From Pycnococcus provasolii (taxonomy: Eukaryota; Chlorophyta; Pseudoscourfieldiophyceae; Pseudoscourfieldiales; Pycnococcaceae): a DNA stretch of 64,000 nucleotides. Positions 1-64,000 of the stretch are shown piece after piece (the stretch's first letter is position 1; each line of letters begins with the position of its first letter). The DNA lies in the NCBI GenBank assembly GCA_938743325.2, contig OW568862.1:62001-126000 (forward strand), read 5' to 3'. Position numbers and translations under genes: made by a program. The notes beneath the pieces were generated by a model. It had not been told where the DNA came from. It saw nothing but the letters and a program-made list of their open reading frames with translations, and did not search any database.

Positions 1-3000
1 CGCGCACTTTCAGAATCTGGTAGCGACGCAGGCATCGCTTTGCCAATCTCACATGCACCGCGGTTTTTTGTGCATCCGTCATCATTGCGTCAATAGCTTG
101 GCGACTGATTGCGTGCGCAAATGTAAACTTCTCTACGAGAACATCGTCATCGCCCGCCCCGTGCATAAACTCATCACCGGATGCCCTCCTGTCCGATACC
201 ATGGAAATAATTCCCATGGATCCTGAGGTTCTTGCATTGATTGGCACAATGAATCCGCGCTCCACGAGCTGCTCTAAAGCCGCCTGACACTCCTTCAAGC
301 TTTCTGCGGAGTCGGCAGACATCACCTCCGCAACGTCGGCGGCAGAAAATTGTCGTGGAAAGCATGCTGCCGTTTTTGCTACATCCATCACCTCTACGGG
401 TAGATGGTTGATGCGGCTGAGCATGGCAGCTTCCACGGACTCGGGGAGTAGGCTCGCCTGCGCACCGTCGAGCTCCGTCTTGGAGAGCGTCCAGTACAAT
501 AGCTTGCGATCGGCAATGAGAGAGTGACTGTTCTCGGAGGCTGACACATCGGCAAGGATATCTCTCGACATCGTCGAGACATTTGTGCTGGCATGTACCA
601 GTCCCTCTTCAAGCATCCACTTCACGGCAGTCTCAATGAATAGCGGAACACCTCCAGTATGGCCCAAGACAAAGTCAAGCAAGCTAGGTGCCACCTCCCC
701 TCCGAGAATGTGCTTAAGTAGCGTGTGCACGTCATCTGGCACAAGCACGCCGAGCTCCATCGTTTCCACTCGCTCTTGCGCCTTCAGACGCCCGCAGCAT
801 GCACTGTGCCAATTCCACCCAAGTCCGTCAGCAACGAGTGACGATGCCATGGCAATGCAGACGCGCTCGCACTTTTGATGGATCGTCTGGAGGCACAGCC
901 ACTCAGAGCTCGTCAACCACTGCGCATCGTCGATGCAAAGCACCAACGGAGCTTGGCTGCTGAGCAAGGTGCAGAGAGCGCTGATTAAGAGCTCCGCACT
1001 GCCCGGTGCGTTCGCCCTCCGAAGAAGCTCGTCAGTGCCTTCATTCTCCTCTTGAATCGCTGACAGCTTGGAAAGATGTTGCTGTGAATGCGTTTCCGTT
1101 GCTACTTGATGAATGCTTAGATTTCGTGCTAGCGCTTTCACAGCCTGCTCGTCAATTTGCAGAGCCGCGATCGCCTCGTGCATCGCGACATTGTCGAGCG
1201 TTGATCTAAGTCCTGTGAGTTGCAGGATGATCGATCGGACGATGGGGAATGTGGAGTTGGGAAGGACGCTATGTGCAGCGATGTGAAACACTCGCACACC
1301 CATTCGACGTGCCACCGCATCAACATGTGACATAGCCATCGTCTTGCCCATACCGGATGGTGCCTCGATCAGGGCAGTCTTCGCTATGGGCAGTGCTTCC
1401 GCTTCTGCTTTCACACGTTCTCCGCACACGCCTTCAACGATTGATGTGAGACGCTCCTGCAATGCAACGCGCAGGGGCAAGACGTCATCCTTCCTGCTTC
1501 TGCTTTTCATGAGGATCGCGGCTCGTCGTACTGGGACATAAATTTTCATGGGTATCTCGATACCTTTGAAGTTCATCTCAAGCTCGTCTCCGTAATCGAC
1601 ATCCCTCCTCGTCTCCTCGTGAACCTCCGGGGAACACAAAGCCGCCACACCGTCGGCTTTCTGCATGAGCCTTGCAGCGAGCGTAACAGATCCCGCGCCG
1701 AGCATCACGAGTTCGCGTCGCACGCTTGGTCCGCAGATTCCAAAGAAGGCTGTTCCTGTCGCGACACCGATACTTGCCGGTGGCAAGTTGTCTTTGCGCA
1801 AGGCGTCCTGCATGGCGATTGCGCACAGGACAGCACGCGTGCACGTGATTCTCTGCGTTGCCACGCTGGTCAGGCCAAACACAACTTTGAAGACGAATCC
1901 TTTATCGTCGAACAGAACTTGGTTGATTGTTCCTTCGTGCCGCGCGACGGCATTGCTGATGTGTATATACGTGCGCTGGAGCATATCCACGTCGAGATGG
2001 CCTTCGCGTGCGTGCTGGCTTAGGGTGGGAAGGCGTGCAAATATGCTCGCGATGGTTCGCAGCTCGCTGACAAAGTCAATGCTGCTTGAGGAGTGCTCGT
2101 TTTGCTGAATTGCCTTGAGACGGTCGCGTATCGGACGCTGCAAGAATGCAAGGTGCAGAGAGTCGAGAGCAGGAGAAGGTGTGTCTCGAGGCGAGGTGTC
2201 GTCCGTCGGTGCAGGTGGCGCAGCAGCATCGGGAGATGATGATGGTTCCGCAGGTGCCATAGCTAGCGCATCCGCGACGGTGATTGTGCGCCCACCCTCC
2301 ACCTTCGCCTCACCCTTATTGGCTTCCTCAGATAACTTACCAGCTGCGTCCACGGCTGGCCCGTACGTGACGAACGAACAGTTTCCATTTTCCTGTCTGG
2401 CGTCGAGTGCGACCATCATCACGTCGCCTACCGCGACACCTGCGTGCAGCTGAAAGCGCTCCGACTCAGCGTTACGGTGTGAGACGCGTTCCAGTGCACG
2501 CAGCATGGCTGTGGCAGCTTCCACCGCGACGTGCTTATCTTTCTCTGGCCAGAGCGCGATGACGGCATCCCCCGCAAACTCGACCAAGTCGCCGCCCGCG
2601 GCGTACACGCACTCGACAAGCGACGACAGCGAGGCGTCAAGTTGCGCAGCAAACGCGTCGCATCCCGCGCGTCCCTTCACAGCAAGTTTTCGCTCTGCGG
2701 ATGTGAAGCCGGAGATGTCCGCGACGAGACAAGTGTGTGGTTGCGTCTTGCTGGGCCAAGCCTCCGAGCGCTCGCGTGAGGTTGATGCGATCGGCCTTGA
2801 GACTTGTTGCAGGTACGTGACGTGCGCCCTGGAGAAGTACGCGTCGCCCGATCTCGAGTGCGTGATGGCGGCGTCGTAGCCGTTCGTGTTTTCGAATAAG
2901 CCGCTAAACGACGGCTCATCGCTATAGGTATGTTGTTGTTTTCCCAAAGACAAGGAGCCGTTCCCGCTTTCTTTCCCTAAAACTCTCCCCGAGTAAATTT

Positions 3001-3097
3001 CTTCCTCTTCTTCAGGAGCCGCCAAAGGCACCGGTTGCACGAGGCCTGTGCTATTTTGCTCACCTCCTGGAGAGGAGGCAGGGTCATAAGGAGTCAT
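1..3097 (-). CDS. Soluble adenylyl/guanylyl cyclase-like protein (ADCY10 type), 3' end outside window
   Basis: One frame stays open from an ATG at 3097 to the left edge, about 1,032 residues, with an in-frame stop just upstream of that ATG. The order is that of soluble adenylyl cyclase: two class III cyclase domains followed by a P-loop ATPase region. Domain 1 shows VADISGFT (about residue 125) and FAGDAVIALW, which supply both metal-binding Asp residues. Domain 2 has the family-typical DDKG segment and VTLAARLM. A Walker A motif, EAPSGMGKT, lies near residue 580, followed by a Walker B-like LVLCIDDAQW. The enzyme should make a cyclic nucleotide from a nucleoside triphosphate in the cytosol or cilium. 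The purine-selecting Lys of human ADCY10 (four residues before the second Asp) is Glu here, as in guanylyl cyclases, so the substrate is uncertain. I translated the frame by hand at both ends and at several landmarks; small introns of a length divisible by three cannot be excluded. Confidence 0.85.
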   Translation of the reverse strand, partial: MTPYDPASSPGGEQNSTGLVQPVPLAAPEEEEEIYSGRVLGKESGNGSLSLGKQQHTYSDEPSFSGLFENTNGYDAAITHSRSGDAYFSRAHVTYLQQVSRPIASTSRERSEAWPSKTQPHTCLVADISGFTSAERKLAVKGRAGCDAFAAQLDASLSSLVECVYAAGGDLVEFAGDAVIALWPEKDKHVAVEAATAMLRALERVSHRNAESERFQLHAGVAVGDVMMVALDARQENGNCSFVTYGPAVDAAGKLSEEANKGEAKVEGGRTITVADALAMAPAEPSSSPDAAAPPAPTDDTSPRDTPSPALDSLHLAFLQRPIRDRLKAIQQNEHSSSSIDFVSELRTIASIFARLPTLSQHAREGHLDVDMLQRTYIHISNAVARHEGTINQVLFDDKGFVFKVVFGLTSVATQRITCTRAVLCAIAMQDALRKDNLPPASIGVATGTAFFGICGPSVRRELVMLGAGSVTLAARLMQKADGVAALCSPEVHEETRRDVDYGDELEMNFKGIEIPMKIYVPVRRAAILMKSRSRKDDVLPLRVALQERLTSIVEGVCGERVKAEAEALPIAKTALIEAPSGMGKTMAMSHVDAVARRMGVRVFHIAAHSVLPNSTFPIVRSIILQLTGLRSTLDNVAMHEAIAALQIDEQAVKALARNLSIHQVATETHSQQHLSKLSAIQEENEGTDELLRRANAPGSAELLISALCTLLSSQAPLVLCIDDAQWLTSSEWLCLQTIHQKCERVCIAMASSLVADGLGWNWHSACCGRLKAQERVETMELGVLVPDDVHTLLKHILGGEVAPSLLDFVLGHTGGVPLFIETAVKWMLEEGLVHASTNVSTMSRDILADVSASENSHSLIADRKLLYWTLSKTELDGAQASLLPESVEAAMLSRINHLPVEVMDVAKTAACFPRQFSAADVAEVMSADSAESLKECQAALEQLVERGFIVPINARTSGSMGIISMVSDRRASGDEFMHGAGDDDVLVEKFTFAHAISRQAIDAMMTDAQKTAVHVRLAKRCLRRYQILKVR

Positions 3098-3723
3098 GAG
3101 CACCGGTGACACAAACCGCTACAACCGGTGACACAAAGGCACTAGCACAGGACGCAGGACGCCGGGACACCGTTGACATGCATGCTGTACGCCGTTGGAC
3201 AATCTTAAGCCGTTCGAGTCGAGTCTCTGCTCTGATGGCGACACGGCAACACGTGTATTTGACCGGAGGGGACCCCCGGCCGCCTCCCGGGATGCCGGGG
3301 GAGAGGGAGGGAGGGGGAGACCACTCGACATGCTCCCCCTCCTCTCCTCTCCTCTCCTTCTCCTTCTTCTTCTTCTTCTTCTTCGCTGCGGGATAGGTCT
3401 GCTGGATGTCGCCGATCGCCGATCGCCATGCGCCAGGTCCAGGTGGTATTAGGCAGAATTAGCCAAGCATGCCCTAGGGCGATGGGCTACCTCTACCCAC
3501 GCTCGCCAATCAGGTATGCACTTAGCCTTTTTGCATGATGTCACGATAGTGTAGGTATGCACCGATGTCTCCCTCCTCTGTTATGTTCTTGCCTTAGGTT
3601 CCGTGGTCGAGAGCCGGGCAGCCCCTGGGGGTGCCAGGAAGGAGTTGGCACGCGCCGCTCGCTCCAAGGTGGCCGTCCAGGTGGCAGATCCTTCACCACT
3701 CTCATCCACTCATCACGCCGAGC
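3098..3723. other. Divergent intergenic region with CT-rich microsatellite
   Basis: This is the shared upstream region of the cyclase gene (-) and the F-box/ankyrin gene (+). It contains a CT-rich tract at about 3338-3386 that ends in a run of TTC triplets. I see no convincing TATA box or RNA gene. Confidence 0.5.
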
Positions 3724-4452
3724 ATGGACGACTTAACGTCGAACGATGAACATCACCGCAGTACGTCCCTCATGTCGCTCCCGCCCGATATATTAGATAA
3801 TATATTCGAGAAGGTTGTGGCAGGGCGCGGTGGCTCTAAAACTTTGAAAAGCCTTAAGAACTTATCGCACGTTTGTCGCGCGACGCGGCGACACACAGAG
3901 AAGTTTGCGCAATTTCAGCTTGAGAGAATGGCGCTTGTCTTTTGGATTCTGGTATTTTATGATTCTGATTCTGATTCTGATTCTGATTCTGATTCTGGTT
4001 TTGCCTTAAGAAAATCTTCACCGACAGAAATAATAGAGCGCTATCTTAACAAATATATTGATGGAGGCGGGGACGTCGACGCACCAGTCGAAAAGGGCCG
4101 CACCTTACTCCACATTGCAGCTACGATGTCAAGCAACACCTACGATAGCTGCAAGGTCCTGATCGAAAAAAACGCGAACGTCAACAAGCAAGACAAGTAC
4201 GGCGACACACCCTTGCACCTTGCAGCTTGGAATGGTTACCACAACATATGCAAGCTCCTGGTCGAAAACAGAGCTGACACGTCTATCCGGGATAACCAAG
4301 GCAAAACCGCGAGAGACGTATGCCTCGCAGAAAAATACCGTCGGTGCTACATTTTGCTTGGTGGCGATGCTTCGGAACTCGACTCCGAGTCCGAGTCAGA
4401 TGAAAGTGAGGTCTCGGGTTCGCACTCGAGCTGGGACTCGGATGAATCTTAA
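3724..4452 (+). CDS. F-box and ankyrin-repeat protein
   Basis: A protein of 242 residues. The ATG at 3724 (MDDLTSNDE) is preferred over the first in-frame start 31 codons upstream because the extra N-terminus is unremarkable. Residues 17-60 look like an F-box (LPPDILDNIFEKV followed by LKNLSHVCRATRRH), which binds Skp1 in SCF ubiquitin ligases. Residues about 120-210 hold two or three ankyrin repeats, with TLLHIAA, TPLHLAAWNGY and KTARDV landmarks, which would bind the target. Between them is a Ser-Asp run coded by a hexanucleotide repeat, and the C-terminus is again rich in Ser, Asp and Glu. The target protein is unknown. It could also be a plain ankyrin scaffold if the F-box is not functional. 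Confidence 0.75.
   Translation: MDDLTSNDEHHRSTSLMSLPPDILDNIFEKVVAGRGGSKTLKSLKNLSHVCRATRRHTEKFAQFQLERMALVFWILVFYDSDSDSDSDSDSGFALRKSSPTEIIERYLNKYIDGGGDVDAPVEKGRTLLHIAATMSSNTYDSCKVLIEKNANVNKQDKYGDTPLHLAAWNGYHNICKLLVENRADTSIRDNQGKTARDVCLAEKYRRCYILLGGDASELDSESESDESEVSGSHSSWDSDES
3961..3996 (+). repeat. (GATTCT)6 coding microsatellite
   Basis: Six perfect copies of GATTCT encode alternating Asp and Ser inside the F-box/ankyrin protein. Length changes here would stay in frame. Confidence 0.9.
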
Positions 4453-4609
4453 GCACCTCTATCTAAATTATTCGTAAACCCAGCTCACGTTGAGGTGAAA
4501 CCTTAAGTCACCGGGATCCCGCCCAATTTATTTTTATTTTTTAACAAACTTGCTTTTCAAAAACTTTACCAAACATCAAGACACCTTGTTGTCGCCCTCC
4601 TTCCTGGGT

Positions 4610-6076
4610 TCACGCAGCTTCGGCGGCACGCGCAACCAGCAGCCTCGGTGGGGGGCGACACCAGCACGCCGTGCCGACGTGCACCTCGAATGCGCCGCAC
4701 GCGCCCTCAACCAGACCGCACTCAGACGTGCGACGACGCACCTCCATCGCGATGTGCCCCAGCTGATGCGCGCTCCCATACGCCGCAACCATGTACTGAC
4801 CGCTCACGCGACGTGTGTACGCAAACACGCCGTCGCTGTCGAGCGCAGGAGGCACGTGCATATACTGCAGGTGAGGAAGGAAAAACGCGGGAAAAAATGG
4901 ACGCCCAGTAGAGCTGCCGAACGCCGGCATTGCATTCCCCGCGGGGAACGTCGCAGGTTCACGACTCCAGTAGCTAGCTGCTAGATAAGACCCATGCACG
5001 ACGTCGTCGCGAGTTGGTACGTCGGACGCTGACCCGTCAGGCCTCAGGGCACGTCGCACGTCGCTAGCTTCGATGCTGTCGATGTTCACGCCGGCACGAC
5101 CATAAAGCCGGTATGCGCCTTTCCCAAACCAGTGGGACGAATCTGCATCAGGGTGAGATATGCGCGAATCGTACGCGATACGAAACCAGCGCACGTTCTC
5201 AGGCGACAGCATGGACATCAGCACGTCGAAGGACTTCCCCCCGCTCGACTCACGCAGCAATCGCATGCCGTCCTCAGACAAACGCAGCCACAGCGTACAG
5301 CCGTTGTCACCACCGTGCTCGGCTTGTGCCTTGACGAGCTCCGCGCGCTCGCGCAACCACACAGGCCACGCCTTGTCGAACGATATGAACTCTGGTGTGC
5401 AGCCTGGACGTGACTTTGGCAAGTTCTCACAAAACCGAGCACTGTCCCACCACACGGAGTTTGATGCCACGGTGGCGACCTCGTTGGAGCTTGCAGACAG
5501 CGACGCGTACGCACGAGACCAGGCGTCCCACAGCAGGAACACCGACCACGCGTCGCCCACCAAGTGAGACACCTGCACACTCACCACGTAGCAACGACGT
5601 GCCTTCGTCACGCGCACGCGCGTCACAGGCTCACACACGTGCGCCTCGATGCCAATGCGCCCCTCGTCCGACAGCTCGCTCACGGCGTGCGCGCGCTCCC
5701 GCGCGTTCTCCAGCACCCAACGGCACACGCGTGAAGAGCACCCGTCGTCGTCGACGTCGCCTTGGTCGAGAATCTGAGCGAGCTCGCGGTCCGCGAGGTC
5801 GTCTGAGCTTTGCACTGTGAACGGCACACCCGCGCCGTCGTGGTCGACTTCGACTTGCATCGTATTTTGGTGCGTGCGCACGATAACGCCAGCCGCGATG
5901 GGCACGTCCGCGAGCGCTTCTTCTAGCGCGTGCTTGAGCATCGCTTCGTCCGCTTCGCCTTGGTAGACCGCCGCGACGTACGTTTCGAACGGAAACGTGA
6001 GGTCATCTTGCGGTTCAGGTTCGTACTTTTTCGCGTCGCGTGTCGCGCGCTTGACAATCGTCGTCGTGCGACCCAT
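4610..6076 (-). CDS. BAHD-like acyltransferase
   Basis: A protein of 488 residues starting at the ATG at 6076. It shows the catalytic HxxxD motif as HLVGD near residue 173, set in a hydrophobic strand (VVSVQVSHLVGDAWSVF) as in the BAHD/transferase family. Near residue 387 AFGSSTGRP takes the place of the structural DFGWG motif. Known members move an acyl group from acyl-CoA to an alcohol or amine in the cytosol. The length is slightly above the usual 430-460. The acceptor cannot be read from the sequence, and the weak DFGWG equivalent leaves a condensation-domain-like relative possible. The gene is convergent with the F-box/ankyrin gene, 157 bp away, with nothing visible between them. Confidence 0.7.
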   Translation of the reverse strand: MGRTTTIVKRATRDAKKYEPEPQDDLTFPFETYVAAVYQGEADEAMLKHALEEALADVPIAAGVIVRTHQNTMQVEVDHDGAGVPFTVQSSDDLADRELAQILDQGDVDDDGCSSRVCRWVLENARERAHAVSELSDEGRIGIEAHVCEPVTRVRVTKARRCYVVSVQVSHLVGDAWSVFLLWDAWSRAYASLSASSNEVATVASNSVWWDSARFCENLPKSRPGCTPEFISFDKAWPVWLRERAELVKAQAEHGGDNGCTLWLRLSEDGMRLLRESSGGKSFDVLMSMLSPENVRWFRIAYDSRISHPDADSSHWFGKGAYRLYGRAGVNIDSIEASDVRRALRPDGSASDVPTRDDVVHGSYLAASYWSREPATFPAGNAMPAFGSSTGRPFFPAFFLPHLQYMHVPPALDSDGVFAYTRRVSGQYMVAAYGSAHQLGHIAMEVRRRTSECGLVEGACGAFEVHVGTACWCRPPPRLLVARAAEAA

Positions 6077-6846
6077 CTCGAGAGAATCCGTGTCAGTGCG
6101 TGCGTTATGGACAAACGAGTTGTGAACGAAAGTGCGCGTAATGACAATGACGGAATGAGACGTAGTGAGCGTGAGAAACAGGATCTAATAGCTCCATATT
6201 CAAACTTCAAACTTCAAACTTCAAGCCCAGAAGAAGAAGAAGAAGAAGAAGAAGGCAAGACTGAGACTCTCATCAGAAGGAGAGAGCGCGAAAACCAAAA
6301 CGACGCAACAGAGCTTAACACCTTCGAAGCACTGTGCAGTAGCACGAAGGAGCAGGAGGTACACGAAGTCAGGTTAACCTTCACACAGTGGTACTAAGGA
6401 GCACAGACGTGTGCGAGGCCACGCACCGCGAGGACGGTGTCGTGCGGGGTGGGGTGGGACATAGGCGCCATGGCTGATATTTAAATTGAGGTAGGGAGGA
6501 GACGAACCGGCGGCCGGGGTTGGGGAGAGGAGAGAGCGGGCCTTTTTGTTTGTACCAGCCTGCACAACGTCTCTGCAAGGAGGACATCGGACGGCTCAGC
6601 GCTGATTCATGAGCAGAGTCCACGATCTCCCTTGCAAGGTGTGGCAAGTTCGCTCGTTGACCACCTTAATCAACCTACAAAAACACCGGCCCATGAGCTC
6701 CCTTGCAAGGCGTTGTTGCAAGGTGCGAGCGAGCTTTTCGGCCGGCCTATCCTACTACATAGGTGGGCGCGTGGCCAAAAAGCGCCTCCGGGAACCTTCG
6801 CCTCCTCTGCTCGGCTCGCACTTTGTCACCCGTCGTCGTCTCCGAC
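6077..6846. other. Divergent intergenic region, BAHD-like and RCC1-like genes
   Basis: This 770-bp region lies between two divergently transcribed genes. A GAA run lies at about 6228-6254. The sequence TTGCAAGG recurs at 6631-6720 in variations with 'gctcccttgcaaggcg'. No promoter motif is clear. Confidence 0.4.
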
Positions 6847-7818
6847 ATGGATCCCAACATGGATGCCTCGGCGCTGCGAGACAAAGCAATCGCCGTCTGG
6901 CGCGACTGGCTTGTCGTCGTGCACAAACCACGACGACTCGCAATCATCGAGCAGCTTCGCATAACCACGTCGCGAGCCAACGTGAACCTTGCAGCGGGTG
7001 AAGAGCACTCGCTGGCACTTCGACCCGACGGAAGCGTCGCGTGCTGGGGAAACGACTACTATGGCCAAGCGCCTCCCGACGGCGTTCCGGGCGAATTCGT
7101 CGCGGTCGCTGCTGGTGATCGCCACTCGCTGGCACTTCGACCCGACGGGAGCGTCGCGTGCTGGGGAGACAACGACGACGGCCAGGCGCCTCCCGACGGC
7201 GTACCAGGCGACTTCGTCGCGATCGCAGCGGGTGAGGATCACTCGCTCGCGCTCCGACGCGACGGCAATATTGCGTGCTGGGGAGACAACGACGACGGCC
7301 AGGCGCCTCCCGCTGGCGTTCCGGGCAACTTCATTGCAATCGCCGCGGGTGGTGATCACTCTTTGGCGCTTCTACGCGACGGCAGGATCGCGTGCTGGGG
7401 AGACAACGACGATGGCCAGGCGCCTCCCGCTGGCGTTCCGGGCAACTTCGTCGCGATCGCAGCGGGTTTTCATCACTCGCTCGCACTTCGACGCAACGGC
7501 ATTATCGCGTGCTGGGGACGCAACGCCCACGGCCAGGCGCCTCCCGACGGCATGCCTGGCGACTTCGTCGCGATCGCAGCGGGTGAGGATCACTCGCTCG
7601 CGCTCCGACGCGACGGCAATATTGCGTGCTGGGGAGACAACGACGACGGCCAGGCGCCTCCCGCTGGCGTTCCGGGCAACTTCATTGCAATCGCCGCGGG
7701 TGGTGATCACTCTTTGGCGCTTCTACGCGACGGCAGGATCGCGTGCTGGGGAGACAACGACGATGGCCGTCCTCTCAGCGCCAACTTTCCTTTCATGACT
7801 GATTTTCATATATTGTAA
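6847..7818 (+). CDS. RCC1-type repeat protein (beta-propeller)
   Basis: A protein of 323 residues. The ATG at 6847 (MDPNMDAS) is chosen; an in-frame start exists 28 codons upstream. After a short helical N-terminus (about 45 residues) come eight repeats of about 39 residues, each with AAGxxHSLALRxDGxxACWG and then a GQAPPxGVPG loop. This is the RCC1/BLIP-II repeat pattern, which folds as a seven- to eight-bladed propeller and serves as a protein-binding platform. The last repeat breaks off after ACWGDNDDG and is replaced by an unrelated tail of 14 residues, so the propeller may be incomplete. No second domain gives the partner. A Ran exchange factor role is unlikely without the conserved RCC1 loops. 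Confidence 0.8.
   Translation: MDPNMDASALRDKAIAVWRDWLVVVHKPRRLAIIEQLRITTSRANVNLAAGEEHSLALRPDGSVACWGNDYYGQAPPDGVPGEFVAVAAGDRHSLALRPDGSVACWGDNDDGQAPPDGVPGDFVAIAAGEDHSLALRRDGNIACWGDNDDGQAPPAGVPGNFIAIAAGGDHSLALLRDGRIACWGDNDDGQAPPAGVPGNFVAIAAGFHHSLALRRNGIIACWGRNAHGQAPPDGMPGDFVAIAAGEDHSLALRRDGNIACWGDNDDGQAPPAGVPGNFIAIAAGGDHSLALLRDGRIACWGDNDDGRPLSANFPFMTDFHIL
7207..7768 (+). repeat. 211-bp identical duplication inside the RCC1-like gene (offset 351 bp)
   Basis: Bases 7207-7417 recur without visible change at 7558-7768, covering about two RCC1 blades. The identity includes synonymous sites, which points to recent duplication or gene conversion. Confidence 0.85.
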
Positions 7819-7965
7819 TTTGCTTCCTATATTTTATAAAAAATTAAAAGTATTTCGACGGCACGCGCGTCGCGTGCGCACATACCGCATGGGAATGATT
7901 CTCAAAAAAAGGATGGACACGACGGGAATTATAAACCCAGAAAAGTACATGCGCCAGGCACAAAA

Positions 7966-8075
7966 ATGCGCTGCTGCTGAATGGCGCTGCTCATGGGCTA
8001 AATGACGAATTGTGTGAATGGACAACCAGTTGGACAGAGTAAAGTACACTCCATTACTGAATGAGCAAAATCTTA
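7966..8075 (-). repeat. Dispersed 3'-end element, copy A (PTEN)
   Basis: Read on the minus strand the copy starts with TAAGAT, whose TAA is the PTEN stop codon. It continues with GCTCATT, AGTAATG, TGTACTTTACT and GTCCAAC blocks shared with copies near 13.9 and 21.7 kb, and ends in GCGCCATTCAGCAGC-like sequence. Confidence 0.75.
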
Positions 8076-9761
8076 ACTGATGGAGCCTTGAAGCTCGCTC
8101 ATCGCGCGGTCGACGCGATCAATGCTCTCCTGAAGCTGCTCAAGCACCGCGTTCGAAGCCGACTTCTCGCGCTCTGCAGGAGACGCGGGTGGGGGTGACG
8201 ACGCAACCGCGGCCGCCATCTCGACACGCAAACGGCGATTCTCCTCGCGCAGAGAAATCACCTCCTCGTGAAGGGAATGCTTGAGCTCATGCTGAGACAC
8301 GCGCAGGTCGTTGATTTCCGACCGCGCGATGTTCAGAAGCTCCTTCGCCGTCTTGAGTTCCACCGCGACGTTGTCCTTCTCCTCGCGAAGCTCGCCCAGC
8401 TCGATGCTGCGCTCCTCGAGAGCAATCTCGTAATCCACAGCCTGGGACCGCGAAATGTTGCCGTTGGAGGCTTTGGCGCCTTCTTGAGCAGCGCGAGCAG
8501 CCAACTGCACCTTCCGCAGCGACGTTTTTTCTTTCGCTCGTGCCTTGCCTTCTTCGCTGTTGCCGAAGGAAACCTTGCCACCTGAAGCATGCGTATTTTC
8601 GCTCTTGCTCTTAAGGGCGCTCGGCACTCGCGTAAGTCCGTTGGCTTCCGCGCGCGTCTCCTCCGCTGACGCGGCTTCCGGCGCAGCCGCTGCTGCTGGC
8701 GCGATCCTGCCGTCGTCCTCTTTGATCACAACTTCGTCAGGACTTGGGTCAACCTCCACCTCGAGTGCCACGGGCAACTTGCGCAGCTCTTTCCTAAGTT
8801 TGTCGAGCTGCTCTCGTCCGTCGAGGCGAACAGGTGCGCCGTCCGCTGGCATGAAGTGCGTGTTGAACCACGCGTGGAACAGCCGGTTCTTCTTGTTCAC
8901 GTTTGAGTAGTACACGTCGAAGCGCACGTCGCCCTGCACCGCGAGCGCGCTGCCCACGCCCATCTGCGCCTTAACTTCGCACGTCCAGCCGTTATCCTCA
9001 ACCTTGACGATGTGCGGCACGGCTTCATGAGCGCCGCTCTTCAAGCTGAAGCGCGCCACTTCCGTCGTCTGCAAGGTTGTTGGATCGCGCATGCTGACGA
9101 CGACTATGAGAGACCTGAGCAGTTGTTCTTTCAAGCCCAGTACTCGTATCCTGCTGACTCGTTTTCTCGGCTGGAGCGGCACACCGCCGTCTTTGAGCAT
9201 TTGCGCAAAGTACCCGACGTACCTTCTCTGGCTCGGTATGGTGACCCCCTTACCGTCGTGCGTGCGTCTTTTCCCGTAGAAGTCCATCGCTTCCTTGGCA
9301 TCGTGCACAACCCCCTCGTGAATGAGCCTTGCGCATATCATGACGCCCGTCCGTCCTTTCCCAGCCTTGCAGTGCACGGCCGCGACCCCGCCCGTTTCCT
9401 TGAGCGCTGCGACGTCTTTGCAGAAGTCGTGCATTTGCTGCAGCGTGGGTACGTTGTGGTCGTCGAATGGGTACACCGCCGTTCGGTTGAGGAATACGGC
9501 CTTGTCGTACTTCCTGTTCGGTTCCGAGCACAGGTTGTACACCTTGTACTTGTCGGCGTGTTTGTGTTCTAGGAACTTGACGACATCCTTGCGCGGGTTT
9601 CTGTAGATGGCCTCCGTTCCCGTGGCTGGGTACCCCATGGCGATGAGGTCGTCGGTGACGTACGCGAGGTCGAGGTCAATGCCTAGTTTGGCCATCTTGA
9701 ACCTGCGTTTCTTGGAGGAGACTAAACGGCGCACTAATAATAAAGGGACCAAGCAAGGCAT
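8073..9761 (-). CDS. PTEN: PTEN phosphoinositide 3-phosphatase
   Basis: A protein of 562 residues. The phosphatase P-loop HCKAGKGRTG (residues about 129-138) is identical to that of animal PTEN, and YPFDDHN supplies the general-acid Asp. TIPSQRRYVGYF is also PTEN-typical. A C2 domain for membrane binding follows (about 195-325). The enzyme removes the 3-phosphate of PIP3 at the membrane. The ATG at 9761 is chosen over the one at 9695 because the extra N-terminus carries VSSKKRRFK, which matches the PIP2-binding motif before DLDL in PTEN. The C-terminal part is acidic, Ala-rich and then a coiled coil of about 110 residues (435-550), which human PTEN lacks, so it may oligomerise. The stop codon lies in dispersed element copy A. 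Confidence 0.92.
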   Translation of the reverse strand: MPCLVPLLLVRRLVSSKKRRFKMAKLGIDLDLAYVTDDLIAMGYPATGTEAIYRNPRKDVVKFLEHKHADKYKVYNLCSEPNRKYDKAVFLNRTAVYPFDDHNVPTLQQMHDFCKDVAALKETGGVAAVHCKAGKGRTGVMICARLIHEGVVHDAKEAMDFYGKRRTHDGKGVTIPSQRRYVGYFAQMLKDGGVPLQPRKRVSRIRVLGLKEQLLRSLIVVVSMRDPTTLQTTEVARFSLKSGAHEAVPHIVKVEDNGWTCEVKAQMGVGSALAVQGDVRFDVYYSNVNKKNRLFHAWFNTHFMPADGAPVRLDGREQLDKLRKELRKLPVALEVEVDPSPDEVVIKEDDGRIAPAAAAAPEAASAEETRAEANGLTRVPSALKSKSENTHASGGKVSFGNSEEGKARAKEKTSLRKVQLAARAAQEGAKASNGNISRSQAVDYEIALEERSIELGELREEKDNVAVELKTAKELLNIARSEINDLRVSQHELKHSLHEEVISLREENRRLRVEMAAAVASSPPPASPAEREKSASNAVLEQLQESIDRVDRAMSELQGSIS

Positions 9762-10092
9762 GGTGTGGCCGGCGCAGTGCAAGTGCAAGTGCGGTTGAAA
9801 ATGAATGGCGTGTTGCTGTAATGTTAATGTTGCCCCGAGCCTCGGACTGTCGGAGGGACGTTAGAAAGGAAACCTCGAAAAAAGAGACTTGTAAAAAGTA
9901 CCCGGTAGTGTGCGGCTGAATACAGATGAGAAACGGGGTGGGAACTGGAAAAAGACGTTCCCAACACGGACAATTCATCCCCTTGGCCAGCCCTAAAGGT
10001 GCTTCTAAGAACTAGTCTTGGCAAGCGGCGAGGGAACCCAATACTTTAAGACGCATCAGACTGTCAGAGGGGAGGAGATTCCCTCCTTCGAA
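9762..10092. other. Intergenic region upstream of PTEN
   Basis: This 331-bp stretch lies between the PTEN start and the first retroelement repeat. I see no gene, RNA gene or clear promoter motif in it. Confidence 0.4.
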
Positions 10093-10176
10093 ACGTTAGG
10101 GTTTCTTGGTAACCCTGGTGCCTGCCGGCACCTATCCTGCTAGGGCTTCGCCCTACCATTGCTTTGTCGTTCTGCT
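10093..10176 (+). repeat. A1 repeat of short PAT-like element
   Basis: An 84-bp repeat identical to 11536-11619. It contains two perfect small hairpins, GGTGCCTGCCGGCACC and TAGGGCTTCGCCCTA. Confidence 0.85.
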
Positions 10177-11512
10177 GAACGACATCGCCGCCGCGTCGTC
10201 TTGCACGTACGCGTTCTCTGTGCTCCTGCTCACTCCTGCTCTCAGCTCCTGCCTCTACGCTTTCAGCTTCGCGTGTCGCTCCGACATCGCATGGTCCGCG
10301 GCAATCGCAGTGGGCCTCCGTCCGCGCCGGTTCCCGGCGCGCCCAATTCTCAATCCGGCCTTAACAACCCTGGTGCTGCCGCTGCTGCTGCTGCAGCTCC
10401 TCCCGACCTTGGTGCCGTGCATCAACAGCTTGCTGCTCTTCAAGCACAGCTCAACCTGCTCACGCAGGCCCCGGCACCTCAGCAGCCGCCGCCTCATCTC
10501 GCCTTTGACGAGGCCAGTAATCTCCTCTTCCTTAGCGAAGCAGCCCTCCGGCAACACTTCAACGTTGCCCCGGCTGACCCTCTTCCGCCTCATATTCAGC
10601 TCACTTCATTTCCATCTCGTGACGCTGCACTCGCTGCTCATCCCGACCTTGTCGACCGCACTGCTCCACCTCCCCCTCCTAATCCGCCGCTCCCTCAGCC
10701 GTACCTTCCGCCGCCACCCGATCCTAATCAGCAAGCGCCACCGTTTCCCGCTGTCCAAGGCGGCGCCACTTCCTGCAGTCCTTCAAATCGGCTCCCTCCG
10801 CTTCACTGCGCACGGACACTTCGGCGCCGCTCTCCGCTCGTCTCACATCGGCGTCAAAGAAGCGTACGCCGTCGAACTCGCCCTTCAGGCTTTCCACCAC
10901 CACCTCGCCGACCATCGCCATCCTCAGGTGGCGCTCTACGTCGACAACCAATCCGTCATGTACGGCCTGCGCAAGTTCTCCAGCCGATCCCCGCACCTGC
11001 TCGCCGCATTCCGCGCGATCTTTCACACCTGCGCCGCACAGCACGTCCGCCTCACCGTGCGCTACGTCAGATCCGACGATCTGCTGCGCCTCTTCTTTAC
11101 GCGATCCGCTGCTGCCTGGGCCGATCGCGGCTACTCGCCGCCTGCTCAGCTCTTCCGCCTTCCCAACGATACCCTCGTGCCCGTCGTCGAACACGGCGTC
11201 CGCGAATCCGTTCTACCCGCACGCCTCATGGACGCTGCTCTCACCAACGTGCTGCCCCGCCTGCCGCACCGCCCTTCTCCGTTCGGCCGCTGGACCAAGA
11301 AATCCATCCGCCAGGGTGCCGCCAGCTCTGCACTCGCGATTGGCGTGTCCCTTCCACGCATCATGCGCTGGGGCATCTGGCTCAGCCTGGAAGCCATTCA
11401 GGTCTATCTCGATCCTCTGATGCCCGCCGATCCTCACGCTCATCTCTTTTTTGGCCACCTTCTGCGGGCTCCTGACTCAGCCCCGCTCTACGTGGCTCTC
11501 TCCAACCAGACC

Positions 11513-11537
11513 GCCAACAGTGCCGGTCAGGAGGCAC
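11513..11537 (+). repeat. B1 repeat of short PAT-like element
   Basis: A 25-bp repeat identical to 11770-11794. It directly abuts A2, overlapping it by two bases. Confidence 0.8.
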
Positions 11538-11619
11538 GTTAGGGTTTCTTGGTAACCCTGGTGCCTGCCGGCACCTATCCTGCTAGGGCTTCGCCCTACC
11601 ATTGCTTTGTCGTTCTGCT
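11536..11619 (+). repeat. A2 repeat of short PAT-like element
   Basis: The second copy of the 84-bp A repeat, identical to 10093-10176. Confidence 0.85.
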
Positions 11620-11769
11620 CCCGCCCTCTTTCGCTCCCACCCAATTTTGCCTCCTGACCGACTTTTGTTTGCTTTGTCGTTCTGGACCTTAACAGTTTTT
11701 TCCTTTTCTCGCTACAAGAATTCGACTTTTTGCAACTTTTTCATTCTTGTAACTCAAAGCACAGTTTAA

Positions 11770-11794
11770 GCCAACAGTGCCGGTCAGGAGGCAC
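11770..11794 (+). repeat. B2 repeat of short PAT-like element
   Basis: The second copy of the 25-bp B repeat. It marks the right end of the element. Confidence 0.8.
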
Positions 11795-11876
11795 CTCGAA
11801 TCACGAAGCACAAGACCTATACACTAGACTGTTTAATGAGCACATATTGGTGACGTCACGGTATCTTACTGTGGTA

Positions 11877-11913
11877 CTACTGTAACCTTAGCTAGTTCTA
11901 AGGGTTACAGTAG
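11877..11913. other. Hairpin CTACTGTAACC...GGTTACAGTAG upstream of GT29-like gene
   Basis: A near-perfect 15/16-bp inverted repeat with a 6-base loop, 122 bp before the ATG at 12036. It could be a regulatory palindrome or a transcript hairpin. The function is unknown. Confidence 0.5.
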
Positions 11914-12035
11914 GCAGGCTCGTCCGGAACGAGGAACCTAATGTCTCCGATTCCACCTCCCGGGAGCTTTCTTGAGAGAGATACCTTAGATCATCGGCTT
12001 TTGATTGAGTCCCCCTCGCTCGCTCGCTCGCTCGA

Positions 12036-13742
12036 ATGGCCGTGCCTCTGCGCCAGCGCGCCTTCCTATTAGGAACGCTCATCGTAGGAGTCGTCACGTG
12101 GAACCAGTACCTCGTCAGTGACAGGGAAGACTCCATAATCATACCAGATTCGCACACGCTTCGGCGAAGCGATGACGACTCCATGTCGGCGGCGACTCTT
12201 GAAGACTCTGCAAGAAGTAGCACAGGTTCACGCGGCAGCTCTGGCGCCGATACTGCTGATTTCAAAGCGTCTACTGTGCAAACGACAATCATGCACGAGA
12301 TTGAGGCACAGCTCGCCGCCTTTGACGCCGACGACGCGAGAACGGAACAAACGAACGGGAACGCGGAAGGGCACGACCAAACAAACGCAGACGCCGCTGA
12401 AACGGACGCGGAGAACGAGGGGGACGCGCCGCCGGCCGGGGAGCTCGTCGCGCACGCCGACGGAAAATACGTGAAAGAAGAAAACGACGTCGCGGTCGTC
12501 GACTTTGGCGCACCACCTGCCGCCGCGCATGCACAGCCGCCGGTGGCAACCAGGCGCGCGAGGCCTGCGCGAACGAGGCAGGCAAACCCAGCAGGGGCGC
12601 TCGTCGCAAGGGACGCGGCGAGGGTCGCGGCGGCGCGAGCGAGAGTTACCGCGGCCAGCGCGCGGGCCGACATGTCCGCCCAAATGGCTGAAATGGCCAC
12701 AAACGCAATCGCACACAGGCACGCCGTCAGTGCAAGGCGAGCAAGGGCGGGTGGCCTAGCGCCGTCCTCCACCGCCGTCGCGACGGGGACTTCGCAGTCA
12801 GCTCTAAAGGACGACGCCGCACACGTCGAGAGCGGTACGACGTGCTCTGTGCTGTATCAGCACGGTGCGAGCCGCACGTGCTCGAGTCACGTAAATCGCG
12901 CAATCGCACACATGATGCCGCACTTCCGCAGTGCATACGATGGCCGGTCCATCAGCCTCACGCAATTAAGCGTGCGCACTGGCGGCGCGAATGGCCAGCC
13001 CGCACAGCAGCTGTACACCAGCTTGCCGCCGAAGGTACACCGCCAAATCCCTCTCGGACCAGTGTCAAGCCGTCTCATGGCTGCATTGCCTCGCGACGAC
13101 CCGGCGTTCCCTCCCGAGCACGTGTTCGAGAGCTGCGCGATCGTAGGCAGCTCTGGCATTCTGCTGAAGTTTAACCTCGGTGAGGACATTGACAAGCACG
13201 AGCTCGTCATGCGATTCAACAGCGCGCCAACGAGAAGATTTGAAAAGCACGTCGGCCGTAAGACGACGCACCGCCTAACGAACACGCGAAACTTTGCGTA
13301 TCGCGAATACCCCGAGGAGAACGTTCTGGTGCACCTACGCAATCGGGGGAGCCTTGACACTCTCGTGAACCGCCGGCTGCGCCGGGCTGGTCAGGGCGGG
13401 GAGCGGCTTTACGGCTTGAATCCCAATTGGCACATGTACATGGATCAGACATTTCGCTTCCTGAGCACGTCCGGCTTTAATGGCATTATGCTTGGCCTTC
13501 ATGTGTGTCAAAGCGTGACCCTGTACGGCTTCCATGTGCATCCGAGGCACGGTGCCCTGTATCACTACTACAACCCGAAGGATGTCGCGGCGAACGAGGC
13601 GCGCGATGGCGACGAATGGTTCATCGTAAAGGCGATGACCGATTCGGGGGCGGTGAGATTCGCGGAGCCATGTATTGTAGAGTGTCACAATGGCGACCAG
13701 GCTTGCCGCGCATGCCTTAAGGAGGCTGGCGCATCTATGTAA
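12036..13742 (+). CDS. GT29 sialyltransferase-like protein, type II membrane protein
   Basis: A protein of 568 residues starting at the ATG at 12036. An N-terminal signal anchor (AFLLGTLIVGVVTW, residues 10-23) is followed by a long acidic, Ala-rich stem to about 350. The catalytic part shows the sialyl motifs of family GT29: motif L near residues 364-400 (SCAIVGSSG followed by HELVMRFNSAP), motif S near 477-500 (STSGFNGIMLGLHVC followed by YGF), and the YHYY motif near 508. Animal members transfer sialic acid from CMP-sialic acid to glycans in the Golgi. Algal members are known only as homologues, so the donor sugar here is inference. The stem is unusually long. A second, divergent GT29-like gene lies at 53.2 kb. 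Confidence 0.85.
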   Translation: MAVPLRQRAFLLGTLIVGVVTWNQYLVSDREDSIIIPDSHTLRRSDDDSMSAATLEDSARSSTGSRGSSGADTADFKASTVQTTIMHEIEAQLAAFDADDARTEQTNGNAEGHDQTNADAAETDAENEGDAPPAGELVAHADGKYVKEENDVAVVDFGAPPAAAHAQPPVATRRARPARTRQANPAGALVARDAARVAAARARVTAASARADMSAQMAEMATNAIAHRHAVSARRARAGGLAPSSTAVATGTSQSALKDDAAHVESGTTCSVLYQHGASRTCSSHVNRAIAHMMPHFRSAYDGRSISLTQLSVRTGGANGQPAQQLYTSLPPKVHRQIPLGPVSSRLMAALPRDDPAFPPEHVFESCAIVGSSGILLKFNLGEDIDKHELVMRFNSAPTRRFEKHVGRKTTHRLTNTRNFAYREYPEENVLVHLRNRGSLDTLVNRRLRRAGQGGERLYGLNPNWHMYMDQTFRFLSTSGFNGIMLGLHVCQSVTLYGFHVHPRHGALYHYYNPKDVAANEARDGDEWFIVKAMTDSGAVRFAEPCIVECHNGDQACRACLKEAGASM

Positions 13743-13804
13743 CAAAGGAAAATTGTTCTTGACCAGAATTGCATCGACGGGATCCCACGAACCCCGTGTA
13801 AAAA

Positions 13805-13922
13805 CGCGCTGCGAAAATGCGCCCATGCTTGAATGGGCTGTATGATGAATGTGAATGGCGTGAATGGACGACAACCGTTGGACGAAGTAAACTCTATTAC
13901 ATTGCTGAATGAGCGATCTTAG
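13805..13922 (-). repeat. Dispersed 3'-end element, copy B (AP endonuclease)
   Basis: Read on the minus strand it begins TAAGATCGCTCATT and shares the TTTACTTCGTCCAACGG block with copies A and C. It starts 60 bp after the stop codon of the AP endonuclease gene, in the same orientation as that gene. Confidence 0.75.
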
Positions 13923-13981
13923 AAAAAAAGAAATCTTAGGAAAAAACGAAAATTGGCGGATAATTGGCGACTCGACGTTGC

Positions 13982-15454
13982 TCATAGGCGTATTTCCACA
14001 AACACGGGAGCATGGTCGCCACGCTTGTCAGCATCGTCGAGGATCGCGGCATCATGCACACGGGGCGTCGTCTTGGACGATGGTGCCATATCCTGGCTCA
14101 CAACTGCGTAGTCGAGACGTAGCCCGCGATTTTTCGGCTTGTTTCCCGCGCGCACGCTCCAGTACGTGTACACGTGCTTGGCATGGGGATGCAGCGCTCG
14201 GAAGGAGTCAACGTACCCATGTTCCAGCATATCACCGAAAGCTGCCCTTTCCTGCGGCGTCGTGCCAGCGCTCTTTGCGATGTGCTTGGCGGTCACATTC
14301 CAGATATCTTCGTCGAGGTGCGCGACATTCAGGTCGCCGACATATGTCACTGGAATTGCTTTCGATTTGAAGGTATCGAGGTACGCCGTCATGTCCTTCT
14401 CCCACACGTTGATGCGGTAGTCGAGGCGTTTCAGGTCCTGTCCTGAGTTGGGCACGTACGCAAACACGAGCGCGAGCGACGGATCTGAAAATACGAGCGT
14501 CAGCACGCGTCCCTCGGTGTTGTACTCGCTCTTCTTCCCGCCGATTCCCTCCGTGATGCTGGCGAGTTTTGCGGTGGGTGGCAGCAGGGATTTGCTGGAG
14601 CCTGTGGCAGCGCCAAATGAGAGTGTCGTCTGCTTCGAGGAGCCTGCAGCCTTCTTTGCGCCGCCGCTTGCGCCAGCCCTCTCCGCGGCGGTGAGGGCGC
14701 TCGTCGCACCCTTCTCTCCCGCGATGTCATTGCTGACGAGGCACACGACTCCGCTATACCCCGCCTTAGATGTGGACACCGCCCAGTGGCAGGAGTACCC
14801 TGGAACGACAGCCTTGAGCTGCTCTTCCACCTCCACGAGGTGCTGTTCCTGCAGCTTGTGCTCCTGCAGGCACAGCACGTGCGGTTTTTCATCCTTGACA
14901 AGTTTCTGCAGGATTGCCACCCTGTCATTTTTGAGCGCGGCGCGCAGCCCACCCACGTTCCACGACAGAACGCGCAGGCTCCTGTCGTTTTTGGCGAGGG
15001 GTTTCTGTCTCGGCGTTTCCGTGCGTGGCAGCACCCCATCCGCCGCGGCGGCGTCGTTTGCGTCGTTGCCGTCCGCGTCCTTCTCCGCCGCCTTGTTATT
15101 TTTCGTCGCCCCCTTTGTCTTTTTGGACGGCGGCGGCGGTGGCGCTGCATGCGTCGGCGCAGCTTCGTTTGCGTTACTCATGTGTTTTCTTTTTTTCGTC
15201 GTCGTTTCTTGCGTCGCCGGCATCGCGTTCGCACCAAGGACGTTTGGCACATGAGCGGGCGGCGGCGGCGGCGGTTTGCGCGGCCTCCCTCCCTTGTTCA
15301 GAACGATGGCTGGCGGCGGCGGCGGCGGCTGGCGTGGAGGCCGCCCCGGTTTCCTTTGAAGTGGAGAGGGAGGCGGCGGCGGAGGCCCAATTAAAGCTGC
15401 TGACGGAGAAGGCGAGCTGCCGCCATTGCCGCCATTGCTCTTCTTAGACCCCAT
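13982..15454 (-). CDS. AP endonuclease (ExoIII/APE1 family) with AT-hook-like and PIP-like motifs
   Basis: A protein of 490 residues from the ATG at 15454 (MGSKKSNGG). The catalytic core starts at about residue 160 with LSWNVGGLRAAL, then LCLQEHKLQ (metal-binding Glu), GDLNVAHLDEDIWN, TPQERAAFGDML, LRLDYAVVSQ and GDHAPVF (catalytic His). The enzyme cuts DNA 5' of abasic sites in base-excision repair. The N-terminus of about 155 residues is Pro-rich with two GRP cores in basic context (KPGRPPRQ, KGGRPRKP), resembling AT-hooks. An insert of about 60 residues splits the core between VCLVSND and the EYNTEGR strand and contains KQTTLSF, similar to a PCNA-binding PIP box. Both would tether the enzyme to DNA or to replication clamps. 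That is inference from motifs. Confidence 0.88.
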   Translation of the reverse strand: MGSKKSNGGNGGSSPSPSAALIGPPPPPPSPLQRKPGRPPRQPPPPPPAIVLNKGGRPRKPPPPPPAHVPNVLGANAMPATQETTTKKRKHMSNANEAAPTHAAPPPPPSKKTKGATKNNKAAEKDADGNDANDAAAADGVLPRTETPRQKPLAKNDRSLRVLSWNVGGLRAALKNDRVAILQKLVKDEKPHVLCLQEHKLQEQHLVEVEEQLKAVVPGYSCHWAVSTSKAGYSGVVCLVSNDIAGEKGATSALTAAERAGASGGAKKAAGSSKQTTLSFGAATGSSKSLLPPTAKLASITEGIGGKKSEYNTEGRVLTLVFSDPSLALVFAYVPNSGQDLKRLDYRINVWEKDMTAYLDTFKSKAIPVTYVGDLNVAHLDEDIWNVTAKHIAKSAGTTPQERAAFGDMLEHGYVDSFRALHPHAKHVYTYWSVRAGNKPKNRGLRLDYAVVSQDMAPSSKTTPRVHDAAILDDADKRGDHAPVFVEIRL

Positions 15455-16451
15455 ATGGATTCGATTCGATTCACACACGGGACGGAGATGAATCCTAATC
15501 CGAATCCAAGTGCCAAGGGAAAAGGAAGGGCTTGTTCCTTTCCTTGTTCACGTGTGACATCACTGTGACGGACCCTGATTCGCCAAAATGGAGGAGGAGA
15601 AAAGGGAGGAGGGGGAATGGAAGAGAGAACAGGGCGCGCCCTACCTTTAACCGAACCGAACCTAAAACCAAACCCCTAGACTATCGTAACCCTAATGGCT
15701 TGCTTTGCTGGACCTAACCCCGAACTGGACCAAACATACAGTAGGATCCATCAGGATGAACTCCTTCATTCCTGAGTTATCTATCCTCGCTCCTAGTTGG
15801 TACGAGGAGTTTGCTCCCTCCTGATTCCACCTGATGATGATGACAAGCAATTAATCCTTGGATTGATATATTTCTCTCAAACTTAGTTCTAAAAAGTCTA
15901 CTTTTTACGGTTCGTTCTCTATTGCAGGAAACAACCAACCATGGCACGAATATCGATATCTCCCCTTTTCCACCCAATAACTTTGCAATAACTTTGGAAT
16001 AACTTTTGGACCTAACCCTCGACCTATTAGGCATCTCTTTTGGAATAAGTTTTCCTTTTCTTTTCCTTTTCTTTTCCCCGAGATATCGATATTCGTGCCA
16101 TGGTTGGTTGTTTCCTGCAATACGATAGTCTACATCCTTACATAAGGGCCAGTTCTTAACTAATAATAACTACCAGTGCCAGTGCCTGATTCCTTCCAGT
16201 GCCTGATCAATCAGTTCCTGATGAAGATGAACCAGTTCCTGAGGAACTTCTGCAGCATCATAGTACTATCCCCTACAAGTTACAACTGTCTTGTCTCTCG
16301 CCCGCTCCCACTCTCCCAGGTGCCAGTCCCAGGTGCTTTCTTCCTTTTCTTTCCCGGCCTCGCACCTCGCACCACCTGGTGGCAACTCTTGCAAGCGTCT
16401 TCCCCTGGCAAGCTGGCCTTACATATTGTTTTTAGTAGTACCACTCTTGTC
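15455..16451. other. Divergent intergenic region, AP endonuclease and ABC transporter
   Basis: A region of about 1 kb between divergent genes. It holds the foldback repeat at 15920-16122, several CTAACC/ACCTAACCC-like fragments and a pyrimidine-rich tract at 16052-16079. The frame of the ABC gene stays open upstream of 16452 but does not look coding. Confidence 0.45.
15920..16122. mobile_element. Foldback (MITE-like) element with 43-bp perfect inverted repeats
   Basis: Bases 15920-15962 are the exact reverse complement of 16080-16122, around a 117-bp spacer that itself carries related TTTGGAATAA and TTGCAATAA segments. The whole is 203 bp. I see no clear target-site duplication. It is a non-autonomous DNA element or a transcribed hairpin. 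Confidence 0.6.
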
Positions 16452-19400
16452 ATGGCGTCTCTTCCTCCTCCTGGCCCGGCCCCTGGGAGTAGTAGGAAAA
16501 GAAGTTCTAACCAAATAGTGGCGGTGGCGGATCTTGTTGGTGGTGATCTCGGTGACAGTGATAGTGGTGGGTTAGGGTTGGGCAATCTTCCTCCTCCTGA
16601 TGTGGCAGTGCCAGTCGCCGTCGCCTTTGCTGTCTCGGAAAGCAAGGTTACCAGTAGTGGTGGTGGTGGTGGTGGTGGTGGGAAGGATGATGGTGACGAA
16701 GAGATACAAGAAGATGGTCATGATAAGCAGGACGACTCCGACGAATTGGACCTGCCGTCGGCAGCATTCACTGCGCTCTTCAAACACGCGGACTCGATCG
16801 ATGCCATGCTCATGCTCGTCGGAACGGCGGGCGCTGTCGTGGGAGGAAGCACGCTGCCCGTCTTCTCCGTGCTGTTCGGGGACCTCGTGCAGTCACTAGG
16901 CGAAGGGAAGGCGAACATTAACACAATCGTCATCAGCTTCGCCGTCCTAGCAGCCATCGCGCTCGTCAGCTCGTACTTGGAAGTCGCGCTATTCCGACTC
17001 GCAAGCCAGCGCATGGCCGGACGCGTGCAACGGGCATACCTCAAGGCGCTGCTCGACCAGGACCCTGGATACTTCGACACGTCAGACAAACTGTCGGGAA
17101 AACTACTCAGCTCCATATCCAACGACGCCGCCGAGTACAAAGACTCCGTCAGCGAAAAGGCGTCGAACGTCGTGCACCACACAAGCACGCTCCTCGTGGG
17201 CATGGGCATTGGGTTCTGGTACAACTGGGTGCTCAGCCTCGTGCTCCTGGCGTGCATCCCGCTGCTCGCCGCGGCAGGGGCTGTCATGAGCAATAGCCTA
17301 GAGAACGCGTCCAAGGCGAACGCGGAGGCGTTTGGAAACGCCGGCGCCATCGTCACCGAAACGGTCGGTGCAGCGCGCATCGTGTACAGCCTCGGCATCG
17401 AGGACAAGTTCGTCAAGCAGTTTGGAGACACGCTCAAGACAACCATCGCCATGGGACGGCGAGCTGCCGCCGGCTTTGGATTTGGGCAGGGTGTCATCGA
17501 CTTCGTGTTCTTTGGAATTTACGCGCTTGCGCTGTGGTATGGCGCGAAGCAGATCACCGACGGCGACGCGACTGGCGGTGACGTCATGACGACCCTCTTT
17601 GCCGTAGTCATCGGCGGATTTGGAATTGGAAATACCGCGCCTGGTTTTGCGGCGTTTGCCAAGGGGCGGGCCGCACTCGCTCGCATCAACGCCGTTCTCG
17701 AGCGCCAGCCGGCGATTGCCGATCCCGCCGACGGTGGCAAGGAACCCAGCAATGCCACGGGAACGCTCGTCATGACCGACGTCGCGTTCGCGTATCCCAG
17801 CCGACCTGGCGTTCCGATATTGCAAGGCCTCAACTTGTCCGTGGCGAGCGGCGAGTCCGTCGCCCTCGTCGGGAAGTCTGGCAGCGGCAAGTCCACCGTG
17901 ATCCAGCTCGTCGAGCGCTTCTACGACCCGCTCGGCGGGAAAATCACGTTCGACGGCCACGAGCTGAAGAGCCTCAAGCTCGCATGGCTGCGCTCGCATC
18001 TTGGCCTCGTGTCCCAGGAGCCGACGCTGTTCGCGACATCGATTCGCGAAAACATCCTGTACGGCCGTCCTGGCGCGACCCAGGCGGACGTCGAGGCGGC
18101 GAGCTTGATGGCACACGTGACGGAGTTCGTGTCCACGCTGCCCGATAAGTTTGAAACGCAGGCGGGCGAGCGCGGCGTGCAGCTTTCTGGCGGTCAAAAG
18201 CAGCGCATCGCGATCGCGCGCGCGGTGCTTCGCAACCCGACGCTCTTGCTTCTCGACGAGGCGACGAGCGCGCTGGACACGGAGTCGGAGAGGCTTGTGC
18301 AGGATGCGCTGGACAAGCTCATGGAGCGCCGTTCGTCGATCGCGATTGCGCATCGCCTGAGCACGATCCAGAACTCGGACAAGATCGTGGTGATGCAGAA
18401 GGGGCGCAAGGTTGAGGAGGGCACGCACGAGCAACTGAGCAACACCAAGGATGGGGTGTACAGCATGCTGCTCCGTCAGCAGCAGGGACGTGGAAGCACG
18501 GATGACCTAACGAAGGTTGAGTCGCAGGCGTCGTTCGACGATGAGGAGGATGGCGAGGATGGCGGCAAGGTGGTATCAAAGTCGCCCACGAAGGTGATGT
18601 CGAAAAAGCTGAGCAAGTCATCCTCGAACAAGGATGGCGAGGAGGAGAAGAAGGAGGGGGAGGAGGAGAGTGAGGAGGAGAAGGCTGTGAATGTTGGCTT
18701 TGCTGACCTGTGGCCGTATCAAAAACCGGAGGCTGGCTGGATTGTCGTTGGTATCATCGGATCCATGCTAGCTGGAGTCGTTCTGCCGCTGTTCGCCGTT
18801 GCATTTGCCGGCTTTTTCGATGTTTTCTTTATGCCCGAAGGTCGTGCACGTGACAATAAGGTGATGGAGTACAGCTTGATGATGCTTGGCCTTGGTATTG
18901 CGAGCTTCGTAGGAAAGTTTTTCGCAGGCCTCGGGCTTGGCATCGCCGGCAACAGGCTTGCACTGCGTCTTCGCGAGGCGCTCTTCGGCGCGTACATGAA
19001 CCAGGAGATTGGATTCTACGACGAGGCGAGGAACACGAGTGGTGCCATCGTGAGCCGTGTCGAGAAAGACACGATGAACATCCGCGGCGCGCTAGGAGAC
19101 CGCTTTGGCGTGGCGCTGCGTTGCGTCGTTTGCGTGGCTGCGGGGTACACCATCGGTTTCTTCCGTGACTGGAAGCTGACGCTTGTCATCACCGCCATCT
19201 TCCCCCTGATTGTTGGCTCCGCGGCAATCGATGCGATGTTTCGCATGGGATTTGATGCAGGCCAGGGCAAGAAGGAGATAGATCCTGCGACGCAGCTTGC
19301 GGCGGATGCCGTCGCGAACGTGCGCGTAGTCCAGGCGTACGACATGTCCATGTCAATCATAGATGCATTCACCGCACGTCGTGGTGGCACGAGCAAGGAG

Positions 19401-20444
19401 GAGGTGAGGCTTGCGCACGTTGTCGGCATGGCATTCGGATTTAGCCAAGGAATTATATACGCGCAGTACTCGCTGTGCTTCTGGTACGGCAATGAGCTCG
19501 TGAAGAAAGGAGAGATGAAATTTAACGAGGTGTTCGAGGTTTTCTTCGCAATCCTCTGCGTCGGCTTCGGCCTTGCGGAGGCGGGAACCATGGCCCCTGC
19601 CGTTGCCGAGGCGCCTGCTGCCATTAAACGCGTGTTTGCAGTGCTGCATCGCCAGCCGGCGATTGCCGATCCCGCCGACGGTGGCAAGGAACCCAGCAAT
19701 GCCACGGGAACGCTCGTCATGACCGACGTCGCGTTCGCGTATCCCAGCCGACCTGGCGTTCCGATATTGCAAGGCCTCAACTTGTCCGTGGCGAGCGGCG
19801 AGTCCGTCGCCCTCGTCGGGAAGTCTGGCAGCGGCAAGTCCACCGTGATCCAGCTCGTCGAGCGCTTCTACGACCCGCTCGGCGGGAAAATCACGTTCGA
19901 CGGCCACGAGCTGAAGAGCCTCAAGCTCGCATGGCTGCGCTCGCATCTTGGCCTCGTGTCCCAGGAGCCGACGCTGTTCGCGACATCGATTCGCGAAAAC
20001 ATCCTGTACGGCCGTCCTGGCGCGACCCAGGCGGACGTCGAGGCGGCGAGCTTGATGGCACACGTGACGGAGTTCGTGTCCACGCTGCCCGATAAGTTTG
20101 AAACGCAGGCGGGCGAGCGCGGCGTGCAGCTTTCTGGCGGTCAAAAGCAGCGCATCGCGATCGCGCGCGCGGTGCTTCGCAACCCGACGCTCTTGCTTCT
20201 CGACGAGGCGACGAGCGCGCTGGACACGGAGTCGGAGAGGCTTGTGCAGGATGCGCTGGACAAGCTCATGGAGCGCCGTTCGTCGATCGCGATTGCGCAT
20301 CGCCTGAGCACGATCCAGAACTCGGACAAGATCGTGGTGATGCAGAAGGGGCGCAAGGTTGAGGAGGGCACGCACAGTGCCTTGTTGAGCATGAATGGCA
20401 TTTACACGAAGATGCACACGCTCAACACGGGCGGTGCTCTCTAA
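16452..20444 (+). CDS. Full-length ABCB (P-glycoprotein/MDR-type) ABC transporter
   Basis: A protein of 1,330 residues with the order membrane domain, NBD, linker, membrane domain, NBD. The ATG at 16452 (MASLPPPGP) is chosen; the frame is open further upstream but hydrophobic and not family-like. The membrane domains begin near residues 115 and 755. Both NBDs have Walker A GKSGSGKS, Q-loop VSQEPTLF, signature LSGGQKQR, Walker B LLLLDEATSALD and H-loop AHRLST, so both ATP sites are complete. The linker (about 690-745) is Lys- and Glu-rich. Family members export lipophilic compounds across the plasma or organelle membrane. The two NBDs are identical in DNA over 726 bp, which is most unusual. 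Confidence 0.93.
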   Translation: MASLPPPGPAPGSSRKRSSNQIVAVADLVGGDLGDSDSGGLGLGNLPPPDVAVPVAVAFAVSESKVTSSGGGGGGGGKDDGDEEIQEDGHDKQDDSDELDLPSAAFTALFKHADSIDAMLMLVGTAGAVVGGSTLPVFSVLFGDLVQSLGEGKANINTIVISFAVLAAIALVSSYLEVALFRLASQRMAGRVQRAYLKALLDQDPGYFDTSDKLSGKLLSSISNDAAEYKDSVSEKASNVVHHTSTLLVGMGIGFWYNWVLSLVLLACIPLLAAAGAVMSNSLENASKANAEAFGNAGAIVTETVGAARIVYSLGIEDKFVKQFGDTLKTTIAMGRRAAAGFGFGQGVIDFVFFGIYALALWYGAKQITDGDATGGDVMTTLFAVVIGGFGIGNTAPGFAAFAKGRAALARINAVLERQPAIADPADGGKEPSNATGTLVMTDVAFAYPSRPGVPILQGLNLSVASGESVALVGKSGSGKSTVIQLVERFYDPLGGKITFDGHELKSLKLAWLRSHLGLVSQEPTLFATSIRENILYGRPGATQADVEAASLMAHVTEFVSTLPDKFETQAGERGVQLSGGQKQRIAIARAVLRNPTLLLLDEATSALDTESERLVQDALDKLMERRSSIAIAHRLSTIQNSDKIVVMQKGRKVEEGTHEQLSNTKDGVYSMLLRQQQGRGSTDDLTKVESQASFDDEEDGEDGGKVVSKSPTKVMSKKLSKSSSNKDGEEEKKEGEEESEEEKAVNVGFADLWPYQKPEAGWIVVGIIGSMLAGVVLPLFAVAFAGFFDVFFMPEGRARDNKVMEYSLMMLGLGIASFVGKFFAGLGLGIAGNRLALRLREALFGAYMNQEIGFYDEARNTSGAIVSRVEKDTMNIRGALGDRFGVALRCVVCVAAGYTIGFFRDWKLTLVITAIFPLIVGSAAIDAMFRMGFDAGQGKKEIDPATQLAADAVANVRVVQAYDMSMSIIDAFTARRGGTSKEEVRLAHVVGMAFGFSQGIIYAQYSLCFWYGNELVKKGEMKFNEVFEVFFAILCVGFGLAEAGTMAPAVAEAPAAIKRVFAVLHRQPAIADPADGGKEPSNATGTLVMTDVAFAYPSRPGVPILQGLNLSVASGESVALVGKSGSGKSTVIQLVERFYDPLGGKITFDGHELKSLKLAWLRSHLGLVSQEPTLFATSIRENILYGRPGATQADVEAASLMAHVTEFVSTLPDKFETQAGERGVQLSGGQKQRIAIARAVLRNPTLLLLDEATSALDTESERLVQDALDKLMERRSSIAIAHRLSTIQNSDKIVVMQKGRKVEEGTHSALLSMNGIYTKMHTLNTGGAL
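17703..18428 (+). repeat. Identical 726-bp NBD block, copy 1
   Basis: This block covers residues 418-659 of the ABC transporter and matches 19650-20375 base for base as far as I could compare, including all synonymous positions. Confidence 0.9.
19650..20375 (+). repeat. Identical 726-bp NBD block, copy 2
   Basis: The second copy of the nucleotide-binding-domain block, offset 1,947 bp from copy 1. Sequence on both sides diverges abruptly. Confidence 0.9.
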
Positions 20445-20665
20445 TAACAAAGTAGGCGGTAAAAAAGAAATGTCCATAAGAGCCATAGATTATAGGTAGC
20501 ACTCTCCATAGTTGGTAATCCATATGGTCTCTCCCTAGGTAGCAACGCACAGTTTTCGATGTTTCCCCCTCCCCCAACCCCCAATTCGCGCCGCCGCCAC
20601 CGCCCCCTTTTTCGCGTGCCCATTTATTTGGCCAAAGCTCGTCGACTGCTGCGACGCTGCCCGCG

Positions 20666-21625
20666 ATGGGACGCGCGTCGAAGGATAAGCGCGACGTGTA
20701 CTACCGCCGCGCGAAAGAGGAAGGGTGGCGCGCGCGCTCCGCATACAAACTCCTGCAACTCGACGACGAGTTCGGCATCTTGCACAATGTCGAGCGCGTT
20801 GTCGACCTCTGCGCAGCACCCGGATCGTGGTCGCAAGTTCTATCACGACGCCTCCTCGGGCCTGCGCCTTCCGCATCTGGTGCTCAGGGTGGGGTGGCAG
20901 GCTCTGCCGCAGGCGCAGCCTCCGAACGACCGCGCATCGTCGCGGTGGACCTGCAACCCATGGCTCCCATTGCCGGGGTTAAGTGCGTGCAGGGAGACAT
21001 CACGGACCCAACGACGCTTGACGCAGTCAAGGACATTTTAGGCGCACAGGCGGACGCCGTCGTGTGCGACGGCGCTCCAGACGTCACCGGACTACACGAC
21101 TTTGACGAGTACGTGCAAGCACAGCTCGTCGTCGCGGCGCTCGGCGTGTGCGCGCGTGTGCTTCGCCCCGGCGGTTGCTTCGTCGCGAAAGTGTTCCGCG
21201 GACCGGAGAGTGGCCTTCTGTGGGAGCAAATGCGCGTGCTCTTCCACGACGTGCACCTCGCAAAACCTCGGGCTTCGCGTGGATCATCCGTCGAGGCATT
21301 CGTTGTCGCGCGCGACTTTAGGCCGCCACCTTCGAGCAGTTCTGGCGACAGCAGGGTGAACGACCCGTTGATGGACGCTCTCGACATCGAGCAGCCGCGC
21401 GCGGCACCTTTCGTCGCGTGCGGCGACTTGAGCGGCTGGGACGCTGACCGTTCATATGACCTCGAGGTTCCCGAGCAAGCTCCCACGTCGATGGACGAAG
21501 ATGGCGATCCTAGTCAAACGCCTGACGAGATGCGTCGTCCCAAGCCGGTCGTGCTTGCGCCTGTGCAGGAGCCCACGGCGCCGGCTTATTTGGCCGCTCT
21601 CGCAAGACGGCGTGCGAAGCACTAA
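20666..21625 (+). CDS. FTSJ1: TRM7/FTSJ1 tRNA 2'-O-ribose methyltransferase
   Basis: A protein of 319 residues. The N-terminus MGRASKDKRDVYYRRAKEEG and then RARSAYKLLQLDDEF is nearly that of yeast TRM7 and human FTSJ1. The SAM site VDLCAAPGSWSQVLSR follows. The K-D-K-E catalytic tetrad is visible in SAYKL, CDGAPDVTG, FVAKVFRG and SSVEAFVV. FACGDLSGWD-type sequence near residue 250 is the family's conserved C-terminal part, used in partner binding. The enzyme methylates riboses 32 and 34 in the tRNA anticodon loop, using S-adenosylmethionine in the cytosol. The gene follows the ABC gene on the same strand by 221 bp, and its stop codon is the first base triplet of dispersed element copy C. Confidence 0.93.
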   Translation: MGRASKDKRDVYYRRAKEEGWRARSAYKLLQLDDEFGILHNVERVVDLCAAPGSWSQVLSRRLLGPAPSASGAQGGVAGSAAGAASERPRIVAVDLQPMAPIAGVKCVQGDITDPTTLDAVKDILGAQADAVVCDGAPDVTGLHDFDEYVQAQLVVAALGVCARVLRPGGCFVAKVFRGPESGLLWEQMRVLFHDVHLAKPRASRGSSVEAFVVARDFRPPPSSSSGDSRVNDPLMDALDIEQPRAAPFVACGDLSGWDADRSYDLEVPEQAPTSMDEDGDPSQTPDEMRRPKPVVLAPVQEPTAPAYLAALARRRAKH

Positions 21626-21718
21626 GATCGCTCATTGAGTAATGAAATGTACTTTACTTCGTCCAACGGTCGTCACACCACTCAGCCCATTCAGCGGCGC
21701 CATTCAGCAGCGCATCTT

Positions 21719-21720
<2 letters not shown>
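21623..21720 (+). repeat. Dispersed 3'-end element, copy C (TRM7)
   Basis: It starts with the TRM7 stop codon (TAAGATCGCTCATT), continues with ATGTACTTTACTTCGTCC and ends in CCATTCAGC direct repeats. A TG dinucleotide run follows at 21723-21757. Confidence 0.75.
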
Positions 21721-21763
<43 letters not shown>

Positions 21764-21793
21764 AGCCATATTTTCAGAATAATTGATTATTTT

Positions 21794-23827
21794 TTACTTT
21801 CCTGCATTCAAAGGATCTTGCGAAGTCTCTCTCTTCAGTAATTCTCTTTTTTCAGTATTTTTTCTTAGTAGTACAGTGCGATTTGTCGGAGACTCCTTCT
21901 CAGGCGTACCTAATTCCTCACGCGCTCGCTCTTCTCTAGCTTCCTGATTGGTCACCGCTTCCAAAGCATGCTCCATCACAACCTCCAACACATCCTTCAG
22001 TGACACGCTGGAAGCCTCGAGCATACTTGTGAGCAATGCAGCGAGAAGACTCAAACCCATCGCCGTGAGCAACATCCACGTGATTACGTACCAGGGAAAG
22101 TCCTTCGCGGGCATGCCCGGCGTGTCGCCAGACGTCAACGAGAAGTCGCCGTAGCCGATAGTCGTGAAGGAGATCCACGCATAGTAGTAGCAGTCGCTCA
22201 ACGACCACCCTACAAGATGCTCCATGATCTGGCTGTAGACGACGATGTACAAAGCAGCGAAGAATGAGATGAGAATGACGTTTTCGTACTGCTCGCTGAA
22301 GAACGGCAAGTCCATCAACTCGTTCAGGAACCCCGAAGCGCGGTTGAACACGACGGCGTCACGGATCAAAATCATGCCGTGCAAGCCAAGGCCTATGAGC
22401 GAAAACAACACGAGGAACAGGCGGCCATCTTCGGTGAACGGCACGATGTCGCCGTACCCGATCGTGGTGATGGTCTGAAAGACGATGTAGAAGCAGTGCC
22501 AGTAGTCGAAGCGGTGCACGTACGGCTCGCCTGCATCGAGCTTTTCCACCTGCGCGCGGTACACGGAGTTGCCGGCGCTGAACGCAGCGAGCTCTTGAAT
22601 AGCGGCGTGACACGGTTCGTGTGTTGCGTTTGTGGCGCTGGGACCATAGCACGCGTTGTACACATTGGTCTCGTGTTCCGCGTAATCTGTTCGATATTTG
22701 GCTATTCTGTCCTTCTCCGGGCCTTCCTCGAGATTGCTGAGAACCCTTGCTCCTAGGCTGAGGTAGCCAAATAGTACGCAGTACAAGAAGGCGGACTTGA
22801 ACACGGCCGTGGGCGTCGGGTCAGCCTCGACTCCGACGCCAGAGAAGAAGCCGCCGAAGAAGTCCATCACCCGGTTGAGCGTGCTGTACTGGGTGCTCTC
22901 ACTCTCACTCTTGCTTAAGGTGTCGAGCGCGTGCAAGCCTTGCCTTGGGTCGAGGGCGCGGATGAGCGTGTCAATCACGTCGAACTGTTCTCCTTCGTTG
23001 CTGATGGTCTTTCCGTGTTGTTCCACGAGCTGTGTCATGAGGTCCTTGGTTTCATTAAACCTTTGATATCTGCTATTTTCCGATACCTCGGCGGCCACCA
23101 CCTCGTTTAAGTGGTGCATCGTCTGTCCCGGCGACGTCGGCGTCCCTTCGAAGCTTGCCTCGCCACTACTGGGCCCCACTTTCCCTTTGCCCCATCCAGC
23201 TGTACGCCACAAGTTCCATTGTTCGGCAATCTGGTGTTTTCTAACGGCGTTCGTCAGTCCCTGTTTTTTGTTGGACGAGTTTGCGCGACTCCAGTTTTGC
23301 GTATGCTTCGTCGCACTCGCTACTATGGAGTGTATTGCTGGAAGGCTGCTCTCTCCCCCCGTCACTTCGTCGTACATGGGCGACAGCGAGCTTCCGAGCG
23401 GCGACGTGGGCGTCCCGTTTCCGTTTCCGTTTCCGTTTCCGTCGGTTGGCGTGGCGGCCTCTCGTGTCCACGTGATCGTGCGCGCTCCATCCTTGAGTGG
23501 CGGCAAGAAGTCGGCTCCCCCTTGCGTATCGGCCGCCACGTTCGCCTCTCCCCCTTCGACATCGACGGCGTTTACGGCGGGAGGGGGCGTAACTTCTGCA
23601 CCTCCTTCCAATCCCGAGAACGCGCCTTCACGCGCACTACCATTACTAGAAGAGGGCAAAGGAGGAGGCAAGGGCGCCTCAACGTCAACGGACGAAGCAC
23701 CCTCAGCACCCTTAGCATTAGCACTGGCACTGGCACTGGCGTCCTCCTCCTCCTCCTCCTCTGAGACTTGCCGGACATCGATGTTGTCGGAGGAGGGGGA
23801 GGACATGGAACGCCCTGATGAGGACAT
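21794..23827 (-). CDS. Two-pore-domain potassium channel
   Basis: A protein of 677 residues; the ATG at 23827 is used because the more distal start of the frame is not an ATG. Residues 1-330 are polar and low-complexity. The channel part has M1 (FLYCVLFGYLSLGARVL), pore 1 with TTIGYGDIVP near residue 455, M2 (LFLVLFSLIGLGLHG), M3 (LISFFAALYIVVYSQIM), pore 2 with TTIGYGDFSL near 555, and M4 (WMLLTAMGLSLLAALL). Two pore loops per chain means a dimer forms the K+-selective pore in a membrane. The C-terminal tail (about 75 residues) is charged and lacks the EF hands of plant TPK channels, so it should not be Ca2+-gated in that way. Upstream is a GTAC-rich intergenic region. Confidence 0.88.
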   Translation of the reverse strand: MSSSGRSMSSPSSDNIDVRQVSEEEEEEDASASASANAKGAEGASSVDVEAPLPPPLPSSSNGSAREGAFSGLEGGAEVTPPPAVNAVDVEGGEANVAADTQGGADFLPPLKDGARTITWTREAATPTDGNGNGNGNGTPTSPLGSSLSPMYDEVTGGESSLPAIHSIVASATKHTQNWSRANSSNKKQGLTNAVRKHQIAEQWNLWRTAGWGKGKVGPSSGEASFEGTPTSPGQTMHHLNEVVAAEVSENSRYQRFNETKDLMTQLVEQHGKTISNEGEQFDVIDTLIRALDPRQGLHALDTLSKSESESTQYSTLNRVMDFFGGFFSGVGVEADPTPTAVFKSAFLYCVLFGYLSLGARVLSNLEEGPEKDRIAKYRTDYAEHETNVYNACYGPSATNATHEPCHAAIQELAAFSAGNSVYRAQVEKLDAGEPYVHRFDYWHCFYIVFQTITTIGYGDIVPFTEDGRLFLVLFSLIGLGLHGMILIRDAVVFNRASGFLNELMDLPFFSEQYENVILISFFAALYIVVYSQIMEHLVGWSLSDCYYYAWISFTTIGYGDFSLTSGDTPGMPAKDFPWYVITWMLLTAMGLSLLAALLTSMLEASSVSLKDVLEVVMEHALEAVTNQEAREERAREELGTPEKESPTNRTVLLRKNTEKRELLKRETSQDPLNAGK

Positions 23828-24655
23828 GAACAACCTCCTGACGATGGACTCGCTCGCTCACGTGAGAAAGGGGAGGGGAAGGGAGGCCCTCGAGAGACAA
23901 CGAAAGCCTGAGGGGAGGGGATTGAGACAAAGTGAGACAACTCCCCAGCTCCTCACCTCCCCTCACCTCACCTCACCTCAACGCAGCCTCCTTTCAGCTC
24001 TTTCCCCCTCCCCTTTCCCCTCCCCTACCCTTTCGGTACCTTTCCTCATAAACCAACTTCGAGATTTCTTTCGAAGCCTTCCCTGAACCTGACTGCCTGA
24101 TGGTGCGAATGATTGCGCCGAATCCATCCGCTCCTCATAGACTAAAGGTTTAAGGTAGTCGACAGGTGTTCCTCGAAGTATTTGCTCCAGGTAGCCAGGC
24201 TGCCAGGCTCTATGAGTACCTATTCTGACCTTAGGTAGATTCAGGCCGGCCTTCATACCTGTAGGGTACCGGGTAAGGTTTCTCGCCGGGTTTTCGTTGC
24301 AATCGCATTTGATTGGAATTTTGTCGTTTTTAACGGTGGGATCCTTAACCCCTAAACGTTCGGGGGGAGTGTTAAACCCCCCCTTACACCCTCTCTTCCT
24401 AACGTACCGGTACGTTACATACAGTACGGTACAGTACAGGTACTGTACGTACTGTACCGTACGGTACTACCGGTACAGTACAGTACTCATAGTCTAAGGT
24501 ACAGTACAGTACAGTACAGTACAGTACGGTACACTACAGAAGGTTACTGTAGTTAAAAAGTGATCGCAGCACCATGACTACAGTAGAGCGCACGGTAAAA
24601 AGTGGAATCTTTGAAGTCGGAACTCCCCACTGACGTTAATGGCGTGCCTAATAAG
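23828..24655. other. Intergenic region with GTAC-rich palindromic tract
   Basis: An 828-bp region between the 3' end of giant gene B and the start of the K+ channel gene. It contains a CCTCA run at about 23950-23980 and, at 24405-24540, a tract dominated by GTAC, CAGTAC and GGTACC units that is strongly self-complementary. CTACAGTA motifs lie at 24535-24590. No gene is seen. Confidence 0.5.
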
Positions 24656-27600
24656 TTACTGAAATGCTCGTTCATATTCATCCGATACCTTCTGGAGGTC
24701 ATCTCTGACCACGTCCACGATCTCGACCGTGCCCATTGTTCCCGTGTGGTCATCACCCGGAATGTACACCTTCACCTCGGAAGCATTCGCAGGGGCGTCC
24801 TCTACAACAACACCTTGAAGACGTGCATCACCAAGCTTGTCGTTCCATCGACGCGCGGAAATAGTGACAGAGTCTCCGCGAAAGCTCGGTTCCCTTCCCA
24901 AGTTTCTTAGGGAAAATGAAGAAACGGTCGAAGGACTTTTCTCAACCACAACTTCCCTGCTGCCACCGCCTCGCCCGTCGAATGTGAACGACGTAAGCGT
25001 CGGTAAAGACGAAGGTGTGTTTCCTTTGCCACTGCTATTGACACCGTGCTTCTTCTTCATCCAAGCCATTGCCGCAAGAATGCCGGCGAGAAGGGCTATC
25101 GCTGCCAGGATGCCCAAAACGATTCCTGCAATCTCCGCGCCGCCGAGTGCCGACGTGCCACCACTCTTGTCTTCTTCGCTCTGGCCGGTTTCGGATCCAT
25201 CCACCGAAACTTCCTTGACACAGGTGTCCCGCTCATACTCTGAAAAATTGGAAACCTGAACCATACTACTACCGGCGACTGTATCCAACAGATTCGACCT
25301 AGAGCTAATCCGGCTTTCCATCGACTTGAAAGATCCCGCGGAAATCTCGACGAGAGTTGGCGATTGCGCGCCGCGGCCCATCATGTCGTATCGAATTTCC
25401 CTTTCTGCAATTGAGCTGGTGAGGTCATCCACCAACGCCGGAGCGTGGTAATAGGCAACCGGTCCCACGTACAGACGCCAAAGACCATTGGAAGGGCTGC
25501 CGCCGCATTTTTCGCACGCGAGCGTAACCCTTGGTCGATCTGCCGTAATGTCTGCATCATTATCCAGCGATCCCGCACGATAAGCCATGGTTCTGTCGAC
25601 AATCGGCTGTACGGCTGCCTGCAGCTCATGTCCCGCACTTTCATCCAAGGCCCCAGGCTCGTACGCGAGAACAATTGTCGTGGGATTCAATATGCCAGAA
25701 TCCGAGATTTTGATAGGTGTGATAGAATTGCCCGTCTTGTACAGGATAGCGCGCCCATAGTGGAACACCGAGAGCATTTCCAGCGTGGTATTACGTTCGG
25801 ATGTTTCGGGATCAGCTTCGTCCAAAGCATCGAATAGATCAATCGAATCTTCGATTGGGTCCTCGTTGTCCTTGTAGCAGCAGAATGGGATACACTCTCG
25901 CACGTACGTGGAATTTGAGCACAAAGTCGCGTCGTACGCCTGTGTGAATCTTTCGTTCGACCCATCGATAAATTGGCGACGCTTTCGCATTCTCCGTTTC
26001 CTGGCTCGAATATTCAGCGCCGTTCTGACTGATTCTGGGAGCTGATTCACCAAATATTTGTAAATACTATCACCTAAGTTGACCAGGATTTCGTACGCTA
26101 TTTCCTTAGGTTTAAGCGAGGGCACGTTGAAGTCCAAATCTTTCATGCCCTGTTCGAAAAGCTCGTATCTGATATTTAGCGCAAGCGCAGGCTTCTTAGA
26201 ATCTTCTTCTTCGTCCCCGCCAATGTTTGATTGGATCTGAAACTTCTCCACCTTGATGAATTTATCAACATACGAAAGCCCTTCATTGATAGCATTGCGA
26301 ACATCGTCAATAATATTAGTGATGATTTGAGTCAGCTTGAGCAAGCCATTCTTAGCACCCTCGAGCAGTTCTTGCACCTTCCCCAGTGCTGCCACGGCTG
26401 TATCGCTTAACTTTTGAACGCCAGCTCTGACTCCTTCAAGTGCCTTTTCAGCGGCCCAGACCGCCGCCTGTGCTGTTTTTACACCTACTTTGTATGTACC
26501 CGCCTTTGCACAAGCCCCAAAAGTCCATCCTCCACATCTGTCATTGTTTCCACATCTGCAAACCCAATGATCTGCCAAATCGTCAGCAGATTCTAATTTG
26601 CGTTGCATGCGTCTCAAGTCCTCTTGATATGGCTCAATTGCTCTTTGGACTTCTTCGTTCGCTTTTCTCACCTTATCCTTTGCCACCTCAATGTCCGCTT
26701 TGATATCATCTATAATTTTCGCAGCCCATTCTTGGAGTTCTTTCAGCCCATCAACCATCAAATCTGCAAGACGGTTCATTGCCTGGCTAATGAATACCGT
26801 TAAAAGACTTTTGTTGTTGTCCGTGGCCAAAGTAAAGGACATAGACATTCTTGCATCTGACTCCCACAGCTTGTACGTGTTCGCTGAAATCTTGACTCCA
26901 CCCCACACATCTCCCCACTGCAGGCGAGCATCGAGCATCACTCCACCCGCAGCGGGAACGTCAAGAGATGTCTCGCCCTCCTCTTCTGGAAGGGTTGCAT
27001 TCAGTTTTTCCTTAAGAATCGTGCGGCAGTCGGCGTCACCACTGCCTATGGTCCAGAACATAGTCACCATGAGCTCCACGTCAAATAGGCTGATCTTGCC
27101 GTCGGCGCAAATGACAACCTCCTGTTTTTGATCGGATGCCAAAACCTTCAAATAGAAGAGCACATCATTCGTAATTCGCCCTGTGATTTTAAGAACGCCC
27201 AAAAGTTTGATTGGATTGATCCGTGCCGCAATCTCCACAAAGCCACCGGTGCCCTGATCCTCTGGAACTTTCTGGATAATGACGCTAATGCGTTCGGCGC
27301 TGAAAAATCCGTAAAAGAGCTCGATATTGTCCGCCACGAAGCCAAAACCTGGCTTGACCAAAACGACGTTGCTCTCCGACACCACCGCATCCCCAGTATT
27401 CACCCACAGATCAAGCTTATCTGCTTTGAGAAAGCTTCCGCCGCTAAGGGTGTCGCCGGTGGAGTCGCCAGAACCTGACTCACCAAACAGCATCCGGAAT
27501 ATCGTCGCCGTATCAAAATTATGAAGTTCGAGTCCAAAGGCTGCCCTGGGTGGCGCGGCGTCTAATGCCAGGGTAACAGATCCTTCAAGATCGCCAAATT

Positions 27601-28531
27601 TACCAGAAGCACTTACGACAAACTTGGTTATGAATATGGGAGAGCACGTCCCAACGCCTAGCCCCAATTTTATCATATAAAGGGTGAGCTGCTCGCTCAC
27701 ATCAAGTGGATTCTTCCAGCCGTTATTGCACGTACTTCCGACAGTACACCCAGGTGCCGCTCTGAGTTCAACTTCACCGATAATTTGCAAGCATCCAGAT
27801 GATAACCTAATTTCAAGCTGACCCCATATTGTCAATTCGGTCGGCTCTGCATCTGCAATAGGTTTTGCTGTGTCTCCACTTCCCTCGCACTTAGGAAGGT
27901 CAACCTGCGTCGTTAGGGCGACGTAGAAACTGAGTTCAACACCTCCAGAGATCTTCACCGAAATGCCCACCGTTGCATCTTTCAACTCAATGATGGAATC
28001 GCACGGATTGGACTCGTCAACCCATCGGAAGGAGCCGTCAGGGAAAACTGCACGAATGAAGATGCTGAAACTCAGTGCGCTAAAATCTTTCACGACGATG
28101 TACAATCCCGTCTCTTTCGGAATGCTATCCTTGAAAGGATTCTTTTTGCCATCCCCTTCTTGATTCCTAAGTGCGTTCATCGGATCCTTGTCACTTGAAG
28201 GCGTGATTGACATCATGAAGACACCCTCCATCTTGACAGTCTCCTCACCACCTGACGTTTTCGTGTCAGTATCAGCGAGAATGCGCCTGGCAGCGGCAGC
28301 GTGGCATTCCTCGGAGCACGAAAACATGGTTAAGTACGCATTGTTGTTATTCCACTCGGAAGGGCGGTCTGACCATCCAGACAGCGTCCGCCGACGCTCA
28401 GCAGGTGGCGGCGGCGGCGGCGGTGGTGGTGGTGGCGGAGGCGGAGGCGGCAGCGGCGATGCCACTGCTGGCGGCGGCGGCGGCGGCGGCGGCGGCAGCG
28501 GCGGCAGCGGCGGCGGCGATGCCACTGCTGG

Positions 28532-28562
<31 letters not shown>

Positions 28563-29451
28563 TCCTCTGGAAAATTAGCTATATTTGCCTTAGGAATTGT
28601 ATACAGTCCCTCCTTGTTGGCAATCATAACCTTGATTTCCATGCCACCCGCCTGCTCGGCAATGTTTTGGAGGAACTCAGGTAAATTATCCTTCGGGGCG
28701 TTGACATCAACCATAACGAAGAATTTGCGGCGAGTAGCGTCTGTAATTGCTTCGGCAAGCACCACGACGCGCACACTCGTGCCGTAGAGATTCAGCTTTC
28801 CATCCAATGCAAAGTTCAATACGCTGTCTACGTATTCCAAACGCACCATGGAAAACCTGAGAAGTGATGCCTGTTTGATGTCATTTCCAGTAGGACCAGT
28901 GTCTTGATCGCTGAATCCTTTCATGGCACCATCCTTTGCATCGCTTACCATCAACTGCTCCTGCATCTTGTCGAAGGTGATGTCATCGGTGACAGCGACT
29001 TCGATCGCGATGTCCGACGAGCCTTGCCCCGGTTTGTAGCTGAACGTAACCTGAAGAGCGTTCATGACACCAACGAAGTTGTATTGGCCACTTGCACTGC
29101 AGTATTCAATTCTAAGCTGCTCAAGCTTCAGTTCGTAGCCGTCAAACTTGAGAGACCAATCTGATTTGATATCCCAAGTCATCGTTGCATTAAAATTTGT
29201 CACGGCGTTCTTGCCCTTGGCGTTTTTCTCACACCCGAAATCCACATTGGTAGTAAGGTTCAGTGCTCCCATTCCAAACGGAAGGTCAGAAAGTAGAATT
29301 CTGCCATTTAGCTCACCGCCGGAACCATCCTCACCGCATGCAGACGTGCCACTTAAACTGAGCTGAATCGTCTTCTGTTCGCCAAATGACATATCAATGG
29401 CTGTAATTTCAATTTGTGTGTGCGTGTGTGCGTCATGTTAGTTGTTTTTTT

Positions 29452-29492
<41 letters not shown>

Positions 29493-32400
29493 TACAGTCG
29501 ACTCATCACTCATCACTCCTGCGAATCCCAGAAGGAGGTGGGCGCATATCCAGCGCCGATATTGAGAGGAGCGAAACCCAGAAGATCGAATCTGAGCGAG
29601 GGCGAGCAGTTGCGTGTATAACAAAACAAAACAAAACAAAACAAAACAAAACAAAACAAAACAAAACAAAACAAAACAAAACAAAACAAAACAAAACAAA
29701 ACAAAACAAAACAAAAAACAAAATTGCCCCCCCCCCCCCCCCCCCCCCTATTGTTGTCCAAACAAAACCTCCCTTGTCGCCATACGTACCAAAAGACTTC
29801 ATCGTCTCGCTTGCGATGTTGTAAGCGACATCGAAAGAGCAATCGAAAGAAAATATCTGCACTCCACCTGACACGGAAATTTCAGACGATTCCTTACTAT
29901 ACGCCACCCTCAATTTAACAATTTCGCCGTCAATGTCGAAAAAGTCCTTGCCAATGAAGCTGCCTATACCACCAAGGTAGGATAAATCGGACATCTTGAT
30001 GTGTTCGGCAGTAATAATTGTAGAGGAGATGCCACGTTCTTGCGCGTCATCAGCCCTGCGAAGCGCGGTGCTCCTTGTTGTTGACGTCGTCGTCGTCGAG
30101 GGGGCTCCACCCAAGGGCATCGTGGCAGTCACGTCCAGGTTGAACAAGTCTTTGCCGTCGAAATTCAGATCCGCGGTGGTGCGAAATTCCGAGGTATTGC
30201 TCGAATACAAAGCCCTAAAGCCAGTAAGTGAAAATTCCTTATCGAAAAGGGTCAGGGTGATTGCATCGCCTTCTTTGCTGTTAACACTCACATCGATATT
30301 TCCATCGGCTTGAACAGTCACCGTGCCTTCAAGAGTGAATGTCGACAGTTTGGCATAGCTGCCCACAAGTTCCTTACGCAATTCAAACGATGCTTGGTAA
30401 ACTGACGAGGAATCTTGCTCATTCGTCGAATATTGGAAGGAGAGTCGGATATATTCAGCTGAGAGCACGAGCGACACACTGGTAACGCTGAAGCTGTCCT
30501 CCGGTGTCGACTTTGCATTAACACTTCCGTCCACCTTCGCACCTGCAAGCGTGAACAAGGTCGACACTACATATGTCGTTTGCTCTTGGCTAGTTACCAC
30601 CTTTATTTTCAGGTAGTGCAATCCTAGGCTACCCGCAGTGAATGCGGGCGGGAAAGAACCTTTCAGTTTTCCTGACTCATCCCCCAATTTGCTGGTGCTG
30701 CTATCAAAGTCAATCGACTCTGCAGAATCTTTTTTGCCAATCGTGATCTCGTACGTGCTCTCTTCAGCAATAAATGCAATCACTTGAACTGGGGCAACGT
30801 TCGCGACGATCGAAAACGTCACAGAATTGTCAGCCTTGGCGTAGTCCTTGGTGTAGACCACGGTAATGTTGTCGTTCTCGCCGAGAGACATACCAAAGTA
30901 CCCCCCAAGTGAGAATTTCAAGGGCCCCTCCACGCTGGCCGTTATCGTGAGGTCTGTCACCTTGTCTCCATTGCACTTAGCAACAGCCGATACATCGAGT
31001 CTAGTTGGATCGCTGTCTTTGTCGAATTTGTACGTCATCGAACCTCTAGGGTCAGGACCTGAGTCAGAGCAGAATGGAGATCCTTCTAGTTCGACGACAG
31101 CCAATTCGCCAATCTTCATCGTCGCGTTAAATTCCGCAAAGCTGCTATTGACAAACTTTGCACCAACGGTGCAATCCGCATCCCATAATCTGACAGACAT
31201 GCTCGCGTCCAGGTTCCATTTATCGTTGAACTGCACGATATACAGTTTAATCTCGTCTAACTCAATTCCACTCCCGAACATGTCGGACAATTTATTCAGC
31301 AGTCCATCAAAACCGGCCGACGAGTCCGAAGCTGCACCTTCCACCGCGAGCGAGGATAGCTTGTTATTCTCGATTGCAAAGGACACCTCAAGCTGGCTAA
31401 TATCCGCTTCGAATACGAACAAAGACGTAGACTCGCCTCCATTTTCTGCAGGAATAAACTTGTACGTTAAGTCAAGCTTTGCCACCTGGAGATTCAAAAC
31501 TTCACCAAATTTTACATTAAATGCGCTAGCTGCACTCGCCGTGAAGTTCAGCGCCGATGTCTCGATGACGTACTCGAGATTAGCCGTCAGCGAAATATCC
31601 GACGTCGAGAAGGCGCCCAGGCTGAACGCCTCCAGCTGAACCGCCGCACTCCCGACGATCGTCGTACTCACAATCTCGGCGTCCTTGCAATTTGCGCTTG
31701 CTTTTCCCGTGATCACCACAGGTTCTTTCGTGGACGGAATCTGCTTTAACGTCAGCTTGCCATTCACGTCGTTTTCGCCGGGGCAGAATGGCGCGCCATC
31801 GAGCTCGATGGCAAACGCGTCCGACGTCAAGCTTGCGTTAAACTTGCTGAATTCGCTCTCGACAAACGTGCATCCCACTTCACCACTCGCACCCCAGACT
31901 TTCGCCTTGAGGGACATGTCGATGTCGTACTTTTTATTGCCGTCGGTGTCGTACATGTTCACGACCAGCTCGTTCAGCTTGAATGAGCTGCCAAACATAC
32001 CTTTCGCCGCCGAAGCGTACGCAGGTGCGCTCGACGTGTCCATGTCCTCATCGTCCGATGTGCTGAGACTCGCGCTGAAGGTTCTGAACTCGTTATCTTG
32101 CATTGTGCCGCTTGCCGCACCTGTCGCGCCCCAGACTTTCGCCTTGAGGGACATGTCGATGTCGTACTTTTTATTGCCGTCGGTGTCGTACATGTTCACG
32201 ACCAGCTCGTTCAGCTTGAATGCGTCGCCAAACACAGTGGAAAGTGACTTCACCCATTCCGGTGCGCTCGACGTGTCCATGTCCTCATCGTCCGATGTGC
32301 TGATACTCGCGTTGAAGGTTCTGAACTCGTTATCTCGCATCGTGGCACCCGCCGTGCCGGTGGCTCGCATGATCTTCGCCTCAACGAGTACGTCGACGTC

Positions 32401-34728
32401 ATACTTGTTGTTGCCGTCAAGGTCATCCATGGTGTATCTGAGTTTGGTGAGATCGAAGCTATTACCGAACGTCGACGAAAACGAACTCAGTAAACCCCGC
32501 GTTCCCGGCTCATTCTTCGACGAGTCTCCAATCAGGCTTAGCGACAACAGCTTGCCATCTCGAATCGCAAAGTCCAAATCCATCGTATTGATTGTCGCTG
32601 CGATCGTGAATGTGGATGTACCTTCACCATTCTCGTCACGCGCCTGACGGAGCGTGGCGTCAAGCGTATTCGAACGAGTTGTAGTAGTAGTAGTAGTAGT
32701 TTCTTCTTTGTCTGGTTCAAACACGTACGTTAAATCAAGCCGGGGAACTGTAAGATCGAGTTGGTCGCTGTACTTGACGGTTATTGCCCTAGCTGCACTC
32801 GCCGTGAAGTTCAGCGCCGATGTCTCGATGACGTACTCGAGATCAGCCGTCAGCGAAATATCCGACGTCGAGAAGGCGCCCAGGCTGAACGCCTCCAGCT
32901 GAACCGCCGCACTCCCGACGATCGTCGTACTCACAATCTCGGCGTCCTTGCAATTTGCGCTTGCTTTTCCCGTGATCACCACAGGTTCTTTCGTGGACGG
33001 AATCTGCTTTAACGTCAGCTTGCCATTCACGTCGTTTTCGCCGGGGCAGAATGGCGCGCCATCGAGCTCGATGGCAAACGCGTCCGACGTCAAGCTTGCG
33101 TTAAACTTGCTGAATTCGCTCTCGACAAACGTGCATCCCACTTCACCACTCGCACCCCAGACTTTCGCCTTGAGGGACATGTCGATGTCGTACTTTTTAT
33201 TGCCGTCGGTGTCGTACATGTTCACGACCAGCTCGTTCAGCTTGAATGCGTCGCCAAACACAGTGGAAAGTGACTTCACCCATTCCGGTGCGCTCGACGT
33301 GTCCATGTCCTCATCGTCCGATGTGCTGATACTCGCGCTGAAGGTTCTGAACTCGTTATCTCGCATCGTGGCACCCGCCGTGCCGGTGGCTCGCATGATC
33401 TTCGCCTCAACGAGTACGTCGACGTCATACTTGTTGTTGCCGTCAAGGTCATCCATGGTGTATCTGAGTTTGGTGAGATCGAAGCTATTACCGAACGTCG
33501 ACGAAAACGAACTCAGTAAACCCCGCGTTCCCGGCTCATTCTTCGACGAGTCTCCAATCAGGCTTAGCGACAACAGCTTGCCATCTCGAATCGCAAAGTC
33601 CAAATCCATCGTATTGATTGTCGCATTGAATGTCGCCAATGATACCGGCTGGTTTACATATGAAAGTGCCAGATCAGATACCCTCAAATCAAGATACTCG
33701 CCGTAACGCACGGTGAACACGCCGTCAGCTCTTGCCGCAATGGCAGCCTTGTGATTCTCGTCGGGGGAGTAGCTGATGCTGCCGTCAAGCGTTATTTCGG
33801 ATACCATGAGATCACCCATGGTGACCTGGGACAACTGCGCGTTATCAATTTGTCCGCTAATTGTCGTGGAGGTGACATCTGAGCCACTGCACGTTGCAGT
33901 CATCGTAACTTCGGCCACCACCGGCTGAGAGAACTGTGGGATTTGGTACTCAACTCTTCCTGTCGGATTATCACCACCGGAGCAGAGAGGTGACCCTTTT
34001 AATGCGATGCTCACCTTGTTTGTCGATATCGTTGTGTTAAATTTTGCAAACTTGCCATTCACGAAAGTAATGCCCATAGATCCCGTTCCGCCCCACAAGG
34101 AAGCCTGAACAGAAATGTCAACATCATAGTTTGTATTGCCATCAGGGTTGTTGACGTAAAGAGCATAGTTTGACAATCTCAGGCTATCTGTACCTAGAGT
34201 CGTGGAGACTTTACGCGATATACTTTGGTCTAATCCATCATTGTCTCTTGCAATAACGTGAATCGATGTCAGCTTTTCCGAATTTCCAGCCAGTGAAATT
34301 TGCTTTCCACTGAATGAGCCAGCAAATGTGGACACCCGAGTCTCCCTGTTGTACGAGAAGGCGAGATTTTCCACGTCAAGTCTGAATACGCTGTCATACA
34401 TAATTCTGAAGGATTTCGTTGAGCGGCCAGATAGTCTGAGCGATTCTATTCCGACGTTGAAGTCGTACGTAACACTGGCAGTCATGGAGATTCCATCGAC
34501 GCTGAAGCTTCCATACTGAAGATCGTTCGTTGAAACATCTATTTTTTTGTCATCGAGGATTGTCGGACAAGCATCTCCACATCCGTCGTAAGGGGCTCGA
34601 AGGTACACGAAGCTTGATCCAAACAAGTTCAAAGACAGATCTTGAGCCTTTGCACCATATGCCGAAGTGAATAGCACTATGCCCGCGATTGTGAGAGTCC
34701 AAATGAGAAGGCTCCTTCTCCTATTCAT
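24656..34728 (-). CDS. Giant secreted or type I membrane protein B, two exons
   Basis: Exons are 34728-29790 and 29400-24656, giving 3,227 residues. The intron is phase 1, GT..AG, and restores the repeat pattern across the join. The ATG at 34728 begins a textbook signal peptide (basic MNRRR, then a hydrophobic run, then GAKA before QD). The body has about a dozen beta-rich modules of 120-150 residues with a conserved core (KFNAS, then a GxPxC Cys, then a later C), followed by long Pro runs of pherophorin type, a coiled coil with a Cys cluster, and a C-terminal membrane helix (GIVLGILAAIALLAGILAA) before a tail of about 120 residues. I do not recognise the family. It is plausibly a wall or adhesion protein. 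No stop separates it from gene A, so the two may be one gene of 5,310 residues. Confidence 0.6.
28404..28562 (-). repeat. Poly-Pro linkers with PPAVASP spacers
   Basis: A GGC/GGT-rich stretch (plus strand) encodes three long Pro runs separated by AVASP-type spacers. This resembles hydroxyproline-rich linkers of green-algal wall proteins. Confidence 0.8.
29401..29789 (-). other. Intron 3 with poly-G/poly-C and (AAAAC)n tracts
   Basis: The donor is G|GTACGT and the acceptor TTACAG|CC, phase 1, 389 bp. It contains a T run and a 30-base G run at 29444-29491, an array of AAAAC/AAAACA units at 29619-29714, and an 18-base C run at 29727-29748. The open frame running into these repeats is fortuitous. 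Confidence 0.8.
31528..33640 (-). repeat. Near-identical tandem modules inside giant gene B
   Basis: A block starting near 31528 recurs at 32791 (offset 1,263 bp, in frame). A second block at about 32100-32640 recurs near 33205-33630. Long stretches are identical in DNA, pointing to recent internal duplication. Confidence 0.8.
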
Positions 34729-37700
34729 CAGCAGGATGCACGCCAAAATGATTGGAACAGAGCACAATTGGCAGAGGGCAGTGAATGCTTTTGTTCTTCG
34801 TCCGCTGCTGCTTCTTGCCTGAAATGCGAGCAGACGGCGTCGATTCGAGGATGCGGTGGCATCTGGTGTCGAAACCACTGCCGTAAGAGTTGTGTATGGA
34901 TTTGGCCCACAGTCAGCAAGCGACGCATTAAACTTGTCCCGTACAGCAAGACTGATGGCTTTCTTCGACACAAGAACAAGGTGATCGGGTGGCGCACGCA
35001 CGGCAAGTCCTGGTTCACGTCTTATGTAGCAACCCCAAGCTTCAGCATGGAAGTAGCTATTATCATCATCTGTGCCGTTGGCAAAGACAATGCCGTGCGT
35101 GTTAGTTGGTGACGCAAGGTGGGTGAAAGCATTCCCAAGCGATGCTAATGGGAAGCCCTCTTCTGTGTACACCAATAATTGCTCGTCGTACTTTATGCCC
35201 CTCCCAAGTTGTCCTCCTGGTACAATGCTGCCGTCATCTGCAAGGCTGTTTACCTTGACGATGGCCGTCCTGCTGCTGTTCATGACGCGTGAAAGCGTCT
35301 CATTTTGTATATAGCTTTCAAGAGAAGGATATTGAGAAGTATCCATCTTCTCTTGTTCTTCCCTGGATGGCGACGTGACAAAAACTGTGGACACGGTGAA
35401 TGAGTCATGCGATATGCCCTGAGAATCAGCAAAGTCTGTCAGAGGTTCCTCGAAGCCCTGATTTTGCATCCCACTGCGCTGCAGAGCACGTGCAAGATCG
35501 AGCAGGCTAGCAACATCGTCCCAGCCTGTCCAAGCAGCTTGAGCAGCTTCGACGCTGAGTGGCGGGGGAAAGTACGAGCAGCCCTGCGTTGGGAAGCGAT
35601 TTTGGGCAAAGTTCGCTTCGTCACAACCATTCATTGTGTCTGTCACTGGCGTGCGGTACGACTGGCTGATGTCACGAGATATGAGGCTGGAAAAAGACGC
35701 GTGAACATCATCCAGAAAAGCGGTAAATATCGCTCTTCCCATGTCAGCCGTGTAGACATCATTCACTTCAATCTTGAATGCCTTTTGGACTCCGCCGGCG
35801 ACACTACCTAAAACAGTAGCCTCAATCGTACTATCGAAGCCGCTGCCCTGAAGGCCGGATAACCACGCGGCATTTGTTTCGTTATCAGCCTTGTCCTCAA
35901 GATCAGCAATCCTCACCTTTAGGAGCTCGCAGGCAGGATTGGCGGGATTGGCTCCGCCTATAAGGTACACATCGTTTCGTAGTTCGCACTTCACCAGCTC
36001 ATTTCGCCTCTGGACTAGTTCCTAAAAGCAAAATAAAATGTGTTTGTGTCAGAGATTGGGATGGAAATGTCAGCATCGTATGCACATCTTTGTTGTTGTT
36101 TTGTTGTAGCAAGGATGGGAGGGTAATAATTTGCAATTGGTGTCGTACCTCCATTAGTGATATGTACGCATTCATCGGGGTGGCCTGAATTCCCGAAACT
36201 TGGATCATCTTCATGTCAGTTGAGGTGGGCAGTGTGCCTTTCAGATCCTTAGCCGTGTCGGCAAGAGCGCGCGCCACGTCTTCGGAAGTTGCCGTTACTG
36301 GTAACGAACGACGAGCAGACATTGTCGTTGTGCCAGTTGCGTTGCGTTCTGCAAGCATGTGCAGCGCGGTGGCGATGCACGCTCCAAAGTTCAAAGGATG
36401 TGCAGCGCAAAGTTCCGACTGCGATTCGCGCGATTCAGCACTGGATACGCCTTCAGCAATTTGGGAAAGGACAGATTCCCAGTGTCGCGCGATCATCGAG
36501 TCCACGGCTCTGGAGTACGCCTCGAGCGCCTTGGTCGTCTGCAAGGTGCCTGTTCCCGATTCGAGATTCATCGCGAAGTACGACATCATCGACACGTCAT
36601 ACGGGCATTTCGTAGATGTGACGATATGAGCCTCAACGAAAGCACCGGGCGCTGCATCGTAGCCGAGTTGCATGTGGAACACGTACGAGTCCATTGCAAA
36701 GCTTGAGAGAGAAGTGTGTGATAGAGGGGTAGAGTGAGCATATGTGATAATCACGCAAATATGGGATGATGAGAAATTTCTGAAACTTCTTCGCACCTTT
36801 CGGGTATTGGCAATGCCGACTCGAGGCGTTGACGCGCAGTGTAAGATGGGATTAAGGACACGTTCGCTTTCCATGTGACGCCAAGCGTTGCCACCTGCGC
36901 CTTTAAATCTAGTTCCAGAGCAGGTTCGCCAGATCCCATGAGTTCCGTTGATAACTTCATGGTTGCCACAATCTCTTCGAAATGACCATCTTGTGAGGAA
37001 GACTTGCCATCATAGTGGAATGCGCCGTGAGTAAAATTTGACGACAAAAGCCTGAATGAACCAATTCGACCCAAATGCATCATAAATGTGCCACGTGCAA
37101 AAACGGCATGCCGAGAGCGAGCATCGGCACTGATATCTGCGTACGATCCGGGTCCTGACATGGACAGATCGAGCTGCAGGACAATGTCCGCATCGCCGTG
37201 AGTCCTAATCACGAATCGATCGGTCAGGCGAACATTAGAAAGTATGATCGAAGAGGTGGTTCTCTTCGGCGGGCTCAGGCAGCCTTGCATCACGTTACCA
37301 TCCATAACTAGGCCCGAATTGGGCTCATGAATAATCACAAGGGCGGAAGAAATCTTCACACTGGATAAAAGCCTCTCATTTGAGGGGCTGTATTCGGGCG
37401 TGCTCGCCAGGTCGATGAACGGACGCATAAGCTCTAGCGCGGAAACATCGGTGAGCGTCGCCTCGATGCTGTATGCGTCGACGATACGATTTGCAGGAGT
37501 GACTCTGGCAACATTAAAGTGTGTCGTGACGGCGTGACGGTAGTGCTCTTCCCATTCATCCCTTCGGACATCTTCATCGAGCTTACCCCACGAGGATTTC
37601 ACGTCAATTCCCAAGCAGCGGATGTATGGCTCCTTGAATCGCGTACTGATTCCAACAACGCCTTTCCAGAAATTTATGTAGCGTGACAAGTTCAGGGACC

Positions 37701-40700
37701 TAGGATCGGGACCTCCGTCGCGCGTTCGGAAGCGAACCAATCCTTCGGCTCGAAGCTCTCCGTTCGACGAATCGGTGAGAATTTGCATGTCACCCTCCGC
37801 GCGCCAACGCACGATTCTATCATTTTCCTCGGGATATTTGACATTTTGAAATGAGAGTGGAAGAGCGCGTGCGAATTCGAAGTGAAGTAATCCGCTGAGC
37901 AACACGCTATGCCGATAAGGCCATCCTTGGATTTGATGAACTATGGATGCGCCTTGTCTAAGGATTGTACCCGTTCCTGGCCATTCAACGTCACCTCGAA
38001 GCGGGGTAGAAAATCTGAAGAGGCCCTGATTCTTGAATTCGTCGAGGGGTGCTAGTCCAAGAGAAGCATCGCCCGGCCGCCCAAAATAATCCGCGAATGA
38101 ACCTTCAAGTCCAGCGGCAGCGGCCAGTGTGTTCAACGGCGCCTTACTGAATATTTGCCTCCACAGCGTCTTGGAGAATGCCGAATTCTGCGCCTTAATC
38201 TCAGCGTAGACACCCTTTTGATCATCAACGCGGCCAGCCATGTACGTATTTGCCCCTGGAATTCGAAACGGCACGCCTTCGGAGCGTGGTGCGGACAGTT
38301 CGTATGCTTTATCAACCACAGGACTCCTCCACGAATCGCTTTCGTAATCGATACTTGGCTCGGAGAGCACATTTCTGTACGAACCTGCAGACGAGGTTAG
38401 GATTACGGATGAGACGCTAAGCGGCAAAGTTTCCTCTATGAAGCTGCCCAGCCCTGACCCGAACTTTTGAAGCTCCGGTGCATCGGCTTCAAGTAGCTGG
38501 AGAATTGTCGCAGCCTTGGAGTCTTTCGCAGCGATGCCAATCATTTGCAACGAGTCCTCCGTGTCGGCCGACTCGACGAAGTCGGCAACGAATGCGTGCG
38601 AAGATGCGCTTAAAGGAGATGGCGCGTTGTCACCAAGTGCACCAAGGCACGTCATGGCCACCGTGGGCAATCCGCGTAACAATGCCGTCGAGGATGAATC
38701 GAGGGAGCACTTGGCTTTGTCATCAGACAGACGCAGATTGGCAATCAGATCATAGAGACCGCTAATCGCTTCGACGTCCTTCAATGTGCTCAGGTTCGGT
38801 GAGATTGAAGCAAGGCTTAGGCTATTTTCAACAAAGGTGACTGCCATCGGTGCATCATCACCTTGTGTAGGCCGGGGTGAGAAGATGAATATGGAGGGAA
38901 TTTCCGCACGACGCCTCTCGAATGCAACAATGAATGCGCCCATGCTCAGAGATGAAGATTGGGCCTGCCACAAGCTTTGCAAAGTAATGATTGTTGATGG
39001 TCTTTTCGTGGCCAACGAGGCTGTGGTCTGCGCTGCCTTCACAACAAGCTTGCGATTACTGGTGTTCGTGAGCTTGAAGTTGGCATCAATGCTATCGTCG
39101 ATCGGAGAGGCGTCGATTTGAAAACCATCCGTTGGGAAGCCGCCGTATAGCCCTAGCCCGCCAGTTGTGCACGGAGCAGAAACCGTCGCTGGATGCGAGC
39201 TCCGGGGTAGAGATGGAGCCCACTCAAATGATGCGTTGCTGAATAAAACCTTGGAACCTACCGCACCGCTAGCGTCCGGCTCACAAATCTTATCCATGCC
39301 AAATGTCGTCTGATCTCCAATCGAATTTTCCCACGTGCCGCTGAAGGTTAGAATGGCGTTGCACTTATTTGGTGGAACGGTGAAAGAGGAGGTGTACACC
39401 CCGCCTTCATCTTTCAGGTCGCCAGCAATAGTGAGGAACGTGCCGTTGCTTCCCGTAGCGAGATTGAAATTCAAGCTTTCCGATCGGAGCAGCGATGCAA
39501 TTGGGCTAAATATTGATAGAGTTTGAAAGATGGAAAATTTCTTTGGGATCGAGAAGTATATCAGAGGATGTAACGAGCTGTCGCTGAGCTCTTTCAGCCT
39601 AAAAAGTGAGATGGGAGCGGACGACACGAGGGTCACGTTCACGACTCTTGGAGCCTTCTGTTGTGCACTCCCGTCCACTACCGTCGCGGTAAAGTCCACG
39701 GCAGGATTTGCATTGTCAATGTGCCCTTTGACGTGGTACACGTACGTTGCTCCCTGGTACTTCGTTTGAATGTCGGACCCTTCATCGAGGATGGTTTCGT
39801 AGATAATCGAAAGGTCACTGTTATCGTCATTCAGCACGATGTCCTTGTCTGCCAGACATCCGCGATCGAGAAGCTGCGATGGAATTCGCATGGAATCGCT
39901 CGATAGCACCACCGGACTTTTCATGCGCCTCGGACGTTCGTGCTTCCCACCGCAAATGAGAATGGCTTCTCCGCGAGCGCTAAACGGATCTCCTCCTCCC
40001 GCCGCTGAAAAGCTGCTCACTTTGTCAAGCGTTGCAAGCGATGCGGTCGCCGGTGCTGCCTGCCACGAATCGCCGCAGATATCGTAGCCATCTTCGTACA
40101 GCCTCTCCGTGCTCGCCCCACCAGCACGGACGCGAAATACCGTTGCGTGGCTTACTCGTCGAACGTCATACGCGTTCAGGCGCCCATCGGCATCCACCTG
40201 ACCTGTCGCGTAGACGTCCACATTCAGCTCCTTGTCGTGGTACGCGAGGTGGGCAGCGACGATCGAGCGGCGCACGGACATGATGGCAGCAAACGAGGTG
40301 AGATTGGTGCGTCGAGCGGTCGTGCCGTCGTATCGATTCGCGCCTGTATCCGGTGCTCCAAATTGTTCGTAGAACAGCGTATACGATGTTTTCAGCGCAT
40401 CCTTGACTTCTCCAAGTGTCATCAAGCTGCCCTGTTCCATCTCAATCTGCCAAAGTCCATATTCGGCCTGTGCGTTGGCAGACGACCGCACCCTGTACGT
40501 CGTCTTGACGCGCAGCTTGCTGGCGTTGCGCACCGCACCAAACATCTCAACCCGTCGCAGTTCCGTGTCATATGTGAAGAATTCGACAGTTAGCGGCAGC
40601 CTGGGATTTGCATACAACCCTTTGGGCACGACGCTCATGGTAGCATCGACATCCTCGCCGACGAGGGCACACCCACGCACGGCGACGTGCCGTGTGCCGT

Positions 40701-41199
40701 CGTTACCCGTGCACCGAATGTCGACGGAGCATGCAGCCGCGTCGACGCCAACGCCGTCTTGCGTTTCCGGGGAGACGAGCCCTGCAAACTTCGTCGTCGC
40801 GCGTCGCAGTCGTACGAGTGCCGGAACGTCCTGCTTACCACACTGGCACGCAAGGCTGTCTTGCGTGAATATGCGAACTCTCGCATCCGTGAAGCACAAC
40901 TCAACGAACGTTTCCTCTGCCGACTCGGACGCGCCGCTTCCCGCAAGCTGCGAACTCCGAAATGTGCTCCATCCGCCGTCATCGAACGGCCTTGCGACAT
41001 CGGTGGACGTGACGTCGACGCGCGAGAGGACGCTGCCCCTGAGTTCGTTTTGAGTCTGCGGAGCTTGAGCTTGCACCCCGTTGTTTCGAAGGGCCGCGAG
41101 CACGGCGAGGAAACACGCGTGCCAGAACGTGGCGAGCATTGCTGTGCTGATGTGTTTCTTCGACGGAACGCCTCTCCGCGACTTGTTCGACATGGACAT
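34729..41199 (-). CDS. Giant secreted protein A, three exons, possibly fused to protein B
   Basis: Exons are 41199-36797, 36701-36149 and 36021 to about 34729, about 2,083 residues. Both introns keep frame (phases 2 and 0) and have GT..AG ends. A hydrophobic N-terminus (MLATFWHACFLAVLAAL then VQAQA, residues 21-46) is a probable signal peptide. The rest is a large beta-rich, Cys-poor ectodomain of no family I recognise. A RRRLL site and a hydrophobic segment (CSVPIILACILL) stand at its end, as expected of a membrane-anchored protein. The next codons form a second signal-peptide-like sequence. There is no stop between them, so either A ends through splicing I cannot place, or A and B are one protein. 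Confidence 0.55.
36022..36148 (-). other. Intron 2 of giant gene A
   Basis: 127 bp, donor GAG|GTACGA, acceptor TTTTAG|GAA, phase 0. It joins ISLME to ELVQRRNELVKCE. Confidence 0.8.
36702..36796 (-). other. Intron 1 of giant gene A
   Basis: 95 bp, donor AAAG|GTGCGA, acceptor CTCTCAAG|C after a pyrimidine tract, phase 2. It joins ALPIPE to SFAMDSYVF. Confidence 0.75.
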
Positions 41200-42426
41200 G
41201 AACCCTGTCTTGTCTGGAGCCTACTCTTACGTAGCTGCGCGCTCACCCTCCCCCGTCCACCGTGTGTTTTTTTGTTTTTGTTCTGTTTTTGTTCTGTTCT
41301 TGTTCTGTTCTTGTTCTGTTCTGTTCTCGCGAACAACACTCGCACTCCGTGCTCGCCAGGAATGTTCCTCTGGACAGGTCTGCTTACAAGAAGGCAAGAC
41401 GCCCAGAGCCTGTTCAATGATGAATGACGAATGACGAATGACGAATGATGCGAAGATGCGGATGCGCACCCAGACCAGAGAGGAGGAGCGCCGAGGCCCA
41501 AGCACGAGGCACAGGCTAACACGAGTAAGGCAGTAAGGGGTACCGTACCCTACGACAAGGACTGCAGCCTTGAGAGTAGAGGTATCGTATCTAGGATATT
41601 TTAAGTTAAGGGGAGCCCCCGACCGAGCGACAAGTTAAAGTATCCTTGCAAGCCGGCGAGGGGCGAGGATAGGATAAGAGAAAGGTTAAGGGGAGAGGGT
41701 CGGATGAACCCCCGACAGCCCGATTGATTTTTTGACAAGGGCATATTAATCCGCCCTTGGTTTTGACTTGTTGGATCCCAGGGATTGGGCGACGGGAGTG
41801 GTACTCCTAGGTCAAGTGGTCAAGCGGCGCCTGAACCCTTCACTCCTTGATAGTTGATAGTCTAGCCTTCCTACATATATAAACCTCTACCACGGTTTCT
41901 ATTGTATGTAGGAACTGATGGTGTCATTAGTCTAGTCTACTGTATTATAGTATCAGATTTGGACTAGTTTATCAGGTGGCAGTAAAAACTGTATCTCCCT
42001 TTCTGGTTCTGCTTCTCCTCCTTTTTCCAGTTCCGGTTGTGGCTGTCTGGCTGTCTGGCGTCTGGGTGGGTGGGAGGGAGGGCCGTCGGGCCGTGGGTGT
42101 GGGAGGGTGCCCCCCCCCCCCCCCCCAACCAGATATTCCTACCTTTTAGCAGCCCTTACCTTTACTGTCGGAAGGGTGACACTTGACCATGCTTCCACCC
42201 GAAGGTTTTCGCGCCGACCGGGCGGACAGCTCACGGCGCGAACGTTGAACTACGATATCGTACAAGGCACACGCCGTCGCGCGGAGGTCGTGACTCGTGA
42301 AGTGTGCTGCGTTCGTACGACGGCATACGTCACAGTGTTTCCGGCACGTCCCGGGAGTACTGTATATTTAGTATAAAATATGTACTTAAAAATTCGGTAA
42401 GTAGACTATTTTGTGACATCGTTATG
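41200..42426. other. Intergenic region upstream of giant gene A
   Basis: 1.2 kb between the start of gene A and the 3' end of the His-rich gene. It contains a TTGTTCTG array at about 41268-41325, ATGACGA repeats at 41419-41450, a TATATAAA at about 41876 on the plus strand, and a long C run at 42110-42126. I see no supported gene. Confidence 0.45.
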
Positions 42427-44016
42427 TTATGATGGCGTCGATGCATCGTCGGCATCTGCTCCATCGTCAACAGACATGCCCGGCGGTGGACGAGGCTTTT
42501 TCTTCTGTGGACCGTGGATCCAGACGCCGCCGAAACTGCGATGAGAAGGCTTCCAGTTCTCCTCGTGCTGGTGTGTCAGTAAGCTCTGCACGCTCTCCAT
42601 CGGACGGCCGTCGTGGTGAGCGTACTTATTCATCCTATTGAAAAATACCTCCCCGCGGTGGCCGCCAAGAGCCGCTTTCTTCGTCTGCTGACGCACATTT
42701 TCCTTCCAGCCGCGATCGACGGCGTGCTGATTCATGCGCTCCCACGTTCGAACGCGTTGCTCTTCTGTTGGTCGTTGCCGCGACGGATCGTCGTGAATGT
42801 GCCCCTTGCAAACAGATGGCAGATCGTGCATCTCGACGTGGCAACGGCAGTGCTTCTCGCCCTCCTTGCAATGGCATTTGCGACTGCACAGTTCCTTGTA
42901 GTACTCAGAATGGCGCCACCCCTTGAGTGTACCTCCCTTCTCGTGCTCTGCCCGACGGAGCTGCCACATCTTCTCTTCGTCCGTCATGATGCGCTGAGGT
43001 TTCGAAGATTTGGCGAGACGCCATGCTTGGTCGCGCAGCCACTTGGCAGCCGAGGCGTCTACGCCACCCTGATGGCTCTGCTGCGTGGCGACGGCCGTGT
43101 GAAGTTGTGCGTCCGGATCTTTCGTAATGCTCGGATCATTTAGCGCCGCCGTTAGCTTGGCGTACCACTCGCCAGGTGCACCGGAACCTTTCGCGGGATG
43201 CAAGTCGTCATCTTCGTTCTTGTGCACCTCGTGCTCGTCCTCGTTGTCGGAATCGTCGGCGTGGTGCCCCTCCTCCTGCTGCTCGTGCTGCTCGTGCGCG
43301 TCGTCGGCTTCGTCGGCGTGGTGCGCCTCCTCCTCCTGCTCGTGCTCCTCCTCCTCCTGCTCGTGCTGCTCGTGCGAGTCGTCAGCTTCGTCAGCGTGGT
43401 GCGTCGCCTCCTGCTCCTCCTGCTCCTCCTCCTCATTGTCGTGCGAGTCGTCGGCTTCGTCGGCGTGGTGCGCCTCCTCCTCCTGCTCCTCCTCCTGCTC
43501 GTGCTCGTGCGAGTCGTCAGTTTCGTCGGCGTGGTGCGCCTCCTCCTCCTGTTCGTCCTCCTGCTCGTGCTCGTGCGAGTCGTCGGCTTCGTCGGCATGG
43601 CGCGTCGCCTCCTGCTCCTCCTGCTCCTCCTCCTCCTGCTGCTGCTCGTCCTCGCCCTCGTGCTCGTGCTCGTGCAAGTCGTCAACTTCGTCGGCGTGGT
43701 GCGTCGCCTCCTCCTCCTCCTGCTCCTCCTGCTCCTCTTCCTCCTCCTCCGCCTGGTGCAATCTCCGTGCGCCGTGCTTCGTTTCTGCCTCCACCCATCG
43801 CAGCGTGCCTCCCGCACCTGCGGCAAGTCGGCGAGGTAGTTTCGTGTTGATCGCCGTCGTTCTTGCGATGTCGCGTTGCGTTCCCAACAAGGTCGTTTGT
43901 CCGAGAGGAGTAAAAACCACCCCGTGTCCGAGAACGCACACACACCCGGCCAAGAGCGAGAGCAAGACTAATAATGTCTTTAATGTGCCCGAGGTAACCA
44001 TCTTGATGGATACCAT
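42427..44016 (-). CDS. Secreted acidic His/Glu-rich repeat protein with Cys-rich motif
   Basis: A protein of 529 residues starting at the ATG at 44016. A clear signal peptide (TLLVLLSLLAGCVCVLG) is followed by two RRL sites (LPRRLAAG, GARRLHQ). Residues about 90-270 are seven to eight repeats of about 25 residues, built on HHADEADDSHEHEQ and Glu-rich runs. The C-terminal half has a compact Cys/His cluster (CSRKCHCKEGEKHCRCH) and then a basic region with HDDP, HQHEE and GVWIHGP. His- and acid-rich repeats plus a Cys/His cluster suggest binding of Ca2+, Zn2+ or Cu2+ outside the cell or in a vesicle. That is inference; I do not recognise a family. The strongly repetitive DNA gives long shadow frames on both strands. 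Confidence 0.75.
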   Translation of the reverse strand: MVSIKMVTSGTLKTLLVLLSLLAGCVCVLGHGVVFTPLGQTTLLGTQRDIARTTAINTKLPRRLAAGAGGTLRWVEAETKHGARRLHQAEEEEEEQEEQEEEEATHHADEVDDLHEHEHEGEDEQQQEEEEQEEQEATRHADEADDSHEHEQEDEQEEEAHHADETDDSHEHEQEEEQEEEAHHADEADDSHDNEEEEQEEQEATHHADEADDSHEQHEQEEEEHEQEEEAHHADEADDAHEQHEQQEEGHHADDSDNEDEHEVHKNEDDDLHPAKGSGAPGEWYAKLTAALNDPSITKDPDAQLHTAVATQQSHQGGVDASAAKWLRDQAWRLAKSSKPQRIMTDEEKMWQLRRAEHEKGGTLKGWRHSEYYKELCSRKCHCKEGEKHCRCHVEMHDLPSVCKGHIHDDPSRQRPTEEQRVRTWERMNQHAVDRGWKENVRQQTKKAALGGHRGEVFFNRMNKYAHHDGRPMESVQSLLTHQHEENWKPSHRSFGGVWIHGPQKKKPRPPPGMSVDDGADADDASTPS

Positions 44017-44256
44017 CTAAGAGTAGACTATCAAAGTTAATAGAATATGTACTGTACTGTACTGTAAGCGCCACCTACTAACCTACCCGTACAGTAAATA
44101 ACTCAAAGGCTCACTCACGCAGGCAGGTGTGCTGGTGCCTAGCGCTAATCTTTTTTAAAAACCAGACTCGTGATGGATGGGAGCTTATTCTCAATCAGTC
44201 CGGCGAAATCAGTCCCGTGGGATCGGGAAGGTTTTAAAAACTTATTTTAAGACGCC

Positions 44257-44460
44257 CCTGGCAGTCCCCTCGGGCAACCATATACGGTCGTCTAAATGAG
44301 TGCACGCTACAGGTCGGCGGATAGGTCTGGTCGACGCTACAGGTCGGCAAACTTTGCTAAAGGTCTCTGGTCGACGCTACAGGTCGAGAAATGGGAGTAA
44401 ATAAATGTAGCGTGCACTCATTTAGACGACCGTATATGGTTGCCCGAGGGGACTGCCAGG
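44257..44460. mobile_element. Foldback (MITE-like) element with 55-bp perfect inverted repeats
   Basis: Bases 44257-44311 are the exact reverse complement of 44406-44460. The 94-bp centre, together with the end of the left arm, carries three copies of a CGCTACAGGTCG unit. The total is 204 bp, almost the same as the foldback at 15.9 kb though unrelated in sequence. No clear target-site duplication is seen. Confidence 0.65.
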
Positions 44461-44610
44461 ACGGGGGTGGAATTGGGTGCCGGCGCCTACCCTAATCTAA
44501 TCTAATCGATCATGTGTGTGCAAGGCATCAGAGAAGGTCGAATTACCTTAGCAGTCCCCTCCTTCCTACCTTTACGGTAGTGGTGGTACTAATAATAGGG
44601 GTTGGAGGAG

Positions 44611-44645
44611 GTTCGGGTTCGGGTTCGGGTTCGGGTTAGGGTTAT
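44611..44645 (+). repeat. Telomere-like TTCGGG/TTAGGG array
   Basis: Four GGTTCG-phase units followed by one or two TTAGGG-type units. It is a short interstitial array. Confidence 0.6.
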
Positions 44646-45216
44646 AGGGCATTTTACAGGAAAACATCGGCATCTTCATTTCGCACCTCCCCCTCGCGCT
44701 GTGCTCGCGTGTGTTCTGCCCGCCCGCCCGTGCGTGGATCCATGCCGGCCGCTTCGTCGAGCACAAACAGAAGCAGTGGCAGAAGCGACCTCAGCTTGCA
44801 CCTACCTATAGGCGACGACAACGACCGGCCGCAAGCACAACCGCTGCAAGACGCCGTGCGAGAACCCGGACAGACCACGAACGCAGAAGCGGCTGTCACA
44901 GAGACGACGCCTCTGCTCGCCGTGGGGAACCAGCACGACGACGAAGGTGGACTGGCGCAGCACGAAATGATGACGACGACGGGCGGGGCAGACGCAACCT
45001 CCGCGTCGCCCATCGGAGCCGTGTGCACACTGGCAAACTGCGCGGTGGGAGCCGGAGTGCTCGGACTCCCGTGGGCGGTGAGCTGCCTCGGTGTCGTCGG
45101 AGGCGCGCTGCTGTGCGCCGCCGCCGCTTGCCTCGAGGGAAGGACGCTCGTTATGATTGTCGCTTGCGGGCGCGAGTACAAGGCGCGCACATACGAGCAC
45201 CTCGTGCAGCTTGCGG

Positions 45217-45798
45217 TGGCCATGCCGCAGATCGCAGCCGCCACGAGCGGGACTCCTGCACGCACGCCGTTGTGCGCGCCAATGACACAGAACGCGCCCA
45301 ACCCAAGAAAGTCGCCCGTCTCGATCACAGCCTCAGCCGTTGGATTCATCTGGCTCTGGCTGATGTTTGGCCACAGGAAGAACGTCGCTGCGGTGGTGGC
45401 GATGCACATGTACAGGTACTCCGCCTCCGCCATCCAGAAGCACGGCCCTCTGACGCCGAGAAGAAAGTCGCGCACCGTACCCCCTCCCACGGCGGTGATT
45501 GTGCCAACAATTCCGCACCCCAGAGCGTCCATGCCTGCGGCACTTGCGGTGAGCGCACCGCTGCTGGCGAAAGCGACCGTTCCGACGTAGTCAAGGAATC
45601 TCAGCGACCCCCCGGCTTCGGCTCAGGGAACCGGGGTAGCAGGCCAGGCACCGGCGTAGGTATTTCAGCGCCCGCCGCTGCTGCCTTAGTGGCAAATCTG
45701 GCTGTTGCATTTGCAGCAGCAGCAGCAGCAGCTTTGCTGTTGTTGTTGTTGGTGTTGTTGTGTGTATTATTGACGAACGTGCGTGCGATTCCCCACAT
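45217..45798 (-). pseudogene. UPF0126/TRIC-like membrane protein fragment, nested antisense
   Basis: On the minus strand RFLDYVGTVAFASSGALTA, GTITAVGGGTVRDFLLG and LGLGAFCVIGAHNGV are typical of the UPF0126 (YadS/YicG, glycine-transporter) family of two three-helix repeats. The N-terminus from the ATG at 45798 (MWGIARTFVNN, Ala- and Arg-rich) looks like an organelle-targeting peptide. It lies in another frame from the helices: a run of six G at 45608-45613 would need to be seven for KPGG to read on into SLRFLDY. The second helix repeat stops at ICGMATA, exactly where the antisense amino acid transporter sequence starts, so about 80 residues are missing. A sequencing error could explain the frame change but not the truncation. 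Confidence 0.65.
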
Positions 45799-46443
45799 TG
45801 TCGCTGAGGAAGGAGAAGAAGGCGGTGGTGTTGTTGGATTCGCGTGAAGTTGAAATCGCACTCCTCGGTGTCCCAGAAGTGTATGTTTGTACCCTCCCGA
45901 TGCGCATCCCGTGATGAGACGCACACCGTGATGAGGAGGCACACATGCACGAACAGGCACACACTGTGATGAGCGTATATCCCGGAGACTTCTAAAAGTA
46001 AAAGAAACAGGCACTTCTTTATAGAAGAGAGAAAGAGAACGCCGAAAAGAACTTGTAAAAGCGAAGAGAGAGAGAGACGCCATATGGACTACTTTTTAAA
46101 AACGAAAATCCTTAGAAATTGAGAAAAAGGGTCCTGCACCCCCCAGACTGCCAGATTTGGGGATCCACCAACCACACGACCAAATAAGTCCATGCACCAT
46201 TTTGGTCGGGCCTTTTTTTTTTTCCCCTTGGGGATCCCGGTCGGAGGTCGGTGTTTTGACTTTTGGTGGTGTAGAGTTGTTCCATCGTTGTTGGCAATGG
46301 CGTCCAAGTGTGGGAGAGGATGGTGGGGCTGTGGGGCTGCGCTGAGGGGCGTCCGTTCGACGATATATCCGAGCGACGTGCGCCCTGTTGTAAATAAACC
46401 ACTTCTTTTCTTCCCCTCGTTTTAATGTCTTCTCTCGTACCGG
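45799..46443. other. Segment between the interleaved transporter pieces
   Basis: This stretch probably holds the 5' flank of the UPF0126-like fragment. A polypyrimidine tract at about 46405-46440 precedes amino acid transporter piece 2. No gene is supported in it. Confidence 0.4.
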
Positions 46444-47211
46444 GCTAACTCGGCAACGTCGCAGCGACCATCACGGCCGGCGTTATTATCCTATACCTAT
46501 TTGGCAGCTGCGCGTCGTACCTCATAATCATAGGAGACTGTCTGCCCACCGCACTTAAGCCTCTGCTGATGCTTACGGGAGTGAAGAACGGCGTGCCAAG
46601 AGCCGGGCGTGATTGCGCGATCAGGCAGTAAGAATCCAACGGGAGTTGCGATCGCCGTATGCGTCACCTCCATGTTGCTATGCTGCGCCGCGTACTCGGC
46701 GGTGGGGATTGCGGGATACCTCACGGACCCACGCACGTTCGGCGACTACCTTGTGAGCCTGCAGCAGATGCCACACGCGGCATGGGCGTCCGATGCATGC
46801 AATGCCGCCATCGTCATCATCGCGCTTATCTCGTACCCTGTCAACTATTTGCCCGCGCGTGACGCCATCGAGCACTTGATGCGTGCAGATGGCTCTTCGT
46901 CGTCATCTCAACGTGCGCGCCGCCTTGTGATGGCGATTGCTTGGTATGTCGCATGCCTGGGGGTGGCACTTACCGTCACGGACCTCGGCGTCGCATTTCA
47001 GATTATCGGCGGCACGGCTGGTGCCGCTGTGATTTTCAGCGTTCCGGCGCTCGTGCAATGGTCGCGCCTGAGTCGTGCACGTTCGCGCACGGATCGTTCC
47101 GGTGACTCGAGCGTGGTATCTTCCCCTGCCTTTGCGCTTCGTCGTGTCGAGGCGGTGCTGCTCATGCTACTGAGCGTGGGCATTCTGTACGCAACGCTTA
47201 TGTCATTGTAG

Positions 47212-47962
47212 AATTTGTGGTGGTACTTGATTAACTTGAAGTTTACACTGTAGTCAATGTAGATATTTAAATCCTTGGACGTCCGGTGCCCCATTTCCTA
47301 TTATCTACAAGTAAATGCCTGGGGTGAGGCTTTGTCAAGGGTTGCCATATTACGCGTAGTGGGATTTGGAGGTCGTCATGATGCGTCATGACGGGATTGT
47401 CATGACGACCGGTAATGGTCCATTATTACGCGTCATGACGCCGTGTCCGGACCATCTATCTAGGGTTACGTATAAGGCTAGTAGGGTTACTACTAGGGTT
47501 ACGGCAGATTGCGTTATCTGCGCCGTTAAAGGTGCTTTTCAGCATGTCATGTTTTGTATACGCAACGTTCTAATTATGCTTAAGATGATGCCGTATCAAA
47601 CTTTTAAACAGAATTGATCTGATCTGAACTTTTGTTTTGGCACATAATTCGCATCTATGATCTATCTGCAAAAAATCATGCTCATCTTTTAGTAGTAGCT
47701 TAAGCTTTGCTTGTGTTTACTTTTACTTTAGTAGTCACGACTCACGAATATAATAATATTGGAATTTCACACAACAAAAAACTAAATTACGTACGGCGAG
47801 GTGGTGTTGCGCGCGTTGTCGCAGCGCGCGCGCGAGGTCTTCGGCACGTCGTGCACGCCGACACTTAAGGCTTAGCTTAAAAATCACGAGTGGGCAGGAA
47901 AACATGGGCATATGAAGGTTCCCCGACCGAATCGGTGCAGTTTTCAACCTTTCTTCCGGAGA
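47212..47962. other. Intergenic region with TCATGACG repeats
   Basis: A 750-bp gene-free stretch. At 47374-47450 the palindrome GTCATGAC and relatives occur four times. At 47460-47505 there are three TAGGGTTAC units. An inverted partial match to the retroelement B repeat (GGTTCCCCGACCGAAT) lies at 47918-47933. Confidence 0.45.
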
Positions 47963-48137
47963 AAACCTTTGGCCCACGGGCTAGGGGTTTTGAATTCGAA
48001 TCTCCGATTCAAACAGGCCTGCTTCACATTGCCATGCGAAGCAGGCGCGCGGTAAACCCGCGCGGGGAACTGCCCGCGGATGCCCGCGGTTTCCCCGTCT
48101 CACTCTTAGTTTTGCACGCGACTGAAGTTCGCGCGCA
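47963..48137 (+). repeat. A1 repeat of whole PAT-like element
   Basis: A 175-bp repeat identical to 52880-53054. It contains a 9-bp stem hairpin (GCCTGCTTC...GAAGCAGGC) with a 12-base loop and GC-rich palindromes. Confidence 0.92.
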
Positions 48138-48294
48138 AACAGAGCCACACGCGCGTGCGCGTGAAAAGTAACGGGTAGTCACGTCGGCTAATCCAACACA
48201 ACAACCACACGTGTGCGGCTACAGCAGCAGCACGTGCGTGTTCAAGGCACGAATAAACGTCTGAGGCACAACAGAGTGCATTTTCCAGACAACT

Positions 48295-49548
48295 ATGCCG
48301 CGCGGACAGCGACGAACGCCAGTCTCGGCGGCTGAAAAAGCGACGACGTCGCAGCAAGGAGGTGGTACGCCGGCAACGCCGGGACCGCCTCAGGATCCAC
48401 CATCCGCCACACCAGGGCCAAGTGACGCGAGCGCGGAGATCTTGGCAGCGGTGGCGGCTTTGGGACTACGGATGGGACAGCTGGAGCAGCAACAACAGCA
48501 GCAACAGCAGCAGGGTGACCCGGTCAGCATTGATTTGGGATTGGATGATGATGCAGAAGAGGATGATGATGTGGAGTATGTGACGAACGAGCAAGCGTAC
48601 CTCTCGCAGCTCGTGCGCGAGGGCATTGCGTATGCGAACGGTCAGCCGTTTGCACGGCACGACGCGTCGCGCGCAGGATATACATTGCCCCTTCCTCAGC
48701 AGCTTCATCCGCAGCCACCGGAGCTGGGCTATGATCTCTTTGGGGATCGGACTTGGCAACATATCCAGCAGGAGAAGGAACTGAAGGGTGCATCGCTCAA
48801 GCATGAGTATCGGGCGGTGCGCTGCGCGCTTCCTTATTTGCAGGATGGATTGATGTTGCTGGAGGACGCGCGTAGCGTGATTGAGGATGACGATATTTCC
48901 GAAATTATTGGCGCAGCGCTCAATACAATCCGCGGAGGTTTCGCACTGCTCGGAAAACGATGCGACATGCTCAAGCTGCAGGTGGAGGCAAAAGTCAATC
49001 CGACCGTCATCACCAAGGATGCTCTGGTGCGACTACGCACGCATCAGACACCGATGGCGGAAGGATTAGACCTGCAGGATAGCAGTATTCTCGAGGTCCT
49101 TGAGGATCTGCAGAAAACCACTGACACGAAGCTCGCACGCCTCACCGCGGAGAAGATAGCAGGTGCTATCTCTAACGGAGGCGCGCAGGGAGCGGGCGCG
49201 GGGAAGAATCCCAAGGTGCAAAACGCGCCGACGGCTGCGCTCCGCGGGCGCGGCGACAAGCCGGCAGTGCCAGTAAAGAAGGTGCCTCCTCCGGCACCAG
49301 CCCCCCCGACGGCGGAGAAGCAGGTACGTTTTACGGACAAACCCGCTGCGCCCACGGATGGTGGCGGTCGAGGAGGAGGACGCGGCGGCGGACGCGACGG
49401 AGGTCGCGGAGCTGGTCGCGGCAGGGGACGTGGCGCAGATGGCGCTAGTCCCAATACGAGTGCGAAAGACAAGGGCAAACAGCCTGCCGCACCATCACCA
49501 CCGGGCCCATCGATCTTGCAGGCAGAACTCGACCCCTATGAGGAATGA
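48295..49548 (+). CDS. ORF1 (gag-like) of PAT-like element
   Basis: 417 residues. A polar Pro/Thr N-terminus is followed by a Gln run, an acidic stretch, a helical middle domain (about 100-290) and a C-terminal Gly/Arg-rich region of RGG type that could bind RNA. There is no zinc knuckle. It lies first in the element and overlaps ORF2 by 4 bp, and is taken as gag-like by position and composition. Confidence 0.65.
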   Translation: MPRGQRRTPVSAAEKATTSQQGGGTPATPGPPQDPPSATPGPSDASAEILAAVAALGLRMGQLEQQQQQQQQQGDPVSIDLGLDDDAEEDDDVEYVTNEQAYLSQLVREGIAYANGQPFARHDASRAGYTLPLPQQLHPQPPELGYDLFGDRTWQHIQQEKELKGASLKHEYRAVRCALPYLQDGLMLLEDARSVIEDDDISEIIGAALNTIRGGFALLGKRCDMLKLQVEAKVNPTVITKDALVRLRTHQTPMAEGLDLQDSSILEVLEDLQKTTDTKLARLTAEKIAGAISNGGAQGAGAGKNPKVQNAPTAALRGRGDKPAVPVKKVPPPAPAPPTAEKQVRFTDKPAAPTDGGGRGGGRGGGRDGGRGAGRGRGRGADGASPNTSAKDKGKQPAAPSPPGPSILQAELDPYEE

Positions 49549-51755
49549 CGCTGCACGTGCGTTGGACGCACCCGCCGCGCAGGCGGGATTTGGAGGGGAT
49601 ACCGGAGAGGCTGCTGAAAAGCGCCGAAAACAAAAAAGTGAGGAGAGACGCGAGACATGTCGCGAACGCACGGCGTTTCATGAAAGCGAAACAGGACCAG
49701 TGCGACGACAGATGTACACAGCACGACGAGAATACGATCCACGGGCGACCCGCAAGCAGGTGGCGAGCTTGGCAGGAGATTGGCGCGCCGAGGCGGGTCA
49801 TTCGATGGCTTCGACGAGGCGTGCCGATCATGTGGCTCACACGCCCGCCGCGCCCGTATCGGTTCGCTCCAGTGGCTTTCTCGCCAGAGCAGGAGGCATG
49901 GTTTGTGAAGGAGCGGGATCGCTTTTACGCGTCGGGCGCTTGGGCGCCCGCACGCCAGCGCACGCACGTGTCGCCGGCATTTCTGGTCGAGAAGCCGGAC
50001 AAGCCGGATGGCACAAAGGATTGGAGGCTCGTCGTCAATCTGAAGTTCCTCAACAGGTATTGTCGTCAGCTGAGATTGCGATACGACACTCTCAAGGCGT
50101 TGCGCACCATGGCGCGGCGGAACGAGTACATGTTCGCGCTGGACGTAAAAGATGGTTATTATCATCTACGCCTGCAGGAATCGGAGGAGCATTTTATGAC
50201 ATTCAGCGTGGTCATAGCAGGAGAGATACAGTACATAACATGCGTGGGCTTGCCAATGGGATGGCAGCACAGTGCGTATTATTTTGTACACCTCATGCGC
50301 GTCGTGGTACGACATCTCCGGGCACCGGAGCTAGCGGAGGAGCTGCGGAAGGTGCGCGAACTGCGCAAATCTGGAGCACTACCGCGGATCTTGCAACGGC
50401 AGCTCAAAGCGCCGCAAGACCAACATCGTCTACGTATACTGGCGTACGTGGACGATTTTCTCTTCCTCGCTCCTACGCGGGAAGAGGCGCTACAGGCGAT
50501 GCGACAGGTCGACGACTTGTTTCTTCGCCTCGGCGTACAAAAACATCCGACCAAGTTCACGCCGGAGCCGGTACAGCAGCTCGTGCACTTGGGTATGGAT
50601 GTCGACCTCGAGTCAGGGCGATTCCGAGTCACCAAGAAGAGGTGCGCGCAATTGCGTGCACAAGCCAAAGACCTCATCTGCAGAGCGACGCGTCACCAGC
50701 GATGGGTACCGGCGAAGGAGCTCGCATCTTTCGCGGGGCTTGCCAACGCATGTCTTCTGGCAGTGGAGCCCGCGCGATTTTTCCTCCGCTCGATCTACGT
50801 CGCGCTCGAGACGCGAAGTTCGTGGGAAGGAAACTGTCGATTAGATCGACAAGCTCTGAGGGACCTCAGCTGGTGGAACGCCTTCCACTACGAACACAAG
50901 TGGAACGGCGCTGCAATCTGGAAGCGTCCGACGCAAGCGATCCTTCACTGCGATGCCGCAGGAGGCAAGCAACATGGCTGGGGCGGCGCTTTGAACGGAA
51001 AACACACAGCGCGGGGCGCGTGGACGCCGGCACAGGCGGAACAGCACATTACGCTGCTGGAATTGAAGGCGGTGCGTTTCACGATCGAAACGTTCGTCCA
51101 CTTCCTCCGAGGCAGAGTCGTGCGATTGCACGAGGACAATATGGGCGTCGTAGGCATCCTCGCGTCGTCGACATCAAAATCACCGAAGATCATGCGCGAG
51201 ATGCGCAAACTGTGGTGGTTGCTGGACGCGAACGGCATTCAACTGCAGGATGTGGAGTACATCCGATCCGAGGCGAATGTACTCGCGGACGCGCTTTCGC
51301 GAGAGCGGGTGCATCCGCTTTTGCGTCCGCTCAGGCGGTCGTTCATCTCGTACGTCGAGGACAAGTGGCAACGGCGTCACACCGTCGACCGGTTCGCGAC
51401 ATTCGCAGGGGCAGTCGCGCCGAGATACTACACCATTCGGCACTGCGAGCCTCAGGCGGAGGGCGTGGGCGCATTCACCACCACGTGGCGGCGGGAGGTC
51501 AATTTTGCGAGACCGCCGCCCAATCAAATCAGCGCCGTGATCCGGCTATTGCAGCAGGATCCGGCGGTGTCGGCCACGGTCGTCGTGCCGTATTGGCCGG
51601 GGGCGATGTGGTTCGCGCCGCTTATGGCGCTGACGACGGCATCCATGGTTCTGCCATGGACGGCAATCGAGCTGGGTACGTGCGTTTCCAGCGCGACCAG
51701 GCCCTGGAACGTCATCGTTTGCCGGGTCGGGCCCGACCAGCCTGGTTGCATCTGA
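49545..51755 (+). CDS. ORF2 of PAT-like element: reverse transcriptase, RNase H
   Basis: 736 residues. The reverse transcriptase part shows WRLVVNLKFLNRY, FALDVKDGYYHL and the catalytic LAYVDDFLFLAP. The RNase H part shows ILHCDAAGG, ELKAVRFTIE, RLHEDNMGVV and RSEANVLADALSR. The last 120 residues (VDRFATFAGAVAPRY, then VVPYWPGAMWF) resemble the methyltransferase-like region found after RNase H in DIRS-type elements. It copies the element's RNA into DNA. Confidence 0.9.
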   Translation: MTLHVRWTHPPRRRDLEGIPERLLKSAENKKVRRDARHVANARRFMKAKQDQCDDRCTQHDENTIHGRPASRWRAWQEIGAPRRVIRWLRRGVPIMWLTRPPRPYRFAPVAFSPEQEAWFVKERDRFYASGAWAPARQRTHVSPAFLVEKPDKPDGTKDWRLVVNLKFLNRYCRQLRLRYDTLKALRTMARRNEYMFALDVKDGYYHLRLQESEEHFMTFSVVIAGEIQYITCVGLPMGWQHSAYYFVHLMRVVVRHLRAPELAEELRKVRELRKSGALPRILQRQLKAPQDQHRLRILAYVDDFLFLAPTREEALQAMRQVDDLFLRLGVQKHPTKFTPEPVQQLVHLGMDVDLESGRFRVTKKRCAQLRAQAKDLICRATRHQRWVPAKELASFAGLANACLLAVEPARFFLRSIYVALETRSSWEGNCRLDRQALRDLSWWNAFHYEHKWNGAAIWKRPTQAILHCDAAGGKQHGWGGALNGKHTARGAWTPAQAEQHITLLELKAVRFTIETFVHFLRGRVVRLHEDNMGVVGILASSTSKSPKIMREMRKLWWLLDANGIQLQDVEYIRSEANVLADALSRERVHPLLRPLRRSFISYVEDKWQRRHTVDRFATFAGAVAPRYYTIRHCEPQAEGVGAFTTTWRREVNFARPPPNQISAVIRLLQQDPAVSATVVVPYWPGAMWFAPLMALTTASMVLPWTAIELGTCVSSATRPWNVIVCRVGPDQPGCI

Positions 51756-51832
51756 GCGCTCCAGCGAGGGCGCGTGAAGTGGTGTCGCAGGTGCGCGCCA
51801 CAGCCAATTGGCGTGCGGTGGCGGCGAGACGC

Positions 51833-52840
51833 ATGCGCACGGCTTTGGGCACATCCAAGGCGGGGCTTGCTACGCTGGCGTACTGGCGGGAGGCCAATAC
51901 AGAGGGCACCCGGGTGCGCTACGATGCACGCTGGGAAGCGTTTGCCGCTTACTGCGATCGCGCGGGGCGGAGCGCGCTGCCAGCCACGCCGGAGACGGTG
52001 GCCATGTATCTTGCTGTGTTGGCGCAAAAGTATCGCAACACACGCAAGGGCGCATCAGCCAAGTCATACAAGCAGATCGTTGCCGCGATCAACCACGTGC
52101 ATCGTGAGTTTCATCTGGAGACGCCGGGAGGCGCCAACCTCGTCAAGCAAGTAAGGCGAGGAATCCGTGCGGAACAGGCGGAGATGCTCTCTGATACACC
52201 GCAGCGAACGTACCTGCCCATCAGCGTCCTCTACCAGATCCTGGAGCTGGCAGAGACGACGACGAATGTGTCGCTCCTGGCGGATTGTGCAGCAGTTCTT
52301 TTTGCATTCGTGCTTTTTGCGCGAGCATCCACGGCAAAAGCGGTGATCGAGCGTGATGTGGTGCTGGACGACACCAATGCACGCCTCACTGTCATCGAGC
52401 GCTTTTTCAAAGGGCGCAGCAGGCGAACGCCATCGCTACGCGTCTTTGAATTTGGCGAGCACGCATTCCCGCGTGTGCGGGCGGTCCTCGCGCGCTTTCG
52501 ACGTTTGCGTGGCGCGGTCCGCGAGGTATCGCCGTGCTTCGCGCTGGCAGGCGAGCGGGCTAGGCAGCCCAACCGCCAGCTAGCGCGTGTGCTGCAGCAG
52601 CTGCAGGTGACGGCACCACGGGGTACGTACTACTCGTGGCACAGCCTGCGCAAGGGCGCGGCGACATGTGCATTTGCATTGCATGTCCGATACGAATCCA
52701 TCTGCGCGTACGGTGGCTGGAGTGTCGCCAGCGGCGTTGCACATGATTACATCGACCCGCTGGCTGCGTCAGATGCGCGTGGAGCACATTTCTTTGGGTG
52801 GCTCATGCCTTCCGTGGTGCCGCCCGGCGCGCCGCGTTAA
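51833..52840 (+). CDS. ORF3 of PAT-like element: tyrosine recombinase
   Basis: About 335 residues; the frame is open upstream of the ATG at 51833 and the true start is unknown. An N-terminal DNA-binding part (YDARWEAFAAYCDR) is followed by the catalytic domain with SWHSLRKGAATCAF (H-x-x-R), GGWSVASG and the terminal VAHDYIDPL carrying the nucleophile Tyr. Such recombinases integrate circular DNA copies without target duplication. Confidence 0.85.
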   Translation: MRTALGTSKAGLATLAYWREANTEGTRVRYDARWEAFAAYCDRAGRSALPATPETVAMYLAVLAQKYRNTRKGASAKSYKQIVAAINHVHREFHLETPGGANLVKQVRRGIRAEQAEMLSDTPQRTYLPISVLYQILELAETTTNVSLLADCAAVLFAFVLFARASTAKAVIERDVVLDDTNARLTVIERFFKGRSRRTPSLRVFEFGEHAFPRVRAVLARFRRLRGAVREVSPCFALAGERARQPNRQLARVLQQLQVTAPRGTYYSWHSLRKGAATCAFALHVRYESICAYGGWSVASGVAHDYIDPLAASDARGAHFFGWLMPSVVPPGAPR

Positions 52841-52862
52841 CGCGCGCGCCGCATTCATACTC

Positions 52863-52884
52863 TGGCCATTCGGTCGGTGAAACC
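52863..52884 (+). repeat. B1 repeat of whole PAT-like element
   Basis: A 22-bp repeat (TGGCCATTCGGTCGGTGAAA and two more bases) identical to 53150-53171. It overlaps the start of A2 by five bases. Confidence 0.85.
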
Positions 52885-53054
52885 TTTGGCCCACGGGCTA
52901 GGGGTTTTGAATTCGAATCTCCGATTCAAACAGGCCTGCTTCACATTGCCATGCGAAGCAGGCGCGCGGTAAACCCGCGCGGGGAACTGCCCGCGGATGC
53001 CCGCGGTTTCCCCGTCTCACTCTTAGTTTTGCACGCGACTGAAGTTCGCGCGCA
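52880..53054 (+). repeat. A2 repeat of whole PAT-like element
   Basis: The second copy of the 175-bp A repeat, with no difference from A1 that I can see. Confidence 0.92.
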
Positions 53055-53149
53055 CCCACCCAGACCCTCCCTCTCTAAGGCACGATTGGGACAGGCAAAA
53101 AACGACGTGATTAACGAATAATTTATTGTAATTATTTCGATACCTTTTT

Positions 53150-53171
53150 TGGCCATTCGGTCGGTGAAACC
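53150..53171 (+). repeat. B2 repeat of whole PAT-like element
   Basis: The second copy of the 22-bp B repeat. It marks the right end of the element. Confidence 0.85.
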
Positions 53172-53233
53172 CCCATTTTTAATTATTTCCTTTCTCCGAC
53201 CAGAAGTCGCGGCCACCACCAGATCGCGGCTTG

Positions 53234-54250
53234 ATGATGGCGCGCGTGCGTTGCGGTTTGCAGCTGCAGCTGCTTGCACTGCTCAGCCTCGCGCTTGACC
53301 CGCGTCCTGCGGCCGCCGTGGACCTGTACATCCCAACCTTCCTCGCGTCGCAGAGCGGCAAGGCGGAGCGCGTCAGCGCCGACTCAGTCAACAAGTGCGA
53401 CGCCGTTAACCGCCGCGACCTCCCGCCGCGGAGCGACGTGCTAAAGACGGTTGATGGTGCAGACGGCCTGCCGGTGCTCGAACGTGGTGGCGTGAACAGG
53501 CAGAGATGGCGCACATGTGCGGTGGTCGGAAACGCAGGACACCTGACAGGCACCAAGTACGGCGGGGCGATCGACGGGAACGACGCAGTGATCCGAATGA
53601 ACCAGGCGCCCACCCAGGGATACGAGGACATTGTCGGTGCTAAGACAACGATACGCGTCATCAACAAGGAGTGGCTGGTCAAATACGCCGATAACGTGCC
53701 GTGGCTGCCATGGGAGCGCAACGCCGTCCTGCTCAGCCGAGGCGACAACGAGGAGCGCGTGGGACGTGGGAAGTACGCACCGGCTCTCAGTAACGCGGAA
53801 ACGCGAAGAAAGGTGCTTGCCGCCGCCGCCAGGAACAGGGTGCGCGTGATGAAGACAAATAAGCGGCTCGTCGACGCGGCGTGGCGAAAAATTGAAAAGC
53901 AGGAGACGTGCGAGCCGAGCGGCTTCAAGTGCCCTCAGTGTAAGCCGAGCTCGGGTTTCCTCGCGGTGGCCATCGCACTGGCACTCTGCGAGCGCGTCAA
54001 CGTCTTCGGTATGGCGGGCAGCCGATTCGTGCAGGCAAACAAACAATATCCATACCACTACTACAATTTCAGGGGCACCCAGCTCAAGCAGGGCTACGCA
54101 GGCCACGCCTTCACGTCTGAGCTTGCTCTCATACGTAAGGCCGACGAGACGGGCGTTCTGCGCCTGTGCCATGACGAAAATGCCGTGGTTGGCGGCAGCG
54201 ATGGCGCGTGCGAGGACGACTCGCCGTGCTGCACGGCGGCAACGACCTGA
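53234..54250 (+). CDS. GT29 sialyltransferase-like protein 2
   Basis: 338 residues from the ATG at 53234 (MMARVRCG). A signal peptide or short anchor (LQLQLLALLSLALDPRPAAA) is followed directly by the catalytic domain. The sialyl motifs are clear: L near residues 94-140 (TCAVVGNAGHL, then DAVIRMNQAPTQGY), S near 236-262 (KPSSGFLAVAIALALC, then VFGM), motif III YPYHYY near 272 and VS HAFTSELALI near 290. The stem is short and it is only distantly like the gene at 12.0 kb. A Golgi glycosyltransferase role follows from the family; donor and acceptor are unknown. The PAT-like element ends 62 bp before the ATG, so any promoter here must lie in or beyond it. Confidence 0.87.
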   Translation: MMARVRCGLQLQLLALLSLALDPRPAAAVDLYIPTFLASQSGKAERVSADSVNKCDAVNRRDLPPRSDVLKTVDGADGLPVLERGGVNRQRWRTCAVVGNAGHLTGTKYGGAIDGNDAVIRMNQAPTQGYEDIVGAKTTIRVINKEWLVKYADNVPWLPWERNAVLLSRGDNEERVGRGKYAPALSNAETRRKVLAAAARNRVRVMKTNKRLVDAAWRKIEKQETCEPSGFKCPQCKPSSGFLAVAIALALCERVNVFGMAGSRFVQANKQYPYHYYNFRGTQLKQGYAGHAFTSELALIRKADETGVLRLCHDENAVVGGSDGACEDDSPCCTAATT

Positions 54251-54565
54251 CCCGCAGGGGCATGTTTCGTGCTAAAATTGTACTACGTAAACTGTTATAC
54301 GAAATTTCGTAGAAAATCTATCAGATACAGTGTATGCGAGTTGTATATTGTGCGCGCCACAGAGACATATTGATGTACCGCCGTGATGAGTTCATGCCAC
54401 TCGTAGACGCGTAAGCTCGCAAAGAATCCCAGAGCCCTCCCTGCCCGCACCCTCCCACATCTTGCCCGGCCACAACCCAGTGCCCACTCATTCCCACACC
54501 TTCCCCCTTCCCAAAGTACACATTGTAATATACACACACGGCAGCACGAAGAATGCCGTGCGCGT
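54251..54565. other. Convergent intergenic spacer
   Basis: 315 bp between the 3' ends of the GT29-like gene and the giant repeat gene. It holds a pyrimidine-rich CCCACACCTTCCC stretch at about 54450-54510 but no gene. Confidence 0.4.
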
Positions 54566-57500
54566 CTAGCAAAGCTTTGCGTCAAATTGACACAGCAAAC
54601 TCTGCATGCGCTCAATTTTGTTTTTGAAGTACTGATTCTCCGATTGCAACTGCACCGAGCGCGCCTCGACATCTGATAGGCGCTGCGCCATTTCATCTAT
54701 CGTTGCTGCTTGAATTTGTTTCGAATCGTCATCAATACTAGCATTTGTGTTGCCGAGCATGGTGCTCAGCAGTCGACGAGTCGACTGAGACTCGTTTGTA
54801 CGTATTTCGTTGCTTTCGTCCAAAAACTCAGCGTCACTCAGTAGCTCACGTCTGCGTGTTTGAGTTCCCACAACTGTACCATCTGTGTTCGCGGTCGGAG
54901 CTGCATTGTGGACACGCAAATTTCCAGATGTATCAGCAAAGTAATAATGTGAAGTTCCTCCCGTGTCGACCAATACGAAATGGCCAGGAGTATTTGCGCC
55001 AGCACCATTGTTCAATGTTAGCACACCTTGAGCCGATCCAGCCGTTCCAGCACTTAGTGCACCGGCAACATTCACCGCCGCCCCAAAAAAGGAGTTACCG
55101 GCAACGCCAATGCCTCCACCGACGATTAACGCGCCATCTGCACTAGAAGTCGCCGCCGTGTTGTCGGATATCGTGACGACACCACCGAAGTGGGATGCAA
55201 GAGCCACGCCCACGCCGCCTGTCACGATGAGCGCGCCCGTCGTTGACGAACTCGCCGGCGTGTTGTCGGATACCGTGACGGCACCAGAGGATACCGTGAC
55301 GGCACCACCGAAGTTGGATGCAGCACTCGTGCCCACGCCGCCTGTCACGACGAGCGCGGCGGTCGTTGCCGAAGCCGCCGCCGTGCTGTCGGATATCGTG
55401 ACGACACCAGCGAAGTGGGATGCAAGAGCCACGCCCACGCCGCCTGTCACGATGAGCGCGCCCGTCGTTGACGAACTCGCCGGCGTGTTGTCGGATACCG
55501 TGACCGGCTTCACTGCCACGATCAGCTCTGCTCCGTCTCGCGTGTCGAATTGCATGTAGTTGTTCGTGTCTTCCCTGATGAGGAACGCATTCTGCTCGTT
55601 ATCTTTGAGATTCAATGTGACAGCTCCAGTGATCGTGAGCGTGTCAGCACTGGCAAGGTCACCAAGCGCAGTGTTGCCGCCCACGTTGAGATTCTCCGCA
55701 ATGCCGACGCCGCCAGCGACAACCAGCGCACCGGCGGTATTGGCGCCTGATGTCGTGGTGGCGGATACCGTGACGACACCAGCGAAGTTGGATGCAAGAG
55801 CCACGCCCACGCCGCCAGTCACGATGAGCGCGCCCGTCGTTGACGAACTCGCCGGCGTGTTGTCGGATACCGTGACGGCACCAGAGGATACCGTGACGGC
55901 ACCACCGAAGTTGGATGCAGCACTCGTGCCCACGCCGCCTGTCACGACGAGCGCGGCGGTCGTTGCCGAAGCCGCCGCCGTGCTGTCGGATATCGTGACG
56001 ACACCAGCGAAGTGGGATGCAAGAGCCACGCCCACGCCGCCTGTCACGATGAGCGCGCCCGTCGTTGACGAACTCGCCGGCGTGTTGTCGGATACCGTGA
56101 CCGGCTTCACTGCCACGATCAGCTCTGCTCCGTCTCGCGTGTCGAATTGCATGTAGTTGTTCGTGTCTTCCCTGATGAGGAACGCATTCTGCTCGTTATC
56201 TTTGAGATTCAATGTGACAGCTCCAGTGATCGTGAGCGTGTCAGCACTGGCAAGGTCACCAAGCGCAGTGTTGCCGCCCACGTTGAGATTCTCCGCAATG
56301 CCGACGCCGCCAGCGACAACCAGCGCACCGGCGGTATTGGCGCCTGATGTCGTGGTGGCGGATACCGTGACGACACCAGCGAAGTTGGATGCAAGAGCCA
56401 CGCCCACGCCGCCTGTCACGATGAGCGCGCCCGTCGTTGACGAACTCGCCGGCGTGTTGTCGGATACCGTGACCGGCTTCACTGCCACGATCAGCTCTGC
56501 TCCGTCTCGCGTGTCGAATTGCATGTAGTTGTTCGTGTCTTCCCTGATGAGGAACGCATTCTGCTCGTTATCTTTGAGATTCAATGTGACAGCTCCAGTG
56601 ATCGTGAGCGTGTCAGCACTGGCAAGGTCACCAAGCGCAGTGTTGCCGCCCACGTTGAGATTCTCCGCAATGCCGACGCCGCCAGCGACAACCAGCGCAC
56701 CGGCGGTATTGGCGCCTGATGTCGTGGTGGCGGATACCGTGACGACACCAGCGAAGTTGGATGCAAGAGCCACGCCCACGCCGCCTGTCACGATGAGCGC
56801 GCCCGTCGTTGACGAACTCGCCGGCGTGTTGTCGGATACCGTGACCGGCTTCACTGCCACGATCAGCTCTCCTCCGGTATCTTGCGTGTCGAATCGCATG
56901 TAATTGTTCGCGCCTTCCGTGATGAGGAACGCATTCTGCTCGTTATCTTTGAGATTCAATGTGACAGCTCCAGTGATCGTGAGCGTGTCAGCACTGGCAA
57001 GGTTACCAAGCGCAGTGTTGCCGCCCACGTTGAGATTCTCCGCAATGCCGACGCCGCCTGTCACGATGAGCGCGCCCGTCGTTGCATCACTCGACGTCGT
57101 GGTGGCGGATACCGTGACCGGCTTCACTGCCACGATCAGCTCTCCTCCGGTATCTTGCGTGTCGAATCGCATGTAGTTGTTCGCGCCTTCCGTGATGAGG
57201 AACGCATTCTGCTCGTTATCTTTGAGATTCAATGTGACAGCTCCAGTGATCGTGAGCGTGTCAGCACTGGCAAGGTCACCAAGCGCAGTGTTGCCGCCCA
57301 CGTTGAGATTCTCCGCAATGCCGACGCCGCCAGCGACAACCAGCGCACCGGCGGTATTGGCGCCTGATGTCGTCGTATCGGATACCGTGACGACACCACC
57401 GAAGTTGGATGCAGCACTCACGCCCACGCCGCCAGTCACGATGAGCGCGCCCGTCGTTGCCGTACTCGCCGCCGTGCTGTCGGTTATCGTGACCGGTTTG

Positions 57501-60500
57501 GTGGATGTGATCTTCTCCTGGCCGTTTGAGGTTGTGAACGTCAGGTACGGAGTCGACCCCTCCCTGAACACTGCGGCATTTGCGTGATTGTCTGGCATGG
57601 TGTGCTTAAAGGTTCCCTGAGAAGTGATCGCGTCACTCGTCGCATCGCCGAGGAACACGTCCCCGTTGATGTTTGCATCGCTCTGAAGTATGACATCCTT
57701 CGCGACATCCATCTTTCCGCCAATATGAACATTTTTCGCAAAACCCGCGCCACCGTTTGTGTATAATGAATACGTAAGTGCGTCATTAGTCTGGAGCAGC
57801 CTTCGTCGTGATGTCGAGCTACCAAAGGACGTCTTTGCCTCATCGCTGCTGTCAAATATTGTGACAGCGCTGTACAAATCCATGCCATAAAATGATCCAG
57901 TCAACTTACCAGAGCTCGTTAGAGTCATCCCATCAATACCAGAGGTCAGCGACGTCATGCCAGTGCTCGCAGACGTGTAGTCGCCCTTGGTGACGACCGA
58001 CATGCCGCCAGATCCAGACTCCGCCGTAATGCCGCCCTTGTCTGATGAGGCGGTGATGTACACCGAGGCGGCATCTGTGCCCCCGGACTTGATATTCACG
58101 CTCGACTCCACGCTGTGGATGTTCACGTCGTGCGAGGGATTCTCGCCGCCGTACGACGTGATGGACGCGCCGTAGAAGCCTCCGACGAAGCTTCCCGTAC
58201 TCGTCATGAGCGTTCCACCAAGACCGGACGTCGCGTCGATGGAACCAGATCCTGCTGTGCCCGCGCCGAGAGAAATATCCGTCTCTGCCGTCAGCGACGT
58301 CATGCCAGTGCTCGCAGACGTGTAGTCGCCCTTGGTGACGACCGACATGCCGCCAGATCCAGACTCCGCCGTAATGCCGCCCTTGTCTGATGAGGCGGTG
58401 ATGTACACCGAGGCGGCATCTGTGCCCCCGGACTTGATATTCACGCTCGACTCCACGCTGTGGATGTTCACGTCGTGCGAGGGATTCTCGCCGCCGTACG
58501 ACGTGATGGACGCGCCGTAGAAGCCTCCGACGAAGCTTCCCGTACTCGTCATGAGCGTTCCACCAAGACCGGACGTCGCGTCGATGGAACCAGATCCTGC
58601 CGTGCCCGCGCCGAGAGAAATATCCGTCTCTGCCGTCAGCGACGTCATGCCAGTGCTCGCAGACGTGTAGTCGCCCTTGGTGACGACCGACATGCCACCA
58701 GATCCAGACTCCGCCGTAATGCCGCCCTTGTCTGATGAGGCGGTGATGTACACCGAGGCGGCATCTGTGCCCCCGGACTTGATATTCACGCTCGACTCCA
58801 CGCTGTGGATGTTCACGTCGTGCGAGGGATTCTCGCCGCCGTACGACGTGATGGACGCGCCGTAGAAGCCTCCGACGAAGCTTCCCGTACTCGTCATGAG
58901 CGTTCCACCAAGACCGGACGTCGCGTCGATGGAACCAGATCCTGCCGTGCCCGCGCCGAGAGAAATATCCGTCTCTGCCGTCAGCGACGTCATGCCAGTG
59001 CTCGCAGACGTGTAGTCGCCCTTGGTGACGACCGACATGCCGCCAGATCCAGACTCCGCCGTAATGCCGCCCTTGTCTGATGAGGCGGTGATGTACACCG
59101 AGGCGGCATCTGTGCCCCCGGACTTGATATTCACGCTCGACTCCACGCTGTGGATGTTCACGTCGTGCGAGGGATTCTCGCCGCCGTACGACGTGATGGA
59201 CGCGCCGTAGAAGCCTCCGACGAAGCTTCCCGTACTCGTCATGAGCGTTCCACCAAGACCGGACGTCGCGTCGATGGAACCAGATCCTGCTGTGCCCGCG
59301 CCGAGAGAAATATCCGTCTCTGCCGTCAGCGACGTCATGCCAGTGCTCGCAGACGTGTAGTCGCCCTTGGTGACGACCGACATGCCGCCAGATCCAGACT
59401 CCGCCGTAATGCCGCCCTTGTCTGATGAGGCGGTGATGTACACCGAGGCGGCATCTGTGCCCCCGGACTTGATATTCACGCTCGACTCCACGCTGTGGAT
59501 GTTCACGTCGTGCGAGGGATTCTCGCCGCCGTACGACGTGATGGACGCGCCGTAGAAGCCTCCGACGAAGCTTCCCGTACTCGTCATGAGCGTTCCACCA
59601 AGACCGGACGTCGCGTCGATGGAACCAGATCCTGCCGTGCCCGCGCCGAGAGAAATATCCGTCTCTGCCGTCAGCGACGTCATGCCAGTGCTCGCAGACG
59701 TGTAGTCGCCCTTGGTGACGACCGACATGCCACCAGATCCAGACTCCGCCGTAATGCCGCCCTTGTCTGATGAGGCGGTGATGTACACCGAGGCGGCATC
59801 TGTGCCCCCGGACTTGATATTCACGCTCGACTCCACGCTGTGGATGTTCACGTCGTGCGAGGGATTCTCGCCGCCGTACGACGTGATGGACGCGCCGTAG
59901 AAGCCTCCGACGAAGCTTCCCGTACTCGTCATGAGCGTTCCACCAAGACCGGACGTCGCGTCGATGGAACCAGATCCTGCCGTGCCCGCGCCGAGAGAAA
60001 TATCCGTCTCTGCCGTCAGCGACGTCATGCCAGTGCTCGCAGACGTGTAGTCGCCCTTGGTGACGACCGACATGCCGCCAGATCCAGACTCCGCCGTAAT
60101 GCCGCCCTTGTCTGATGAGGCGGTGATGTACACCGAGGCGGCATCTGTGCCCCCGGACTTGATATTCACGCTCGACTCCACGCTGTGGATGTTCACGTCG
60201 TGCGAGGGATTCTCGCCGCCGTACGACGTGATGGACGCGCCGTAGAAGCCTCCGACGAAGCTTCCCGTACTCGTCATGAGCGTTCCACCAAGACCGGACG
60301 TCGCGTCGATGGAACCAGATCCTGCTGTGCCCGCGCCGAGAGAAATATCCGTCTCTGCCGTCAGCGACGTCATGCCAGTGCTCGCAGACGTGTAGTCGCC
60401 CTTGGTGACGACCGACATGCCGCCAGATCCAGACTCCGCCGTAATGCCGCCCTTGTCTGATGAGGCGGTGATGTACACCGAGGCGGCATCTGTGCCCCCG

Positions 60501-63500
60501 GACTTGATATTCACGCTCGACTCCACGCTGTGGATGTTCACGTCGTGCGAGGGATTCTCGCCGCCGTACGACGTGATGGACGCGCCGTAGAAGCCTCCGA
60601 CGAAGCTTCCCGTACTCGTCATGAGCGTTCCACCAAGACCGGACGTCGCGTCGATGGAACCAGATCCTGCCGTGCCCGCGCCTATGGTCACCCCGCCTGT
60701 GCTACTACTTGACAGAATCGATACAGCCTCGGGTGAAGATTGATCACTTTGAATACTGACAGGACCAGTACTCAAAACACTTGTGCCAAGATCACTTTGT
60801 ACACTGATTGATCCAGCACTTGTGATGCTTGTACCACCAAGACTTGAATCCAAAAGAATCTTGCCACTAGAGCTCATCCTAACACCACCAGAAGTGCTCG
60901 AAGCCTTAATTAGTACCGATTCATCATCAACACTTGAACTCGAAAGTGATGCCTGGCCAGTTGTCTTCGCAATTATTCCAGAATCACCAGCAGCGAACCA
61001 AAGTCGACCACGAGAACTTGACGCAGCATCTAAACTTATACCGCCGTCCTCATCCAAAGCTTCAATACTCACAGATGAATAGCTCTTTTCTCCGCTTCGC
61101 AAATTCAAGCTAGCTATAGAACTGTGCAGCGTGATGTCGCCCGTGCCGCCCGGAGAGCCGTACGATGTCACAACCGCGCCGTAGAAGCCGCCCACGAGAG
61201 CGCCTGTGCTGCTCATGTACGTGCCGCCCGTGCCAGATGCAACCTCGACGCTGCCGCTGCCGTGCGTGCCGCCTTGCACAGATACGCCGCCGGACGCGCT
61301 CGTCGCCGTGATGCTCACCGCGCCGTCCTTCGCGCCCGCGCTCTCGATCGCCACGGTGTCTTGCGCGCTGACAAGCACGCCGCCCTCCGCGTGGCTCGCC
61401 GTGATCTTCACCGACGACGACGACGCCTGCGTGCTGTCGACGGCGACCGTGCCAGAGCTGCCCACGGACACGCCGCCCGTGCTGCTCGACACCGTCACGC
61501 TGCCGCCGTCCTCCGGCGCCTGCATCGTCACGCCGCCATTCTCCGCAGTGGCTGTCAAGAGCACCGTCGACGCGTGCGTGCCCACGCCCTCGATCGTCAC
61601 GCCGCCGCTCGCGTGCGTGTTACGCACGTGCACGGCGCTCGCGCTGTTCTGAGTCGACGCGACGTCAACCTTGCCGGTGCTCATCACACTCACGCCGCCC
61701 GTGCCCGCGCCGACCGTCACAGAACCCGCCGCGTGCGTCGCCGCCTGGATCGTTACTCCGCCCTCGTCGTGCGACGCCTCGATGCTCACAGCCGCAGCGT
61801 CCGCCTCGCCAGCCTGCACGTTCACGCTCGCGAGCGTACTGTGCAGCGCGATGTCGCCCGTGCCGCCCGGAGAGCCGTACGATGTCACAACCGCGCCGTA
61901 GAAGCCGCCCACGAGAGCGCCTGTGCTGCTCATGTACGTGCCGCCCGTGCCAGACGCAACCTCGACGCTGCCGCTGCCGTGCGTGCCGCCTTGCACAGAC
62001 ACGCCGCCGGACGCGCTCGTCGCCGTGATGCTCACCGCGCCGTCCTTCGCGCCCGCGCTCTCGATCGCCACGGTGTCTTGCGCGCCGACAAGCACGCCGC
62101 CCTCCGCGTGGCTCGCCGTGACCTTCACCGAAGACGACGACGCCTGCGTGCTGTCGACGGCGACCGTGCCAGAGCTGCCCACGGACACGCCGCCCGTGCT
62201 GCTCGACACCGTCACGCTGCCGCCGTCCTCCGGCGCCTGCATCGTCACGCCGCCATTCTCCGCAGTGGCTGCCAAGAGCACCGTCGACGCGTGCGTGCCC
62301 ACGCCCTCGATCGTCACGCCGCCGCTCGCGTGCGTGTTACGTACGTGCACGGCGCTCGCGCTGTTCTGAGCCGACGCGACGTCAACCTTGCCGTCGCCGA
62401 ACACGCTGATGGAGTCCGTACTCGTCACACTCACGCCGCCCGTGCCCGCGCCGACCGTCACAGAACCCGCCGCGTGCGTCGCCGCCTGGATCGTCACGCC
62501 GCCCTCGTCGTGCGACGCCTCGATGCTCACAGCCGCAGCGTCCGCCTCGCCAGCCTGCACGTTCACGCTCGCGAGCGAGCTGTGCAGCGTGATGTCGCCC
62601 GTGCCGCCCGGAGAGCCGTACGATGTCACAACCGCGCCGTAGAAGCCGCCCACGAGAGCGCCTGTGCTGCTCATGTACGTGCCGCCCGTGCCAGACGCAA
62701 TCTCGACGCTGCCGCTGCCGTGCGTGCCGCCTTGCACAGATACGCCGCCGGACGCGCTCGTCGCCGTGATGCTCACCGCGCCGTCCTTCGCGCCCGCGCT
62801 CTCGATCGCCACGGTGTCTTGCGCGCCGACAAGCACGCCGCCCTCCGCGTGGCTCGCCGTGATCTTCACCGACGACGACGACGCCTGCGTGCTGTCGACG
62901 GCGACCGTGCCAGAGCTGCCCACGGACACGCCGCCCGTGCTGCTCGACACCGTCACGCTGCCGCCGTCTTCCGGCGCCTGCATCGTCACGCCGCCATTCT
63001 CCGCAGTGGCTGTCAAGAGCACCGTCGACGCGTGCGTGCCCACGCCCTCGATCGTCACGCCGCCGCTCGCGTGCGTGTTACGTACGTGCACGGCGCTCGC
63101 GCTGTTCTGAGCCGACGCGACGTCAACCTTGCCGTCGCCGAACACGCTGATGGAGTCCGTACTCGTCACACTCACGCCGCCCGTGCCCGCGCCGACCGTC
63201 ACAGAACCCGCCGCGTGCGTCGCCGCCTGGATCATCACGCCGCCCTCGTCGTGCGACGCCTCGATGCTCACGGCCGCAGCGTCCGCCTCGCCAGCCTGCA
63301 CGTTCACGCTCGCGAGCGAGCTGTGCAGCGTGATGTCGCCCGTGCCGCCCGGAGAGCCGTACGATGTCACAACCGCGCCGTAGAAGCCGCCCACGAGAGC
63401 GCCTGTGCTGCTCATGTACGTGCCGCCCGTGCCAGACGCAACCTCGACGCTGCCGCTACCGTGCGTGCCGCCTTGCACAGATACGCCGCCGGACGCGCTC

Positions 63501-64000
63501 GTCGCCGTGATGCTCACCGCGCCGTCCTTCGCGCCCGCGCTCTCGATCGCCACGGTGTCTTGCGCGCCGACAAGCACGCCGCCCTCCGCGTGGCTCGCCG
63601 TGATCTTCACCGACGACGACGACGCCTGCGTGCTGTCGACGGCGACCGTGCCAGAGCTGCCCACGGACACGCCGCCCGTGCTGCTCGACACCGTCACGCT
63701 GCCGCCGTCCTCCGGCGCCTGCATCGTCACGCCGCCATTCTCCGCAGTGGCTGTCAAGAGCACCGTCGACGCGTGCGTGCCCACGCCCTCGATCGTCACG
63801 CCGCCGCTCGCGTGCGTGTTACGCACGTGCACGGCGCTCGCGCTGTTTTGAGCCGACGCGACGTCAACCTTGCCGTCGCCGAACACGCTGATGGAGTCCG
63901 TACTCGTCACACTCACGCCGCCCGTGCCCGCGCCGACCGTCACAGAACCCGCCGCGTGCGTCGCCGCCTGGATCATCACGCCGCCCTCGTCGTGCGACGC
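54566..64000 (-). CDS. Giant repeat protein with viral-fibre-like TGALxVxGGVG modules, 5' end outside window
   Basis: More than 3,140 residues, open to the right edge. From the N-terminal side: at least four 247-residue repeats rich in Gly, Ser, Thr and Val (ASHAEGGVLVGAQDTV-like strands); a unique stretch; eight 115-residue repeats (STGSFVGGFYGASITSYGG); a RRRLLQT site near 57.8 kb; 10-12 modules of TTGALIVTGGVGVA type, familiar from long tail or fibre proteins of marine phages and algal viruses; and a C-terminal coiled coil (AQRLSDVEARSVQLQSENQY) ending in C. The short strand-turn periodicity suggests a beta-helix or beta-solenoid fibre, probably secreted or on the surface. No peptidase S74 or membrane helix is visible in the part present. 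Function is unknown. Confidence 0.75.
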   Translation of the reverse strand, partial: ASHDEGGVMIQAATHAAGSVTVGAGTGGVSVTSTDSISVFGDGKVDVASAQNSASAVHVRNTHASGGVTIEGVGTHASTVLLTATAENGGVTMQAPEDGGSVTVSSSTGGVSVGSSGTVAVDSTQASSSSVKITASHAEGGVLVGAQDTVAIESAGAKDGAVSITATSASGGVSVQGGTHGSGSVEVASGTGGTYMSSTGALVGGFYGAVVTSYGSPGGTGDITLHSSLASVNVQAGEADAAAVSIEASHDEGGVMIQAATHAAGSVTVGAGTGGVSVTSTDSISVFGDGKVDVASAQNSASAVHVRNTHASGGVTIEGVGTHASTVLLTATAENGGVTMQAPEDGGSVTVSSSTGGVSVGSSGTVAVDSTQASSSSVKITASHAEGGVLVGAQDTVAIESAGAKDGAVSITATSASGGVSVQGGTHGSGSVEIASGTGGTYMSSTGALVGGFYGAVVTSYGSPGGTGDITLHSSLASVNVQAGEADAAAVSIEASHDEGGVTIQAATHAAGSVTVGAGTGGVSVTSTDSISVFGDGKVDVASAQNSASAVHVRNTHASGGVTIEGVGTHASTVLLAATAENGGVTMQAPEDGGSVTVSSSTGGVSVGSSGTVAVDSTQASSSSVKVTASHAEGGVLVGAQDTVAIESAGAKDGAVSITATSASGGVSVQGGTHGSGSVEVASGTGGTYMSSTGALVGGFYGAVVTSYGSPGGTGDIALHSTLASVNVQAGEADAAAVSIEASHDEGGVTIQAATHAAGSVTVGAGTGGVSVMSTGKVDVASTQNSASAVHVRNTHASGGVTIEGVGTHASTVLLTATAENGGVTMQAPEDGGSVTVSSSTGGVSVGSSGTVAVDSTQASSSSVKITASHAEGGVLVSAQDTVAIESAGAKDGAVSITATSASGGVSVQGGTHGSGSVEVASGTGGTYMSSTGALVGGFYGAVVTSYGSPGGTGDITLHSSIASLNLRSGEKSYSSVSIEALDEDGGISLDAASSSRGRLWFAAGDSGIIAKTTGQASLSSSSVDDESVLIKASSTSGGVRMSSSGKILLDSSLGGTSITSAGSISVQSDLGTSVLSTGPVSIQSDQSSPEAVSILSSSSTGGVTIGAGTAGSGSIDATSGLGGTLMTSTGSFVGGFYGASITSYGGENPSHDVNIHSVESSVNIKSGGTDAASVYITASSDKGGITAESGSGGMSVVTKGDYTSASTGMTSLTAETDISLGAGTAGSGSIDATSGLGGTLMTSTGSFVGGFYGASITSYGGENPSHDVNIHSVESSVNIKSGGTDAASVYITASSDKGGITAESGSGGMSVVTKGDYTSASTGMTSLTAETDISLGAGTAGSGSIDATSGLGGTLMTSTGSFVGGFYGASITSYGGENPSHDVNIHSVESSVNIKSGGTDAASVYITASSDKGGITAESGSGGMSVVTKGDYTSASTGMTSLTAETDISLGAGTAGSGSIDATSGLGGTLMTSTGSFVGGFYGASITSYGGENPSHDVNIHSVESSVNIKSGGTDAASVYITASSDKGGITAESGSGGMSVVTKGDYTSASTGMTSLTAETDISLGAGTAGSGSIDATSGLGGTLMTSTGSFVGGFYGASITSYGGENPSHDVNIHSVESSVNIKSGGTDAASVYITASSDKGGITAESGSGGMSVVTKGDYTSASTGMTSLTAETDISLGAGTAGSGSIDATSGLGGTLMTSTGSFVGGFYGASITSYGGENPSHDVNIHSVESSVNIKSGGTDAASVYITASSDKGGITAESGSGGMSVVTKGDYTSASTGMTSLTAETDISLGAGTAGSGSIDATSGLGGTLMTSTGSFVGGFYGASITSYGGENPSHDVNIHSVESSVNIKSGGTDAASVYITASSDKGGITAESGSGGMSVVTKGDYTSASTGMTSLTAETDISLGAGTAGSGSIDATSGLGGTLMTSTGSFVGGFYGASITSYGGENPSHDVNIHSVESSVNIKSGGTDAASVYITASSDKGGITAESGSGGMSVVTKGDYTSASTGMTSLTSGIDGMTLTSSGKLTGSFYGMDLYSAVTIFDSSDEAKTSFGSSTSRRRLLQTNDALTYSLYTNGGAGFAKNVHIGGKMDVAKDVILQSDANINGDVFLGDATSDAITSQGTFKHTMPDNHANAAVFREGSTPYLTFTTSNGQEKITSTKPVTITDSTAASTATTGALIVTGGVGVSAASNFGGVVTVSDTTTSGANTAGALVVAGGVGIAENLNVGGNTALGDLASADTLTITGAVTLNLKDNEQNAFLITEGANNYMRFDTQDTGGELIVAVKPVTVSATTTSSDATTGALIVTGGVGIAENLNVGGNTALGNLASADTLTITGAVTLNLKDNEQNAFLITEGANNYMRFDTQDTGGELIVAVKPVTVSDNTPASSSTTGALIVTGGVGVALASNFAGVVTVSATTTSGANTAGALVVAGGVGIAENLNVGGNTALGDLASADTLTITGAVTLNLKDNEQNAFLIREDTNNYMQFDTRDGAELIVAVKPVTVSDNTPASSSTTGALIVTGGVGVALASNFAGVVTVSATTTSGANTAGALVVAGGVGIAENLNVGGNTALGDLASADTLTITGAVTLNLKDNEQNAFLIREDTNNYMQFDTRDGAELIVAVKPVTVSDNTPASSSTTGALIVTGGVGVALASHFAGVVTISDSTAAASATTAALVVTGGVGTSAASNFGGAVTVSSGAVTVSDNTPASSSTTGALIVTGGVGVALASNFAGVVTVSATTTSGANTAGALVVAGGVGIAENLNVGGNTALGDLASADTLTITGAVTLNLKDNEQNAFLIREDTNNYMQFDTRDGAELIVAVKPVTVSDNTPASSSTTGALIVTGGVGVALASHFAGVVTISDSTAAASATTAALVVTGGVGTSAASNFGGAVTVSSGAVTVSDNTPASSSTTGALIVTGGVGVALASHFGGVVTISDNTAATSSADGALIVGGGIGVAGNSFFGAAVNVAGALSAGTAGSAQGVLTLNNGAGANTPGHFVLVDTGGTSHYYFADTSGNLRVHNAAPTANTDGTVVGTQTRRRELLSDAEFLDESNEIRTNESQSTRRLLSTMLGNTNASIDDDSKQIQAATIDEMAQRLSDVEARSVQLQSENQYFKNKIERMQSLLCQFDAKLC
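55110..57590 (-). repeat. TGALxVxGGVG module region (units offset by 273, 372 and 597 bp)
   Basis: The block encoding NLKDNEQNAFLI and its flanks recurs near 55.6, 56.2, 56.55, 56.95 and 57.2 kb, with offsets that combine a few sub-modules. Several copies are identical in DNA. Confidence 0.85.
57945..60682 (-). repeat. Eight tandem 345-bp repeats
   Basis: Units start at 57945 and every 345 bp to 60360. They differ by only one or two bases, and those differences recur every third unit (1,035-bp higher-order period). Confidence 0.92.
61112..64000 (-). repeat. 741-bp tandem repeats, at least four copies
   Basis: The spacing between equivalent points is 717, 741 and 741 bp. The first (lowest-coordinate) unit lacks 24 bp (eight codons) present in the others. 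The array continues past the right edge. Confidence 0.9.

Follow-up and report, generated by a model that had tools for sequence, protein, structure and literature searches.

The 64,000-nt stretch of Pycnococcus provasolii DNA analysed here (the window) contains three copies of a repeated element that a preliminary description had placed at the ends of genes for PTEN, an AP endonuclease and TRM7. All three copies are present, can be aligned to one another and were matched by our profiles, and the Pfam domains of the adjacent ORFs agree with the gene names that had been given (Table 1). The profiles used to search the window derive from family members in the genome, window copies 2 and 3 among them; a 65-nt profile found its next-best place in the window at an E-value of 0.29 and nothing better than E=3 in the reversed window. 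As had been proposed, the predicted stop codons of the PTEN-like and FtsJ/TRM7-like ORFs are the TAA triplets of copies 1 and 3 themselves (8073-8075 and 21623-21625, respectively), and copy 2 begins 59 nt downstream of its ORF's stop (given previously as 60 bp), with an element-like CCTAAGATTTC lying ~20 nt ahead of it. The window has four intervals that separate convergent ORFs of at least 300 aa, and the copies lie in three of them.

Table 1. Copies of the element in the window, the predicted ORFs that they adjoin and the intervals that hold them.
Feature	Window positions	Strand	Details
Copy 1	7944..8076	minus	nhmmer E 8.2e-30; right-end fragment, ~133 nt; envelope start 8076, profile start 8068
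Copy 2	13793..13922	minus	nhmmer E 6.2e-31; right-end fragment
Copy 3	21622..21724	plus	nhmmer E 3.7e-28; right-end fragment
PTEN-like ORF	8073..9761	minus	Pfam PTEN_C2 and phosphatase domains; adjoins copy 1
Exo_endo_phos ORF	13982..15454	minus	Pfam Exo_endo_phos; stop 13982-13984; adjoins copy 2
FtsJ/TRM7-like ORF	20666..21625	plus	Pfam FtsJ; adjoins copy 3
Convergent-ORF interval holding copy 1	7819..8072		between 6847..7818(+) and 8073..9761(-)
Convergent-ORF interval holding copy 2	13743..13981		between 12036..13742(+) and 13982..15454(-)
Convergent-ORF interval holding most of copy 3	21626..21793		between 20666..21625(+) and 21794..23827(-)

The three window copies belong to a large family. 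A DNA search of the assembly (32.3 Mb, 46 contigs) yielded 188 candidates, of which 40 were scored and all 40 matched; the 15-mer TTTACTTCGTCCAAC, with at most one mismatch, had 199 genome matches (104 + 95) versus 3 (2 + 1) for its reversed control, and a right-terminal 16-mer had 197 exact matches versus none for its control. On contigs C1-C5 the two patterns marked 47 and 45 places, eight of them shared, which by capture-recapture gives ~264 copies there; scaled to all matches this becomes ~1,170-1,200 copies in the whole genome, a rough figure that assumes the two patterns to be independent.

The size of ~100 bp first assigned to the element proved too small, as the longest genomic copies read are ~980 nt (about 1 kb) and carry a second, inverted terminus, the three window copies being distally shortened. 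Homology runs from the right end for up to ~750 nt common to the longer copies, with many different distal end points; several of the varied start points once considered as 5' truncations were in fact alignment breaks inside longer matches. The termini have the consensus CT[A/G]AGATC[G/C]CTCATTCA..., and the left (CTAGGATCGCTCATTCAATATTG) and right (CTAAGATCGCTCATTCAGTAATG) termini form inverted terminal repeats, with CTAGGATCGCTCATTCAATATTGAATGG at the second terminus corresponding to CTAAGATCGCTCATTCAGTAATGG in inverted orientation. The boundary at the right end is fairly well defined: when 56 copies were placed with a 60-nt match, 41 had C at position 0 and 43 had T at position 1, with no consensus at position -1 (the 60 CT-like starts among 67 copies in another alignment are a biased count, since most starts there were snapped to a CT-like motif). 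An antisense frame ending ...VINAWGEDADEDFFDNIS* was observed in the long copies; a peptide search gave 51 matches, many with internal TAG, and their open frames were for the most part short, up to 366 aa.

Perfect 8-bp target-site duplications were found at the C33 copy near 374-375 kb (ATCTAAAC), the C35 copy near 378-379 kb (CCAAAAAG) and L029, a 225-nt copy bearing both termini (AAAGAGTC), that is, in three of the six copies readable at both ends; no clear duplication was seen at L073, L042 or the C33 copy near 467 kb (degraded left terminus), one of these three having been judged by eye. As a group, the truncated copies had exact flanking 8-mers in 1 of 67 cases versus 1.03 expected, while flank repeats of at least 9 nt near the end of homology occurred in 2 of 67 versus 0.04 expected. 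These two copies, L005 and L084, have repeats of 9-10 nt and no second terminus, a configuration that resembles retroposition. Left ends are scarce: exact left-terminal 16-mers number 8, versus the 197 right-terminal ones, a left-end pattern with up to three mismatches had 11 genome matches (control 0), and a left-end DNA search had 19. Among 67 copies the left terminus was clear in L073 (19/20 positions) and L029 (16/20, a score that shuffled left-terminus patterns reach in ~0.1 per 67 copies), and was seen by eye in L042 and perhaps L028; thus the gene-facing end is kept and the other usually lost. Judged from these terminal features, the family is best read as a putative non-autonomous DNA transposon with terminal inverted repeats (TIRs). 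By eye, a short right-terminus stub was also seen directly before a longer right end in L010, L028, L033, L039 and window copy 2, as though a younger copy had inserted into the opening bases of an older copy.

To locate the copies relative to genes, gene ends and contexts were inferred from codon bias rather than annotation, with a codon log-odds table trained on the 15 window frames of more than 450 codons, some of which are perhaps false opposite-strand frames. By a fixed criterion (ORF score >8, at least 70 codons, stop within -21 to +32 nt of the element start), 52 of 67 distinct copies, from which duplicates and copies without a recognisable terminus had been removed, had a sense-strand coding-like stop at the element start. 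Random window positions satisfied the same criterion in 100 of 6000 trials (1.7%), the opposite strand at the same coordinates in 0/67, and offset controls from -600 to +600 nt (shifts of 200-600 nt) in 0, 0, 0, 0, 0 and 1 copies; random position and orientation across the genome, the outcome named beforehand as contradicting the proposed placement, was therefore not seen in this sample. Exact 15-mer copies taken in genome order gave a similar picture (19 of 26 distinct ones), and in 56 copies most of the best stops fell in a range from ~35 nt ahead of the element to a few nt within it. Fifteen of the 67 failed the test: in eight a good ORF ends at a distance of 39-159 nt, two are near an ORF whose length was short or whose score was just below the threshold, and for five (L012, L031, L040, L058 and L060) no ORF end is convincing; a location elsewhere is therefore possible for some copies. 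Longer or less diverged copies, 12 of which are also among the 67, had a coding-like ORF (score >8) ending nearby in 18 of 20 cases, within 60 nt in 17, and a further set of such copies in six of seven. A comparison of the 52 upstream proteins identified no related pair at E<1e-4, so that expansion of gene families does not account for the spread of these copies.

We examined the gene context of 68 copies (65 from the set of 67, together with the three from the window; L001 and L034 are the loci of window copies 3 and 2, respectively). The next gene was convergent in 53, tandem in 13 and absent in two; under random gene order about half would be expected to be convergent. Since either end of an element faces a stop codon in a convergent interval, orientation there is partly trivial and by itself weak evidence. 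The unequal distances of the two ends from the flanking stops are the stronger point: in the 47 convergent copies with a score >8, the right end lay a median of 4 nt from its own gene's stop, versus 79 nt between the distal end and the neighbour's stop. At one locus (L021) two right ends were observed face-to-face between convergent genes, one for each gene.

In 13 of the 68, bases 2-4 of the element (C-TAA or C-TGA) make up the predicted stop. At the C35 copy, the empty site obtained by joining the flanks reads ...WYQLFGGKYFSNTFFIIIED, 14 residues further than the occupied site, which ends ...WYQLFG at the element's TGA; at L029 the empty and occupied sites both end ...KES*, with the last residue unchanged and the native TAA exchanged for that of the element. 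Reconstructed in this way, the two loci show that the predicted frames terminate on the first bases of the element. The element in the C33 copy near 374-375 kb lies 28 nt downstream of the stop.

Because most copies begin right at the stop codon or within a few bases downstream of it, the 3' UTR of the adjacent mRNA should begin in the element, and from position alone we infer that the right end forms this 3' UTR. In 21 long copies conservation was even over positions 1-240 (0.80-0.94 per 20-nt bin), with gaps concentrated in CCATTCA repeats, and consequently no special constraint is visible in the first 60 nt of these copies. The predicted RNA fold of the typed consensus was no better than those of 100 mononucleotide shuffles (-50.9 versus a mean of -58.7). 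UGUA at 20-39 nt after the gene end occurred 11 times at 29 element-free ends versus 7 times at 29 ends with the element, a weak comparison because the element-free set includes missed elements and chance ORFs. The preliminary description had offered two readings, a mobile 3'-UTR cassette or a 3'-end-processing module. The former appears largely right, mobility being borne out by the inverted termini and 8-bp duplications and the 3'-UTR part following purely from position; the latter fares less well, given the lack of extra constraint in the first 60 nt and a UGUA comparison that is only a weak hint.

Short derivatives with both ends (L029 and L073) and the 8-bp duplications in three copies are reminiscent of MITEs and other non-autonomous TIR transposons with 8-bp duplications (hAT-like, Merlin-like), which likewise have short inverted termini and many copies; unlike these, most copies here are single-ended and lie against a stop codon, the termini start with CT and no matching transposase was found. 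The length of the duplication agrees with that of hAT elements, and a genome search with PF05699 (hAT transposase dimerisation) gave one match of 24.9 bits (C24:195708), not linked to the element. Merlin TIRs start with GG, and Merlin elements carry a DDE_Tnp_IS1595 transposase (PMC8101967, in the passages cited); the GG start is lacking in the family described here, and a genome search with PF12762 (DDE_Tnp_IS1595, Merlin) had no matches, so that no transposase partner was identified with these two profiles. In the passages cited from the same source, Merlin of the red alga Porphyridium purpureum is a DNA transposon with TIRs and a 9-bp duplication; the likeness is that of an algal DNA transposon with TIRs and a duplication, and the differences are the GG start and the DDE_Tnp_IS1595 transposase, absent from the genome searched.

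As regards placement, Tn7 at attTn7 inserts ~20 bp downstream of a stop codon in fixed orientation, and recognises one gene, glmS, via TnsD (PMC2918618, in the passages cited); the likeness would be one of outcome only, as many unrelated genes are involved here. Bacterial REP sequences are IS targets in the spaces between convergent genes (PMC1525189), and are alike in that mobile DNA lies at gene ends and between convergent genes; they differ in being bacterial and in offering sequence-marked targets, and the passages cited from that source are silent on stop-codon supply. Among the titles and abstract openings that a limited set of terms brought up in an open-access library, we found no eukaryotic transposon at stop codons genome-wide.

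Several other repeats and reverse transcriptase sequences were observed. The window has perfectly complementary arms of 55 nt, 94 nt apart, at 44257-44460, where there are no 300-aa ORFs (possibly a small foldback element), and of 43 nt, 117 nt apart, at 15920-16122, ~100 nt upstream of the ATG of an ABC transporter ORF (16221..20444). A 3136-codon minus-strand ORF (54566-63976) overlaps long, near-identical tandem repeats (345-bp spacing x8; 717-741-bp spacing x4), and a 736-aa reverse transcriptase ORF at 49545-51755 has a match of identical score and length at C2:296195. Elsewhere in the genome, thirteen reverse transcriptase matches in 2160-codon frames, Ty3-like by eye, have near-identical scores, which suggests recent retrotransposon activity; on contig C46 (38% GC) an ATP synthase beta fragment, chloroplast-type by eye, adjoins a group-II-intron-type reverse transcriptase ORF, which points to an algal host as probable; and at L071 (981-1508, minus) a reverse transcriptase remnant, DIRS-like by eye, is found ~150-180 nt past a short element copy.

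With moderate confidence, we favor a non-autonomous TIR transposon with a preference for inserting at the 3' ends of genes, in most cases where two genes converge, and with the right end turned toward the stop codon of one gene. The right end would lead at insertion, which would be guided to gene 3' ends; it would then become the 3' UTR of the adjacent gene and may provide a 3'-end signal that substitutes for the native one, now displaced. Insertions led by the left end, or landing too close to the stop of the neighbouring gene, would be deleterious and disappear, and the distal part, being dispensable, would be deleted later. Targeting at insertion and selection are both proposed causes of placement, targeting being invoked besides selection because no sampled copy lies clearly in other non-coding DNA and because longer copies are placed alike. 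More tentatively, the family may represent a eukaryotic transposon that targets gene 3' ends generally and in one orientation, through some link to the termination of transcription or to convergent transcription; many hundreds of genes of this alga would then owe it a rewritten stop codon or 3' UTR.

The main rival is selection acting alone on unbiased insertions: in a compact genome the survivors would be those that entered right end first, provided a working 3' end and left the neighbour's 3' UTR intact, the rest being lost. In its favor are the larger distance kept from the neighbour's stop, the excess of right over left ends and the element-supplied stops; the five copies with no convincing ORF end also leave room for it. 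We nevertheless regard it as rather unlikely, as no sampled copy was clearly elsewhere in non-coding DNA even though the window, for example, has stretches with no 300-aa ORF (such as 44017-48294); moreover, distal DNA may be retained, as the 980-nt copies demonstrate, longer copies are placed alike, and the first 60 nt have no extra constraint. Still less probable is that a host 3'-end or termination signal, never mobile, was spread by local conversion or chance: it would account for placement at the ends of unrelated genes, but homologous bodies of up to 980 nt, inverted termini and target-site duplications make it very improbable indeed.

Retroposition ranks second among the rivals and we consider it improbable. 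A target-primed antisense event (LINE/SINE-like) would join the RNA 3' end ...GATCTTAG to the gene strand just after the stop, and 5' truncation would then produce one-ended copies, consistent with the single retained end, the variable distal truncation, the right-end excess, the presence of a reverse transcriptase fragment close to the short copy at L071 and, above all for keeping it as a rival, the flank repeats of L005 and L084. A LINE/SINE was at one time the lead reading, from the one-ended copies and A/B-box-like motifs seen by eye, and was dropped: ARAGORN found no tRNA on either strand of the consensus, Rfam at nine loci (E up to 1) gave one match, to mir-598, far below its gathering score, and neither thus pointed to a tRNA-, 5S- or 7SL-derived SINE head. 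In addition, ten of the 37 RVT_1 loci, scanned with 1.5-kb flanks, carried no such tail (no profile match better than E=1.4), truncated copies had no general excess of flank repeats, and the second inverted terminus and 8-bp duplications speak against this route.

If the TIR transposon reading is confirmed, the family would constitute a genome-scale natural experiment in which a transposon hands a stop codon and 3' UTR to many unrelated genes, and would allow a test of whether gene 3' ends or convergent transcription can steer transposition. Gene annotation in this alga would also be affected, as some C-termini and 3' UTRs would be transposon-derived.
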